From Pseudomonadota bacterium (lineage in GTDB: Bacteria; Pseudomonadota; Gammaproteobacteria; Burkholderiales; REEB80): DNA of 52,344 nt. Each line of letters begins with the position of its first letter. The first letter of the stretch is position 1. Shown piece after piece: positions 1 through 52,344 of this stretch. A program made the position numbers and the translations under genes. Below the pieces are notes generated by a model that saw nothing but the letters and a program-made list of their open reading frames with translations, was not told where the DNA came from and ran no database searches. The stretch lies in the NCBI GenBank assembly GCA_018971485.1, contig JAGXAQ010000011.1, positions 1 to 52,344 on the forward strand, written 5' to 3'.

Positions 1-95
1 CCCTTTTACACCATAGCCAACATATTGAACCCGCACTTCCTTCCCCCCATGGAAAGTGCAATATGTTTCTGAACTTATACAGTCATGAACTTCAA
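1..95. other. Window edge downstream of fcl
   Basis: Only 95 bases are available here. On the minus strand a GTG at position 36, preceded by a purine-rich run (GGGGGGAAGGAA), opens a frame that stays open to the window edge and begins V-R-V-Q-Y-V-G-Y-G-V-K-G. It could be the start of the next gene of the polysaccharide operon, but twelve codons are too few to identify it. Confidence 0.2.
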
Positions 96-1085
96 TTAGT
101 CGCGATCAGCTTGCGATTTTAGGTAATTTGCATAGGTAAGGCTTAACCCTTTCTGAAAAGATATTCGAGCGCTCCAACCAAGAGCACATAGAAGGCTAAC
201 ATCAAGGAGCTTCCTCGGCGCACCATCCGGTTTACTTGTATCGAAAACCATACCTCCAGAAAAGCCAACTGTTCGTTTAACTGCCTCTGCCAATTCTCTA
301 ATTGTGAGATCTGTCCCACACCCAATATTAATGAGTGGAATTGACTGCGAACCATCAGAAGAAAGAAGTGAAGAAAATTTTTCGTCTGAAAGATTCATCA
401 AGAACAAACATGCATCAGCCAGATCATCACTATAGAGTAACTCACGGCGAGGATTACCTGTTCCCCAAACCTTCACATTTTTCCTACCTTCTTGTTTTGC
501 TTCATGGAACTTACGAATTAGAGCTGGTAAAACATGAGAATTATTCAAATCATAACTATCATTGGGGCCATAAAGATTAGTTGGCATGGCACAAAGATAC
601 CGCGTTCCATACTGGATATTATAGGCCCGACACATTTCAATTCCTGCGATCTTGGCCAGCGCATAGGCCTGGTTGGTTGGCTCCAGAGGGCCAGTCAGAA
701 GGCTTGATTCCTGAATCGGCTGAGGGGCTAGTTTTGGATAAATACAGCTTGAACCCAAAAACATCAGCCGCTTTACACCCTGTTCAAAACTCGCCTGAAT
801 CACATGGTTCTGGATATTCAGATTGCTCCGAATGAAGTCAGCAGGATAAGTACTATTAGCGAGTATCCCTCCCACCTTGGCAGCGGCCAGAAACACAAAA
901 TCCGGCTTTTCACAGGCAAAGAAACGGGAAACGGCCTGACTGTCCTCAAGGTCCAGTTCAGTGTGTGTGCGCAGGATCAGGTTGGAATAACCCTGTGCCT
1001 GAAGTTGTCGAACCAGGGCACTGCCGACAAGACCCCTATGCCCTGCGACATAAATGCGATCCGAAAACCCCATAAAACTATTCAT
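96..1085 (-). CDS. fcl: GDP-L-fucose synthase (GDP-4-keto-6-deoxymannose epimerase/reductase)
   Basis: Cytoplasmic short-chain dehydrogenase that converts GDP-4-keto-6-deoxy-D-mannose to GDP-L-fucose with NADPH. The N-terminus carries the Rossmann motif of this family ([15 protein letters not shown]), followed by FLAAAKVGG, the [10 protein letters not shown] serine segment and the YALAKIAG Tyr-x3-Lys catalytic pair, then NLYGPND. At about 329 residues it has the family's usual length. It directly follows gmd, whose product is its substrate. The chosen ATG overlaps the gmd stop by a few bases; an ATG 12 bases further in (1073) is equally possible because neither has a clear ribosome site. Function is assigned with confidence from motif order and the gmd neighbour. 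Confidence 0.93.
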
Positions 1086-2166
1086 GGAAATCAAATACCC
1101 TGTAACCTTCACGGCGGCAAAGTTCGTCCCGTTCAGCAGCTTTCAGGTCTTCACGAACCATCTCTGCAACCAGTTCATCAAAGGATATTTCAGGAACCCA
1201 GCCCAGCTTTTCTCGGGCTTTTGTCGCATCTCCCAGCAGTGTTTCAACTTCAGTAGGCCGAAAATACCTCGGATCAACCGCTACAATGGGCCTGCCCTGA
1301 TGATTCAGGCCCTGTTCCTTGACTCCCTTGCCCTGCCAGTGAATCTCCAGCCCCAGTTCTTTTGCGGCCGCATTCACAAAGTCCCGCACTGAATGCTGTA
1401 TGCCGGTAGCAATCACATAATCCTCAGGGTGTTTCTGCTGCAGCATCATCCACTGCATGACAACATAATCCTTCGCATGACCCCAGTCGCGAAGGGCGTC
1501 AAGATTCCCAAGATACAGGCAATCCTGCAACCCCAGCTTGATCCGGGCCAGAGCCCGGGTAATCTTGCGCGTTACAAACGTCTCCCCCCGCAAAGGAGAC
1601 TCATGATTGAAAAGAATGCCATTACAGGCATACAACCCATAGGCCTCACGATAATTGATGGTGATCCAGTAGGCATAAAGCTTGGCAGCAGCATAAGGTG
1701 AACGGGGATAAAAAGGGGTCGTTTCCTTTTGGGGCACGTCCTGTACCAGCCCATAAAGCTCTGAAGTCGAGGCCTGATAGAAGCGGGTTTTTTGATCAAG
1801 CCCAAGAATACGGATGGCCTCAAGCAGCCGTAATGTACCCAGCCCATCAGCATTGGCTGTATATTCCGGTTCTTCAAAGGAAACCTGGACATGGCTCTGG
1901 GCAGCAAGGTTATACAGTTCATCCGGCTGCACTTCCTGAATAATGCGGATAAGACTCGATGAATCCGTCATGTCTCCGTAATGCAGGATGAAATGGCGAT
2001 GCTCGATATGCGGATCCTGGTATAGATGATCAATCCGGTCGGTATTAAACAATGAGCTTCGACGCTTGATGCCATGGACAACATAGCCTTTTTTAAGAAG
2101 GAATTCAGCCAGATATGCTCCATCCTGACCGGTAATTCCTGTAATCAATGCCACTTTAGGTTTCAT
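1078..2166 (-). CDS. gmd: GDP-mannose 4,6-dehydratase
   Basis: Converts GDP-D-mannose to GDP-4-keto-6-deoxy-D-mannose in the cytoplasm, the first step to GDP-L-fucose or GDP-rhamnose. The 362-residue protein starts with [19 protein letters not shown] (NAD(P) binding), has [19 protein letters not shown], the [15 protein letters not shown] catalytic Tyr-x3-Lys region, and [20 protein letters not shown], all hallmark segments of Gmd. The ATG is preceded by an AGGAAG-type ribosome site. It sits between rfbC and fcl on the same strand, so one transcript probably feeds both deoxysugar routes. The length is normal and no damage is seen. Confidence 0.96.
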
Positions 2167-2209
2167 TCCGCTTCCTTTGCATTCCTGTCATGACGTGCAC
2201 TCTCCTCAT

Positions 2210-2755
2210 TCAGGCAAAGACCTCCGCCTCGGCCAGTCGCTGCCCCATGGTATCTTTGGGGGATAAAATGGGCGGCCCTTCAAGCGGCCACCGGATTCCG
2301 ATATCCGGATCACTCCACAACAGGCTGCGCTCCGCCTCCTTGTTCCAGTACCGGCTGGTCTTATAAACCATCTGCACCTCTTCTGACAAAGCCAGAAAAC
2401 CATGTGCAAAGCCTTCCGGGATCCAGAGCATCCAGTGATTCACATCAGAAAGTTCCACACCAAACCACTGCCCGAAAGTGGGAGCACTTTTACGAATGTC
2501 CACCACCACATCATAAGCTGCCCCTTTTACCACACGAACCAGTTTGGCCTGAGGCTCCACAATCTGGTAATGCAGGCCCCGCAGCACATGGCGCCTGGAG
2601 CTTGAAAAATTATCCTGCACAAAATGAGGGGTTAATCCCGTTTCACGGGAAAAGTCACGCTCATTGAAACTTTCAAAAAAAAATCCCCGATCATCTGAAA
2701 ATACCTGGGGTTCAACCAGCAATACTCCAGGAAGAACAGTAGAAACCACTTTCAT
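2210..2755 (-). CDS. rfbC: dTDP-4-dehydrorhamnose 3,5-epimerase
   Basis: Third enzyme of dTDP-L-rhamnose synthesis, a cupin-fold epimerase acting on dTDP-4-keto-6-deoxyglucose. The 181-residue protein shows the family signatures [32 protein letters not shown] with the catalytic His, [18 protein letters not shown] and [12 protein letters not shown]. Its ATG overlaps the rfbB stop (ATGA), which indicates translational coupling. About 44 bases separate it from gmd. Length and motifs are complete. Confidence 0.96.
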
Positions 2756-3837
2756 TCACACCCCTCCCGATGTGGGAGACCACTGAACCTGAAAGTCCGA
2801 TACCGGCCACTGATACAGTCCTTAAGCCAGGTTTCATGGGTTAAGTACCACAGCACGGTTTTCCTGAGCCCGGTTTCAAAGGTCTCTAAAGGCGTCCAGC
2901 CCAGCTGGCGCTCTATCTTGTCCGCATTAATCGCATAACGCCAGTCGTGCCCTGCCCTGTCCCTGACAAAGGTTACAAGAGATGCATACCCTGCTTTCGG
3001 GCGCCTTTCTGGAGCCATCTCCTCCAGCAGGCCACAAACCAGCTGCACAACCTCCAGATTGGTGCGCTCGTTCCTGCTGCCCACATTATAGCCCTCTCCT
3101 GGCTTTCCATGAGCCAGGATTTTGCGAAGGGCATGGCAGTGATCAGTCACATACAGCCAGTCCCGGATATTCTGCCCATCCCCATAAACAGGGAGATTCT
3201 GGCCTGTCAAAGCCTGGCCAATCACCAGCGGAATCAGTTTTTCCGGGAACTGGCAGGGGCCATAATTATTGGAGCAGTTCGTGACTATCACCGGTAAGCC
3301 ATAGGTATGAAAAAATGAGCGGGCCAGGTGATCTGAACCTGCCTTGGAGGCGGAATAAGGACTGTTGGGAGCGTATGGGGTTGTTTCCGTAAAAGGCGCT
3401 TCACCGGGCTTTAAAGAGCCATACACCTCATCGGTCGATACATGAATGAAACGAAACCCCTCCTTGTCCGAAGAAGCCATGTCATCCCAATAGCGTCGTG
3501 CCTCCTCAAGCAGGTTGAACGTTCCCACGACATTGGTCTGGACAAACACTTCCGGCCCGGCAATGGATCGATCCACATGGCTTTCTGCTGCAAAATGAAT
3601 GACCGCCCGGGGCTGATACTGCTTGAACAGGCTGCGGATAAAGGGGCGATCAAGGATGTCTCCCCGTTCCAGGACATGCAAGGGATTCTGTTCAAGGCTT
3701 GCCAGATTCTGCAGATTGCCTGCATAGGTGAGCTTGTCCAGATTGAGTACCCTGGTACCCACCCTGTTCACCCAGTCCAGTACAAAATTGGAACCAATAA
3801 AACCAGCCCCTCCCGTTACCAGTATCGTATCATTCAA
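2752..3837 (-). CDS. rfbB: dTDP-glucose 4,6-dehydratase
   Basis: NAD-dependent dehydratase that makes dTDP-4-keto-6-deoxyglucose from dTDP-glucose. It has the N-terminal [15 protein letters not shown] dinucleotide fold, [12 protein letters not shown], the HVSTDEVYG segment (Thr-Asp-Glu catalytic triad), [11 protein letters not shown] with the Tyr-x3-Lys pair, and the C-terminal [17 protein letters not shown] stretch typical of RmlB. The start appears to be TTG at 3837, with AGGA upstream. At 361 residues it is full length. The adjacent rfbD and rfbC complete the pathway from dTDP-glucose, but no rfbA is seen. Confidence 0.95.
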
Positions 3838-3891
3838 AATCAGGCATCCTGTCTGGTGGGCACCCCTGCCCAGGGTTGAATGGATTGCAGC

Positions 3892-4749
3892 CTAAGCCAT
3901 TTCCTTCATGCAGGCTTCCAGGTCAGCTTCCCAGGAAACAGGCTTCAAGCCAAAAGTCTGACCGATTTTATCATTAAGAAGCAATGAATTCGATGGACGC
4001 TTTGCAGCCCCTGGATATCCTGCAGACGGGATGGGAACAATCCGGGCCACGGAAGTGGTTCTTTTACGGGATAAAACAGACGCTATCTGCTGGGCAAAGC
4101 CATACCAGGACACACGTCCGGCCGCACTGAAATGATACAGCCCGGGATCTTGCCGCTGCCGCAGGACGTCCAGGCTCATCCAGGCAATCCTGCGGGCCCA
4201 CGTTGGAGCCCCCACCTGATCAAACACCACTTTCAACTCGTCTTTTTCCTCCATCAATCGAGTCATGGTCAGCAGGAAATTCTGCCCATGAAGGCCGTAG
4301 ACCCAGCTGGTGCGGAAAATATAGTACACAGCCCCGCTGTCTTGAACAAGCACCTCTCCCATACGCTTGCTGTGACCATAGGCATTAAGGGGAGCAGGTT
4401 CATCTTCTTCCGTGTAGGGTCCCCGTTTCTTCCCGTCAAACACATAGTCTGTCGAATAGTGCACAAAAAGGGCTCCCATCCTTTTCGCTTCCTGGGCCAT
4501 AAGCCCCGGGACAATCCCATTCAGATGCAGGGCCAGTTCTGTCTCGGATTCAGCCCGATCTACCCAGGTGTACGCTGCGGCATTGATGAGAATATCCGGC
4601 TTGACGCTACGAATCGTATCCTGCAGGGCCCGGGTATCCATCAGATCCAGGCTGTCTCGCCCCATGGCCACGACCTCCCCTAGCTGCGGCAGTATCTGCG
4701 CAAGCTCCTGACCCAACTGGCCCTGCCGTCCCAGAAGAAGTATCTTCAA
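3892..4749 (-). CDS. rfbD: dTDP-4-dehydrorhamnose reductase
   Basis: NADPH-dependent reductase for the last step of dTDP-L-rhamnose synthesis. Motifs: ILLLGRQGQLGQELA at the N-terminus, INAAAYTWVDRAE, the HYSTDYVFDG segment, YGHSKRMGE with Tyr-x3-Lys, and FRTSWVYG. At 285 residues it is normal. The start is TTG at 4749 with an AGGA-type ribosome site about 11 bases upstream. It is the first gene of the operon, so the operon promoter should lie in the 500-base gap upstream. Confidence 0.94.
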   Translation of the reverse strand: MKILLLGRQGQLGQELAQILPQLGEVVAMGRDSLDLMDTRALQDTIRSVKPDILINAAAYTWVDRAESETELALHLNGIVPGLMAQEAKRMGALFVHYSTDYVFDGKKRGPYTEEDEPAPLNAYGHSKRMGEVLVQDSGAVYYIFRTSWVYGLHGQNFLLTMTRLMEEKDELKVVFDQVGAPTWARRIAWMSLDVLRQRQDPGLYHFSAAGRVSWYGFAQQIASVLSRKRTTSVARIVPIPSAGYPGAAKRPSNSLLLNDKIGQTFGLKPVSWEADLEACMKEMA

Positions 4750-5257
4750 AGTGCCATCCTGACTGAATTTAACAAGACCCTGCCCAAACCGGTCCCCTTC
4801 ATGGCCTGCCCTTTTTAAAGAAATCCTGACCCGGATTATATCTGCCTTGCTCCAGACAGGGAAAAGTGTAATCGAAAAAAGCCTGCCAGGCTAAACCTGA
4901 TGACATTGTACTGTTCTGAGCCTTGTTACCCTGGCCTATCCTGTCAGGCTGCAGACCCTGCTCCCTTCAGGTCCGGATGCGTTTTTTCAGCTTGACTTTT
5001 ATCCTGCATTTTCATCCTGTTTTCAAGTCGGCCAAGGCTCAAGGCAAAAGGCTCAAGAAGACAAGATTCAACTCCGGAGCCATCGACCAAACCCGGTTCC
5101 TTACAGCACAACCTGCCCCATGCATTCTCCTTAAAAAAATCGCTTCACCGTTGCCTTTCTTGAAGCTAAACTAGTCGAGCCCCTGCGGGTTTATCGGGGC
5201 ATCACCCCAGGGGATAGCCCATCCGGGATTTAGCGTCTAACCAAAAAGGACAACATC
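4750..5257. other. Divergent intergenic region between rfbD and mscL
   Basis: About 508 bases without a convincing gene. It must hold the leftward promoter for the sugar operon and the rightward one for mscL. The visible structure is a short hairpin, GCCCC (5179-5183) with GGGGC (5196-5200), then a further GC-rich CCCCAGGGG stretch, in what would be the mscL leader. No strong sigma-70 hexamer pair was found by eye. Confidence 0.4.
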
Positions 5258-5695
5258 ATGTTTGCTGAATTCAAGGCGTTCATCATGCGTGGCAATGTGC
5301 TGGATCTATCCGTGGCGGTCATCATGGGCACCGCCTTTGGCGGGGTCGTCAAAACCTTTACTGATGCTATCCTGATGCCTCCGATTGGTCTTCTTCTAGG
5401 CAAGACCGATTTTTCCAATTTCTACATCAACCTGTCTGGCCAGAACTATGCTTCCTACTCAGCTGCCAAGGCTGCAGGAGCAGCCGTCATCGGGTTTGGC
5501 GTTTTTGCCAACACGCTCATCAATTTCATCATCATTTCCTTTTCCATCTTTTTGATGCTCCAGGCCGTCAAACGCCTTCAGAAAACCCAGCCTGTCGCTG
5601 TCACCACCAAACCCTGTCCCTATTGCATCACTGATATTCCGCTTGAGGCTACCCGCTGCCCCCATTGCACATCAACCCTACCTGAAAAAACCTGA
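5258..5695 (+). CDS. mscL: Large-conductance mechanosensitive channel MscL with C-terminal zinc-ribbon-like tail
   Basis: Homopentameric inner-membrane channel that opens under membrane tension to release solutes during hypo-osmotic shock. Residues 1-100 match MscL: the amphipathic MFAEFKAFIMRGNVLDLSVA, the glycine-rich pore helix (VIMGTAFGGVV), ILMPPIGLLLG, and a second transmembrane helix near 82-104. The 145-residue length is normal. The tail carries two Cys-x2-Cys pairs (C120/C123 and C134/C137) that resemble a small zinc ribbon, a variation present in some MscL proteins. An AAAAGGA ribosome site precedes the ATG. Confidence in the channel call is high; metal binding by the tail is inferred. 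Confidence 0.95.
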   Translation: MFAEFKAFIMRGNVLDLSVAVIMGTAFGGVVKTFTDAILMPPIGLLLGKTDFSNFYINLSGQNYASYSAAKAAGAAVIGFGVFANTLINFIIISFSIFLMLQAVKRLQKTQPVAVTTKPCPYCITDIPLEATRCPHCTSTLPEKT

Positions 5696-5812
5696 CGCTG
5701 CACGGAGGCGAAAAACACACAACAGTCCAGGCCGCTGCCCACAAACCAGCGATATCTATAAATCAGAAAAAAACAGGATATGCCCTAGAACAATGTGCCT
5801 GACATCAAAAGG

Positions 5813-6049
5813 CTACTGTTCGAGGTTCTTCTTCCTGGCTTCAAATTCCTCATGGTCTATCTCTCCTTTGGCATAGCGCTGCCGAAGAAGATCCACCGCA
5901 TTGCCCGAACCCTTGTGCCGACAGCAACCCCCCCCGCCTCCTGCCATCTTGACCATCAAAATGATTGCAGCAACAACGAGGCCCCAGAACAGCAGCATAC
6001 CCGCACCCATCCATCCACATCCACCGTACTGTGTCATCCATCCCCACAT
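5813..6049 (-). CDS. Small SHOCT-domain membrane protein
   Basis: A 78-residue protein with a Gly/Trp/Met-rich N-terminus, one transmembrane helix (about residues 15-35), a short GGGGGCC spacer, and a C-terminal SHOCT-type helix pair (LLRQRYAKGEIDHEEFEARK, about 54-73). SHOCT domains are short oligomerising modules of unknown detailed role. AGGAG lies six bases before the ATG. It is divergent from the metal-sensor gene and shares its promoter region, so it may belong to the same metal response; that is inference from position only. Confidence 0.8.
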   Translation of the reverse strand: MWGWMTQYGGCGWMGAGMLLFWGLVVAAIILMVKMAGGGGGCCRHKGSGNAVDLLRQRYAKGEIDHEEFEARKKNLEQ

Positions 6050-6077
6050 CGCGAACTCCTTTCAGATTAATCCAGTC

Positions 6078-6096
6078 AGGCAAGCAGTCTGCCTGT
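6078..6096. promoter_or_regulatory. Inverted repeat between SHOCT gene and metal repressor gene
   Basis: CAGGCA (6078-6083) and TGCCTG (6091-6096) form a perfect 6-bp inverted repeat with a 7-base centre. It lies between the divergent starts at 6049 and 6211, a reasonable place for the operator of the CsoR/RcnR-type repressor encoded next to it. It lacks the G-tract of classical RcnR or CsoR operators, so the link is only suggestive. Confidence 0.35.
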
Positions 6097-6210
6097 CCCT
6101 CCCGCTCCTCCTGAATGCTACACCCTGGCAGAAGGAAAACTGCCCTGTTTCGCCAGGACCCTTGCCCGGTCTTTATTGCCTTATCCTATCCAGGAGGATA
6201 CCATATACAC

Positions 6211-6480
6211 ATGACACCTCATACCTCCCATCCGGATATCATCAAACGCCTGAAGCGGGCCGAAGGCCATCTCAGGAGCATTATCGACATGCTGGAACAG
6301 GATCGTGGATGTCTCGATATTGCCCAGCAGTTACAGGCTGTCGAAAAGGCCATCTCCAGTGCCAAGAAAACACTGGTCCATGATCATATCAACCATTGCC
6401 TGAACCAGGCTGTCCAGACCGACACCAAAAGTGCCACTGATGCCATTGAAGAATTCAAGGAGATTACAAAATATCTCTAA
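6211..6480 (+). CDS. CsoR/RcnR/FrmR-family metal-sensing transcriptional repressor
   Basis: An 89-residue all-helical DNA-binding repressor of the DUF156 family, whose members release DNA on binding Cu(I), Ni(II)/Co(II) or aldehydes. Family features: PDIIKRLKRAEGHLRSIIDM, RGCLDIAQQLQAVEKAI, and the LVHDHINHCL helix. Candidate metal ligands are C34, H59 and C63, the Cys-His-Cys pattern of Cu(I)-sensing CsoR, plus H4, H7 and H62, which recall the N-terminal His of Ni/Co sensors. The start was set at the ATG after AGGAGG (about 6192), although the spacing is long. The exporter gene 40 bases downstream is the likely regulatory target. Confidence 0.85.
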   Translation: MTPHTSHPDIIKRLKRAEGHLRSIIDMLEQDRGCLDIAQQLQAVEKAISSAKKTLVHDHINHCLNQAVQTDTKSATDAIEEFKEITKYL

Positions 6481-6521
6481 ATAGCCCTCTATGCCTTTTT
6501 CCAATGAGATGAATTTATCTG

Positions 6522-7781
6522 ATGATACCTTCTGACCCTGCCCCTTACCATGATTTAGGTCACCGACACGTGTTTCTCGGCGAAAACCATGAAAAAAACG
6601 AGCGCAGAACCTGGACTGTCATCTATCTATGCGGCTTCATGATGTTTGCTGAAATCATGGGTGGTCATTTTTTTGGCTCGCTTGCCCTTATTGCAGATGG
6701 CCTGCACATGTCCACCCATGCAGCAGCTCTCTTGATTGCCGCCCTGGCCTACTCCTATTCCAGACGCCATGCCGAAGATACCCGGTTTGTCTTTGGTACC
6801 GGAAAAATGGGAGATCTGGCCGGCTTCACCAGTGCCATCGTGCTCGCCCTGATTGCGGTCCTGATTGGCTATGAAGCCATCGGGCGCTTCTTGCACCCTA
6901 TCCCCATCCATTTTAATGAAGCCATCCCGATTGCCATCATGGGGCTCATTGTCAACCTGACCAGCGCCTGGCTCCTCAAGGGTACCCCTCATCATCATGA
7001 TCACGGGCATACCCATCATCCTGCTCCTGCCGCACATCCGGCCTTTTCCACACCGTTTGGCCTGATGAGGCTCGAGATTTTCGAAGAAGGTGTCCCGCCT
7101 CGCTTTCGTCTTTACGCTCACGGCAGTTCAGTCCTGCCAGATACAGCTTTTGTTGAAATCCAGCGCCCGGACGGACAACAGCACCAGTTTGCCCTTCAGG
7201 ATAAAGGGGACTACCTGGAATCCACCCATAGCATTCCAGAGCCCCATGAATTCAAGGCCATCTTGCATCTGGGCGCATTTGAGCACCAAAGCATTTTTGA
7301 AGAACCCAATCACAATCACCCACATGGCCCTTCTACCCCCACACCTTTGGCCGCTCACCGGGATAACAACATGTATGCCGCCTACATCCATGTCCTGGCA
7401 GACGCCGCTGTTTCCGTGCTCGTTATTTTCGGGCTGATTCTGGCCCGGACCTTTGGCTGGTTATGGATGGATCCCCTGGTTGGCCTCATTGGTGCACTTG
7501 TCATCACCAACTGGGCTTATGGCCTGTTACGCTATACGGGCAGCATTTTACTGGACATGAACCCGGATCCGGCCTTAAGCCAGACTATCCGGGACACAGT
7601 TGAAACCGAAGGGGACGAGATTGTCGATCTACATCTGTGGCGGCTGGGACCAGGCCACATGGGAGCCATCGTCAGCATTCTGACCCACCGGCACCATGAT
7701 GTCCATTTCTATCATGACAGGCTGGATTCATTACCTCCCCTGTCCCATGTTACAATAGAAATCAGGACAGGGCGCCTTTAA
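6522..7781 (+). CDS. Cation diffusion facilitator, DmeF-like metal exporter
   Basis: Inner-membrane metal/proton antiporter of the CDF family, most like DmeF-type Ni/Co exporters. TM2 carries D59-G-L-H62-M-S-T-H66, and the fifth helix has H290-x3-D294, the expected transport-site residues. The N-terminus is His-bearing and a His-rich loop occupies 157-166 (HHHDHGHTHH). Between helices 4 and 5 there is an extra soluble segment (about 180-260, beginning LEIFEEGVPPRFRLYA) resembling a segment seen near the N-terminus of heavy-metal RND adaptor proteins; a second His cluster follows (263-268). At 419 residues it is longer than minimal CDFs for this reason. It is probably co-transcribed with and controlled by the repressor just upstream. 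Confidence 0.88.
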   Translation: MIPSDPAPYHDLGHRHVFLGENHEKNERRTWTVIYLCGFMMFAEIMGGHFFGSLALIADGLHMSTHAAALLIAALAYSYSRRHAEDTRFVFGTGKMGDLAGFTSAIVLALIAVLIGYEAIGRFLHPIPIHFNEAIPIAIMGLIVNLTSAWLLKGTPHHHDHGHTHHPAPAAHPAFSTPFGLMRLEIFEEGVPPRFRLYAHGSSVLPDTAFVEIQRPDGQQHQFALQDKGDYLESTHSIPEPHEFKAILHLGAFEHQSIFEEPNHNHPHGPSTPTPLAAHRDNNMYAAYIHVLADAAVSVLVIFGLILARTFGWLWMDPLVGLIGALVITNWAYGLLRYTGSILLDMNPDPALSQTIRDTVETEGDEIVDLHLWRLGPGHMGAIVSILTHRHHDVHFYHDRLDSLPPLSHVTIEIRTGRL

Positions 7782-7794
7782 GCCTGCTGCATGA

Positions 7795-8091
7795 TCAATG
7801 GACATTGTCCACTCCGGGCAGATAGCCATAACGGTGGCAGTTGGCCCATGGCTTCGTCGTCAAGGCAATGATCCCTACGCTGTTCAGGCCTGCAGGCAAA
7901 TACGGCGCAATGAAATGGTCCTGCTCACGCATCACCATGGCAGTGCCTGACATCACCACGCGGGATTGACCTGATAAGGAATGCCTTTCACGTGTCTTGA
8001 AAAAAACAGGGGCCAGATGGTTCATCAACCGTCCAACTACCAGCGAATAAGGCAAGCAAATGACCGGCGCACCCTTAAAAACAGGCTGCAT
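7795..8091 (-). CDS. Hypothetical protein, 98 residues
   Basis: An open frame with an ATG start but no clear ribosome site; an in-frame stop lies 18 bases upstream, so the start is fixed. The product is not recognised. Its C-terminal half (SGTAMVMREQDHFIAPYLPAG and PWANCHRYGYLPG) looks like real protein, with aromatic and charged residues and a single Cys next to His. It lies between the convergent metal exporter and the cyclic-di-GMP gene. It could equally be a chance frame. Confidence 0.35.
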   Translation of the reverse strand: MQPVFKGAPVICLPYSLVVGRLMNHLAPVFFKTRERHSLSGQSRVVMSGTAMVMREQDHFIAPYLPAGLNSVGIIALTTKPWANCHRYGYLPGVDNVH

Positions 8092-8327
8092 GTGTCGGGT
8101 ACGGTTTCAAGGAAAACGCCAATGGAGTCGGCATGATCAATGTATTAAGAGCAGGAGGCGTCCGGCTGACCTGTTAAAACAGGCAACCCGATCCTGCCTG
8201 TAGCAGCAAGAACCCACCAGGCTGGCCCGGGACTGGCCTATGCCTCTTCGGAAGCCATACCTGCATCCCTAGGCTGGACAACAGGGCCTGAATCCCTGCT
8301 CGGCCTGCGACCTTGTCCAGACTCGTA

Positions 8328-10055
8328 TCAATATCCCGCCTGTCCCGCGCTTCCGACAATCCAGGGTGATTCAGCAAGCCACTGCCCAAGCAGTGGGCCT
8401 GGCTGCGGGCGGCCAATGAAATATCCCTGAACCCCATCGCAGTCAAGTGCACCCAATGCATTCAGCACATCCCGGGTTTCCACCCCTTCAGCCACCACCG
8501 TCATTCCAAAATTATGTCCCAGATCAATAACCGTGCGCACGATCATGGCATCTTTCGGATCACTGAGCATATTGGTCACAAAAGACTGGTCTATCTTGAT
8601 TTCATTCACTGGCAGTTGCTTGATGCTGGCAAGCGAGGTATAGCCTGTACCGAAATCATCAATGGACAGGGCCACTCCCATCTGGCTTAAAGCCAGAAGA
8701 TTCTCCTTCGCCCGCTGTGGATCCAGCACGATAGCACTCTCGGTTACTTCCAGCATCAATTGTTCCGGCCGGGCTCCGGCGGCCTCAATTGCCTGGGCAA
8801 TCATTTGAAGCAGACGGGTATCATGCAAGGAACGCGCGGACAGGTTGACACTCATCTTGACCTGCATCTGGCTATGGCAGAGCTCCTGGCAGGATTTCAA
8901 GGCTTCAATCACCACCCACTCGGTCAAGGGCCCAATGAGGCCTGTCTGTTCTGCCACAAGAATAAACCGGCTAGGGAGAATCAGGCCATGACGCGGATGC
9001 TGCCATCGAACCAGGGCCTCACATCCCGTAATGCGACCAGTCCTGATGTCAAGTTTTGGCTGAAAATAAAGACGCAGCTGGTTCTGTTCCAGCCCATCCC
9101 GCAATTCTGCCATGAGCCCCAGCCATTCCGGACTCTGGGGACTAAACCGGGGGCTGTAAATGGTATAGTCGCTGGCAAGCCCTTTGGCCCTGTAGAGGGC
9201 AATATCCGCCCGCTGCATCAACACATTGGCCGAATCTGCATGTTCAGGCATAAGAGCCACCCCCATGCTGGCTTCTACCGCAATCGGGATGTTATCCATC
9301 ATAAAAGGGACATCCAGGCTGTCATGAAGCGCCCGGATTACAGGGTCAATCGCCTCATGGGAGGCCAGATGGGGCAGGAGAATTCCAAACTCGTCGCCCC
9401 CAAGCCTTGCCACCGTATCCGAGGGAAGCAAGGCCTGTCTTAAGCGCACACCGACCTGCTGCAGCAGATCATCCCCATAATCATGGCCTAGCGTATCATT
9501 GACTTCCTTGAAGCGATCCAGATCCATCAACAACAGGGCGACCAGATGTTCATCACGTAAGCCGGCCTGTACCGCTTCTTCAACCTGTTCCAGGAAACGC
9601 GCCCGGTTCGGAAGCTGGGTCACCGGATCCACATAGGCCAGATGATGCACCACCGCTTCTGCCCGCCTGCGCTCTTCTCGAATCTGCGCTTCACGCAATT
9701 CCCGGTCGACTGCCGGAACAAGCCGCTTGAGATTGCCTTTCAGGATATAATCATGCGCCCCGGATTTCATGGCCATCACGGCCCGGTCTTCCCCGATGGT
9801 TCCGGATACAATGATAAAAGGCAGATCCAGCCCGGTACTGCGCAACAGGGCCAGCGCATCAAACGCATTGAAGTAAGGCATGCTGAAGTCAGAAAACACG
9901 ATATCCCAGGCGCTGTCAAACAGTTCCTGTTTCATGGATTCAGCCGTCTGGACCCTGGCATGAACCGGCTCATATCCACCCTGTTGCAACTCCCGGAGCA
10001 ACAAGGCCGCATCATCATCGGAATCCTCGACAATCAGGGCACGAAGAGGTTTCAT
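8328..10055 (-). CDS. Response regulator with GGDEF and EAL domains
   Basis: A 575-residue cytoplasmic cyclic-di-GMP protein. Residues 1-120 are a receiver domain (LRALIVEDSDDDAALLLREL, phospho-acceptor Asp in DIVFSDFSMPY, conserved Lys in YILKG). A GGDEF domain follows with an intact RLGGDEFGILL active site, then an EAL domain with CEALVRWQHP, EVTESAIV, DDFGTGYTSL, EIKIDQSF and VAEGVET. Both synthase and phosphodiesterase motifs look complete, so the net activity cannot be read from sequence. GGAG seven bases before the ATG fixes the start. It follows a stand-alone receiver by 10 bases and is the last gene of a kinase operon, so phosphorylation by that kinase is likely. Confidence 0.93.
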   Translation of the reverse strand: MKPLRALIVEDSDDDAALLLRELQQGGYEPVHARVQTAESMKQELFDSAWDIVFSDFSMPYFNAFDALALLRSTGLDLPFIIVSGTIGEDRAVMAMKSGAHDYILKGNLKRLVPAVDRELREAQIREERRRAEAVVHHLAYVDPVTQLPNRARFLEQVEEAVQAGLRDEHLVALLLMDLDRFKEVNDTLGHDYGDDLLQQVGVRLRQALLPSDTVARLGGDEFGILLPHLASHEAIDPVIRALHDSLDVPFMMDNIPIAVEASMGVALMPEHADSANVLMQRADIALYRAKGLASDYTIYSPRFSPQSPEWLGLMAELRDGLEQNQLRLYFQPKLDIRTGRITGCEALVRWQHPRHGLILPSRFILVAEQTGLIGPLTEWVVIEALKSCQELCHSQMQVKMSVNLSARSLHDTRLLQMIAQAIEAAGARPEQLMLEVTESAIVLDPQRAKENLLALSQMGVALSIDDFGTGYTSLASIKQLPVNEIKIDQSFVTNMLSDPKDAMIVRTVIDLGHNFGMTVVAEGVETRDVLNALGALDCDGVQGYFIGRPQPGPLLGQWLAESPWIVGSAGQAGY

Positions 10056-10065
10056 GCTCACGCTC

Positions 10066-10503
10066 CTACACGGATGGAGCCGGTTCATTCAGCACCAGCC
10101 AATAAAGGCCGAGTTGATGAATGGCTTCCATGAACTGGCTGAAATCAACGGGCTTACGGATATAGCTGTTGGCGCCAAGGCGATAACCGTTAATGATATC
10201 CTGTTCTTCCCTTGATGAAGTCAGAATCACGACAGGCTGCAAACAGGTGCGCGAATCGGCCCGGATACGCTGCAAAACACTCAGCCCGTCAATTTTAGGA
10301 AGTTTGAGATCCAGCAGCATCAGCGCTGGAAGGGGATTGGCGGATGCATCCGGCCCAAAAAAATAGTCCAGGGCCTGCTGGCCATCCCGCGCCACCCTCA
10401 CCTCATTCAGGATATTGTTCTTTTGCAACGCCCGAAGTGTCAAGGCTTCATCATCCGGATTATCCTCGACCAGAAGAATCACTTTCTGACTTGCCAGGTT
10501 CAT
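10066..10503 (-). CDS. Single-domain response regulator (Rcp1-like)
   Basis: A 145-residue stand-alone CheY-type receiver. It has ILLVEDNPDDEALTLRAL (acidic pocket), the phospho-Asp in ALMLLDLKLPKIDGL, the conserved Thr/Ser in VVILTSS, and Lys in YIRKPVDF. This subtype (N-P-D-D-E start, about 145 residues) usually partners phytochrome-like kinases. AGGAG lies eight bases before the chosen ATG, which overlaps the kinase stop as ATGA. It probably relays phosphate between the kinase upstream and the REC-GGDEF-EAL protein downstream. Confidence 0.92.
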   Translation of the reverse strand: MNLASQKVILLVEDNPDDEALTLRALQKNNILNEVRVARDGQQALDYFFGPDASANPLPALMLLDLKLPKIDGLSVLQRIRADSRTCLQPVVILTSSREEQDIINGYRLGANSYIRKPVDFSQFMEAIHQLGLYWLVLNEPAPSV

Positions 10504-12800
10504 GTACCCTCTCCTTTCATGTGGCCGGGCCATCCAGCTCCTTCCGGGCCGGGCAGCGTAAAATAAAAAACAGCCCCCTGATTCACCTGCCCTTCAGCCC
10601 AAACCTGACCTCCATGACGATGGATAATCCGCGCAACCGTTGCCAGGCCAATGCCGGTTCCAGGAAACTCGCTTGCCAGATGCAGGCGCTGGAATGCACC
10701 AAAAAGCTTGTCCACATAGGCCATGTCAAACCCTGAACCATTGTCACGCACAAAAAAATCCACACGCCCATCCGCTCCGGTTCTGGCTCCGAACTCAATG
10801 CGGGCTTCCGGGACACGGGAGCTGAATTTCCAGGCATTGCCAAGCAGGTTGACCAGGGCAATCCGGATGAGCTTGGCATCCCCCTGGGCACTCAGGCCTG
10901 GCTCCACCTTGAGCCGGATGCAGCGCAAGGGCTCAGTCCTTTGCAGTTCATCAAGGACTTCCTGGGCCAGGGCGCTTAAATCAACCACCTCACGCTGCAT
11001 ATCCGCCCGTGTAATGCGCGACAGAACCAGTAAATCATCAATGAGCTGCCCCATATGCTGGGTCGCTGCCCTGACCCGTTTAAGGTAGCCCATGGCTTCT
11101 TCATTCATCAAGGAGCCATAATCCTCAAGCAGCGCCTGGCTGAACCCGTCGATGGAACGAAGTGGGGCACGCAGATCATGGGATACGGAGTAACTGAATG
11201 CCTCCAGCTCCTTGTTCGCCACGTAAAGTTCCTGTGTGCGCTCTTCCACCTTCACTTCCAGGCTGGCATTGAGCTGACGGATATCCTCCTCAATAAGCCT
11301 GCGCTCGGTAATATCCTGAAACGAACCGCTGACCTTGACCACCTGGCCATTTCTGACCGAAGGCTCTCCTATCGTCCTGACCCAGCGATGATGCCCCCTG
11401 GCAGTCACAATCTCCAGCTCCAGATCATAAGGTTTGGCCTCTTCAATCGCTGCCTTCACCGCAGCTTCAATACGGGCCCTGGAGTCTCCCACATAAAAGT
11501 TTATACCTGATTCCACGCTGATGGGATCCCTGGGATCCATCTCATGAATCCGGGCAACCTCCTCTGTCCACCTGGCTTCAAGTGTCCCCGGATCAAACTC
11601 CCAGCCCCCAACCTTCGCCATCTTGCCCACCAGCGTCAAGAACCGATCCTTTTCCTCCAGGATCTGCACGGATCGCTCTACCTCCTCCGCCCGTCTTTGC
11701 AAGGCTTCAGCCATGTCATCCATACTTTGGGCCAGCTGGCCAAATTCATCCGGAGTGTGGGGCAGACAGGTACGGGCACCCAGATCACCTTTTCCCAGGC
11801 GGCGCGCAGCCTCTATCAGGGCTTCAACCGGGCCTAACAGCAGTCTGCGGGCATTGATCCACACAAGGGCTATCATCAGTACCGTCAACAGCAGCATCAG
11901 GATGATGGCATGTAAGAGCAGGGTATCAGCCGGCCCATAGATACTCCGAAGCGGCAGGCCCAGACTCACATCAACCTGTTCCGGACCGTTCGAAAAGATA
12001 CGCCGGAACACATAAAGCCGCCGGACTCCATCCAGACCCCTGGCCTGGAGGCTTCCCTTTTCCGGATTCGCCAGAATGGCGCGAATAAGGGGATTATCCG
12101 GAACCAGTTTACCCACCCATGCCTTTGGGTTGGGTTCATATGCCAGAACCATGCCCTGCTGATTGACCATAAAAAGAGTGGTTCCTGCAGGCAGGGTGAC
12201 CGTCCTGAATAACACCTGCGTCAGCAGGTTAGGGTTCAAGGCGATAAAGACAACGCCTTCGGGCTCTCCTGCTGCATTCAAAACCGGGGTCGCCAGATTG
12301 ATGCCCGGCTGCCCGCTGATCCGCCCTATCTGGTAGCCGCCAACAACAAATCCCCTGCTTTGCAGCGCCTCACGAAAATAAGGCCGATCAGCCAGGTTCA
12401 GCCCAGGCTGCACCGCCAGGGCACTGCATCGGACCGTTCCGTCAAGATTGATGACACCCATATTGGTGTAATTGGAATTTTTCTGCCTGATAGCTGCAAG
12501 CGTCCTGTTGCACAGCCTGGCCCAGGCGGGACGACGAACAACAGGCAGCTGGGCAAAATTGAAGAGCTGCTGGCGGGTAAACTCAATCAGGTTGGTCTGC
12601 TCCAGCGCAGCAGCCTGAACCAGCAGGCTGGCATTGTGAAGGGCATATTGCTTGGCCTGCTGGCGAATCTCGAAAACAGAATAGGCAATGAAGCTGTAAA
12701 CCGGCACAAGAATGAGCACCAGCAACATGACAAGCCTGGCCCTCAAAGGGATGACATCCTTTACCCCCTTACCGTAAAACAGGTTGAGAATCCTGTGCAA
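10500..12800 (-). CDS. Membrane sensor histidine kinase (Cache-like sensor, HAMP, PAS, HisKA, HATPase)
   Basis: A 766-residue inner-membrane kinase. Order: transmembrane helix 1 (about 20-42), a periplasmic Cache-like domain (about 45-285, with NLADRPYFREAL and INLATPVLN), transmembrane helix 2 (about 293-318), HAMP (about 320-372), PAS with PAC (about 390-500), coiled coil, then HisKA with phospho-His H541 in SYSVSHDLRAPLRSIDGF. The ATP-binding domain has NLLGNAWKF, DNGSGFD and GTGIGLATV. Its kinase core resembles phytochrome-type kinases but no chromophore domain is present; the signal is probably a small periplasmic ligand. The start is TTG with AAGGTG eight bases upstream. It leads the three-gene operon. 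Confidence 0.92.
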   Translation of the reverse strand: MHRILNLFYGKGVKDVIPLRARLVMLLVLILVPVYSFIAYSVFEIRQQAKQYALHNASLLVQAAALEQTNLIEFTRQQLFNFAQLPVVRRPAWARLCNRTLAAIRQKNSNYTNMGVINLDGTVRCSALAVQPGLNLADRPYFREALQSRGFVVGGYQIGRISGQPGINLATPVLNAAGEPEGVVFIALNPNLLTQVLFRTVTLPAGTTLFMVNQQGMVLAYEPNPKAWVGKLVPDNPLIRAILANPEKGSLQARGLDGVRRLYVFRRIFSNGPEQVDVSLGLPLRSIYGPADTLLLHAIILMLLLTVLMIALVWINARRLLLGPVEALIEAARRLGKGDLGARTCLPHTPDEFGQLAQSMDDMAEALQRRAEEVERSVQILEEKDRFLTLVGKMAKVGGWEFDPGTLEARWTEEVARIHEMDPRDPISVESGINFYVGDSRARIEAAVKAAIEEAKPYDLELEIVTARGHHRWVRTIGEPSVRNGQVVKVSGSFQDITERRLIEEDIRQLNASLEVKVEERTQELYVANKELEAFSYSVSHDLRAPLRSIDGFSQALLEDYGSLMNEEAMGYLKRVRAATQHMGQLIDDLLVLSRITRADMQREVVDLSALAQEVLDELQRTEPLRCIRLKVEPGLSAQGDAKLIRIALVNLLGNAWKFSSRVPEARIEFGARTGADGRVDFFVRDNGSGFDMAYVDKLFGAFQRLHLASEFPGTGIGLATVARIIHRHGGQVWAEGQVNQGAVFYFTLPGPEGAGWPGHMKGEGT

Positions 12801-12827
12801 GAGTCGTTCACCTTAATTAGAATTAGG

Positions 12828-12855
12828 GTTATACAGGTGGATAGTGTCCTATCAA
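12828..12855 (-). promoter_or_regulatory. Sigma-70-like promoter of the kinase operon with inverted repeat in the spacer
   Basis: On the minus strand TTGATA (12850-12855) and TATAAC (12828-12833) lie 16 bases apart, each a 5/6 match to the -35 and -10 consensus, about 30 bases before the kinase start. An inverted repeat GATAG / CTATC (12840-12844 and 12849-12853) overlaps the spacer and the -35 box, a plausible site for a repressor or for autoregulation. Confidence 0.6.
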
Positions 12856-13220
12856 ATATACGCGCGAATTTAGACAAATACAATTCAGGTTTAAGCCTTT
12901 TTCCCTTGATTCAGCAAGAAAATTCTAGTCTGTGTTTATCTGTCAATCCCTCTTTTTCAGGGCCCGCCCCTCCTTTGTTCCAAATTGATCTTTTAGAATG
13001 CTCGGTGCACAATGCGTAGAACTTGTCGGAGACCCTCCGATTATTTTTTAACCCGACTTCATTCAAACACCATGACCTTGATCCAGATCAGCGCATCCAG
13101 ATTGACCAGACGACCCTGCCCCCTTTTCCATACCCTGCCTCCCGGCTGCCAGTTATCAAGGAAGCCAAATTGACCGACCGGCAAAAAGACCCTGCCCAGG
13201 CATTTTTATCAGCCCAGGTC

Positions 13221-13814
13221 ATGTGGCAGACCTACAGCGTTACCCGGCAGGATCGGGAAAGACACAATGGCCACAAGGGGGCCATTGTCTGGCTTACAGG
13301 TCTTCCAGGTTCAGGCAAGACCACCCTGGCCCGTACGGTTGAACTCAGGCTTCATCACATGGGGTTTCATACCATCGTGCTGGATGGAGACAATGTCCGT
13401 CACGGACTATGTGCTGATCTTGGATTTTCCGCGCAGGATCGCAACGAAAATATCCGCAGGATAGGCCAGACGGCCAAACTGTTTCTTGAAGCAGGGATGA
13501 TTGTCATTGTTGCTTTCGTCTCCCCGCTTCGAAAGGCACGGGATGAGGCCAGGTCTGCCGTCGCTGCAGAAGATTTTTTTGAAATTTACTGCAACTGCCC
13601 GGTATCCACCTGCAAGAAGCGGGATCCAAAAGGACTTTATGCCCAGGCAGAAAAAGGACTTATTACGGATTTTACCGGCATATCGTCCCCATACGAACCC
13701 CCTCTTGCACCAGACCTGGTACTCAGGACCGGAGCCGAGCCCGTTGACCAGTCTGCGCAGCAGCTGATTGACTATCTGCTCAACCAGGGCTTAAAACCTC
13801 CCAAATCTCCCTAG
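13221..13814 (+). CDS. cysC: Adenylylsulfate (APS) kinase
   Basis: Cytoplasmic kinase that phosphorylates APS to PAPS for sulfate assimilation or sulfation. Features: HNGHKGAIVWLTGLPGSGKT with the P-loop at residues 27-34, VLDGDNVRHGLCADLGFS, RNENIRRIGQTAKLF, AFVSPLRKARDEAR and KGLITDFTGISSPYEPP. The ATG at 13221 gives 197 residues, the family norm; the frame extends back to a TTG at 13023, but the added 66 residues match nothing known and are probably untranslated. No other sulfur gene adjoins it. The upstream 420 bases hold the divergent kinase promoter and no other gene. Confidence 0.93.
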   Translation: MWQTYSVTRQDRERHNGHKGAIVWLTGLPGSGKTTLARTVELRLHHMGFHTIVLDGDNVRHGLCADLGFSAQDRNENIRRIGQTAKLFLEAGMIVIVAFVSPLRKARDEARSAVAAEDFFEIYCNCPVSTCKKRDPKGLYAQAEKGLITDFTGISSPYEPPLAPDLVLRTGAEPVDQSAQQLIDYLLNQGLKPPKSP

Positions 13815-13932
13815 GCCCTTTTTTTCATGACAAATGCATAAATATGATCAAGAATAAAACCCGGGATGGCGAGGTTGAAACAAAAAGGCGGATACGGTTG
13901 AACAGGGCACGCTACTGAAACAGGACGCTGCT

Positions 13933-13955
13933 ATCCAGCATGGGCCATGCTGGAT
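13933..13955. repeat. Perfect 9-bp inverted repeat
   Basis: ATCCAGCAT (13933-13941), a five-base GGGCC loop, and ATGCTGGAT (13947-13955) form a strong stem in the 263-base gap between cysC and the next gene. There is no T-run, so it is not a standard terminator. It lies about 120 bases before the GTG of the cyclic-di-GMP gene and could be an operator or a leader structure. Nothing else is recognised in this gap. Confidence 0.5.
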
Positions 13956-14077
13956 GCCCAGCCGGTCCAGGCAGCGCATAAACAAGGATAAGAAATGGCC
14001 TTGCTCAAACGGGGCCCCATTGATTCAGACAGGCAAATCTTGCACAAAACGGCCCATATCATGGAAAAGATAATGCT

Positions 14078-15985
14078 GTGATTACCTTTGAGCTCATTAA
14101 AAACATAGCCCTTCTGGTTGCCCTGGTGGTCATCTACCCTATTTCTGTGTCCCGCTCCCAGAGCAGCACACTCTCCCACAAACTGCTCTTTGGCGTACTT
14201 TTCGGGCTGACTGCCATATTCGGCATGATGACTCCTGTCCACTATGGACAAGGGGTGATTTTTGACGGCCGCTCTGTCATCCTGTCTGTAGGCGGGCTCA
14301 TTGGCGGGCCTTTCGTTGCCCTCACAAGTGCCTGTATTGCAAGCCTCTACCGGATCCGGCTGGGAGGAGCAGGCGCTTTTGTGGGAGTGGCTGTCATTCT
14401 GGCCTCATCCGCACTGGGGGTCCTGTTTCACTACATCAAAAAACAGTCTGGGAACTATCTGGGGGTCCTCCCCCTGCTTGGATTCGGATTGCTTGTCAAT
14501 CTTGTCATGATGGGGTTTTTCCTGCTCTTACCCCACGATATCGGTTTTCAGGTCATCAACCAGATGGGCTGGAACATCCTGTTGGTCTATACAGCCGCCA
14601 CAGTGCTCATCTCCCTCATGTTTGAAGACTACGAAGAAAAGGACAAGAGCCATCATCACCTGGAGCGACTGGCCTACTATGACTCCCACACCGCGTTACC
14701 CAACCAGACCCTCATGCTTGGCCACCTTGAGCAATGCCTGTCCCCCGGCCAGATTAAGACGGATCAATATGCCTTAATCATCCTCAATCTGGATCGTTTT
14801 AAAAAACTCATTGATGCACGGGGCCATGAATATTCGGAACGCCTGCTGCTCATCGTGGCAAGACGCCTGTCCGAAGTACTCGACAGGGACGATTTTCTGG
14901 CCAAGCTGGCCGGGGATGAATTCACCCTTATCCTGCACACCAGGCCATCCGAACCGGGATCCATCCGCCTGATGGCCCAGAAAATGGCCAGCCGCGTGCA
15001 TGAAATCCTGAAGCTTCCCCTGCAGATGGATACAGAATCCATCAATATTTCCGGAAGCATGGGGATCACCATTTTTCCGCTCAGTGAACACGACAGGCCC
15101 GGCGACATTCTCCAGCGGGCCAACCTGGCCCTGAGCATGGCAAAACATCATGGGGGCAACCAGACCATCGTGTTCAACCCATCCATGACCAACCAGGCTG
15201 AACAGAGTTTCACCATCGGCAATGAACTGCACAAGGGCATTGCGAACCAGGAACTGCGGCTGCACCTGCAATCCCAGTTTGATGCCGCCGGCATCCTGGT
15301 GGGTGCAGAAGCCCTGGTACGCTGGCAACACCCTGAACGGGGCCTTGTTCCACCGGCATCCTTCATCCCGATTGCTGAAGAAACAGATCTCATCGTGGAA
15401 ATCGGGGAATGGGTCCTAACGGAAGCCTGCAGGGTCCTGGCCCGAATCCACCCTATCAATCCCAGCATCAAGATTTCCGTCAATATCAGCCCACGCCAGT
15501 TCCGCCAGGCCGGTTTTACCCGCCTGGTCCAGAAAATCCTGGCAGAAACAGGGGCAAACCCCCGCCGCCTGACGCTGGAAGTGACAGAAAACCTGCTCAT
15601 CAATGATTTTCAGGATATCCTGGCCAAGATGCAGGAACTGGTGTCCTGGGGCATCCGGTTTTCGCTTGACGATTTTGGAACCGGCTATTCCTCACTGGGC
15701 TACCTCAAACGGCTGCCCATACAGGAAATCAAGATTGACCGCTTATTTGTGCAAGAAGCCCCCACCAATCCGGATGATGCCGCCCTGGTTGAATCCATTC
15801 TGGCTGTAGCCCGCCACATGAAACTTGATGTCGTGGCCGAAGGGGTGGAAACCCAGGCCCAGTTCGACTTTCTCAACGCCCGGGCAGACATGTTTCACCA
15901 GGGCTACCTGTTTGACAGGCCGGAAGCATCTTCCAGCTGGCTGCAGCATTATTTCAGCATCAATGATGTCCCTGATCCTTCCTGA
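14078..15985 (+). CDS. LytS-type 5TM sensor with degenerate GGDEF and EAL domains
   Basis: A 635-residue membrane protein. Residues 1-185 form about five or six hydrophobic helices with the pattern of 5TM-LYT sensors (LFGVLFGLTAIFGMM, DGRSVILSVGGLIGGP, RIRLGGAGAFVGVAVIL). The GGDEF domain has AGDEF in place of GGDEF, so synthase activity is doubtful. The EAL domain keeps GAEALVRWQHP, SVNISPRQF, EVTENLL, DDFGTGYSSLGYL, IKIDRLFV and VVAEGVETQ and should be an active cyclic-di-GMP phosphodiesterase. The start is GTG. It stands alone, convergent with the pilus operon, and could set motility or pilus activity through cyclic-di-GMP; that link is inference. Confidence 0.9.
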   Translation: MITFELIKNIALLVALVVIYPISVSRSQSSTLSHKLLFGVLFGLTAIFGMMTPVHYGQGVIFDGRSVILSVGGLIGGPFVALTSACIASLYRIRLGGAGAFVGVAVILASSALGVLFHYIKKQSGNYLGVLPLLGFGLLVNLVMMGFFLLLPHDIGFQVINQMGWNILLVYTAATVLISLMFEDYEEKDKSHHHLERLAYYDSHTALPNQTLMLGHLEQCLSPGQIKTDQYALIILNLDRFKKLIDARGHEYSERLLLIVARRLSEVLDRDDFLAKLAGDEFTLILHTRPSEPGSIRLMAQKMASRVHEILKLPLQMDTESINISGSMGITIFPLSEHDRPGDILQRANLALSMAKHHGGNQTIVFNPSMTNQAEQSFTIGNELHKGIANQELRLHLQSQFDAAGILVGAEALVRWQHPERGLVPPASFIPIAEETDLIVEIGEWVLTEACRVLARIHPINPSIKISVNISPRQFRQAGFTRLVQKILAETGANPRRLTLEVTENLLINDFQDILAKMQELVSWGIRFSLDDFGTGYSSLGYLKRLPIQEIKIDRLFVQEAPTNPDDAALVESILAVARHMKLDVVAEGVETQAQFDFLNARADMFHQGYLFDRPEASSSWLQHYFSINDVPDPS

Positions 15986-16088
15986 ATGCCCTTTCACCTG
16001 AAAAAACATCCCCATCCGGACTTCTATCCGTTGACATCTTTTCCTTACCCCTCCTTGTCATGAAAAACCAGGACAGTCCCTTTTCTGC

Positions 16089-16616
16089 CTACGGGTGGGT
16101 ATCGGTCTTCACACATCCATAGGCAAGACCCCGCGTCCAGACATAAGACGTCCAGGCATATCCTGGTGCGCTCAGTTCCCCGTCCCAGACCTCATTCATC
16201 ACCTGGCCATTGTCCGGTCGCACATAATCATAAAGAAGCACTATCGCATCATTCGCATCCGCGCATGAAACAGGTGCGGCCGATACAGCCAGCTGTGCCG
16301 GCTGGGTGCTCATGGAGACAAGGCCATAGCTTCCATTGCCAACATAGGTCCCGGAAAATGCCACCTTCCCCCAGGGGACAATAAACCAGGCAAAAGGGGC
16401 ACTGCCCAGCTGGCTCACCCCGGGTCTTGGAGACTTGCTCCAGCTCGAACAGGCGCCCAGATATCCCGTGCAGTCCCACGATGACACAATGACCCAGCCT
16501 CCCGTAACGGGAGATACCCCTTCGACATAGCCAGCATAATTGGTTGCCGCCTCACAGGACAACGCTGCCCGAATCATAAGCCCTGTCAGCAATACCCACC
16601 GGATGGCCCGTTTCAT
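16089..16616 (-). CDS. Secreted protein, paralogue 3 of a tandem family at the end of the pilus operon
   Basis: A 175-residue protein with a signal peptide (MKRAIRWVLLTGLMIRAALS, cleavage near AATNY). The family is not recognised. The mature part begins YAGYVEGVSPVTGGWVI, contains four or five Cys including C-T-G-Y-L-G-A-C, has GKVAFSGTYVGNGSYGLV in the middle, and ends YGCVKTDT. The same landmarks in the same order occur in the two genes upstream, so the three arose by duplication. This copy is the most divergent, with longer loops. It is the last gene of the minus-strand pilus run and is probably exported to the periplasm or cell surface. The longer upstream frame was rejected because the signal peptide begins at 16616. 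Confidence 0.75.
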   Translation of the reverse strand: MKRAIRWVLLTGLMIRAALSCEAATNYAGYVEGVSPVTGGWVIVSSWDCTGYLGACSSWSKSPRPGVSQLGSAPFAWFIVPWGKVAFSGTYVGNGSYGLVSMSTQPAQLAVSAAPVSCADANDAIVLLYDYVRPDNGQVMNEVWDGELSAPGYAWTSYVWTRGLAYGCVKTDTHP

Positions 16617-16641
16617 GTCTTTGCCCTGTTTTCCCTGTCCC

Positions 16642-17130
16642 TTAAGGCAAGAAGGACGAATAGGTATCTGCCTTGACACAGACATACTCATGACCCGCCC
16701 TAACCCAGGCTGTACCGGTATAAACCGCATCCACAGGCTGCGTACTGTCCTGGCGGACATAGCCTTCAACCGGCATCATGGCCTCATCTACCGAACCACA
16801 CTGCACCAGGGTATCAGGCTGCCCCGACTCATCCAGATCATCAGGACCATTCACCTGGTAGCTGCCCTGTCCCAGGGGCAGCCCCGCAAATGAAACATCC
16901 CCGAAAGGGGTGATGTCATACAGACTGGGATAATCTATGCCACGCTCGCACGAGTGCCCGCAATACCGGGTTGAAACAAAGCCCGGGCGCACCAGGATAA
17001 TGGCATAGCCTCCTACGACCCTGGCAAACCCCGGGGAATACCCGTTATAGCCTTCTGCAGCCTTTGCCAATACAGGACACAATCCCATCCAGAGCCACAG
17101 CAGGCCACATGCTTTTATCCCGTTTAACAT
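16642..17130 (-). CDS. Secreted protein, paralogue 2 of the tandem family
   Basis: A 162-residue protein with a signal peptide (MLNGIKACGLLWLWMGLCPV, cleavage near AKA-AEG). It shares with its neighbours the N-terminal Y-x-G-Y-x2-G then VVGGYAII, a central Y-D-I-x2-FGDVSF, LGQGSYQVNG, a Q-C-G before the C-terminal third, and terminal YVCVKADT. Three Cys lie in the mature part's first half and middle, which suggests disulfides. No known domain is recognised. The location among pilus genes suggests a pilus-associated or surface subunit, but nothing in the sequence proves assembly into a pilus, since it lacks a prepilin signal. Confidence 0.75.
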   Translation of the reverse strand: MLNGIKACGLLWLWMGLCPVLAKAAEGYNGYSPGFARVVGGYAIILVRPGFVSTRYCGHSCERGIDYPSLYDITPFGDVSFAGLPLGQGSYQVNGPDDLDESGQPDTLVQCGSVDEAMMPVEGYVRQDSTQPVDAVYTGTAWVRAGHEYVCVKADTYSSFLP

Positions 17131-17158
17131 CCGTTCTCCTCCAGACCTGTCTCAGTCA

Positions 17159-17641
17159 TCAGTTCGTGTCAGTATCAACACAGACATAGCCATGCCGGGA
17201 AGGAACCCATCCGGATCCATCAAACACCCTGTCCATGATTTGCAGGGTATCGGCACGACCGTACCGCGCCAGTACAATCTGGGCTTCATTAGCCCCACAG
17301 GATACAAAAAGCCCGGGGCGACCCGAGTCATCGGTGCCATCGGTTCCCCACACACGATAACTGCCCCCGCCTTCATAGACTCCCGCCTCGTTAAGGGCCA
17401 CATCACCATACAGCAGGATATCGTAGCTTGTGGGCACATGGATGGAAACGCACCCCCTGGAACCACACTGGTAGCGGACGAACCCTGGCGCATGAACGGC
17501 AATGGTGTACCCTCCTGCCACAGGAGAGCCACCTTGCTGATAGCCTCCGTAATCATTCCTTGCCTGAACCGGCACCGGCTGCAGGCCAAGCCGGATGAGC
17601 GCCATCACAACCAGGAAACGAGCTTTCGCCTTCCTATCCAT
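17159..17641 (-). CDS. Secreted protein, paralogue 1 of the tandem family
   Basis: A 160-residue protein; the ATG at 17641 overlaps the end of the preceding gene by eight bases. Signal peptide MDRKAKARFLVVMALIRLGL, cleavage near VQA. The mature protein has YGGYQQGGSPVAGGYTI, C-G-S-R-G-C, SYDILLYGDVAL, GGGSYRVWG, V-S-C-G and terminal YVCVDTDT, so it is clearly homologous to the next two genes. The family is not recognised. Overlap with the upstream gene indicates translation from the same message as the pilus genes. Confidence 0.75.
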   Translation of the reverse strand: MDRKAKARFLVVMALIRLGLQPVPVQARNDYGGYQQGGSPVAGGYTIAVHAPGFVRYQCGSRGCVSIHVPTSYDILLYGDVALNEAGVYEGGGSYRVWGTDGTDDSGRPGLFVSCGANEAQIVLARYGRADTLQIMDRVFDGSGWVPSRHGYVCVDTDTN

Positions 17642-18893
17642 GACATTCCAGTGCCGCCACATAGGTATACCGGTTAGCCGGCAGGCCATTGACCGTGTCA
17701 TGCCGCCAGTTGAATACCTGGCTGGTGGCAAACGGGTCAATGATATTATCAAGATAGGCCTCGCAATCGTTTTCCTGGCCCGCTGACAAGAAAACCGACT
17801 TGCTGAATGGCTGGACTGGCGAAAGCGCTGACGTGCTAAACCGGTTGATCAGGATATGGGCATCACTGCCAGACCGGTAGACATAGCGATCGACATTTTC
17901 CTGAAGCTCATAGCCAATCCGGCCTGTTTCGCTGAATGTCGCCCGCCCGGCAGGATAGATAAAAAACAGGTCCCGGGCCTTTTTCCAGCTTCGGCTGTCC
18001 ACGCTTACCCCAAGCTTTGCCACTTCATCCACACCCCCTTGCCCATTCGGCAATTCGCTCCAGGCAGGCTGCACCTGCTCGACTACATCGACCAGCCCCA
18101 TCATGGCGCCGTATTGATTCACCAGCGTCCTGATGTCCGGAGCATTCCTGGGGCAGCCTGGATGGCTTGACTCATCCATCAGGCACGCAAGACTCCAGCC
18201 TGGCTGGGCTGTAACCCCACCCAGAATACGGGGGGCATCAAATGCACCCCCCGTATCCTTGTGCATCCAGCCCGTCATGGGTTCAAACGAATCATTGACC
18301 ACAATCCAGTCCAGATAACCTGCCCGGGCATAGGCAAACTCCTGGGGCAGCCCGCTCATCACCGCACGGGGCGTATACAGGGCATAAAGGATCGATGGCT
18401 GTTCAGGAATCAATCGTGGATCACCATAAAGGGTACGGCTGTTTTCATCCAGGGCCATGGACCACACCAGATGCAGCGGATGCGGATTGCCTGCAACATT
18501 CACTGTCTCATCATAACTGAACCAGCCAAAAGCAATGCCATGGGAGTGCATGTAGGCGCCCAGTTGCCTAGCCAGAGGCCCGGCCTCATGATCCAGGCTA
18601 AACCGGGCCTCGGCCAGAAGCGTGGCCTCGTTCATGCCATCCGGGTAGGATTGCACCGCTATCCCGCCCAGAAGCTGGGGTTGGGCCAGGATCCGGCCTC
18701 CTGTATCCAGGCTGTAGCCGGACGCCAGTACATCGGCAGAGGCTATCCTGGCAAAAAACGTGGATTGGCCCTGAACAACCACCTGGCTCATCACAAGTGT
18801 CTTGTGGCTCAGGGCCAGTCCATTCGCCCAAACAGATTGCCCTAGCATCAGGCTCAGCACCATAATTCCGCCCCATTCTGCCTTCTTGGGCAT
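17634..18893 (-). CDS. Secreted protein of unknown function in the pilus operon
   Basis: A 419-residue protein with a signal peptide (after MPKKAEWGG, cleavage near VWA-NG). AGGAGG five bases before the ATG sets the start. No family is recognised. The N-terminal half (about 25-240) contains a region with LARQLGAYMHSHGIAFGWFS, YAYARAGYLDWIVV-like aromatic stretches and a stated order of Asp/Glu and Trp that recalls neither a secretin nor a pilin. Cys pairs occur near the middle (ACLMDESSHPGC) and C-terminus. Codons run straight into the three tandem paralogues. It may be an extracellular enzyme or adhesin delivered with the pilus; this is only positional inference. Confidence 0.7.
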   Translation of the reverse strand: MPKKAEWGGIMVLSLMLGQSVWANGLALSHKTLVMSQVVVQGQSTFFARIASADVLASGYSLDTGGRILAQPQLLGGIAVQSYPDGMNEATLLAEARFSLDHEAGPLARQLGAYMHSHGIAFGWFSYDETVNVAGNPHPLHLVWSMALDENSRTLYGDPRLIPEQPSILYALYTPRAVMSGLPQEFAYARAGYLDWIVVNDSFEPMTGWMHKDTGGAFDAPRILGGVTAQPGWSLACLMDESSHPGCPRNAPDIRTLVNQYGAMMGLVDVVEQVQPAWSELPNGQGGVDEVAKLGVSVDSRSWKKARDLFFIYPAGRATFSETGRIGYELQENVDRYVYRSGSDAHILINRFSTSALSPVQPFSKSVFLSAGQENDCEAYLDNIIDPFATSQVFNWRHDTVNGLPANRYTYVAALECHG

Positions 18894-18918
18894 CCTGCCT
18901 CCTTTCTGCGCCACTGGG

Positions 18919-19692
18919 CTAGTGCACCGGGTACACCGGGCGGGGAACCTCTTCTGGCAAAACCGGCAGCAGACGGGATCCTTCCATTCCAGGCGGGGGC
19001 GTAAAAGGTGAACGCGGGGGATGCCTTCCTGAGTGACGGGCTAAAGGCCACCCTATGGTCCTGGAGATAATGGAAGGCCTTGCCTTTAAGCCCAGCCGGC
19101 GGCCTCCGATAGTGACTGAATCAGGCCCCATCACCGTCACAGCCTGGCCTTGGTACAATCCGCCTGTGCGAACAAACCTTGTCACTCCGGAATCAGTCAG
19201 TACAGCAACATTCTGCCCCCTACCCTGGATGATGGCATCAAGGGTTGGCCCCTGATGAGACGGGGTATTCTGAATCAGCTGAGTCTTGGGATTGAACCGA
19301 TCCCGGACCGGTTTTTTTCGCGCCAGATGCAAAAATCCACGAGATGGAGCCAGCCGTTTCCTGCTTCGCCGAAACCTTCTTACCAACGGAGGCTTTTGCA
19401 GCCTTGTCCCATAAGGATTAAGCCCCGCCTGCTTTCTGATTGCAGCTTTTAACTCGGCCTGCCTTGCCTGCTGCTCCAGAATCCGGGTCTGCAGCCGGGC
19501 CCTGTCAAGCAGGCGCTCCTCGGCTTCATAGCCAAGAGGGGTACCCGTCAAGGGATTGATCCTGGATACTCCCTCCACCTTCCGCTGTGCTGACCCTGCC
19601 AGCGCACCGGAAACGGGCTGGGCCCGAAGGGCCACCCACACGGCAGACATCAGGATAACCAGAACCATCTGTTTGAAACAAATCAACATCAT
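18919..19692 (-). CDS. PilP-like type IV pilus biogenesis protein
   Basis: A 257-residue exported protein: an N-terminal hydrophobic signal (about 3-23), a charged coiled-coil region (EAEERLLDRARLQTRILEQQ onward, about 55-90), a basic linker, and a C-terminal beta-rich module about 155-205 (VLTDSGVTRFVRTGGLYQGQ then VTVMGPDSVTIGGRRLGL) with the pattern of PilP-family proteins, which connect the inner-membrane pilus complex to the secretin. A Pro-rich tail follows. The order coiled coil plus compact C-terminal domain is what I rely on; sequence similarity is modest. It sits between the last prepilin and the unknown secreted proteins. Confidence 0.55.
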   Translation of the reverse strand: MMLICFKQMVLVILMSAVWVALRAQPVSGALAGSAQRKVEGVSRINPLTGTPLGYEAEERLLDRARLQTRILEQQARQAELKAAIRKQAGLNPYGTRLQKPPLVRRFRRSRKRLAPSRGFLHLARKKPVRDRFNPKTQLIQNTPSHQGPTLDAIIQGRGQNVAVLTDSGVTRFVRTGGLYQGQAVTVMGPDSVTIGGRRLGLKARPSIISRTIGWPLARHSGRHPPRSPFTPPPGMEGSRLLPVLPEEVPRPVYPVH

Positions 19693-19698
19693 GTCTCC

Positions 19699-20688
19699 TT
19701 AAAACTGGGATACAGCCGTCTCAGCCAGAATCACCCCACCCGGGAGGATCGTCTGGATCCTCGCTGTATAAGGGGCCACAGCCCTGTCCGGCCGGGTATT
19801 GGCCGGTGATCTCACCGCATTGGAACAATTGTCCACTGTCATGACCTGACCATAGGCATCCGTTACATCAGTCCGGCTTAACCCTAACAGGACCTGTGGA
19901 TTGGCCCCATCCGGACCCGTCAGGGGCAGGGGCGCCAGACAGCCGCTTGAGGGCATTGTTCCGCCCTGATCCCATCGACCGGGATTGGGTCCGGTCGATG
20001 CAAAATAGTCAATGGCCACATCCCGGGAAGGATCCATTTCATACCGCGTGGCAAAATAGTCCTCCATGGCCCTAACAATACGGTTCATCCGCAAAACAGT
20101 CAGACGGAAGTGGGCGAGGGCCAGGGCAAAACCATCCACCCGGATACCTGTATCATCTCCGCATAAGAACAGCTGCCCGGTTGCCGCATCCAGATAGGTA
20201 TGACAGCGTCCTGAATCCAGGTGTCCGTTTGCACCTGCGGAAACCAGGGCCACATCATGGTAGTCCAGCTGGACTCCATCCACCCTCTGAAACAGTCGGG
20301 GCGTCACCAGGACACAGAAGGGTTGATGGTAGCCATCCTGATAGAGCGTCGTGGCAGAGCGGCTGGAAAAGGCTGCAACCGGCAAGAAACTGGCTGCCGT
20401 GGACGTGCACCGCCCTGATCCATCCGCAGGCGAAGGCATCACTACCCCCTGCAGAAAATCCAGACGTGCCCCGGCCTGCCCATCCACGCTCAGGGAAGAC
20501 TGGTCATAGGCCGCGCTCAAGGTCCCGGCCAGCTCCCTGAGCCGGGTCTCATTCTCTTCAGCCTGCCTAAAATGTACCCACGGCATAAACGTATTCCCCA
20601 GAACAGTTGTCAGAAGGGCAATAATCATCATGCTCACTGCCAGCTCAAGCAGCGTGAAGCCCCGAAGGGCATGAATCGGTCGGCTCAT
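19699..20688 (-). CDS. Large minor prepilin (PilV-like)
   Basis: A 329-residue prepilin. The short leader ends at Gly before F-T-L-L-E-L-A, with Glu at mature position 5, followed by a hydrophobic helix (about 11-35), the classic class of substrate for a prepilin peptidase. The large Cys-containing C-terminal part (six or more Cys) suggests a tip or adhesive subunit; in R64-type systems PilV plays this role and its C-terminus is varied by a shufflon, but no recombinase or inverted repeats of that sort are seen here. Its ATG overlaps the stop of the ATPase gene (ATGA). Confidence 0.8.
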   Translation of the reverse strand: MSRPIHALRGFTLLELAVSMMIIALLTTVLGNTFMPWVHFRQAEENETRLRELAGTLSAAYDQSSLSVDGQAGARLDFLQGVVMPSPADGSGRCTSTAASFLPVAAFSSRSATTLYQDGYHQPFCVLVTPRLFQRVDGVQLDYHDVALVSAGANGHLDSGRCHTYLDAATGQLFLCGDDTGIRVDGFALALAHFRLTVLRMNRIVRAMEDYFATRYEMDPSRDVAIDYFASTGPNPGRWDQGGTMPSSGCLAPLPLTGPDGANPQVLLGLSRTDVTDAYGQVMTVDNCSNAVRSPANTRPDRAVAPYTARIQTILPGGVILAETAVSQF

Positions 20689-21650
20689 CTTTCTCCAGTC
20701 TGCAACAGGGCCTGCTTTAGTTGTTCACGATCATGGGCCAAACCCTCGGCGGCCTCAGCTGACAACCGCCCTTGCCCAACCGGTTGCCTCAGGATCCAGT
20801 GCTGCATGATTTGACCCTCCTGAGGCCTGATGAGCCATTGGGACAAAATGGCAGTCAGGCTCAAAACCAGAAGATGCCGTGCCTCATCCTGGTCCTGCTG
20901 CGCATAAAAACCCACCACCTGATCAAGAGCCTGCCGGCTGCCGGCTGCATGCAGGCCGGCGAGCACCAGACCCCTGGCATTCACGTCGTACAGGACGGCC
21001 TGCATCATGGCATTTGAGCGGATTTGTCCTGTCACCAGAATACCGGGATCCTCACGCCCTGATCCGGCAAACGCTGCCGCAGGACCCGGGAAGGAATCTT
21101 CCCTCTGTTTTTTCACAACACGACTGCGACGAGAGGGCACCTGGTATTCAACCGGATCCTCCAGGATCAGGACATGGGCATTTCGACTGCGGTTGATATG
21201 GCCCACACCAGCAGTCAGCGTCCTGGATTTACCTGAACCTACAGGACCTGCAACCGGAACCTGCCCCCGGGTCCTGCCAAAAAACCGGAGTGCCTCGTCA
21301 GGCAAACCCGGATCCATCCAGTCCGGAACAACCCGAAAAGCTCGCCTGATCGACAGGCAGGAATAGGCATGAGGGCCATAAACCGACAGATGGCAGCGCA
21401 GGCGAAAGCGCGCCTTGCTCAAGAAAAAATCAAGCCCTGCCTGGCGCAACTGCAGGGTATCGGGCACACCCGTAGAGGCTGCATCCGGAACGTTTGTAAA
21501 ATACCTATCAGTATCAAGCACTTCAAGCATGGTTTTGCCATAATGTTTTAGTTCACTTGGTTCATGCACCCCAATCCGGTCCTGTACCGCCAGATGGATA
21601 TCAGTGACATGAGACTCTTTCAGGATGTCTGTTACCGTGGATTCAGGCAT
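20685..21650 (-). CDS. PilT-like pilus ATPase with altered Walker B
   Basis: A 321-residue cytoplasmic secretion ATPase of the PilT/GspE superfamily. Landmarks: P-loop GPVGSGKS (135-142), EDPVEY Asp box (164-169), a REDPGILVTGQIR Walker B region, the LAGLHAAGS His box and a SLTAILSQWLIRP segment. In active homologues the Walker B ends Gly-Glu-x-Arg; here the Glu is Gln (Q209, codon CAA at 21024-21026, one base from GAA). The His box and P-loop are kept, so nucleotide binding may remain while hydrolysis is reduced. It overlaps the next prepilin gene. R64-type operons have only the PilQ ATPase, so a second ATPase here is unusual; retraction or regulation is possible. Confidence 0.8.
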   Translation of the reverse strand: MPESTVTDILKESHVTDIHLAVQDRIGVHEPSELKHYGKTMLEVLDTDRYFTNVPDAASTGVPDTLQLRQAGLDFFLSKARFRLRCHLSVYGPHAYSCLSIRRAFRVVPDWMDPGLPDEALRFFGRTRGQVPVAGPVGSGKSRTLTAGVGHINRSRNAHVLILEDPVEYQVPSRRSRVVKKQREDSFPGPAAAFAGSGREDPGILVTGQIRSNAMMQAVLYDVNARGLVLAGLHAAGSRQALDQVVGFYAQQDQDEARHLLVLSLTAILSQWLIRPQEGQIMQHWILRQPVGQGRLSAEAAEGLAHDREQLKQALLQTGER

Positions 21651-21660
21651 ATGACCTCGT

Positions 21661-22491
21661 CTACATGGGCTGGGTTGCCACTATCCTGAGCACCCGGTTC
21701 CAGGGGGTCACCGACTGGATGGACAGGCTAAAAGGAGGAGCAGCCCGACTGTCGCCAGCCCCGCCCACTTCAATCTGTCCTCCCCATGCATCCCATTCAT
21801 CCAGCCGGCCCATCCCGGCCTGCCCGGGCAGATCCGTGTCCACCAGCGGCACGGCAAAATTCAGGCAGGCTGGCTGGGTCGAGGCGGCATCGCTGCATCC
21901 TTGTCCGAGAAAATAATTGATGTGCTCCCGATGATCCGCATCGCGCAATTCATCCGACTTGAACATCTCCTCCAGGAAGAGCGCATCCTTTTCAAGAACC
22001 TGGCGGGTCTGTCTTACCTTGGCAAGCTCTATGCCTTGTCCATTCACCAGTGCATAGGCCCTGGCTGATCCGGGCTGAAACTGCCCTGTGGCCGGGTCCA
22101 GCCGAGGCGCGTTTCGTGCTCCGCCAGGAATCCAGACAGCCAGAACATGATAGGCTATCCCGCCTTGCTGTATCCGGTTGCTGGAAGCTGCCATCAGATC
22201 CCATTTCAAGGGCAGCCCCAGCCGGGGCAGAAGACGCTTCATCCCTGCAGGCGCAAGGACACGGTCAATTGCGCCTGCATGATGGATATACCATTGGGTG
22301 AGGCTGTCCTGGACCTGCCTCAGGTAGCCCGCCTGCCTGCTGGCCAGGCGAACCTTGTCCTGATAGGTATCCAGCAGGTTTTCCGCCAGAACCCATGATG
22401 TCACCGCCAGCAGGACCAGGACGAGAAACCCGGACAGGACGAACCCTTGCTGACAAATACCCGTGCGGCAGTTTTTGTGATCAGGTCGCAT
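21661..22491 (-). CDS. Pilin-like protein with N-terminal helix
   Basis: A 276-residue protein with a short basic leader ending Q-Q-G before F-V-L-S-G-F and a hydrophobic helix (about 17-36). The Gly-Phe junction suggests prepilin peptidase cleavage, but Glu at mature position 5 is replaced by Gly, as in GspK/PilX-like tip pilins that lack it. The remainder is soluble with a Cys pair (QGCSDAASTQPAC). It lies between the major prepilin and the PilT-like gene. Assignment as a minor pilin is by position and N-terminus; no exact family is recognised. Confidence 0.65.
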   Translation of the reverse strand: MRPDHKNCRTGICQQGFVLSGFLVLVLLAVTSWVLAENLLDTYQDKVRLASRQAGYLRQVQDSLTQWYIHHAGAIDRVLAPAGMKRLLPRLGLPLKWDLMAASSNRIQQGGIAYHVLAVWIPGGARNAPRLDPATGQFQPGSARAYALVNGQGIELAKVRQTRQVLEKDALFLEEMFKSDELRDADHREHINYFLGQGCSDAASTQPACLNFAVPLVDTDLPGQAGMGRLDEWDAWGGQIEVGGAGDSRAAPPFSLSIQSVTPWNRVLRIVATQPM

Positions 22492-22494
22492 ACC

Positions 22495-23085
22495 CTACTG
22501 CTCCAGGTCAACCAGATAATCGAAGCTGCCGACCGTGGATCCCCCCGATCCTGGAACAGCCCGGCACTTACCCGAGGTAAAATCAGCCGGAATTGTCCTT
22601 GAGCCGGTGCAGTCCTCAATGGCTGCCGTAATCATCGCATCCGGGACATTGTGGGCCCGCAGGAAGTAGGTCGAGCTGAACCCGGGCTGGGATGTATCCC
22701 GTTCCAGGGAAACCGTCACACCGGCAATGATGTTGTCCACCCGGGCTTCCCCTGCTGCATCCACTGGAAAAGGCTTGATATAGGGGCCCTGCCAGGCGGT
22801 ATAGGCCACCCCGCAATATGTGTTGGATGGAATTTCATCCACGCCGGGGTCATAAAGCCCCGCCAGAACGCGGGTATAGCAGTTATTGTCCGATTTCATC
22901 CGGATAAGGGCATCCCCCATCGAATTCATGTAACTATAAAGGGCGACTGCTTTTGATTTATTTCCCGAATGAATAAACAGGATCGATGCAATCAGGATGG
23001 ACAGGATGGAAATGACGACCGCAAGTTCAACCAGCGTAAACCCATCCTGTCCATAACTGCCTCTCGCCTGGCCTGACTTTGCCAT
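22495..23085 (-). CDS. Major type IVb prepilin (PilS-like)
   Basis: A 196-residue prepilin. A 15-residue leader ends at Gly before F-T-L-V-E-L-A-V-V-I-S-I, with Glu at mature position 5 and a 20-residue hydrophobic helix. The globular part has a C-terminal Cys pair (EDCTGS and GKCRAV) forming a D-loop, and further Cys at NNC and TYC. Its position after the PilR-like platform protein matches PilS in R64-type operons. The ATG at 23085 is preferred to an upstream ATG at 23112, which would overlap the preceding gene and lengthen the leader. It is the best candidate for the main pilus subunit. Confidence 0.85.
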   Translation of the reverse strand: MAKSGQARGSYGQDGFTLVELAVVISILSILIASILFIHSGNKSKAVALYSYMNSMGDALIRMKSDNNCYTRVLAGLYDPGVDEIPSNTYCGVAYTAWQGPYIKPFPVDAAGEARVDNIIAGVTVSLERDTSQPGFSSTYFLRAHNVPDAMITAAIEDCTGSRTIPADFTSGKCRAVPGSGGSTVGSFDYLVDLEQ

Positions 23086-23104
23086 ATCGCCCTTTCTGGT
23101 TATG

Positions 23105-24289
23105 CTACACATTGTTCAATGACACACTGACAATCGGGTAATAGGTGGCAAGAAAAAAAAACAGCACCATCGCCCCCATGCCCAGAATGGACAGGATTTT
23201 GGCAAGATCGGTCAATTGCTCGGCCAGCAGCACCACTTCCTCTTCCAGATCCCGTGCCATATCCCGTAACGAAACCGCCAGGCTGCCGCTTTGTTCAGCA
23301 GCCTGGATTCCTGCCACGATAAAATCAGGAAAACCTGATGATTCAACCGCTTCATCCAGATGGATCCCGCCTTGCAGCAAGCGGGACAAACGATAAAATG
23401 CCAGACGGGTCCTGTCATGAAGACTTGCTTCGCCTAGTGTGCTTGCAATCTCGGCAGGCGCAACCGAAGCCTCATGCAGAAGGGCATATCCGGTCCAGAG
23501 TATGGATTGATCGGTTTTGAGCATCAGCTCGCGTGCCTGTGCGAACCGGTTCAATACGGCCCTGAATGCCCCCGTCTGCCCCAGGAAGAAAGCCAGAACA
23601 GGAAGCAGGCCATAACATACGGTAAACAGGCCAGGGTGACGGCCAGCCTCCTGGCTTAACGCAAAAACGCCGGCATCATAAAAAGGGACTTGGGCATGAA
23701 GCGTCTGCATGAATACCAGGGTCTGCGGGAAAAGGTAACGCAGGGCCACATAAAAAAAGGCATACATGAACCCCATCATGAATACTGGCATTTTCAGGAT
23801 CTGGTTCAACCGTCCCTTAAGATGGGCCTCCCGCTCCACTTCCAGTCCTAGCGCCTGAAACACGTCACCGGTTTTTCCGGACAGCCAGGCTGCCCGGATG
23901 ATCATGGCATGCCGGGCTTCAAATCCGGCCATCAGCATAGCCTCGTGTTCTCGCTTCCCGTCCAGGATAAACTGGCGCATCAGGATGACAGCCTGCCTTA
24001 ACCGATCATCCTGGATAAACCCGGCTCCTGCAGCAAGACCTGTTTCCAGTGAGCGGCCCTTCATCAGCCTGCGTCCGGTGACCTTGTAAAAACGGCTCAA
24101 ATCACGACGGTTGAACTGCGTGCGAAACAGGTTACGGACAGAACGGACAAGCTGCAGCCGGACCTGGACTGACTGATAGCCGGCCCGCTTTAACTGGAAG
24201 CAGGCCGCATGGGAGTTCCTGGCAAACAGGACACCCCCCACCCATTGCCGGTGTGACCCCAATGCTGAATATTCAAAGGCCCATTCCAT
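23105..24289 (-). CDS. Type IV pilus inner-membrane platform protein (PilR/GspF family)
   Basis: A 394-residue polytopic membrane protein of the GspF/PilC/PilR family, which anchors the assembly ATPase and pilins. It has two repeated cytoplasmic helical domains (about 60-160 and 265-370, the second with GIQAAEQSGSLAVSLRDMA) and transmembrane helices near 175-205, 225-245 and 370-390. AGGA precedes the ATG at 24289, five bases past the stop of the ATPase gene. It directly follows the PilQ-type ATPase gene, the standard order in R64 thin-pilus operons. The last residues (SVSLNNV) overlap the alternative start of the prepilin gene. Confidence 0.87.
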   Translation of the reverse strand: MEWAFEYSALGSHRQWVGGVLFARNSHAACFQLKRAGYQSVQVRLQLVRSVRNLFRTQFNRRDLSRFYKVTGRRLMKGRSLETGLAAGAGFIQDDRLRQAVILMRQFILDGKREHEAMLMAGFEARHAMIIRAAWLSGKTGDVFQALGLEVEREAHLKGRLNQILKMPVFMMGFMYAFFYVALRYLFPQTLVFMQTLHAQVPFYDAGVFALSQEAGRHPGLFTVCYGLLPVLAFFLGQTGAFRAVLNRFAQARELMLKTDQSILWTGYALLHEASVAPAEIASTLGEASLHDRTRLAFYRLSRLLQGGIHLDEAVESSGFPDFIVAGIQAAEQSGSLAVSLRDMARDLEEEVVLLAEQLTDLAKILSILGMGAMVLFFFLATYYPIVSVSLNNV

Positions 24290-24296
24290 CGCTATC

Positions 24297-26141
24297 CTAT
24301 TCTTCCCGTGCCACACGGATGACTTCGTCTACTGAAACAATCCCTTCTGCGGCCCGCCTTAACCCGCTGGCAAAAAGGGAATGTCCTGCCATGGCTCGGG
24401 CTTCAATCACGGCATGCAGGCCGTCATTCTGCCTCACGAGACTCCTGATCGCAGGAGCATCAAGTGTGTCTTCAATCATGACGCGTCCGCGATAGCCGGT
24501 ATATCTGCACGAAGGGCAGCCAACCGGTCGAAACAGCCTCAATCCTTCTGTCGAAGGATTCCACCAGGGCAAATCGAACTCCTTGAACATGGCGGGACGA
24601 TTCTCCTCTGCCTTGCAAAGCGGGCACAGGCGACGGGGCAGACGCTGGGAAATGATGACCTTGAGGCTGGCCAGATGTGTGTCATCAATCCCCATATCCG
24701 AAAAAGCCTGGATGGCCATGGGTCCATTGGGAACGTGCAAGGTGGTAAATACCAGATGCCCCGTATTGGCTGCATCAAACATGACCTGCGCCACATCCGG
24801 ATCCCGCCTTACCTCCCCGAACAAAATGACACTGGGGGCGCTACGCAACAGGGCATTCAGGGTCTTTCTGGCACCCAGGCCTTCGCAAGCCTCATCCTGA
24901 ACCGGTTCATGCTGCAGCCACAGGCCATGGCGGTATTCAACCGGATTTTCAATCGTCTGGATGGATCGCTCAACCGGGTCAATCAACTGCAGCAGGGCAT
25001 ACTGGGTTGTGGTCTTGCCGCACCCGGTCGGGCCCGTCACGGCAATGATGCCACCAGGCATCTGGATACAGCGTTTGAGCATCCTCGCTGTAGGCAGGCT
25101 AAACCCCAGATGTTCAAACTCGACTTCCGTGCTCTGCCTGTCGAGAATCCGGATGACTGCCTGCTGCTTGCCCCGGGTTTCCATGAGTTCCATCCGGAAC
25201 ATGTAGCGGTGAACCAGGTCCGGATAACGGCCCTTCTCCTCTTCAGTGAAATCAAACAGGCCTTCCTGGGGTTCCCGCCTCAAGGCTTCAGCATTAGAGC
25301 GCTCCCCTATGAGCTTGGTCAGCAGCCGATCCATCAGGCGTCGATCAAGCGTTCTGAAAAGGCTGCCGACATCATTCACTTTCAGGCGAATGATGCCAAC
25401 CAGATCTGAATAGTTCAGATAGACATCCGATGCGCCTGCATAGCAGGCATGACGGATGAGGCCTCCAAGAATATCCTGGATGAGGTTCGGGTAATCTTCC
25501 ACGCACCGGCCCGACTGGGCCTCGGTATACGTGGCAACCAGACGGTCAAACACCTCCTCCGTATCAGCAAAACAGCTCCGGTACACAGCCTGGATCGTAT
25601 TGGGAGAGGCCATTACCAGGACAGGGCTGTCCCGGTGGTAACGGTTGCGGGCCGCAGTTGCATCTTCCGGATCGGAAATGGCGACCTCAAGCCGGTGCTG
25701 CGCGTTGTAGCCTACAGGAACATAGTGCATCAGGTCTTCCGTATCCAGATGGCCAAGGCCTGCCACATCGATCCCATCCACACCGGATGCAGGGAAATAG
25801 TCCATCCGGTGATAGCGGGCGAGAACCTGGGCAAGACATTCAGCCGAGATAAACCCGAAATCACGCATGATGACCTGCAAGGATTCCCCTGTGGCCTCCT
25901 GACGCGCCAGGGCAATGCGGATATGACTGTCTTTTACCCGCATCTGCCTTAAAAGCTGAACCAGCTCCTCCTGATCCATGCAAGGTTCCACCGCGGAACC
26001 CGGGCCGGACTGATTCTTCACCATGCTGTCCTGGCCTTCGGGTCGATGAGCTTCAAAACCAGTAACAACCGGCAGCACGCCCTGTTTTGAAGCCGGATCT
26101 CTTCCGGTCTGTGCCAGTAAGCGAGGACTCGTCTTGGACAT
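24297..26141 (-). CDS. Type IV pilus assembly ATPase (PilQ/GspE family)
   Basis: A 614-residue secretion ATPase that powers pilus extension. The N-terminal third resembles the GspE N-domain. The core shows GPTGCGKTTT (P-loop), IQTIENPVEY, an intact Walker B LFGEVRRDPDVAQ with catalytic Glu, HLVFTTLH His box, and a Cys-x2-Cys pair set (CPLC and CPSC) typical of the GspE/PilB zinc module. The start at 26141 has GGGAG upstream and lies just past the preceding stop; the longer frame to 26204 would overlap that gene. It contrasts with the PilT-like gene at 20685, whose Walker B Glu is lost. Confidence 0.92.
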   Translation of the reverse strand: MSKTSPRLLAQTGRDPASKQGVLPVVTGFEAHRPEGQDSMVKNQSGPGSAVEPCMDQEELVQLLRQMRVKDSHIRIALARQEATGESLQVIMRDFGFISAECLAQVLARYHRMDYFPASGVDGIDVAGLGHLDTEDLMHYVPVGYNAQHRLEVAISDPEDATAARNRYHRDSPVLVMASPNTIQAVYRSCFADTEEVFDRLVATYTEAQSGRCVEDYPNLIQDILGGLIRHACYAGASDVYLNYSDLVGIIRLKVNDVGSLFRTLDRRLMDRLLTKLIGERSNAEALRREPQEGLFDFTEEEKGRYPDLVHRYMFRMELMETRGKQQAVIRILDRQSTEVEFEHLGFSLPTARMLKRCIQMPGGIIAVTGPTGCGKTTTQYALLQLIDPVERSIQTIENPVEYRHGLWLQHEPVQDEACEGLGARKTLNALLRSAPSVILFGEVRRDPDVAQVMFDAANTGHLVFTTLHVPNGPMAIQAFSDMGIDDTHLASLKVIISQRLPRRLCPLCKAEENRPAMFKEFDLPWWNPSTEGLRLFRPVGCPSCRYTGYRGRVMIEDTLDAPAIRSLVRQNDGLHAVIEARAMAGHSLFASGLRRAAEGIVSVDEVIRVAREE

Positions 26142-26145
26142 GAGC

Positions 26146-26718
26146 TTACTCCCTGTTCTCGTGCCGCTGTATCCGGGTCGCAGTGTTACGTCCGAATACG
26201 GCAAGCTTCAAATCAAACTCCTGTTTGGTCTCATTCATGCCAACCAGGGCGACCGGATAGGCATGCAAGGCAGCCAGAAACGCCTTCAGCCCTGTATAAT
26301 CCGAATAGTGCCCCCGAACCTCCAGGCTCACCTGCCCGATGCGTCCATCTGTATCCGGCACCCTGTGCTGCAGAGGTGTAAAAGCCTCCGGATGAGCCGA
26401 GAAATGTCCCCCTGCCAAAGCCTCCACTCCTGCCAGCCTGACTCTATCCCTCATCTGGTTCTGCCTCATCAGGAGCAAGAGGGAGGCTGCAGCCCTTTCC
26501 ACGCTCCTGTTGGCCTCAACCGGCCTTTTCAGGGTGAGCGCCTGCAGCCGGGCCAACAGCGCGCCCAGATGGATCTGCCTGTCCTGCAGCTGCCCTTGTT
26601 GGCGGACAAGATTCATCCTCTCGCTCTGCCACCGGGCATGATAGTCGGCACTAGCCATGCACAAGAGCCCCAAAAGAAGAACCCCGATACGGGCAATTGA
26701 AATCCTGCTCAATTTCAT
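26146..26718 (-). CDS. Pilus accessory membrane protein (PilO/GspM-like topology)
   Basis: A 190-residue bitopic protein: a transmembrane helix (about 8-24), a coiled coil (about 30-60), and a periplasmic domain with the alternating alpha-beta pattern of PilO/GspM ferredoxin-like folds (VSLEVRGHYSDYTGLKAFL, about 132-150). In R64 order this place is taken by PilP, but the sequence looks more like PilO. GGAG lies six bases before the ATG, which supports a start inside the preceding gene and a 68-base overlap; a shorter start at 26658 would remove the membrane helix. Confidence 0.65.
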   Translation of the reverse strand: MKLSRISIARIGVLLLGLLCMASADYHARWQSERMNLVRQQGQLQDRQIHLGALLARLQALTLKRPVEANRSVERAAASLLLLMRQNQMRDRVRLAGVEALAGGHFSAHPEAFTPLQHRVPDTDGRIGQVSLEVRGHYSDYTGLKAFLAALHAYPVALVGMNETKQEFDLKLAVFGRNTATRIQRHENRE

Positions 26719-28084
26719 TCATGTCTCCACTTACAAGCATCCCCAGAGCGTCACACCCTTCGGGTGGCGACTCCTCCAGGACCGGCAGGAGTCGATGCAG
26801 CCCGGTTACTGAAAATATCCCGAAACGATTCATCCTGTTGTCCCTGGACCCAATGAGGGGCAACTCAACCCTAAGGCGGACAGACTGCAGGTCTGCCCTG
26901 ATGGACACAGTCGTTCCCGGTCGCCAGACGGCCTGTGCCTCATGGAAAATAATGTCTTCCTTCAGGCTGGCTTGCCAGGCAAATACTTTCGGATAGCGTT
27001 CAATCAAGGCCCCAAGCCTTACCTGTTCAGTGTGGATGGATTGCCCCAGATCCTGATTGGCCTGCAGGGCCGAATGAAGCTCAAACCAGGATGCGGCTGC
27101 CCAGATCACCATCATGGCGCTCAATCCGGCCAGGCTCCATCTGCCAGCCCGCTCAACCTGCTTCAGATCCAGCCCGTTCCATTCAGGTTGACCCGGATAG
27201 GCTGGCAACGCCTGTGCCTGCTCAATCAGGGCTACGGCATCCAGGATAGTCTGCTGCTGCAGCTTATGCCTGGCTTTCCAGGTGCGATAGATCTCTTCCC
27301 GGTGAGGGGGGTTGATGGAGACCACCCACTCAGCCTCGCTCACCCCGGGCTTGAGCGCATAAACCATGACCAGATGCACGCCATCCATGCTACCGAGCTC
27401 AATTCCAACGGCACATGCTTTTTTCACAGGGCCTACCTTCATGTCGAGGCAGGCGACACCTGGCACCAGCCGGGCAGGAAAACGGCTCAGGCGGCCAACG
27501 TGCGTGGCATAAACCACTCCGTATTTCCGGCTCAAATTGACTACCCGGACTGGCTCCAGAGACACCAGTTCACGATAGGCCATCGATTTGGCCTTCTGGG
27601 TGGACAACGGCCTGTCAACCAGGAAACGGTGATCCTGGCGGGTAAAGCAGATGATACGTATCCCCGGAACCAGATCCTGTTCATCCAGCGCATGAAGCTC
27701 ATCCTGGCTCACCTGCCAGTACTGCAGGCGCCCCTTTTCCACTTCCACCTGGATATAGACAGGTTCCACTGCGCCCGGGTTGACCTGCGCCCTACTCCGG
27801 CTGTTTTTAGTGAACCCTGCCCATATCGGGCCTTTTACCCTTCCTGCCTTCATCCAGGCTAAAACCGCCTTAAGCCATCCACCCCATGGATGGAGCCTGC
27901 CGGCTACATTTTCCGGCCTAAGAACAGCAGGCTCCTCCTGAGGCAGGCCTGGCTGATGCGGCGTGTCTTCAGGCTCATGTCCGGGTGCTGCCAGCTGGGA
28001 CTCCAGGCGTTCCTCCTCAAACAGGATGTGCCCGGTTGGCCCCTGTCCTTCATTTAGCCCTGACAGGCGGCTCCACAGACCCAT
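26651..28084 (-). CDS. PilO-type pilin accessory protein (GspL/PilM-N-like)
   Basis: A 477-residue protein in the position of R64 PilO. A long cytoplasmic portion (about 100-300) carries beta-rich stretches of an actin-like scaffold seen in GspL/PilM proteins, followed by a transmembrane helix (about 309-333), a short coiled coil and a periplasmic domain. It probably forms the inner-membrane frame with the protein at 26146. Its start codon overlaps the secretin stop by one base (TGATG). Similarity is by topology and order; no single motif is diagnostic. Confidence 0.65.
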   Translation of the reverse strand: MGLWSRLSGLNEGQGPTGHILFEEERLESQLAAPGHEPEDTPHQPGLPQEEPAVLRPENVAGRLHPWGGWLKAVLAWMKAGRVKGPIWAGFTKNSRSRAQVNPGAVEPVYIQVEVEKGRLQYWQVSQDELHALDEQDLVPGIRIICFTRQDHRFLVDRPLSTQKAKSMAYRELVSLEPVRVVNLSRKYGVVYATHVGRLSRFPARLVPGVACLDMKVGPVKKACAVGIELGSMDGVHLVMVYALKPGVSEAEWVVSINPPHREEIYRTWKARHKLQQQTILDAVALIEQAQALPAYPGQPEWNGLDLKQVERAGRWSLAGLSAMMVIWAAASWFELHSALQANQDLGQSIHTEQVRLGALIERYPKVFAWQASLKEDIIFHEAQAVWRPGTTVSIRADLQSVRLRVELPLIGSRDNRMNRFGIFSVTGLHRLLPVLEESPPEGCDALGMLVSGDMNEIEQDFNCPYRGSSFGALVHG

Positions 28085-29628
28085 CAGACCGCCTCCATAA
28101 AAAGAGGGTTAAAATGAGGAGCGGGTATAATCTGCACATGCAGCAGGATGATGACTTCCCGATGATCATCCCTTTCATTCTGGCCCATGGCCGTCAAGGA
28201 GCCCAGAAAGGGAATCCGGCCCAAGCCTGGCAGGGCATCCCGAGTGGCCTCATGACTCAGGGATCGGATTCCACCCAGGATCAGGGTCTTTCCGGACTCA
28301 TCCATCACCTGCATCAAGGATTCCTTGGTCGCCTGGGTCGGGGCCGTGATGGTATTGCCCTCAAGGTTAAAGGTCGAAAAAGACTCCACCGTGGACAGGA
28401 CCGGGACCACCGTCAACTGAACCTCGTTCCGGTTCAGGATATCCGGCTGGATTGACAAGGAAATACCATCGGTCACATAGCTGGCTGCCCCACTGGTGAT
28501 GGATGTCCCGACCGTCCCGGTAACGGCATTGGAAATGGACCCCAGGTAAGGGACCTGTGTACCGTCAAAAATGACAGCCGGGGTATGATTCATGGCCGTC
28601 ACCTGGGGCTGGGAAATAATCTTGAGCGTCGTTACTTTCTGCAGGGCATGAAGGATGCCCTGAATACTGGCGCTCGTCATGCTGACTGCCAGAACCGGGC
28701 TGGCCACGCTACTGGCATCGCTTAAAGACACACTGTTCCGGCCTAGAACCTTCGACCAGTCAATCCCGTACTCGAATTCGCTTCCCAAATCAACTTCAAT
28801 CACTGAAGCCTGAATTTCCACCCGACGCAGCGCATCCTTGGTAAAACGGGCCAGAAAATGATTGATTCGCTCAAGTGCCAGGGCATCCGCCTGTACCGAT
28901 ATCAAACCCAGCTGGGGCATGACATGCACCTGTGCATGGGTTCCAGCCATCTGGCCTATGAACCGGCCTAGCCCGCGTGCATCCGTGCTGTAGCCCCCCT
29001 GAACCGAAAAGTTGGCCTTAAGCCCGGATCCGGCCCCCATCCCTCCGGTGTTCATCAGGGCGGATACATCCGTTGACGGAAAAACAGCCGGGCCCGCACC
29101 AGGATAGGCATCCGAATTGACCGGATTTCCCCCGACATCATAGCGCGCCGTCAACTGCTGCATGACATTCAGGGGCAAATGAAACGTATCCGTGGCAGTC
29201 GGCGTGACAACTGCCGTTTTAAGGGCCGGATCAAATACCATGGCATAGCCTGCGGCCAGGGCAACATGACGCATGGCAGCCTGGACTGACTGATGATGGA
29301 TGGTCACGGTAACCGCCTTGTGCACATTGACCCCCTGCATCAGGGACAATGACCAGCCTGATTGATGACCAAGTCCTGCCAGAAGGGCATAAAAGGGGGC
29401 ACCATCAGCCTGGATGGAAATGGGCCCATGATCAGGAGAATAGCGGACATAGCGGGCCAGAACATAAGACCGGTGGGAGAGAATGCTTAACGATACGGGC
29501 CGGGAACCTGGCTTCACCTGTTTTAGCAAGGAACGCACCTCGTTTTGCACCTGCTCCCGGACTGGAGTCATGCATCCTGCCAGGCTACATATCACGACAG
29601 CCATGACAGTGATGAAACGAAAAGTCAT
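28084..29628 (-). CDS. Outer-membrane secretin lipoprotein (PilN-like)
   Basis: A 514-residue secretin forming the outer-membrane pore through which the pilus passes. It starts with a lipoprotein signal (MTFRFITVMAVVICSLAGC, lipid on C19), as in R64 PilN. The middle has N-domains (about 150-300) and the C-terminal half has the secretin core: LKIISQPQVTAMNHTPAVI, VPYL, DGISLSIQPDIL, VQLTVVPVLS, and GKTLILGGIRS. The length is standard for PilN. It begins a chain of overlapping genes and is followed by the PilO-like gene. Confidence 0.9.
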   Translation of the reverse strand: MTFRFITVMAVVICSLAGCMTPVREQVQNEVRSLLKQVKPGSRPVSLSILSHRSYVLARYVRYSPDHGPISIQADGAPFYALLAGLGHQSGWSLSLMQGVNVHKAVTVTIHHQSVQAAMRHVALAAGYAMVFDPALKTAVVTPTATDTFHLPLNVMQQLTARYDVGGNPVNSDAYPGAGPAVFPSTDVSALMNTGGMGAGSGLKANFSVQGGYSTDARGLGRFIGQMAGTHAQVHVMPQLGLISVQADALALERINHFLARFTKDALRRVEIQASVIEVDLGSEFEYGIDWSKVLGRNSVSLSDASSVASPVLAVSMTSASIQGILHALQKVTTLKIISQPQVTAMNHTPAVIFDGTQVPYLGSISNAVTGTVGTSITSGAASYVTDGISLSIQPDILNRNEVQLTVVPVLSTVESFSTFNLEGNTITAPTQATKESLMQVMDESGKTLILGGIRSLSHEATRDALPGLGRIPFLGSLTAMGQNERDDHREVIILLHVQIIPAPHFNPLFMEAV

Positions 29629-29631
29629 GAC

Positions 29632-30756
29632 CTACCCTCCCTGTCCACGGCCAAACCCGGAAGACGGCGTAACAACCAGGGTCCTGTTCCGGGCATAGAG
29701 CGTACCTTCAAGATTAAACTGGTTCAGGGCACGCAAGATGACCTGCTGCTGGCTATGGCCTGGAACGGTCCAGGATTGAAGAAGCTCAAAATCCCCGGGA
29801 ACCTGCCACACGAGACTGACCCCCCTTGCTGCAAGGTAATGCCTCAATACATGGGACAGATGCTGATGGGGTTGCATGACAAGTCCCGGCTCAGGGGGCA
29901 TGACCTGGCTGCTTTGCCGTGTTAATCCTTTTTTCTGGTTCAACCCACCCTCAAATCGACGGGACAGAGGAACAGCTGTCCTGGTGATGAAAGCCGGCTT
30001 GCGGGCCTGTGCATCAGCCAGGGCTGCCTTGGGCCGTAGAGGTAAAGCCGGTGCAGCAGGAAGAAGGGAAGGGCTGGTTCGATGGCGCAGTGCAACCTTT
30101 CGGGATACCGTGCCTACCCCGGTTCTTCCCCTGGTGGCCCTGCCATGCCCTGCAGGCAAAGCCATGCTACCGGAATAAGTGCGGGGAACAGCCAGCAATG
30201 CAGGATGAGGCGGGCCTGATGACAGAAGGGTGTGCTTCATCAGCACCGGCCAGCAGGAGTGGCCCTTGACGCCCTCTTCCTGTTTTTTGTAGGGGTCCTC
30301 AAGGGCAGGCAGGCTCCCCTGCGAGGCAGGTTCCCGAACAGCAGGATAAGAGGCTATCCGGGGCGAAGCAAACTGCTGCAGGCCTTCATACTTTACGTGT
30401 GCCAAAGCCATGCCGGATAATTTCAGGGCATAGCGCCTGGCAAGCCCTTTCACAATCACATAAGGTGGCTGGATTTTACCCAGCACCAGACACTGATCTC
30501 CTCCGCTGGCCTGGATAAAAATCGCAGGCAGATGGAAAGAGGAAGAAAACTCAAAATAGGTATTTCTGCCATCATTGAACACCTGCACAGGGAACAGGGC
30601 CGGGTTGCCGCTCCAGTCGTAACTAAAGTCATATCCTGGCAAGGAGGCTGCCCATGCCGGACTACCATGGTACGCACCCAGCATCCACAGCAGGCTCACT
30701 GCCAGATATAGTGTCCTGGTTCCTTTTTTCCTGCTGCTGGATTCAAATGGAGTCAT
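29632..30756 (-). CDS. PilL/TcpQ-like protein with VirB9-like N-terminal segment
   Basis: A 374-residue exported protein with a signal peptide (about 15-36). Residues about 45-135 have the pattern of the VirB9/TrbG C-terminal beta-sandwich: FPVQVFNDGRNTYFEF, LPAIFI, YVIVKGLARRYALKLSG and VKYEG. A Pro/Ala-rich basic linker follows, then a C-terminal TcpQ-type domain (about 285-365, LSHVLRHYLAARGVSLVWQV then a LYARNRTLVVTP end) as in PilL of thin pili. TcpQ domains bind and place the secretin. In R64 PilL is likewise the first gene of the pilus operon, as here. The two-part architecture would suit a link between pilus and secretion channel; this is inference. Confidence 0.7.
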   Translation of the reverse strand: MTPFESSSRKKGTRTLYLAVSLLWMLGAYHGSPAWAASLPGYDFSYDWSGNPALFPVQVFNDGRNTYFEFSSSFHLPAIFIQASGGDQCLVLGKIQPPYVIVKGLARRYALKLSGMALAHVKYEGLQQFASPRIASYPAVREPASQGSLPALEDPYKKQEEGVKGHSCWPVLMKHTLLSSGPPHPALLAVPRTYSGSMALPAGHGRATRGRTGVGTVSRKVALRHRTSPSLLPAAPALPLRPKAALADAQARKPAFITRTAVPLSRRFEGGLNQKKGLTRQSSQVMPPEPGLVMQPHQHLSHVLRHYLAARGVSLVWQVPGDFELLQSWTVPGHSQQQVILRALNQFNLEGTLYARNRTLVVTPSSGFGRGQGG

Positions 30757-30789
30757 GAGGACGATTTAATCATGGCTTCATGCCTGAAA

Positions 30790-30802
30790 GCGCCACTGAA
30801 AA
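30790..30802 (-). repeat. 13-base motif shared with the trbB upstream region (copy 1)
   Basis: Read on the minus strand the bases are TTTTCAGTGGCGC. An exact copy lies at 48408-48420. Both copies are just upstream of the first gene of a minus-strand operon (this one 34 bases before pilL, the other 32 bases before trbB). It could be a shared control element or a relic of the same insertion sequence end. Confidence 0.45.
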
Positions 30803-30842
30803 ACTGCTTAAGACATGCCAATTTCACCTGACATGAAAGATT

Positions 30843-30856
30843 GCCTTCAAAAAGGC
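30843..30856. terminator. Short hairpin between trbI and the pilL-like gene
   Basis: GCCTT (30843-30847) and AAGGC (30852-30856) with a four-base loop make a small stem. On the minus strand it is followed by AATCTTTC, a weak T-rich tail. It lies just after trbI and may act as a partial terminator between the trb and pil sections, which would then need a promoter of their own. The stem is short. Confidence 0.3.
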
Positions 30857-30896
30857 GAGAGTGAACAGCCCTGAAAAGCAGGCCATTGAGACAGAA

Positions 30897-32189
30897 TCAA
30901 TTGGAGCGATAAGGTGCTAAATGCAGATCCTGGCGAACAAACAGGTTGAACCGATGACCCGGTCGAAGCGTAATGGTTGGGGCAATCGACAGGTTGCGAT
31001 CCAGCATGGAGTGGGTTGTCTGGACCAGAACAGCTCCAGCCGCATCGGTCGAGGTCCCGGCACCACTAACAAGGGTCTGTGGTTCAGCAGGGTTCCCATT
31101 CACCGCATGGGCTATCTCGGCTATCACCATCCCACTACCGAATATGGTCCAGAAATGGGTCCTGACCTCATCCTTCAATCCTGCTGCACCCTCATTATCC
31201 ACAGCTGGCAATCCAGACAGAGCAACGCTCGTTCCATTCGGAAAAACCAGTCTTGAGAACACGCTCATGATCCGTTCCTGGCCAGCGTAAACCTCATTGT
31301 CATAGGATCCGACCAGAAGGGATCCGGCCGGAATAAGCAATACATCTCCGGTGACTGAATCATAGACATTTTCCGAAACACGGGCTTCGATCGGACCAGG
31401 CAGATCGGAATCCACCCGGGTCACCAGGACGGCCGGCACATAACTGCCTTCCAGCAGGGCATACCCTTGATCGGCAGGTACGGCATCAAGCTGCGGCAAG
31501 GCATGGGTTCCCTTGGGGGGGTGTTCTTTCGACACCAGCCATCTGTTCTCCTCCTGGCTTCTATCCTGGGACCCGGGGAAAAGTGCCTCCCCCTGATGGT
31601 GCACCTGTGCTGCCTTAATCGGCTGCAAGGAAAATCCAGGAGCGGCAAGTGGTGCTGCAACCGCCTGGCCTGCCCGGGTTTGAGGTAAAAAGGATGGAGA
31701 GACCACCAGAGGGGACAATACCAGGATCCGGCTGGCACGAATCATCTGATGACGATGCAGGCGGGCTACTGTTGAGGCAGCCTTGTCATCAAATGGCTTT
31801 AGGGCAGCCAGGCCGGTATCCTGATTAAGGCTGACCGGGTAGGCCCGCATCACATCATGGCCCTGCTTTATCTGCCCGGCTTCTGAAAGGGGGGCTGCCA
31901 GCGTCCGGCCAGAGGCAGGCGGGCCTGCATGAACCTGTTTCTGGGCTGCCAGCACCGATTCAAAACTGGGCAGAAAGGAAGGATTGGCAATGGCGGTACG
32001 ATTGATTTCAGCCTGGGCCCGGGTTTGTTCCAGCGCATGGCTCTTACGCTTCATCACCCCCTGATACAGGATCATGGGGGTGAGCACACCCACCACTACC
32101 GCCACGATCCAGATCTGGGCATGGCGTCGGACATGGCCCCTGAAAGCGGGTTTCTGGGGAACCGTCAGATCAGCCTCTTCTTCTACCAT
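30897..32189 (-). CDS. trbI: Type IV secretion protein TrbI/VirB10
   Basis: A 430-residue protein that spans the envelope and senses energy for the T4SS core complex. A short cytoplasmic N-terminus precedes one transmembrane helix (about 28-48), then a long Pro/Ala-rich periplasmic linker and the VirB10 beta-barrel (about 240-400) with ARVSENVYDSVTGDVLLIPAG, LLVGSYDNEVYAGQERIM, LVFPNGTSVALSG and the antenna region FWTIFGSGMVIAEIAHAV. The start overlaps the end of trbG by seven bases. The final stretch (PGHRFNLFVRQDLHLAPY) is the usual VirB10 ending. The length is normal. Confidence 0.92.
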   Translation of the reverse strand: MVEEEADLTVPQKPAFRGHVRRHAQIWIVAVVVGVLTPMILYQGVMKRKSHALEQTRAQAEINRTAIANPSFLPSFESVLAAQKQVHAGPPASGRTLAAPLSEAGQIKQGHDVMRAYPVSLNQDTGLAALKPFDDKAASTVARLHRHQMIRASRILVLSPLVVSPSFLPQTRAGQAVAAPLAAPGFSLQPIKAAQVHHQGEALFPGSQDRSQEENRWLVSKEHPPKGTHALPQLDAVPADQGYALLEGSYVPAVLVTRVDSDLPGPIEARVSENVYDSVTGDVLLIPAGSLLVGSYDNEVYAGQERIMSVFSRLVFPNGTSVALSGLPAVDNEGAAGLKDEVRTHFWTIFGSGMVIAEIAHAVNGNPAEPQTLVSGAGTSTDAAGAVLVQTTHSMLDRNLSIAPTITLRPGHRFNLFVRQDLHLAPYRSN

Positions 32190-33010
32190 GCCCTTCCCCA
32201 GCTTTTCCCCTTGAACCAGGAAGACAGGCTTTGCGAATGATACAGGTGCCGGTTGGTAATCATGATCTCGGCCTTGCCAAGCTTCAGGAGCATTCGGGGC
32301 ATCAGACGGGAGATCTTGAGATAGTGCCCCTGAATGTGATAGTTGATGAGGCTGGTTCGTCCATTGTTGCGGATTTCAAATAAAGCGGGCAGACCCTGGA
32401 CTGTGGGCGCCATCAGAATCCAGGTAAATACGCCATTATCAAACACCTGCTCAGGCCTGAATGGTGCATGCCCCTCGATCCGGTATTCAAAATTCAGGCT
32501 GTCCGGATTGACATCGGACAACAGCACGCTCTTTTGCCTGGCCTGCAGCGCCTGCTGCCGGATCCTGGCCATTTTCCTGGACTCGCGTCTTGCCATGCTT
32601 TGCTGAAACAGGACAAGCCCAGGATCGGTCCAGCTCACCCGCTGAAACCAGACACCTTCCGGTTTCAGGCTACGCAGGATCAGCTGATAGGTCCGCCTTG
32701 ATGTCACCAGGGTTGCAGACGTGAACAATCCCTGACGCACAGGCTTGATAAAGACATGCCCCGGACTTTGCTCAACCACCCATTGAACACTATCTCCTAG
32801 CGCCATCGCCTGAACCGTCTCGCCGGCTGGCAGCTCAAGATCCGTTACCGCCCCTGGACGGGTATACAGGGTGTAGGCCCTGTTGGCGTCATAATGGAAC
32901 ACCACCAGCTTCGCCTGGTTAACCCGGTCCATCGAACGGGCCCCGGCACTGCCCATCAACAGCACGCTTCCCAGACAGGCAAGGCCCAGCCAGCGCCCCC
33001 TGGTGGCCAT
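32183..33010 (-). CDS. trbG: Type IV secretion protein TrbG/VirB9
   Basis: A 275-residue periplasmic protein with a signal peptide (about 1-25, cleavage near GAR). It has the two beta-domains of VirB9: an N-terminal half (about 35-125, with VTDLELPAGETVQAMALGD and GHVFIKPVRQGLFTSATLVT) and a C-terminal domain with FRPEQVFDNGVFTWILM, LPALFEI, NYHIQGHYLKIS and LKLGKAEIMI. It builds the outer-membrane ring with VirB7 and VirB10. It lies between trbF and trbI and overlaps both by a few bases. Confidence 0.9.
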   Translation of the reverse strand: MATRGRWLGLACLGSVLLMGSAGARSMDRVNQAKLVVFHYDANRAYTLYTRPGAVTDLELPAGETVQAMALGDSVQWVVEQSPGHVFIKPVRQGLFTSATLVTSRRTYQLILRSLKPEGVWFQRVSWTDPGLVLFQQSMARRESRKMARIRQQALQARQKSVLLSDVNPDSLNFEYRIEGHAPFRPEQVFDNGVFTWILMAPTVQGLPALFEIRNNGRTSLINYHIQGHYLKISRLMPRMLLKLGKAEIMITNRHLYHSQSLSSWFKGKSWGRAW

Positions 33011-33702
33011 CAGCTCAAATCCCGTGCGACATTAAAATCAGTAATATAAAGGCCAATCGGGTTGGACAGGATCTGGGCTTCTGTTCTAGGAGTCACGAGA
33101 ACAAAATGCAGCGTCACCACATAGTTGCGCCCTGACGGTTTTCCTGACAGGGACTGGCGCTGCGTCCCCACCCGGACCAGGGCCACACCCGGATCAAGAT
33201 AGTTGATGGAATGCAGGGCCACGGATTGGGTGAGTGAGGGATTTTTCTGCAGTTTTTCCAAAGGACGGGTTGAAGCCATGAAAGCGGTAAACTCCTGAAT
33301 GGCCTTGCTCCGGGTATAGGCGTAATCCTCACGAAAATACTGGGGGGACAGCACCGCATCCAGTGTCAGCAGCTTTTCGGTCCAGTGCGCCAGAAAATAA
33401 CTTTCTTCAGCCTGGCCCGGAACATAAGGCCTGCTGGCTGCGGCATCCACCTCCACATTACCGTTATGCGCCACACGCACCACATAAGGAACAACCGTCT
33501 TAAGGGGCAGCATGAGATCAATGGTTACCCCGAGACCCATCACAGCCAGTCCTAAAAGCATAGCCAACACAAAATAGCGGTTTTTTTCAACTATGGCTGA
33601 ACCATATCGCTCAAACCAGATGATTCGGGCCTTGTCATAGGCAACCAGTGGCGCTTGCTCTGGCATGGACACAGCCTGTTTTGCCCTGAACCTGCTCAGC
33701 AT
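33010..33702 (-). CDS. trbF: Type IV secretion protein TrbF/VirB8
   Basis: A 230-residue bitopic inner-membrane protein: a cytoplasmic N-terminus, a transmembrane helix (about 42-64) and a periplasmic NTF2-like domain, as in VirB8. Recognisable stretches are LPLKTVVPYVVRVAHNGNVEV, FLAHWTEKLLTLDAV, and the C-terminal YVVTLHFVLVTPRTEAQI. AGGGGAA before the ATG at 33702 fixes the start; the frame extends upstream to a TTG that is less likely. The trbF-G-I trio has the order of Ti-plasmid-like trb loci. Confidence 0.88.
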   Translation of the reverse strand: MLSRFRAKQAVSMPEQAPLVAYDKARIIWFERYGSAIVEKNRYFVLAMLLGLAVMGLGVTIDLMLPLKTVVPYVVRVAHNGNVEVDAAASRPYVPGQAEESYFLAHWTEKLLTLDAVLSPQYFREDYAYTRSKAIQEFTAFMASTRPLEKLQKNPSLTQSVALHSINYLDPGVALVRVGTQRQSLSGKPSGRNYVVTLHFVLVTPRTEAQILSNPIGLYITDFNVARDLS

Positions 33703-33789
33703 ACGGTATTCCCCTGTTTTTTTATTCAAGACTGCCTGCCATTAAACCGGTACAAGCAAAAAAATACGCCAGCAAAATACAGGATGAAA

Positions 33790-33826
33790 AGCCCTATTCA
33801 AGACAACCTTCCTGTCAAGAAGGGCT
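33790..33826 (-). terminator. Nested hairpin upstream of trbF
   Basis: AGCCCT (33790-33795) and AGGGCT (33821-33826) enclose a second, shorter stem GACA / TGTC. On the minus strand the outer stem is followed by TTTTC. It would stop leftward transcription before trbF, so this part of the trb genes may rely on a separate promoter close to 33700. A further perfect inverted repeat, GCCTGGC (33859-33865) with GCCAGGC (33885-33891), lies upstream. Nothing else is seen in this 290-base gap. Confidence 0.4.
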
Positions 33827-33994
33827 CACCCAGGTAAGACATTGCTGAAAGGGACTTTGCCTGGCAGACCCCGCCCTTCGACAAGCCAGGCTAGCTGTGC
33901 CAGAATAGGGGGGACTCTTGTTCCTTGGGGCCTTTTCAAGATTGAACCAAACAAACAAAGCCGTTCTTGCCTTCATTGATCCGGATAAGACCCG

Positions 33995-35194
33995 ATGACT
34001 TCATTATGGCTTCCCCACTGGCCCCTGCAGAACAATAATTTTCTGACCTTTGGCATCATCCTCATTACCGGGTTAATCGGCGGGGCCTTGGCCCACCGTA
34101 TCCCCTACCTTCCGAGACTGAGCGGGTTCTTGCTGATTGGCTTCTTTCTCGGGCCTGGCTTTATCAACCTGTTTCAGCATGATCTCATCCAGCAGGCCCA
34201 GCCGTTTGTCCACGTCGCCCTCGCCCTTATTGTCTTTGAACTGGGGCGACAGCTGGATCTGAAATCATTAAGGCCCGGGCTTGTGGCCATTTCACTGGCC
34301 GAATCGGCCCTGACCTTTGGCCTGATTTATTTCATCCTGATTAAGCTGGGTATCCCTCCTCTGGTTTCAGCGCTCGCTGCCGCCATTGGTGTGTCCTCAT
34401 CCCCTGCTGTCGTATTGCTGGTCATGCGTGAATATCAGGCCAGTGGGGATGTCACCTCCAGAAACCTGGACCTGGTGGCCCTGAACAATATCTTCTCGTT
34501 TCTCATTTTCACGGCCCTGCAGCCTGCAGCGCTCCAGACAGGGGGGCACTCACTGGAAACAGCAATCGGCCTTCCCCTCTACCAGATGGGCATAGCCATC
34601 GTTCAGGCTTACCTCGTTGCAAAAATCATGCTGTTTATCCTGCATCACCTGGAAACCACCGAAAGCGGCCAGTTCTGCCTGCTGGTGGGAACGATTATTG
34701 TCTCAGTCGGGTTAAGCCAGCTCATGAACAGCACCATGCTGTTCACCCTGCTCTCCCTCGGAATCTTCAGCCGAAACCTGGACAAACAAGAAAAAATCAT
34801 TCAGGTTGGATTAGGCCATGCACAGGAAGCCTTCTATATCATCATGTTTGTCATTGCAGGCGCGAGCTTGCATCTGAATGCCTTTCTCACTTACAGCCTG
34901 ATGGGAGCAAGCTTTGTCGTGTGCCGGTTTATAGCAAAATCCAGCCTGATCATGGGTGGATCACGCCTGATGGGACTCAATATCAGGCAGGGAATGGGAC
35001 TATCCCTCACTCTTATCCCCATGGCTGGCATGGCTATTGGATTACTCAACCAAAGCACCCGTTTTTCCGCACAGATCCATGACCCGCTCTCCGCCATCGT
35101 GTTATCTGCCATCGCTGTACTGGAAGTCATCGGCCCCATAGTCACGGTTGCCGGTTTAAAATTAGCCGGGGAAATAGAAAGGGCCCGGTTCTAG
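33995..35194 (+). CDS. CPA2-family cation/proton antiporter
   Basis: A 399-residue inner-membrane protein with about 11-13 hydrophobic helices, of the KefB/Na+:H+ exchanger (CPA2) fold. Family stretches: GLIGGALAHRIPYLPRLSGFLLIGFFLGP, FELGRQLDLKSLR, AAAIGVSSSPAVVLLVMREY and MVITRNL-like NLDLVALNNIFSF, then the C-terminal helices with FVIAGASLHLNAFL. It lacks the cytoplasmic RCK/TrkA-N domain found in KefB and KefC, so ligand gating is not expected. It probably exchanges K+ or Na+ for H+. It is the first of a plus-strand group placed inside the trb locus. Confidence 0.85.
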   Translation: MTSLWLPHWPLQNNNFLTFGIILITGLIGGALAHRIPYLPRLSGFLLIGFFLGPGFINLFQHDLIQQAQPFVHVALALIVFELGRQLDLKSLRPGLVAISLAESALTFGLIYFILIKLGIPPLVSALAAAIGVSSSPAVVLLVMREYQASGDVTSRNLDLVALNNIFSFLIFTALQPAALQTGGHSLETAIGLPLYQMGIAIVQAYLVAKIMLFILHHLETTESGQFCLLVGTIIVSVGLSQLMNSTMLFTLLSLGIFSRNLDKQEKIIQVGLGHAQEAFYIIMFVIAGASLHLNAFLTYSLMGASFVVCRFIAKSSLIMGGSRLMGLNIRQGMGLSLTLIPMAGMAIGLLNQSTRFSAQIHDPLSAIVLSAIAVLEVIGPIVTVAGLKLAGEIERARF

Positions 35195-35247
35195 ATTTCA
35201 TCTTCCCAAAGACGGTAATCTAAAACAGGCCTGATAATGAAAATCCG

Positions 35248-35269
35248 CCGGGCTAAACAGCCTGCCCGG
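35248..35269 (+). terminator. GC-rich hairpin downstream of the antiporter
   Basis: CCGGGC (35248-35253) and GCCCGG (35264-35269) form a 6-bp stem with a 10-base loop, about 50 bases after the antiporter stop. There is no T-run, so termination is only a possibility. Confidence 0.3.
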
Positions 35270-35300
35270 TAAATGGAGACAACCCCGAAAAGAACAGGGC

Positions 35301-35498
35301 ATCACTCATTGGCACCCCTACCCTAAAACTCCCAGAATGAACGCTCACTGTGAACGGTTCAATCGTTCCTTACAGGAATCCTTTGTGGATGACCATGAAG
35401 ACCTGCTCTTTACGGATGGGGTCTTATCTGATGGAGCATTAGCTGGCTGGATCGCGTTTTACACTACCCGACTGCCTCATCTATCCACTCAACCCTAA
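35301..35498 (+). pseudogene. Fragment of a DDE transposase (integrase core C-terminus)
   Basis: A 65-codon frame, open before the ATG at 35337, reads THWHPYPKTPRMNAHCERFN and on through R-S-L-Q-E-S-F-V-D-D-H-E-D-L-L-F-T-D to W-I-A-F-Y-T-T-R-L-P-H. This is the end of an integrase-core transposase; the Glu of N-A-H-C-E-R is the usual third catalytic acid. The N-terminal catalytic half is missing and the frame stops early, so it is a remnant of an insertion sequence between two transporter genes, evidence of past insertion and deletion here. Confidence 0.8.
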
Positions 35499-35952
35499 CC
35501 CACAGTGCAATAGGTAGTGACAATACAGCCAATTGACGATTGGCCCTTATTTTCGTACAATCGCACCGTCATATATTCAGGAGCGTCCAACATTGGACAG
35601 TTGCAGTCGATCTTATCTTTCAATGAAGCTAATCAGCTAGCGAGCCCGGTTTCAGGGTTTTCCCTACCGCTATCTCGTTAGCTCAGACGAGGTAGTGCGT
35701 ATCAGGCGGTTTTACGAATAAGCACGCTTTTCGCCTATCCTTGGTTACTTTTAACATCTGACCTTCTGCTGACTGGAATTCCATCAGGTCTGACCTGACT
35801 CCAGAAAAGCTGCGGGCCATGTCGATTTTTTGCATACGATGCCTTTGGCGAAGTCCGGGCATGAAATGAACACAATCGAAACAGGGAAGGGATTTTGTTC
35901 CACTTCAAGTGTGCAATCCCCTTTCCAGTCGATTCGGACACAAGGAAGCAGT
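35499..35952 (+). promoter_or_regulatory. Structured leader region of the NRAMP-like gene
   Basis: About 450 bases without a gene. It contains GCCAAT-5-ATTGGC (35528-35544), GTCCAA-2-TTGGAC (35585-35598), and a longer element in which AGCTAGCGAG (35635-35644) pairs with CTCGTTAGCT (35674-35683, one G-U pair) around an inner stem AGGG/CCCT near 35654-35664. Such nested stems 270 bases before a transporter suggest a riboswitch-like leader or repressor sites. It does not match the Mn (yybP-ykoY) motif that I can recognise. A GGAAG ribosome site precedes the ATG at 35953. Confidence 0.4.
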
Positions 35953-37611
35953 ATGGGACTACAGGATAAACCCGACTCTCTTGCCCAGCAGGAGAGCGTT
36001 TTGGACAAGGCGCATATCGGCCATATCCGCGGGGCATTAGGCACCATCGCCGAAGGAGATATCCATCCACGGAAAACATGGTGGTCCCGAATCAAAACCC
36101 TGCTGGCTATTCTGGGACCAGGGCTCATTGTCATGGTTGGGGACAATGATGCCGGGGGATTCAGCATTTATGCCCAGGCTGGCCAGAACTATGGCACAGC
36201 CCTTTTATGGACCCTCCTCCTGCTCATTCCCGTACTGTACATCAATCAGGAAATGGTGCTACGCCTTGGTGCTGTCACCCGGGTCGGCCATGCCCGGCTG
36301 ATTCTTGAACGGTTCGGAAGATTCTGGGGGGCATTTAGCGTGATCGACCTCCTCTTGCTCAATGCCTTGACCATCATTACCGAATTCATCGGCATTACCC
36401 TGGGCATGCAATTTCTCGGTGTCCCCAGACTGGGCGGGATTATTGCAGCTGCAGTACTCGTCATGCTTGCAGCCAGCACCGGAGATTTTCGTCGTTTCGA
36501 ACGCTTCTCAATGGTACTGGTGCTCTTCAGCCTTCTGCTCTTGCCTGTCTTTTTCCTGGTTCATCCGCCCCTGGACCAGATTGCTCAGGGCCTGTTCCTG
36601 CCTCATCTGCCTTCCCATGGAAATCTGGGGGATATCATGCTGCTCATTATCGGGATCGTTGGCACAACTGTTGCGCCATGGCAGCTTTTCTTCCAGCAAA
36701 GCTACGTCATTGACAAACGCATCACCCCGCGATTTATCCGTTATGAACGTGCCGACCTATGGCTCGGCATCCTTCTGGTGATAATCAGTGCCATCGCCAT
36801 CATTTCACTTTCTTCCGAAGTTTTTGCAGGACATGCCGAAGCAGGGCACTTTACAGACACCGGTGCAGTTGCAGCAGGCCTTGCCCACTACCACAGCCCC
36901 ATTGCCGGCATCCTGTTTGCCATCGCCCTCATTGATGCAAGCCTTATCGGCGCAAGTGCCGTGTCCTTGTCCACAGCATATGCCCTGGCTGATATCCTAA
37001 GCCTGAAGCACTCCTTGCACCGTAAACCGGCTGATGCCCTTGCCTTTTACGGGATTTATTTTGTACTGATAGCAGGTTCTGCAGCACTGGTACTCATACC
37101 AGGTGTCCCTCTGGGACTACTGACGAATGCAGTCCAGGCCCTGGCTGGCATATTACTGCCCAGCGCAACCGTCTTTCTTCTCCTGCTCTGCAATGACCCG
37201 GCCATACTGGGGCCCTGGATCAACAGCCACAGGACCAACCTCATCACAAGCATCATAATCGTTGTCCTGGTGATGCTCTCCATCATCCTGACCGCTTCAG
37301 TACTATGGCCTGGCCTCCCGGGAAGACTTATTATCGATATCCTTATCGGGGGAGGCTTAATCGGCCTGACCACCGTCATCGCCTTGCATGTCATCCGGTT
37401 GCGCCAGGAAGCAGAAGAAAACCCTCCAGCACAACCCCCTATCCAGACAAATGAAAAACACCCCTATAACTGGACCATGCCTGCCCTGTCTGAACTGCCT
37501 CCGGCAAAAATTTCAGGCACCAGCAAGACCTGGATGGCCATCCTGCGCCTGTACCTCATCGTTGCCATCGGAATGGTCATCTACATGGTCATTAAAAAGG
37601 CACTGGGCTAA
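35953..37611 (+). CDS. Divergent NRAMP-family divalent cation transporter
   Basis: A 552-residue inner-membrane protein with about 11-12 helices and SLC11/NRAMP layout. Helix 1 has GPGLIVMVGDNDAGG (residues 63-69 for GDNDAGG) where typical Mn/Fe transporters have D-P-G-N, and helix 6 has GTTVAPWQLFF (APW at 241-243) where they have M-P-H. The Met that confers transition-metal selectivity is therefore absent, and the ion carried may be Mg2+ or another cation. A soluble N-terminal tail (about 50 residues) and an extended C-terminus (about 500-530) frame the core. The ATG at 35953 has AAGGAAG upstream; the frame extends back to 35830 without support. No MntR-type site is identified. Confidence 0.85.
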   Translation: MGLQDKPDSLAQQESVLDKAHIGHIRGALGTIAEGDIHPRKTWWSRIKTLLAILGPGLIVMVGDNDAGGFSIYAQAGQNYGTALLWTLLLLIPVLYINQEMVLRLGAVTRVGHARLILERFGRFWGAFSVIDLLLLNALTIITEFIGITLGMQFLGVPRLGGIIAAAVLVMLAASTGDFRRFERFSMVLVLFSLLLLPVFFLVHPPLDQIAQGLFLPHLPSHGNLGDIMLLIIGIVGTTVAPWQLFFQQSYVIDKRITPRFIRYERADLWLGILLVIISAIAIISLSSEVFAGHAEAGHFTDTGAVAAGLAHYHSPIAGILFAIALIDASLIGASAVSLSTAYALADILSLKHSLHRKPADALAFYGIYFVLIAGSAALVLIPGVPLGLLTNAVQALAGILLPSATVFLLLLCNDPAILGPWINSHRTNLITSIIIVVLVMLSIILTASVLWPGLPGRLIIDILIGGGLIGLTTVIALHVIRLRQEAEENPPAQPPIQTNEKHPYNWTMPALSELPPAKISGTSKTWMAILRLYLIVAIGMVIYMVIKKALG

Positions 37612-37773
37612 TACGCTGGATACTCCCATAAACCAGGGCGGATCATCCTGCAACCACCCCTATTCTCCCTGCCCGGCCATGAATCTGCCGGGGATCTGGA
37701 CAACCTGCCCAACGCCGACTAGACTCACCAGTAACATGTCTGATCTACTATATTTTTTACATCAGGGTCCCAT

Positions 37774-38241
37774 ATGGACAACAAACCCCCTCTTCCTCCA
37801 TTCACGCTGGAAACAGCCACGAAGAAGGTTCGCATGGCTGAAAACGCCTGGAATACGCGCAACCCGGATCAGGTCTTACTGGTTTATACCGAAGATACCC
37901 AGTGGCGCAACCGTTCGGAATTCCCTTCCGGACGGGAACAGGTTCACGCTTTTTTAACCCGAAAATGGTCCAGGGAGCTCGAATACCGTCTCATCAAGGA
38001 ACTGTGGTCCTACACGGATAACCGGATTGCCGTACGTTTCGCCTACGAATGGCATGATGATTCCGATCAATGGTTCCGTTCCTATGGGAACGAAAACTGG
38101 GAATTCAATGCTCAAGGATACATGATGCGCCGATTTGCCAGCATCAATGATCGACCTATCCAGCCTTCGGAGCGCAAGTTTTTCTGGCCGCCAGGACCCC
38201 GCCCCGAGGATCACCCGGGACTGAGTGATTTAGGTTTATAG
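37774..38241 (+). CDS. NTF2-like protein, DUF1348 family
   Basis: A 155-residue cytoplasmic protein of the SnoaL/NTF2-like fold. The central stretch is characteristic: [67 protein letters not shown] and YGNENWEFN. The family is widespread and has no assigned reaction. The length is normal. It is downstream of the NRAMP-like gene by about 160 bases, on the same strand. Confidence 0.88.
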
Positions 38242-38299
38242 CCTGGCGAACAAACGAACCCTGCAACCTGAAAGCTTCCGGATAAAAACAAAGGACAGA

Positions 38300-38497
38300 T
38301 CATGAAACCGTATCGATGATAGTCCCCAGGGTCTGGCCAGTCAGGTTGACAGTAGGTGCAGGCCCTTCTGCAGGAAGGGTGGGGGATGGACCCTTGATCC
38401 TTGCGCCCCCCCGCTGGGAAGCCAGTGGCGGTTTTGCGGAAGAAGACTGGGGCGTCAAATGTGCCAGAACAGGGGGAGACACCGGTTGGATAGCCAT
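38300..38497 (-). CDS. Small protein with conserved-looking C-terminus
   Basis: A 65-residue protein. GGAGG lies seven bases before the ATG at 38497, a strong site that supports translation. The sequence is low-complexity and Pro/Ser-rich for about 45 residues and ends PTVNLTGQTLGTIIDTVS, which looks like a short amphipathic helix. The family is not recognised. It is on the minus strand between the DUF1348 gene and dsbB. Confidence 0.55.
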   Translation of the reverse strand: MAIQPVSPPVLAHLTPQSSSAKPPLASQRGGARIKGPSPTLPAEGPAPTVNLTGQTLGTIIDTVS

Positions 38498-38678
38498 CTT
38501 GTCCTCCATGCCATGCCTAAAGAGCGAGCTGATACCTTAACAGCAGACAACCCATTGACCAAAAAGATAAACTGGCTTTCAGCCTAACACATTTTGCTTT
38601 TAGTGTCACCTGAAAACGGATCAGGCGAGAAACAAGGCATGACCCTATTGAACTTTGCCACCTTACACGGATTCATCA

Positions 38679-39182
38679 ATGATCTTAAGAACAAGCCTTT
38701 CAACCCGAACCCATAACCTGGCAGCAAGCCTCATTTGCCTGTTCGCCCTCCTGACTGCCTTTATCCTCCAGTATGCGGACCATCTGAGCCCCTGCCCGCT
38801 TTGCATTTTCCAGCGCGCATTCTATTTACTTGCCGGAGTAGTCTTTCTCCTTGCCACTTTTCACTCCCGCCCCTCCATCCTGAAAACTGATGCCATCCTG
38901 TCCGGCTTGTTCAGTCTGGGAGGGGCACTGATTGCCGGACGACAGATCTGGATCCAGCACCTGCCATCTGATCAGGTACCTGCATGCCTGCCTAATTTAG
39001 GCTCGCTCTTTCATTACCTCCCCGCCCTCAAAGTCATTAGCATGGTATTAAAAGGATCAGGAGACTGTGCCATTGTCAACTGGAGATTGTGGGGAATGAG
39101 CATGCCGGAATGGTCCTTGCTGTGTTTTCTTGCCCTCTTTCTTATCAGCCTTAAAATCCTTTTTTCAACTAAAGACAGTTAA
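38679..39182 (+). CDS. dsbB: Disulfide bond formation protein DsbB
   Basis: A 167-residue inner-membrane protein with four helices that re-oxidises DsbA using quinone. It has the Cys-x2-Cys of helix 1-2 (C39-P-L-C42, in HLSPCPLCIFQR) and the second pair C103 and C130 in the periplasmic loop, at nearly the same positions as E. coli DsbB. The conserved Arg after CPLC is present. The ATG at 38679 is preferred over TTG at 38655. The stop overlaps the end of the convergent gene at 39179 by four bases. The Cys-rich exported proteins in both machines could use it. Confidence 0.93.
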   Translation: MILRTSLSTRTHNLAASLICLFALLTAFILQYADHLSPCPLCIFQRAFYLLAGVVFLLATFHSRPSILKTDAILSGLFSLGGALIAGRQIWIQHLPSDQVPACLPNLGSLFHYLPALKVISMVLKGSGDCAIVNWRLWGMSMPEWSLLCFLALFLISLKILFSTKDS

Positions 39183-40696
39183 GGTCCTGATGAAAGATAA
39201 ATTCCCTCAGAGCGCAGATTGCCCATTACCCCGCGGGCCTGGAATGGGCCATGCTGACGCATCCAGTGTGTGGAATTAAACTGGACGCGGGTATCCGGGC
39301 GAAAAAGCTGCCCTGGATCCAGTCCTTCCCCCTGGCATTTCTGAAGCGTCCATCCATCCGGACAGCGCCCGCTAAAAAGGGTAGTGACCGATGACAGGCT
39401 ATGGGTAATGTTCGTATCAATCCTCGCATCCATTGCCGTATTGAGCCCTGCCACCTGAGCGTTAGCGGCTGAAGGCGGCAATAACTGCCCGGTATCCACA
39501 TGACCGAACAATCCATTCTGGATATGCTGCACACTCCCGATTTTTCCAATCATGGATCCTGTTGCATAGGTGGTTCCAGAAACGGCAAAGGTACCCACCA
39601 GTGAGGACAGGCTGCTACTCCCTGCAGCTCCTGTCCAGGACAGTCCTGCAGGGCCATTAAACAATGCGGGCAAGCCAACGCCCCACCCTACTGTCAATAC
39701 TGCAGCAAAAACCAGGGAGAAGGATAGAACCGTCCACCCGGACTCAGTCTGGCTCCAGGTATAAAGCCCGTCTTCATTGCCCGGCACATTCCCCCCTTCC
39801 CAGTGCTGGACTGAAACTCCAGACGGATCAACATGTTCTGGCGCGCAGGGGGTTTCTTTATCAACAACACAGATACTGGAACTGGTTCCTGCCGGCTGAA
39901 GTTCCAGAGGGGTTGCCATGAACCACTCAGGATGGGCATACCCCCTGACTGTCGTTGTTACCGTCTTACGGAACCAGCCTCCACTGGAAACCTGGCTTTC
40001 CTCGTACCGGGGACTAAAAACGGCTATCAGGGCCATGCTCGCATTGTAATGACGCATGGCTGAACCCACTGCAACCTGCACGGCGGAAAAATTGACATGG
40101 TGAAAGTCCGGATCAGTCTTGTCCGGCCCTTCAAAAGCCGCAAAAGGATTATGCCCGGCAGCATACGGATCGCCCTGTTCTGCAGGGGTCATGTACCGGC
40201 GGTTGGCCGCGTCGACATTGCCATGCCAGGGGGTGTACTGGGCCAGATAGGTATAAACATCCCCATCAGGGTGTTTTTCTACCTTGACGACATCAATGCG
40301 CAGGAGGGCGCTCCCTGGATTATACCGGGCAAAAACCAGCGCCCCGTTGTCTGGAAAGGCATGAAGCACGTGGGCAACCTGGCTGGACTGAAGCCCGAGT
40401 TCACCAGCTACCTCATCCCCTGAAGTCACCCACCTTTGTCCATCGAGCATCTGCATGTCCCATCCCCCAGACACACGGTGTTCATCATCCATTCGCCCTA
40501 AAAGCCTCCAGTTGTCGAGCGGGTAACTGACCTGTATCAGCGGGCTTATCCTGATTGTGACCCATTGTGGAGCAAAAGTTCCGGCCAGCGCTTCTTGTCC
40601 TGGCCGGATCAGGGCCAGCAAAAACAGGCTCAGAACAAGGTACCAGGTGAATCCTTCATACAGGACACCCTTTATTCGATTAACGTTCAAATCCAT
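39179..40696 (-). CDS. Membrane protein of unknown function at the trb locus
   Basis: A 505-residue protein, not recognised. It has an N-terminal hydrophobic segment (about 12-36) that looks like a signal anchor, a large extracytoplasmic region of about 280 residues (HRVSGGWDMQMLDGQRWV, YLAQYTPWHGNVDAANRRYM), a Cys pair (SSSICVVDKETPC), two adjoining hydrophobic helices about 325-385, and a Cys pair near the C-terminus. It is on the same strand as the trb genes, past trbL. DotA-, TraG- and VirB6-like proteins were considered but nothing matches. An AGGA-type site lies before the ATG at 40696. Confidence 0.75.
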   Translation of the reverse strand: MDLNVNRIKGVLYEGFTWYLVLSLFLLALIRPGQEALAGTFAPQWVTIRISPLIQVSYPLDNWRLLGRMDDEHRVSGGWDMQMLDGQRWVTSGDEVAGELGLQSSQVAHVLHAFPDNGALVFARYNPGSALLRIDVVKVEKHPDGDVYTYLAQYTPWHGNVDAANRRYMTPAEQGDPYAAGHNPFAAFEGPDKTDPDFHHVNFSAVQVAVGSAMRHYNASMALIAVFSPRYEESQVSSGGWFRKTVTTTVRGYAHPEWFMATPLELQPAGTSSSICVVDKETPCAPEHVDPSGVSVQHWEGGNVPGNEDGLYTWSQTESGWTVLSFSLVFAAVLTVGWGVGLPALFNGPAGLSWTGAAGSSSLSSLVGTFAVSGTTYATGSMIGKIGSVQHIQNGLFGHVDTGQLLPPSAANAQVAGLNTAMDARIDTNITHSLSSVTTLFSGRCPDGWTLQKCQGEGLDPGQLFRPDTRVQFNSTHWMRQHGPFQARGVMGNLRSEGIYLSSGP

Positions 40697-40868
40697 TGGC
40701 CATCCTGCCCTGAAAGCATTATCCACCCGTCAAGCAGGTCCAGGCAGGTTACCCGTTTTTACCCTGGCAATCACCATCAAGCAGACGATGCTTCAGGGTC
40801 AATTCATGGTAATTCATTCCGGATAAAAAAGAATTAAAGCCAATACCAGCCCCGATGCAATAAAACCA

Positions 40869-41015
40869 TCACCTGGCCTTCTTCCTGCGGGCTGGTGCCA
40901 CCCGCGCTGGCTGATAGACTGGCATCATGCCCAGGCAGACAAACGCGCGAATGGTGGCATCATTGCCTGCAGCCCAGATGTCTTGCAGTTCGTGGGCATA
41001 CAGGTAAAAACTCAA
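40869..41015 (-). CDS. Possible 48-residue ORF overlapping the small lipoprotein gene
   Basis: A TTG at 41015 overlaps the stop of the lipoprotein gene and opens a 48-codon frame (S-F-Y-L-Y-A-H-E-L-Q-D-I-W-A-A-G-N-D-A-T and a basic C-terminus). No ribosome site is seen. It may be a small coupled peptide or a chance frame; an alternative is that it is a frameshifted tail of the lipoprotein. Confidence 0.25.
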   Translation of the reverse strand: MSFYLYAHELQDIWAAGNDATIRAFVCLGMMPVYQPARVAPARRKKAR

Positions 41016-41338
41016 TGCCAGTGAAATCCGTAATAGGCCTCCTGGCGTTGCCGGGCCAAATCGGGATGAGTCTGCTGCATATACCAGATCACATGGCTAT
41101 CAACCTCTTCGGCCTGCAGCGTTGCATATTCGGCATGGGATAACCGGTACACACTGTGCGTTCTCTCCAGGCGATGGATAATGATTCTGGATGACACACC
41201 TGCCTGGCTCCATTTCACGATACGGGCTACCTGAACCGGATGGACCTGATGATCTGGTGTCACACACCCGCTCAAGCTGCCTAGGGCAAGCAATACAGTG
41301 CAGACCCCTGCCCTCCGGTACAATGAAGCAGCCTTCAC
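41012..41338 (-). CDS. Small outer-membrane lipoprotein at the trb locus
   Basis: A 108-residue lipoprotein. From the GTG at 41338 the product begins MKAASLYRRAGVCTVLLALG and ends its signal at L-S-G-C, lipid on C25; a GGGGG ribosome-like run lies upstream. Two ATG starts (41356 and 41371) are alternatives but give a poor signal peptide. The mature part is a short helix-rich domain (VARIVKWSQAGVSSRIIIHR, LSHAEYATLQAEEVDSHVIW) seen in other small lipoproteins. It might fill the VirB7 or TrbH role in stabilising the outer ring; this is inferred from position and size. Confidence 0.7.
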   Translation of the reverse strand: MKAASLYRRAGVCTVLLALGSLSGCVTPDHQVHPVQVARIVKWSQAGVSSRIIIHRLERTHSVYRLSHAEYATLQAEEVDSHVIWYMQQTHPDLARQRQEAYYGFHWH

Positions 41339-41515
41339 CTGCTTGCCCCCATGCATTAAAACCGGGTTCATTCAAAATACCCGACCGGGCCTGACTCAAC
41401 CATACAAACCTTCCCCCAGCAAGCCACAAGACTTGTTTTCCTGTAAATCCAAACCCTTAACATCCACACCATACCCCCTGGAACCCCTATCGGCCAACAA
41501 GCCGGCAGCCTCTTT

Positions 41516-41860
41516 TCAGGGTGTCATGGCCTGGGATCTGGCCTGAAGAATCTCACCTGTTACCGCATCCACATCCACATCCTTGCTTCGGCCATGACGA
41601 TCAATCACGACTTTGTAACGTAAGCCGCTCCCACCCATCTGTTTCATCAGTACGGTTCTGACCACCCGCCCTTTATATACACCCAAAGCGATCCGATCCG
41701 CCTCAGACGCGCTCAGGGAGGGGTGAAAATATTTTCTGAAATGAAAGGAGACAGGATGAAAAAAAGGATTCAGGGCATGCGCCTCAACCACCTGTAGCCT
41801 GCCTGACAGCAGGCCTAGACACAGTACCAAGGCTAATTCCATCGGTTTGGGCAACTTCAT
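41516..41860 (-). CDS. PepSY-domain exported protein
   Basis: A 114-residue protein with a signal peptide (about 1-27, cleavage near VEA-HA) and one PepSY domain (about 50-110: EADRIALGVYKGRVVRTVLM, YKVVIDRHGRSKDVDVDA, TGEIL). PepSY domains often inhibit proteases or bind metal or peptide partners at the membrane. AGGAGG six bases before the ATG at 41860 is a strong site. It is between the trb small genes, with no partner protease seen. Confidence 0.8.
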   Translation of the reverse strand: MKLPKPMELALVLCLGLLSGRLQVVEAHALNPFFHPVSFHFRKYFHPSLSASEADRIALGVYKGRVVRTVLMKQMGGSGLRYKVVIDRHGRSKDVDVDAVTGEILQARSQAMTP

Positions 41861-42026
41861 GGAAAACCTCCTTGACGACATTGCGAGCAAGAAGCCGGCC
41901 TTCCTTCAATACAATATAGAACTCTGGTTTACAGATTACAAGAGGTCAGGCCAAAAGCAGGCGGACACAGCAGGCCATCCCTTTTTTTCATTCCTTGTAC
42001 AGCTGAACGGACAACAGCAGGCAGGG

Positions 42027-42272
42027 TTACAGCCAGTGATATACATCAAAAACCAGCCGGCTCACCGCCATGACCCCGCCCAGCCAGAAAAAAACCGGTC
42101 TGTCCTGCCGAATACATTCCAGGGCCCACCACAAAAGAACCCGCCTGCCTGGCTTCATTGTCCCGGACCCCGACAAGGAGTGCCGCAAGGGGATATCCTC
42201 GCTCCGCCTCCTGGACAGTTCCCGTTTTATCCGGGCATCTTCCACATCATTAAGCCCCCAGTATCTGGCCAT
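42027..42272 (-). CDS. Small single-helix membrane protein downstream of trbL
   Basis: An 81-residue protein: a charged N-terminal half (MARYWGLNDVEDARIKRELS) and a C-terminal hydrophobic helix (about 58-78). GGAGG six bases before the ATG at 42272 supports this start, though an ATG at 42293 overlaps the trbL stop (TAATG). It has no recognised family. The position next to trbL suggests a small T4SS accessory protein, possibly with a role like TrbK or TraL, unproven. Confidence 0.6.
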   Translation of the reverse strand: MARYWGLNDVEDARIKRELSRRRSEDIPLRHSLSGSGTMKPGRRVLLWWALECIRQDRPVFFWLGGVMAVSRLVFDVYHWL

Positions 42273-42292
42273 TAGTGGCCTCCATTCCAACA

Positions 42293-43330
42293 TTATCCTG
42301 GGTGATCCGTACTCGACGGCCGACTGCCGATTGTTCCTGCATCCGGTGAAAAGGCGTCTGGCTGAGGACTGCCCTCTCCTTCTGCCCGTGCATCACCGCC
42401 CACCCTACCCGTCATGCCGGATAAGGCAGACAGCGGTTTTTTCGCAAAGTTCAACTGGGACAGGGCTGATCCTGAAACCAGCCCCTGGGCCAGATTCGGG
42501 ATCGACAACATGAAATAGCCGACCAGTCCGCTCATCAGAAGCAGGACAAAAGCCGCACTCATGGAATCTCCCCCGAAAGACAGCCCACCAAGACCTGCGC
42601 CAGGGGATACCGATGCGCTCCAGTTCACCATGAAATGAAACACGGGGGCCATCAGCGCAATAACGACATAGCCAACAACTTTGTACAGCCCTGCCACAAT
42701 CATGAACCTGAGCCAGCCCTCAAACATGAAGCTCATGGCAGGAAGCAGCAGCCATGGAATAAAAACGGGGCCGAGGACTACACCCACAGTCAGCATCATC
42801 TGGGACATGGCATAAAGCACAACATAAATGACTGCTGAAAACAGGACTGCGAACAGGCACAGTCCATCCAGAACCACTGTCGCAAGCCAGCCCGGAAGGC
42901 TACCCAGATGCTCAACAAGGCCAGAATCAACAAGCTGGGACGAAGAATAAAAATGCTCATAGAGGGCATCTGCCACATGCATGAAAGCCGAAATGCCCGC
43001 ATAGACCCCGCGCTCTCCTGATCCCAGATGGAGGACAATCCGGGTAAAGGTATCCGATAAATCCTTGACGAACATCGGGTAAAAACTCAATGAAACCAGC
43101 CAGGAACAAACACCCCACATAATGCTCAACCGTAGGATTTCTGCAACCAGGAAACCAAAATCCCCCTCTTCAAGCACAGCCTTGATACCTGTCATGACCA
43201 GCATCAGGAACAAAAGGGCATGAAGCAGGCTCTGCCCATCCGGAATGAGCCTGTAGGCCATATCCAGGCCTGCCTGCTGCATGGCGTTGAAGACCTCGGG
43301 TAGGGCCTGGGGTAACAGGACAGGTGCCAT
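42293..43330 (-). CDS. trbL: Type IV secretion polytopic membrane protein TrbL/VirB6
   Basis: A 345-residue polytopic inner-membrane protein with about 6-7 helices (LLHALLFLMLVMTGIKAVLE, VVGYVVIALMAPVFHFMVNW among them), the VirB6/TrbL topology, with a charged, Pro-rich C-terminal tail. VirB6 forms part of the inner-membrane channel. The ATG at 43330 follows AGGAG and is preferred over the TTG one codon earlier. It follows trbJ by about 12 bases, as in trb loci without trbK. Confidence 0.82.
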   Translation of the reverse strand: MAPVLLPQALPEVFNAMQQAGLDMAYRLIPDGQSLLHALLFLMLVMTGIKAVLEEGDFGFLVAEILRLSIMWGVCSWLVSLSFYPMFVKDLSDTFTRIVLHLGSGERGVYAGISAFMHVADALYEHFYSSSQLVDSGLVEHLGSLPGWLATVVLDGLCLFAVLFSAVIYVVLYAMSQMMLTVGVVLGPVFIPWLLLPAMSFMFEGWLRFMIVAGLYKVVGYVVIALMAPVFHFMVNWSASVSPGAGLGGLSFGGDSMSAAFVLLLMSGLVGYFMLSIPNLAQGLVSGSALSQLNFAKKPLSALSGMTGRVGGDARAEGEGSPQPDAFSPDAGTIGSRPSSTDHPG

Positions 43331-43342
43331 CAAACCTGTCTC

Positions 43343-44161
43343 CTAATTGGCGACGGGCCAGGGAGCATCCAGCCGATCCCGTACCTGGAGCATTTGCTGC
43401 GCCTGCTCTTCAGAAAGCTGGCGCTGTTTTGTCCCCAGCTGTTCCATCTGGCTTGCCTTTTGTTCTTCTTCGGCCGAATGGGCCTGCCGGGTCAGATCCG
43501 CGTTATTCCGGCCCATGTCCTGCAGGGCCAGAAGCTTCCTGAGGTCGGCATTCTGCAGGATCATCATGTTAAGCTGTGAATTCATGACCTCCATCGATGC
43601 AGTCATGCCCTGAACCAGGGGAATTTGCCTTTGATAGGCCTTAACCTGCTGATACTCTCCATCCATCTGGCTCATGGTATCAAGTTCAGCCTGAAACGCA
43701 GGTAAAGCACCCTGGGTGTCAGACCGGGTCGCTCTTTCCTGCTGCCGGGCATACCCTGCTGGCGTCAAGCCTGACAGGGCCGCCTCCCGGTAACGCTGGC
43801 TGGCCAGCTCCCCTGCGTTACCCACTGTTCCATAGAGCCCTGTCAGCGCATCCTGGTATCCGGCAAGTTCCTGAACCTGCACATCCATTTTTTGCAGCAA
43901 GGAACTGGACACCGTGGAAGGAAGCTGTTCCAGTTCAGCCAGCTGGCTCTGGTATTGCCGGGCTTGAAGCAAATAGGCCTGAACCTGCTCAAGGGTGGAC
44001 TGGATGCTTTCCTGGGCCGTTACTGCATTCTTGGCAAAATTGGATGGATCAAATACTATCGTTCCACCCCCAAGCCAGCCGGCCTGAACCTGGCAGGAAA
44101 ACAAAACCAGCTCAAACCCTATCATCACCCACATCGCAATGGGTAGCCTCATGTCCAGCAT
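43343..44161 (-). CDS. trbJ: Type IV secretion protein TrbJ/VirB5
   Basis: A 272-residue exported protein with a signal peptide (about 1-27, cleavage near VQA-GW). The mature start GGGTIVFDPSNFAKNAV is typical of TrbJ, followed by long helices with coiled-coil heptads (ESIQSTLEQVQAYLLQARQY and the C-terminal EEQKASQMEQLGTKQRQ). VirB5-like proteins sit at the pilus tip and contribute to host contact. GGAG lies seven bases before the ATG, which overlaps the trbE stop by 50 bases. Confidence 0.88.
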   Translation of the reverse strand: MLDMRLPIAMWVMIGFELVLFSCQVQAGWLGGGTIVFDPSNFAKNAVTAQESIQSTLEQVQAYLLQARQYQSQLAELEQLPSTVSSSLLQKMDVQVQELAGYQDALTGLYGTVGNAGELASQRYREAALSGLTPAGYARQQERATRSDTQGALPAFQAELDTMSQMDGEYQQVKAYQRQIPLVQGMTASMEVMNSQLNMMILQNADLRKLLALQDMGRNNADLTRQAHSAEEEQKASQMEQLGTKQRQLSEEQAQQMLQVRDRLDAPWPVAN

Positions 44162-46634
44162 GGGTCATCTCCTTGACATAATTCCACTTCCAATCCAGCC
44201 GTCCGCTATCCTGGTGAACCTTAAAGCGCGTCTGGGCCAATGAATCCGACCGCAGACAGGCGAGCATGGCCGGAGGAAAAACCACATCGACCAGGCGCGA
44301 CAGGGATGGGGTCACAATGTAGTAATGCCGTTTGGGTGTGGCAGCCTGAATCTGCTCTACCTGCCTGGCATTCAGGCCAAACCGCCCCATGTAGAGATCC
44401 CGATGTGCCTGTGCATTCGGATTGGGCAAATAGATGCGGTTCGGGATATTGTCAATCATCACGGAAAAAAGGCGGCTTTGGGCCACTTCATCAAGCGATT
44501 GGGTTGCCAGCAGGACAAAGGCATTCTTCTTGGCAAGAGTACGCAGCCAGTCTCCCAGTTTGGCTTCAAAAACCGGATCAGCCAGCATGAACCACGCTTC
44601 TTCGATATAAATCAGGGTGGGTTCCCCTGTCAGCTGAAGCTGGATGCAGAAAAAAGCATAGTCCAGAAAGGCACAGGCCAATCGGGGGGAGCGAAACAAG
44701 GCCCCCATTTCAATGCAGCTCCAATGACCCAGGACAAGCTCATCCTCCTCATGATCAAAGTATCTGGCAAACTGGCCTTCACCTGCCCATTGTTCAAGCT
44801 GCTCCCGAAGCGGCTCGGAAAGAAAGGGCACCAGGGCCTGTAGCCGCCACAGATGCGATGGCAGATCATGAACCCGTTCCAGGGCTTTCCAGATTTCACC
44901 GTCATCTTCCGCACTCATCCGGTATCCTCTGGACGTCACCAGAATCTCAATCCATTGCACGATCCAGTTCCAGTTATAACGGTCCCTGAGTAACCCCATC
45001 GGGTTCAACCGGACGGCCCGTGCCTGGGATTCACCCAGATCAATATGGGTCCCGCCCTGCAGGACAGATGGAATCCGGCAGCTATAGTCCTTGTCAAAAA
45101 TAATCACCCGATGGCCAGGGTATTTCGTAAACTGGGCAATCAGAAAATTGTTGAATACTGATTTACCCGTTCTGGAAGGCCCAAGAACCAGGGTATGGGC
45201 CAGATCCCCGACATGGAAATTAAAGTAAAAAGGGGTGGCAAACCGGGTGGACAACACGGTTAATGCGGGTTGCAGGGATTGCATCTGCTCTGAAAGATAG
45301 GCGTTGTTGCGGCTTCCTGTGGATATGGTTCGAACCGGACTCAAATCGGCAAGGTTTGCGCTATGCACAAACCACCAGCGTACCAGCAGGGCCCACTGGC
45401 CTGGAAGCGTGCCAGCCCAGGCCGACCGGATATGCATGGCTTCCCGTACCGCGAGATAGCCTTGTCGCTGCATTGTCCTGGACGCAAGCCTGAGTGTCTC
45501 CTCCGCCCCTTCACGGCTACGCCCATAAGCCATCAGGCTCAGGTTATAATAACCGAACAGCTGCCCCCCCGCAGTCAGCCCTGCCAGTGCATCTGATGCG
45601 TCCCGGGCAAGAACGGACCGTCCGGTATTGACCGTTCGCGCCGGCTGCTGGGTCCAGGCAGCACGGATGTGACCTAGAAGGGGGACCTGCAGAAACCGGT
45701 TGTGCCTTTCCACTGATTTGATATAGCGTTCTGCAGCCTGAAAATCAGCAAACCTGAACACCTGGGACAACACCATCTCACCAGGTATGGCCAACAGCTC
45801 GTCATACACTCCAGGCCAGGTCAAGGCGGGCCAGTCCTTGATGCTCAACACGGCAGCATAAACCGTTTCATGATGCCGGAAACACAGCATGTTCTCTTCA
45901 ACTCCAAGCTCATTATCTGCCAGATACCCATCCAGATAGGCAGGAATTCCGGGCAGGCTGACAGGCTGGCCTGCACTGGCAGGAGAGGCCCTGTCATGCA
46001 GGAACTCGAGCAGATCTCCATCCTCAAGCCGTCTGAGCCGAAGTTCAGCCAGCGTTGCCTCAATGGATTTCAGGATCTGCTCAAAATCACGCAGGCACAC
46101 CTCCAGCATGCCTTGCAGGAAGGCAAAGCTCCATTTCTTGAACACACTGCTCCAGAGCGCCCTCACCATAGCGATGAAATACCCCTGGTTTTCCACCCGC
46201 GAAAAATAGCTGACCCGGTTCCAGAATCCTTCCATGCCTACAGAAGGGGTATATAGAAAGGACAGGTGATAGCGGTTCGAATACTGCTGGCCCTCCATGA
46301 AACCCTGCTTCCAGTGATCATCCAGAAACTGGCTGACCGGATCATCAAACCGGCCCTGCGTATAATCCTGGGTGCGGCGCCTGTCTACAGTGAACCAGAC
46401 GGTAATGTGCTCGTTACAGTGACGATAGGCATGCTGCATCAGGGCAGCATGCCTATCAATGTCCTCATCCTGCATGCCTTCACTATCCACCCCTTCAAAC
46501 GAATAGCACACCAGCAAGGACATGTCCTTGTTGAGCACCACATCCGGACGCAGCAGGATCATCCAGGGCAATAATTCCGAAAAGCTCCTGGCCCCTTTCT
46601 CATAGTTGGATAAAAACCGTTTCAGGTTCAGCAC
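44112..46634 (-). CDS. trbE: Type IV secretion ATPase TrbE/VirB4
   Basis: An 840-residue ATPase that powers T4SS assembly and substrate passage. The P-loop is LGPSRTGKSVFNNFL in the middle, with a RecA-like core: HRVIIFDKDYSCR, Walker B TLIYIEEAWFML and LATQSLDEVAQS. The N-terminal half is the CagE/TrbE domain. The start is GTG at 46634, preceded by GGAAGGGG and the product L-N-L-K-R-F-L typical of TrbE; the longer frame to 46694 has no support. The start overlaps trbD by seven bases. Confidence 0.94.
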   Translation of the reverse strand: MLNLKRFLSNYEKGARSFSELLPWMILLRPDVVLNKDMSLLVCYSFEGVDSEGMQDEDIDRHAALMQHAYRHCNEHITVWFTVDRRRTQDYTQGRFDDPVSQFLDDHWKQGFMEGQQYSNRYHLSFLYTPSVGMEGFWNRVSYFSRVENQGYFIAMVRALWSSVFKKWSFAFLQGMLEVCLRDFEQILKSIEATLAELRLRRLEDGDLLEFLHDRASPASAGQPVSLPGIPAYLDGYLADNELGVEENMLCFRHHETVYAAVLSIKDWPALTWPGVYDELLAIPGEMVLSQVFRFADFQAAERYIKSVERHNRFLQVPLLGHIRAAWTQQPARTVNTGRSVLARDASDALAGLTAGGQLFGYYNLSLMAYGRSREGAEETLRLASRTMQRQGYLAVREAMHIRSAWAGTLPGQWALLVRWWFVHSANLADLSPVRTISTGSRNNAYLSEQMQSLQPALTVLSTRFATPFYFNFHVGDLAHTLVLGPSRTGKSVFNNFLIAQFTKYPGHRVIIFDKDYSCRIPSVLQGGTHIDLGESQARAVRLNPMGLLRDRYNWNWIVQWIEILVTSRGYRMSAEDDGEIWKALERVHDLPSHLWRLQALVPFLSEPLREQLEQWAGEGQFARYFDHEEDELVLGHWSCIEMGALFRSPRLACAFLDYAFFCIQLQLTGEPTLIYIEEAWFMLADPVFEAKLGDWLRTLAKKNAFVLLATQSLDEVAQSRLFSVMIDNIPNRIYLPNPNAQAHRDLYMGRFGLNARQVEQIQAATPKRHYYIVTPSLSRLVDVVFPPAMLACLRSDSLAQTRFKVHQDSGRLDWKWNYVKEMTHAGHEATHCDVGDDRV

Positions 46635-46948
46635 AGCAGGCCCCTTCCAAAACCCCGGGGGCGACAGGTCTGCCGCTGGAGGGCATGGGGCCATGGATCA
46701 TAATCATCGGCCTGGGTGTTATAGCGCACATAAATCATGCGCAAGTACGGATCCTTTCGGGTCATCCAGCGTAACAGGCCATGCAGGAGCAAGGCGACAG
46801 CAAGATAAAGGATAAAACCGGCACCTAGAACAAAGACAGCGGCAATGGTCCAGTTCAGGATGGCCAGGCGTCGCTCCACACCCGCCAGGGTATGAATTTC
46901 GAGAAGGGAGCGGTGCACCCGGGACTGCCGTAACCTGCGATTTGACAT
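46628..46948 (-). CDS. trbD: Type IV secretion protein TrbD/VirB3
   Basis: A 106-residue inner-membrane protein. It has the TrbD/VirB3 motif VHRSLLEIHTLAGVERRLAI followed by a transmembrane segment (about 28-55, hydrophobic through FVLGAGFILYLAVALLLHGL) and the DPYLRMIYVRY stretch. VirB3 associates with VirB4. The ATG at 46948 has AAAGG upstream. The long C-terminus beyond the helix (about 30 residues) is unusual but plausible. Confidence 0.85.
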   Translation of the reverse strand: MSNRRLRQSRVHRSLLEIHTLAGVERRLAILNWTIAAVFVLGAGFILYLAVALLLHGLLRWMTRKDPYLRMIYVRYNTQADDYDPWPHALQRQTCRPRGFGRGLLC

Positions 46949-46962
46949 ATCTGCCTTTAAGT

Positions 46963-47310
46963 TCAAGACACCACGCAGCCTACTGCACTGCCAGGCGAAA
47001 TAACCCCAAGCCACTGGCTTGCCAGCAACGCTATGGATAACCCCATCAAGACCCGCATACCTGTCTTGAAAGCCCCGCCATGCTCACCAAACGACATCAG
47101 AAGACCCGTCACGACAATGGCTATCATGGCAACCCCATGCGCAACGGGACCAGCCATACTGTTGGCAAAGGTACAAATGGGGGACTCCCATGGCAGGCTT
47201 GCCCAGGCATTCAAGGACCAGGTTACGAGGCCTATGACTGCAGCCACCCTGCCTTTGCCAGGTTTTTCCTTAAATTTGCCCTGTATTTGATCCTGTCTTT
47301 CAGGCCACAT
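46963..47310 (-). CDS. trbC: Type IV secretion pilin TrbC/VirB2
   Basis: A 115-residue propilin: a positively charged leader (about 1-16), a first hydrophobic stretch ending at a likely cleavage A-W-A before SLPWESPICTFANSMAGPVA, then two transmembrane helices (about 60-80 and 92-108) with a short Gly-containing loop, the VirB2 pattern. AGGAG lies about 9 bases upstream of the ATG at 47310, which overlaps the end of trbB. It would form the conjugative pilus, separate from the thin pilus. Confidence 0.82.
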   Translation of the reverse strand: MWPERQDQIQGKFKEKPGKGRVAAVIGLVTWSLNAWASLPWESPICTFANSMAGPVAHGVAMIAIVVTGLLMSFGEHGGAFKTGMRVLMGLSIALLASQWLGVISPGSAVGCVVS

Positions 47311-48376
47311 GGCTGGAGGCTCCTGTTGCGGGATATCCATTGAAGAGGGTTTTAAATCCATACTGCTTCTCCTGAGCATCAAATGCGTTGATTTCAATCA
47401 CCTGGGTTACCCGCCGGACCTTATCCGGGCCCTCACAAAGATGCACGATACAAGGCCTTGCGCGGGCAAGATCGGCCTGAAAGGCGGATAATCCCGGAAA
47501 AGCCGGATGCCCCTGTGCCATCCGCTCCAGCCGGAAAAGCGCCTCCACAGCGCTATTGGCATGAAATGAGGCCATGCATCCGGATAAGCCGGTATTCATG
47601 GCTGCGAGCATTTCATAGGCCTCTATGCTTCGAACCTCTCCCACCACAAGGCGGGAAGGACGGTACCGCAAGGACACCACCACCAGATCCTGGATGGACA
47701 AATCCCAGGATCGGCTGGCTTCAAAAGACACATAATTGGGGAGCTTAAGCCGTATTTCGCGGGTATCTTCAATCGTGATGACGCGCTCGGTTGGCGGAAC
47801 AAGCTGAATCAGTGCATTGAGCAAGGTGGTTTTTCCACAGCCTGGTGCCCCTACCAGAAAAATATTCCGGCGATTTGACACAAGCCAGGAAAAAAAGTCA
47901 GCCCAGACCGCCCCACCCCATTGAAGCCTTCCTTCAGAAAAACCGGGGCAGATGGCAGCACCAGTCCCATCAGATAAAACCGGATCGAACAATCCGGCAT
48001 TGGTCAGCTGGACAATGCTCTTTTCAAATTCGCTGTGTTTACGGATACACAGGCTATGCCCGGGTTTTGAAACCGGGGACAATACTGCAGCAAAACGAAA
48101 CCCCTCCATCTGGCTATCCAGAATGCAATGCCTGGTTCCAGGCTTGATGCGTTTGCCGTCCAGATGGGCCAAAAGGGTAATAATGCCTAGAATCTGGTCT
48201 TGCGTAATCCGCACTTCGGCTGCATGTACCATTCCCTGGCCGCAGCGAATGACCCAGACCCTGTTTTCACCATTAATCATGATTTCCTCAACAAGCGGAT
48301 CACGCATGTAATGCTGAATACAGGAAAAATGTTCTGTGAGCATCCTGCTGGCAAATAATCGGGTAGACTGATCCAT
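47300..48376 (-). CDS. trbB: Type IV secretion ATPase TrbB/VirB11
   Basis: A 358-residue hexameric ATPase. The N-terminal domain (about 15-125) is followed by the P-loop GAPGCGKT (176-183), ERVITIEDTREI (Asp box), Walker B RLVVGEVRSIEAYEML with catalytic Glu, and ASFHANSAVEALFRLE (His box). This is the first gene of the trb run. A perfect inverted repeat and a 13-base motif shared with the pilus operon lie upstream. The Walker B Glu is intact. Confidence 0.93.
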   Translation of the reverse strand: MDQSTRLFASRMLTEHFSCIQHYMRDPLVEEIMINGENRVWVIRCGQGMVHAAEVRITQDQILGIITLLAHLDGKRIKPGTRHCILDSQMEGFRFAAVLSPVSKPGHSLCIRKHSEFEKSIVQLTNAGLFDPVLSDGTGAAICPGFSEGRLQWGGAVWADFFSWLVSNRRNIFLVGAPGCGKTTLLNALIQLVPPTERVITIEDTREIRLKLPNYVSFEASRSWDLSIQDLVVVSLRYRPSRLVVGEVRSIEAYEMLAAMNTGLSGCMASFHANSAVEALFRLERMAQGHPAFPGLSAFQADLARARPCIVHLCEGPDKVRRVTQVIEINAFDAQEKQYGFKTLFNGYPATGASSHVA

Positions 48377-48407
48377 GCCGACAATCTAGCAGAATGGGTT
48401 TTTAAGT

Positions 48408-48420
48408 GCGCCACTGAAAA
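48408..48420 (-). repeat. 13-base motif shared with the pilL upstream region (copy 2)
   Basis: Minus-strand TTTTCAGTGGCGC, identical to 30790-30802, lies 32 bases before the trbB start. The similar distance to the first gene in both cases suggests a common control site. Confidence 0.45.
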
Positions 48421-48433
48421 CCGGATGATCCGG
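48421..48433. promoter_or_regulatory. Perfect inverted repeat upstream of trbB
   Basis: CCGGAT-G-ATCCGG, two 6-bp arms with a single central base, lies 45 bases before trbB and directly beside the shared 13-base motif. A dimeric repressor site is possible. The gap between trbB and the HNH gene (48377-48630) holds no other recognised feature. Confidence 0.45.
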
Positions 48434-48630
48434 ATGGTATTCGTGCGTACCAGATACAGCCTGGAACCGGCGTGCACAAAACCGGCTTAAGGCGTAGAAT
48501 CCAGGACAAAACTGAACTGTTTCTCCAGGCTGAGGGAAAACAGGAGGCTCGTTTTCGGGCCGTACCAGTGTCTAGCCACAGCCCATGGGGTGTCTAACCC
48601 GGAAAACAACCAAGGCCAACCCGCTTCATC

Positions 48631-49125
48631 ATGCTGACACCATTCAGGACCCCTGGCTTTTTACTTATAGTCATCCCGGCTCTCGTCCAGGCAGCCAACC
48701 TGCCCAATCCTGCCCTAACACCAGGCGCCCTGAACAGGCACATCACCCCATCAAACCTATACCAGACCATCTGCGTTCGGGGGTACAGCAAGACAATCCG
48801 CCCGCCAGTCTCCTACACCGAACCGCTCAAATACCGGTTGATTTGGGCCTATGGCTATCGGCACCACCGGGTATCCGATTTTGAGCTGGATCACCTGATC
48901 GAAATCAGCACCGGGGGAAGCCCTGCCAATCCAGCCAACCTATGGCCCCAACCCCGCTGGACCTACTGGAACGCCCGAAAAAAGGACAGGCTGGAATTCA
49001 GGCTCCACCGGTTGCTGTGCCAGGGCCGGATTACACTCCGGCAGGCCCAGCAGGCCCAGCGTCTTAACTGGATTGCTGCATACCGAAAATATGTCTGGCC
49101 TGATCCGACCCCTGATAATAAATAA
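48631..49125 (+). CDS. Exported HNH-type endonuclease
   Basis: A 164-residue protein with a signal peptide (about 1-21, cleavage near VQA-AN). The central part is an HNH-like metal-dependent nuclease core: ELDHLIEISTGGSP (Asp/His at 87-88), then NPANLWPQP (Asn 103 region) and a C-terminal helix pair WTYWNARKKDRLEFRLHRLL and AQQAQRLNWIAAYRKYVW. Secreted HNH proteins of this type are known near mobile elements. It is divergent from trbB, and could digest extracellular or incoming DNA, or serve as a secreted substrate. Its ribosome site is poor, so the exact start is uncertain. Confidence 0.8.
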   Translation: MLTPFRTPGFLLIVIPALVQAANLPNPALTPGALNRHITPSNLYQTICVRGYSKTIRPPVSYTEPLKYRLIWAYGYRHHRVSDFELDHLIEISTGGSPANPANLWPQPRWTYWNARKKDRLEFRLHRLLCQGRITLRQAQQAQRLNWIAAYRKYVWPDPTPDNK

Positions 49126-49184
49126 CCCCGTCCTGCCCTCTTTACACAAACCGGTTGAACCTGTTTTACCGGGAAAAAGCTTCC

Positions 49185-49909
49185 TTACAGGCCTTGTCCG
49201 CCCTCAGGGGAGGGGTTGCGCCGGACATGCCAATGCAGATAGAGGGCCGGGATCAGGTTGGTGCTTAGGATGGAACTCCAGAGCACCCCTCCGATAATGA
49301 CAATGGCCAACCCCTGCTCAGGGGCTGCTCCCCGGCCCAGACCCAATGCGGTAGGCAGCATGCCCAGAATTGCGGTAAGCGTGGTCAGCATAATCGGACG
49401 AAACCGGACGGCTACGGCCTCCTTGACCGCCTCATCAGGAACCATCCCTGATTTTTCATTCTGAACGGCCCGATACAGAAGAACAATGCCATGGTTGAGA
49501 CTAATGCCAATAATGGTAATAAACCCTACGAACCCTGTTGCATTCATGCCCACCCCGCTTACCCACAAGGCCAGGGCCCCACCCGTAAAGGCGAGCGGCA
49601 TTTCCAGCAGCAGGATCCCGGGGATGCGCGCGGTATCAAACTGGATGAGCAGAATACCCAGTAACAGGATCACGGCCAGAATGACGGCGAACAGAAGTTG
49701 CCAGCCTGCTGCCTCAAGTTCCCTGTGCAGGCCGCCATAGGCAATCCGGTACCCGAAAGGAAGCTTCAACCCGGACAGGGCCTTTCTGGCTGCACTGACC
49801 GCCGCCCCCAGGGATCCTGAAGGAGAAGCCAGTACCGCCCTCCGTCATAATGACGGATGAGATTAGGCATCACCACCCAGGACACATAGGCGAGCTGTCC
49901 TAAAGGGGT
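49185..49909 (-). pseudogene. RND efflux pump, C-terminal fragment (frameshifted)
   Basis: The end of an inner-membrane RND pump: helices with GWQLLFAVILAVILLLGILL, FVGFITIIGISLNHGIVLLY, RPIMLTTLTAILGMLPTALG, and a C-terminal LVIGG-like region. About 240 of roughly 1030 residues remain. Near 49835 the frame shifts by one base: upstream the frame reads TPLGQLAYVSWVVMPNLIRH, downstream it reads V-L-A-S-P-S-G-S-L-G-A-A-V. The 5' part is replaced by an insertion sequence at about 49909. Probably non-functional. Confidence 0.88.
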
Positions 49910-50812
49910 AAAAAAACGGCGGCGTACTTTGCCAGGGAATCGCTGCAAGGTACGCGCTCATGAAGGCGTGGCGAAGCCAATACCCCCTGCCGGTCATGAC
50001 CAGGATGTTCGAGGTCTCCCGGAGTGGCTTTCATGCCTAGCTGAAGTGAGTGCCGTCGAAGCATCACCAGAAAGATGAACGCCTGAAAGTGGCTATTCAT
50101 GCAGCGCACGAAAAAACCAGGAGGACTGATGCTACCAAGAGATGCACAAAGAACTACAAGAGGAAGGCTTTGTTACCGGACGCGACCAGGTGGTGCGGTT
50201 ACGGCAGGAAATGGGCCTATGCTGCAAACAGCGCCGTCACTTCAGAATCACCACGCAATCGGACCCTGATTCACCGGTGACCCCCAATCTGCGGACCAGT
50301 GCTTTGCTGCGCAGAAACCCGATACCGTCTGGCATGTGGGCATCACCTCCATCTCTACAGCAGAAGGCTGGCTCTATCTCGCTGGGGTCAAGGGCCCATG
50401 CACCTGTGAAATCGTGGGATAGGCCATGGGTGCGAGAATGACCCAGAATCTTGCCATTAGCGCCCTGAACAGGGCGATACAGCATCGGCGTCCCCCGCCG
50501 GGACTGATCCATCACCCAGATCGCGGCAGCCAGTATTGCGCTAAAGCATATCGCGCCATACTTCAGAAAAACGGCCTGGCCGCTTCCCTGTCGAGAAAAG
50601 GCAACTGCTACGATAACGCACCAATTGGGAGCTTCTGGGGTAGTCTTAAGAACGAGATGGTCCACCACCACCGCTTCGAAACCCGTGCCCAGGCAGAATC
50701 CGCTATCCGGGAATACATCGGGATTTTCTATAACCGCCAACGCCAGCATTCAAGGATAGGCTGCCTGGCCCCCGCTGTGTTCGCACAGTCCTTCACACGG
50801 GTGGCCACTTGA
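49910..50812 (+). pseudogene. Truncated, decayed IS3-family transposase (orfA end plus orfB)
   Basis: Reading frames on the plus strand piece together an IS3 element: the end of orfA (K-T-A-A-Y-F-A-R-E-S-L-Q), then orfB from MKAWRSQYPLPVMTRMFEVS with several stops and frameshifts, L-H-A-A-H-E-K, the H-K-E-L-Q-E-E-G-F-V-T-G-R-D stretch, and C-terminal HHPDRGSQYCAKAYRAILQK, KGNCYDNAPIGSFWGSLKNE and FYNRQRQHSR. The first catalytic Asp is lost (G-I where G-D is normal), while the second Asp and the Glu region remain. The left end is missing and it abuts the RND fragment. Confidence 0.85.
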
Positions 50813-50842
50813 AACGGAACTGCCCACCATTGTCAGGCTACC

Positions 50843-51027
50843 TCAAACCACCCCATCCGCACTGGCAACCCGGAGCAGGCTTCCCAGAGGCTCAACCCGG
50901 GCATAGGCACTGAATGATCCCATATAGGTTCTGGCCGCTACCCTGACCATATCGCCCTGTGCCCAGGAACAGTCTGGAAAAACAAGCTGGTTCAGAAAAA
51001 AAAGGAAGAAAAACACTGATTCTGCAT
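50843..51027 (-). pseudogene. RND periplasmic adaptor (membrane fusion protein), N-terminal fragment
   Basis: An exported N-terminus (FFFLFFLNQLVFPDCSWAQ, signal) followed by DMVRVAARTYMGSFSAYARV and EPLGSLLRVASADGVV, the beginning of a HlyD/CusB-like adaptor that reads as part of the barrel domain. It stops at a TGA where the insertion sequence begins. The A8 run at 50996-51003 (T8 on the coding strand) may have caused slippage: an ATG at 51027 has a frame that would join this one with one more base. It is a decayed partner of the RND gene. Confidence 0.75.
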
Positions 51028-51285
51028 ACCCAGGGCAGCAGGGTAAGACGAAATGAAGAACGCTGTGAAATTCCCGGATTCCCTGCAAACCCAGCCATAC
51101 CCCTGATTAGGCAGCTCCGAAACACGCTAGGACCTTTAACTGAATGTATGCATTCTGCAAAAAACAACGTGCATATGTTAATCAGCCCAAAATGACAGGG
51201 ATCTGACAAGATCATGACAAACCGGCCATCTCCGGATCCTGGCAAACAAGGATACGCAGTCTTCAGATAGATAAGGAAATGTTTA

Positions 51286-51294
51286 TGCTATAAA
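51286..51294 (+). promoter_or_regulatory. Extended -10 promoter candidate
   Basis: TGC-TATAAA (TG at 51286-51287, TATAAA at 51289-51294) is an extended -10 element. There is no good -35 box at the expected distance. It lies about 85 bases before a small gene with a strong ribosome site at 51377. Confidence 0.4.
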
Positions 51295-51328
51295 TCAGAA
51301 AGATTGATTACTTTTGAGTTCTCTTGTG

Positions 51329-51357
51329 AGGTAAAAAGTTATCCGCATAATTTACCT
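51329..51357. promoter_or_regulatory. 7-bp inverted repeat upstream of a small gene
   Basis: AGGTAAA (51329-51335) and TTTACCT (51351-51357) form a perfect inverted repeat with a 15-base centre between the promoter candidate and the small gene. It may be an operator or leader hairpin. The rest of 51028-51376 shows no gene. Confidence 0.4.
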
Positions 51358-51376
51358 GCATCTAAGGGAGAATACA

Positions 51377-51547
51377 ATGCAGTTCGAAAATGATAGCATC
51401 AAGGAACCGGGCTTGTCTAAAAAAGCACCGGGCGACATCAAGAATGCCTGCAGCATATCAAAAACAGCTGAACAGGATGGCAAGACGAGCATCTATGATT
51501 TCGCTGAACTCTGGATCACACGTAATCAACCGCCATATCTTGTGTGA
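51377..51547 (+). CDS. Small hypothetical protein (56 residues)
   Basis: ATG with AAGGGAG seven bases upstream, a strong ribosome site. The 56-residue product (MQFENDSIKEPGLSKKAPGD onward, ending with I-Y-D-F-A-E-L-W-I-T-R-N-Q-P-P-Y-L-V) is not recognised. It has a charged, hydrophilic N-terminal half. It may be intact or the front of a longer damaged gene. Confidence 0.45.
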   Translation: MQFENDSIKEPGLSKKAPGDIKNACSISKTAEQDGKTSIYDFAELWITRNQPPYLV

Positions 51548-51840
51548 GCTGCAAAAGCTGCCTTCCGTCCAAAACAGGATTGCTACACATTCCCTGCTAC
51601 CTTCCCCGCCCTAAAGGACGGAATTTGCCACGCACTCGATCAACCAGGATACATCGCATGAAGATTTACGGTTTCAGTTTCATCTTGGGATTAGAAGATA
51701 CGGATGCTTTGATCCCCTACAATTATATTCCGATCTGGCCACGCATTATAATCACTTTACCTACCCTGTGAACAATCCATGCATCCAGCACAGGACAGGC
51801 GAACACCTGGGCCAAGTGTATAATGCTCTAGGATGCGGCA
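51548..51840. other. Gap between the small gene and the second RND gene
   Basis: Nothing firm. CCGCCCTAAAGGACGG near 51608-51623 is an imperfect hairpin that superficially resembles the right ends of IS200/IS605 elements. A short frame at 51659 (MKIYGFSFILGLEDTDALIP) ends at about 51772 and is probably chance. Confidence 0.3.
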
Positions 51841-52344
51841 TCATTTCCGCAGATGAACAAGCAGCCTTGATATTCCGATAAAAATAACCGGGGCTAGAAA
51901 CAGGGACATGAAAATGGCGATCACCAGCCCTCCCGTTACAGCCGTGGCCAGGGGTTTCAGCAAATCAGTACCATGACCGATACCCACTACCAGAGGCAAA
52001 AATCCCATTACATCTGCTGCCATAGTCATCAGGATAGGTCGTAGGCGTTGCCGGCACGCCAGCACAATCCGGAAAGGGCGTACCTGTTCTTCGCCAGGGC
52101 GGCGTCGGGCAAGACTGAATATCAGGATTCCATTATTGACCACAATCGCAAATACCAGCAGCATGCCCAGAAAGGCAGTGCTATCCAGGGGAATACCCCT
52201 TAGCACCAGCATCCACAGGGCACCCACAGCACTCAGACTGGTTCCCAGAAGCACAGTCCAGGCAGCCCGCTGACTGCCCAGCTGCAATCCGACCATAATA
52301 AGCAGCACGCCCAGTGCTGCAACCAGAATAATACCCATTTCACG
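51841..52344 (-). CDS. RND efflux pump, C-terminal part (cut by window edge)
   Basis: About 167 residues of an RND pump C-terminus, continuing beyond the window. Segments: AWTVLLGTSLSAVGALWMLV, the STAFLGMLLVFAIVVNNGIL helix, RLRPILMTMAADVMGFLPLV, and the final helix GGLVIAIFMSLFLAPVIFIG with a short basic tail. The frame is open through the window edge, so the ATG at 52338 is not a true start. It is homologous to but distinct from the fragment at 49185. Its substrate cannot be told from this end. Confidence 0.85.
   Translation of the reverse strand, partial: REMGIILVAALGVLLIMVGLQLGSQRAAWTVLLGTSLSAVGALWMLVLRGIPLDSTAFLGMLLVFAIVVNNGILIFSLARRRPGEEQVRPFRIVLACRQRLRPILMTMAADVMGFLPLVVGIGHGTDLLKPLATAVTGGLVIAIFMSLFLAPVIFIGISRLLVHLRK

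Follow-up and report, generated by a model that had tools for sequence, protein, structure and literature searches.

What do three neighbouring, related genes for exported proteins contribute to the pilus operon in which they lie? The question is raised by a window of 52,344 nt, i.e. the whole stretch of DNA analysed (contig JAGXAQ010000011.1 of assembly GCA_018971485.1, Pseudomonadota bacterium; Burkholderiales; REEB80), in which an earlier note had described three tandem paralogues of an unrecognised secreted family at 16089, 16642 and 17159, and had proposed them as alternative surface or tip modules, a non-recombinational counterpart of a PilV shufflon. All three genes were confirmed at these coordinates; they lie on the minus strand, with C transcribed first, then B and A:

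17159-17641, minus strand: member C, 160 aa; Sec-type signal peptide, then RNDYGGYQQG..., four Cys; orthologue L004:9989-10459
16642-17130, minus strand: member B, 162 aa; signal peptide, then AEGYNGYSPG..., four Cys; orthologue L004:10492-10965
16089-16616, minus strand: member A, 175 aa; signal peptide, then ATNYAGYVEG..., four Cys, longer loops; orthologue L004:10998-11531

The paralogy of A, B and C is far above chance, with 43% identity between B and C (blastp, E 1e-31), 31% between A and either of the others (E ~1e-13), and z-scores of 17–42 relative to shuffled sequences. Every motif quoted in the earlier note was found in all three proteins, i.e. Y-x-G-Y-x2-G (YAGYVEG in A, YNGYSPG in B, YGGYQQG in C), the V-x-G-G-(Y/W) core (VTGGW, VVGGY and VAGGY, respectively), the central strand (GKVAF, GDVSF, GDVAL), G-x-G-S-Y (GNGSY, GQGSY, GGGSY) and the C-terminal motif (CVKTDT, CVKADT, CVDTDT). 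Signal peptides were judged by eye, and looked typical in all, from a basic start, a hydrophobic stretch and an invariant Ala before the predicted cut. As dN/dS ratios (YN00) were saturated for most genes, differences per codon position were used instead; between the two species of the genus, position 3 changes the most, and A, B and C are therefore regarded as real genes.

No significant match was obtained for A, B or C against Pfam, NCBIfam, PHROGs or PDB sequences, and neither N_methyl nor a class III prepilin signal was found in them. The description as an unrecognised secreted family was thus borne out and, as judged from sequence, the three proteins and their relatives constitute a new protein family. 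In nine of nine members, the mature protein has exactly four Cys in two pairs, which suggests two disulphides. Equally invariant are an aromatic residue (Tyr/Phe) at position 4 of the mature protein, a G-Y after it at positions 6-7 or 8-9, and a Tyr at mature position 7 or 9; the V-x-G-G-(Y/W) core comes after this N-terminal G-Y, and the proteins end in C-(V/A)-x-(T/A)-D-T. The calculated pI of the six members of this genus is 4.2–4.9. Structure prediction, which the earlier note had listed as a check, was run but gave no confident fold: AlphaFold2 (six sequences) reached a pLDDT of 41 for the full length and 49 for the mature protein, both models being unreliable and the latter made mostly of strands. 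Foldseek with this better model returned nothing at E below 0.1, and a profile of the nine sequences matched no chain among solved structures at E up to 5.

The triplet follows directly after the gene of an exported protein, here called P4, and thereby closes a pilus operon, as had been claimed. Member C and the 3′-end of P4 share 8 bases, and the intergenic spaces after that measure 28 and 25 bases. Such spacing fits a single operon that ends in the triplet; the family genes are closely spaced and co-directional with the pilus genes, and the next gene after them (14078-15985, plus strand) is convergent. The surrounding cluster is of a type that combines a VirB-T4SS with a type IVb-like pilus:

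17634-18914, minus strand: P4, exported, 426 aa; conserved end of this type of pilus cluster, lacking the C-terminal tail of most homologues
18919-19692, minus strand: exported protein, a conserved component of the pilus cluster; may contain a PilP/GspC-like HR segment (by eye)
19699-20688, minus strand: long minor prepilin, N_methyl, 329 aa
20685-21650, minus strand: PilT-like ATPase
21661-22491, minus strand: conserved pilus-cluster protein with a hydrophobic segment at its N-terminus
22495-23112, minus strand: PilS-like major prepilin
23105-24316, minus strand: PilR-like platform protein (T2SSF)
24297-26204, minus strand: PilQ-like assembly ATPase (T2SSE)
26146-26718, minus strand: protein in the PilP position (gene order only; no Pfam match)
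26651-28084, minus strand: protein in the PilO position (gene order only; no Pfam match)
28084-29628, minus strand: secretin (PilN-like)
30897-33729, minus strand: VirB10, VirB9 (CagX) and VirB8 of the linked T4SS
39179-40726, minus strand: homologue of the gene found next after P4 (or after the family member) in other lineages, here called the 39179-type gene
42293-48376, minus strand: VirB6, VirB5-position, VirB4, VirB3, VirB2 and VirB11-like T4SS genes

The relaxase PF03432 was absent in both genomes of the genus. Genes for a TraI_2 (MOBH-type) relaxase and a TraD-like coupling protein were present in the same genome as the window, on contig C23 (G000, L065:176-3531), apparently as part of another (integrative) mobile element.

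Over 1,600 genomes were scanned for the family, including 399 of the order, 398 of the phylum and 369 of the class, and full-length relatives were detected in two lineages only, i.e. one genus-mate and three genomes of another order. The genus-mate (JAGWIG010000013.1) carries three copies in the order C, B, A after the equivalent P4. The class scan added a single full-length relative, from another family (E 8e-13), and two further genomes from the order of that relative gave E-values of 3e-15 and 4e-15; each of these three genomes has a single copy. The rest of the order and phylum genomes lacked the family, and no relatives were found in viral contigs, plasmids or phages. Weak matches in three additional genomes (G028, G314 and G522; E 0.007–0.08) were partial and stop-containing, and were rejected.

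In the second order, the cluster consists of T4SS genes, secretin, pil genes, P4, one family member and the 39179-type gene, and the T4SS and pil genes have the same order as in the window; virB4 to virB10 were seen in one genome (G1105), and the fetched stretch of the other two starts at VirB10 or just after it. In all five genomes with full-length members, the member or members directly follow P4. Homologues scattered in unrelated contexts, named in the earlier note as evidence against a pilus link, were looked for and did not occur, and the profile search thus upheld the association with pilus loci. The link of the family to the pilus cluster is strong, the five loci representing only two lineages, and with the same operon slot in every case and no scattered homologues, the family is probably dedicated to the pilus machine. 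The proteins might, conversely, be periplasmic chaperones, or serve envelope protection or exclusion, and merely share the operon with the pilus genes; the missing domain match leaves room for such a role, which is nevertheless unlikely when the slot has been kept in two orders and a search of over 1,600 genomes turned up the family nowhere else.

Recipient or surface choice by conjugation-linked type IV pili is known mainly from PilV shufflons. Three tandem paralogues at the end of an operon, in a slot that matches the variable P4 tail of other loci, could be read as alternative tip modules with selectable specificity, in effect a PilV shufflon that does not recombine. The comparison between species speaks otherwise. 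In a tree, the copies pair as A/A′, B/B′ and C/C′ across the two species of the genus with support of 95–100; a FastTree tree of nine sequences separates the second lineage on a long branch. The one-to-one grouping places the triplication before the split of these two species and, most likely, it took place after the separation of the genus from the other order. Orthologue identities of 66% (A), 56% (B) and 56% (C) are similar to those of the pilus genes (P4 55%, minor prepilin 62%, PilR 57%), so that divergence is not raised. Given this one-to-one orthology and pilus-like identity, the copies have been kept as three fixed parts; they are separately maintained and not a fast-changing repertoire.

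Components of a shufflon were also looked for. An Rci-type tyrosine recombinase gene is not adjacent, since none of the eight matches to PF00589 in the genome lies on the contig of the window; the best match to Shufflon_N (PF04917) in the genome, on another contig, scored 16.3 bits against a cut-off of 27.5; and no recurring inverted repeat resembling recombination sites or invertible segments was present at the triplet, the direct repeats there being diverged stretches of the paralogues. In position, the triplet resembles PilV of R64/TP114-type conjugative thin pili, as both lie at the operon end of a conjugation-type type IVb pilus. In R64/TP114, variability resides in the C-terminus of PilV (PMC9045228), and here in the P4 tail or in separate genes. 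Moreover, unlike in the PilV/Rci system, A, B and C are fixed, orthologous copies, each complete with its own signal peptide and none associated with a prepilin signal, Shufflon_N, a recombinase or invertible cassettes. The proposal of alternative modules was hence not sustained, and is considered very unlikely.

For P4 itself, no domain match was obtained. P4 homologues were identified in 23 of the 399 sampled genomes of the order, and they close the same pilus cluster on plasmids of Robbsia and Limnohabitans, where the gene 3′ of P4 is a homologue of the 39179-type gene. The hypothetical proteins of these plasmids and of a Variovorax plasmid share with P4 of the window a conserved core. The pilus operon order is the same in Robbsia and Limnohabitans; the Variovorax plasmid P4, in contrast to that of the window, sits outside a pilus cluster. 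The P4 of the Robbsia, Limnohabitans and Variovorax plasmids have C-terminal tails of 124–328 residues and no accompanying family member, whereas P4 of the window is short, with 35 residues after the I(D/N)PF motif (34 in the genus-mate). P4 of the second lineage (three genomes, 471–474 aa) likewise has a 35-residue tail, and the range over the five family-bearing loci is 426–474 aa. At loci without the family, 20 of the 23 complete P4 homologues measured have tails of 124–466 residues, which belong to several unrelated types; the three others (G078, G369 and G165) are short-tailed yet have no family member. A short P4 is therefore found at five of five family-bearing loci vs three of 23 loci without the family, and the second pilus locus of the genus-mate has a tailed P4 and no member. 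In one homologue of 886 aa (L037, G233:C10), the tail is composed of repeated, Cys-rich YTCLNGGxxSGSTC-like units that surround a beta-rich insert.

Homology of the family to the variable P4 tails was considered and rejected, since the best hmmsearch E-values were 0.06–0.07 among 20 sequences and the hhalign probability was below 1%. Replacement of the tail by a separate family is positional only, as no sequence homology was found, and the evidence for it is suggestive because the five loci represent just two lineages. The short P4 at all of these loci could also mean that A, B and C are drifting relics of a tail cut off by a stop codon. This is scarcely credible: besides sharing no homology with the tails, the proteins have their own signal peptides and four conserved Cys, an excess of codon-position-3 changes, and one-to-one conservation between species. 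A further reading, in which the pilus tip would be completed in trans by a secreted family replacing the variable contact domain usually fused to P4, with three specialised paralogues of one genus jointly capping a conjugation-type pilus as a heteromer, is regarded as improbable.

A precedent for secreted proteins encoded with a pilus is given by TcpF (Vibrio cholerae TCP) and CofJ (ETEC CFA/III), in which an aromatic residue close to the start of the mature protein is indispensable; it docks into a trimeric minor pilin, with the protein being released or held at the tip and the globular parts differing among species (PMC9565799). The family resembles these proteins in a putative Sec signal (typical by eye), in being encoded in a type IV pilus operon next to a minor pilin gene, in the conserved aromatic near the mature N-terminus, which may be comparable in kind, and in a globular part specific to the species. 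It differs from them in showing no detectable sequence relation and in having three paralogues in place of one; TcpF/CofJ clusters are not known to have a linked VirB T4SS, unlike the cluster in the window. By this analogy, a pilus-secreted or tip-bound role for A, B and C is plausible. If they were TcpF/CofJ-type proteins in the strict sense, they would ride on a trimeric minor pilin, leave through the secretin and act away from the pilus, and the long minor prepilin gene in the same operon, the Sec-type signal and the aromatic pair at mature positions 4 and 7–9 in all nine members would fit. However, the nine-sequence profile matched neither TcpF nor CofJ at E 5, the aromatic motif may merely belong to the fold, and the similarity of the minor prepilin to known pilins is confined to the N-terminal helix, so that a TcpB/CofB-type trimer is purely hypothetical; we consider this strict form possible though rather unlikely.

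The explanation favoured, to which we give about even weight, is that A, B and C are dedicated exported accessory subunits of the VirB-T4SS-linked type IVb-like pilus, working with P4. Each protein would be exported by Sec, lose its signal peptide and fold in the periplasm into a mostly beta domain with two disulphides. The family would act on the outer side of the machine in concert with P4 and the minor pilin, supplying in trans the surface or recipient contact that elsewhere the variable tail of P4 makes in cis; a surface or tip location is plausible. Hypothetically, the proteins might exit by way of the secretin while attached to the minor pilin by their N-terminal aromatic motif, in the manner of TcpF and CofJ. 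One copy would be the ancestral state, and one lineage would have triplicated it and given each copy a fixed role, possibly in a hetero-oligomer.

The arrangement is an unusual layout of a known kind of machine. A widespread pilus cluster of Burkholderiales ends in secreted P4, whose tail differs by lineage. In two orders, a separate secreted family stands where the tail is missing, which offers a comparative handle on the outermost part of the machine. Two families are thereby named, P4 and that of A, B and C, for neither of which a family model or a solved relative was found.

Several further features of the cluster were recorded. The PilT-like ATPase (20685-21650) has an intact Walker A and reads DPGILVTGQIRS vs DPNILMIGEIRT in the genus-mate (Walker B Glu to Gln); with 321 aa vs 366 aa and only 44% identity between the two, it is possibly a weakened or decaying retraction motor. 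A DsbB gene (38655-39182, plus strand), which may serve disulphide formation in the exported proteins, sits between the two parts of the T4SS cluster, and the genus-mate has kept it nearby. The product of 39179-40726 is an exported protein of 515 aa with no domain match that accompanies P4 in all lineages, its gene having shifted into the virB cluster in this genus. Two plasmids of one Robbsia andropogonis strain, p3 (L019) and p1 (L021), encode identical pilus operon proteins (by accession) except for the last; this 39179-type protein is 89% identical between p3 and p1, with the differences located in its second half, and is a candidate specificity or exclusion determinant.
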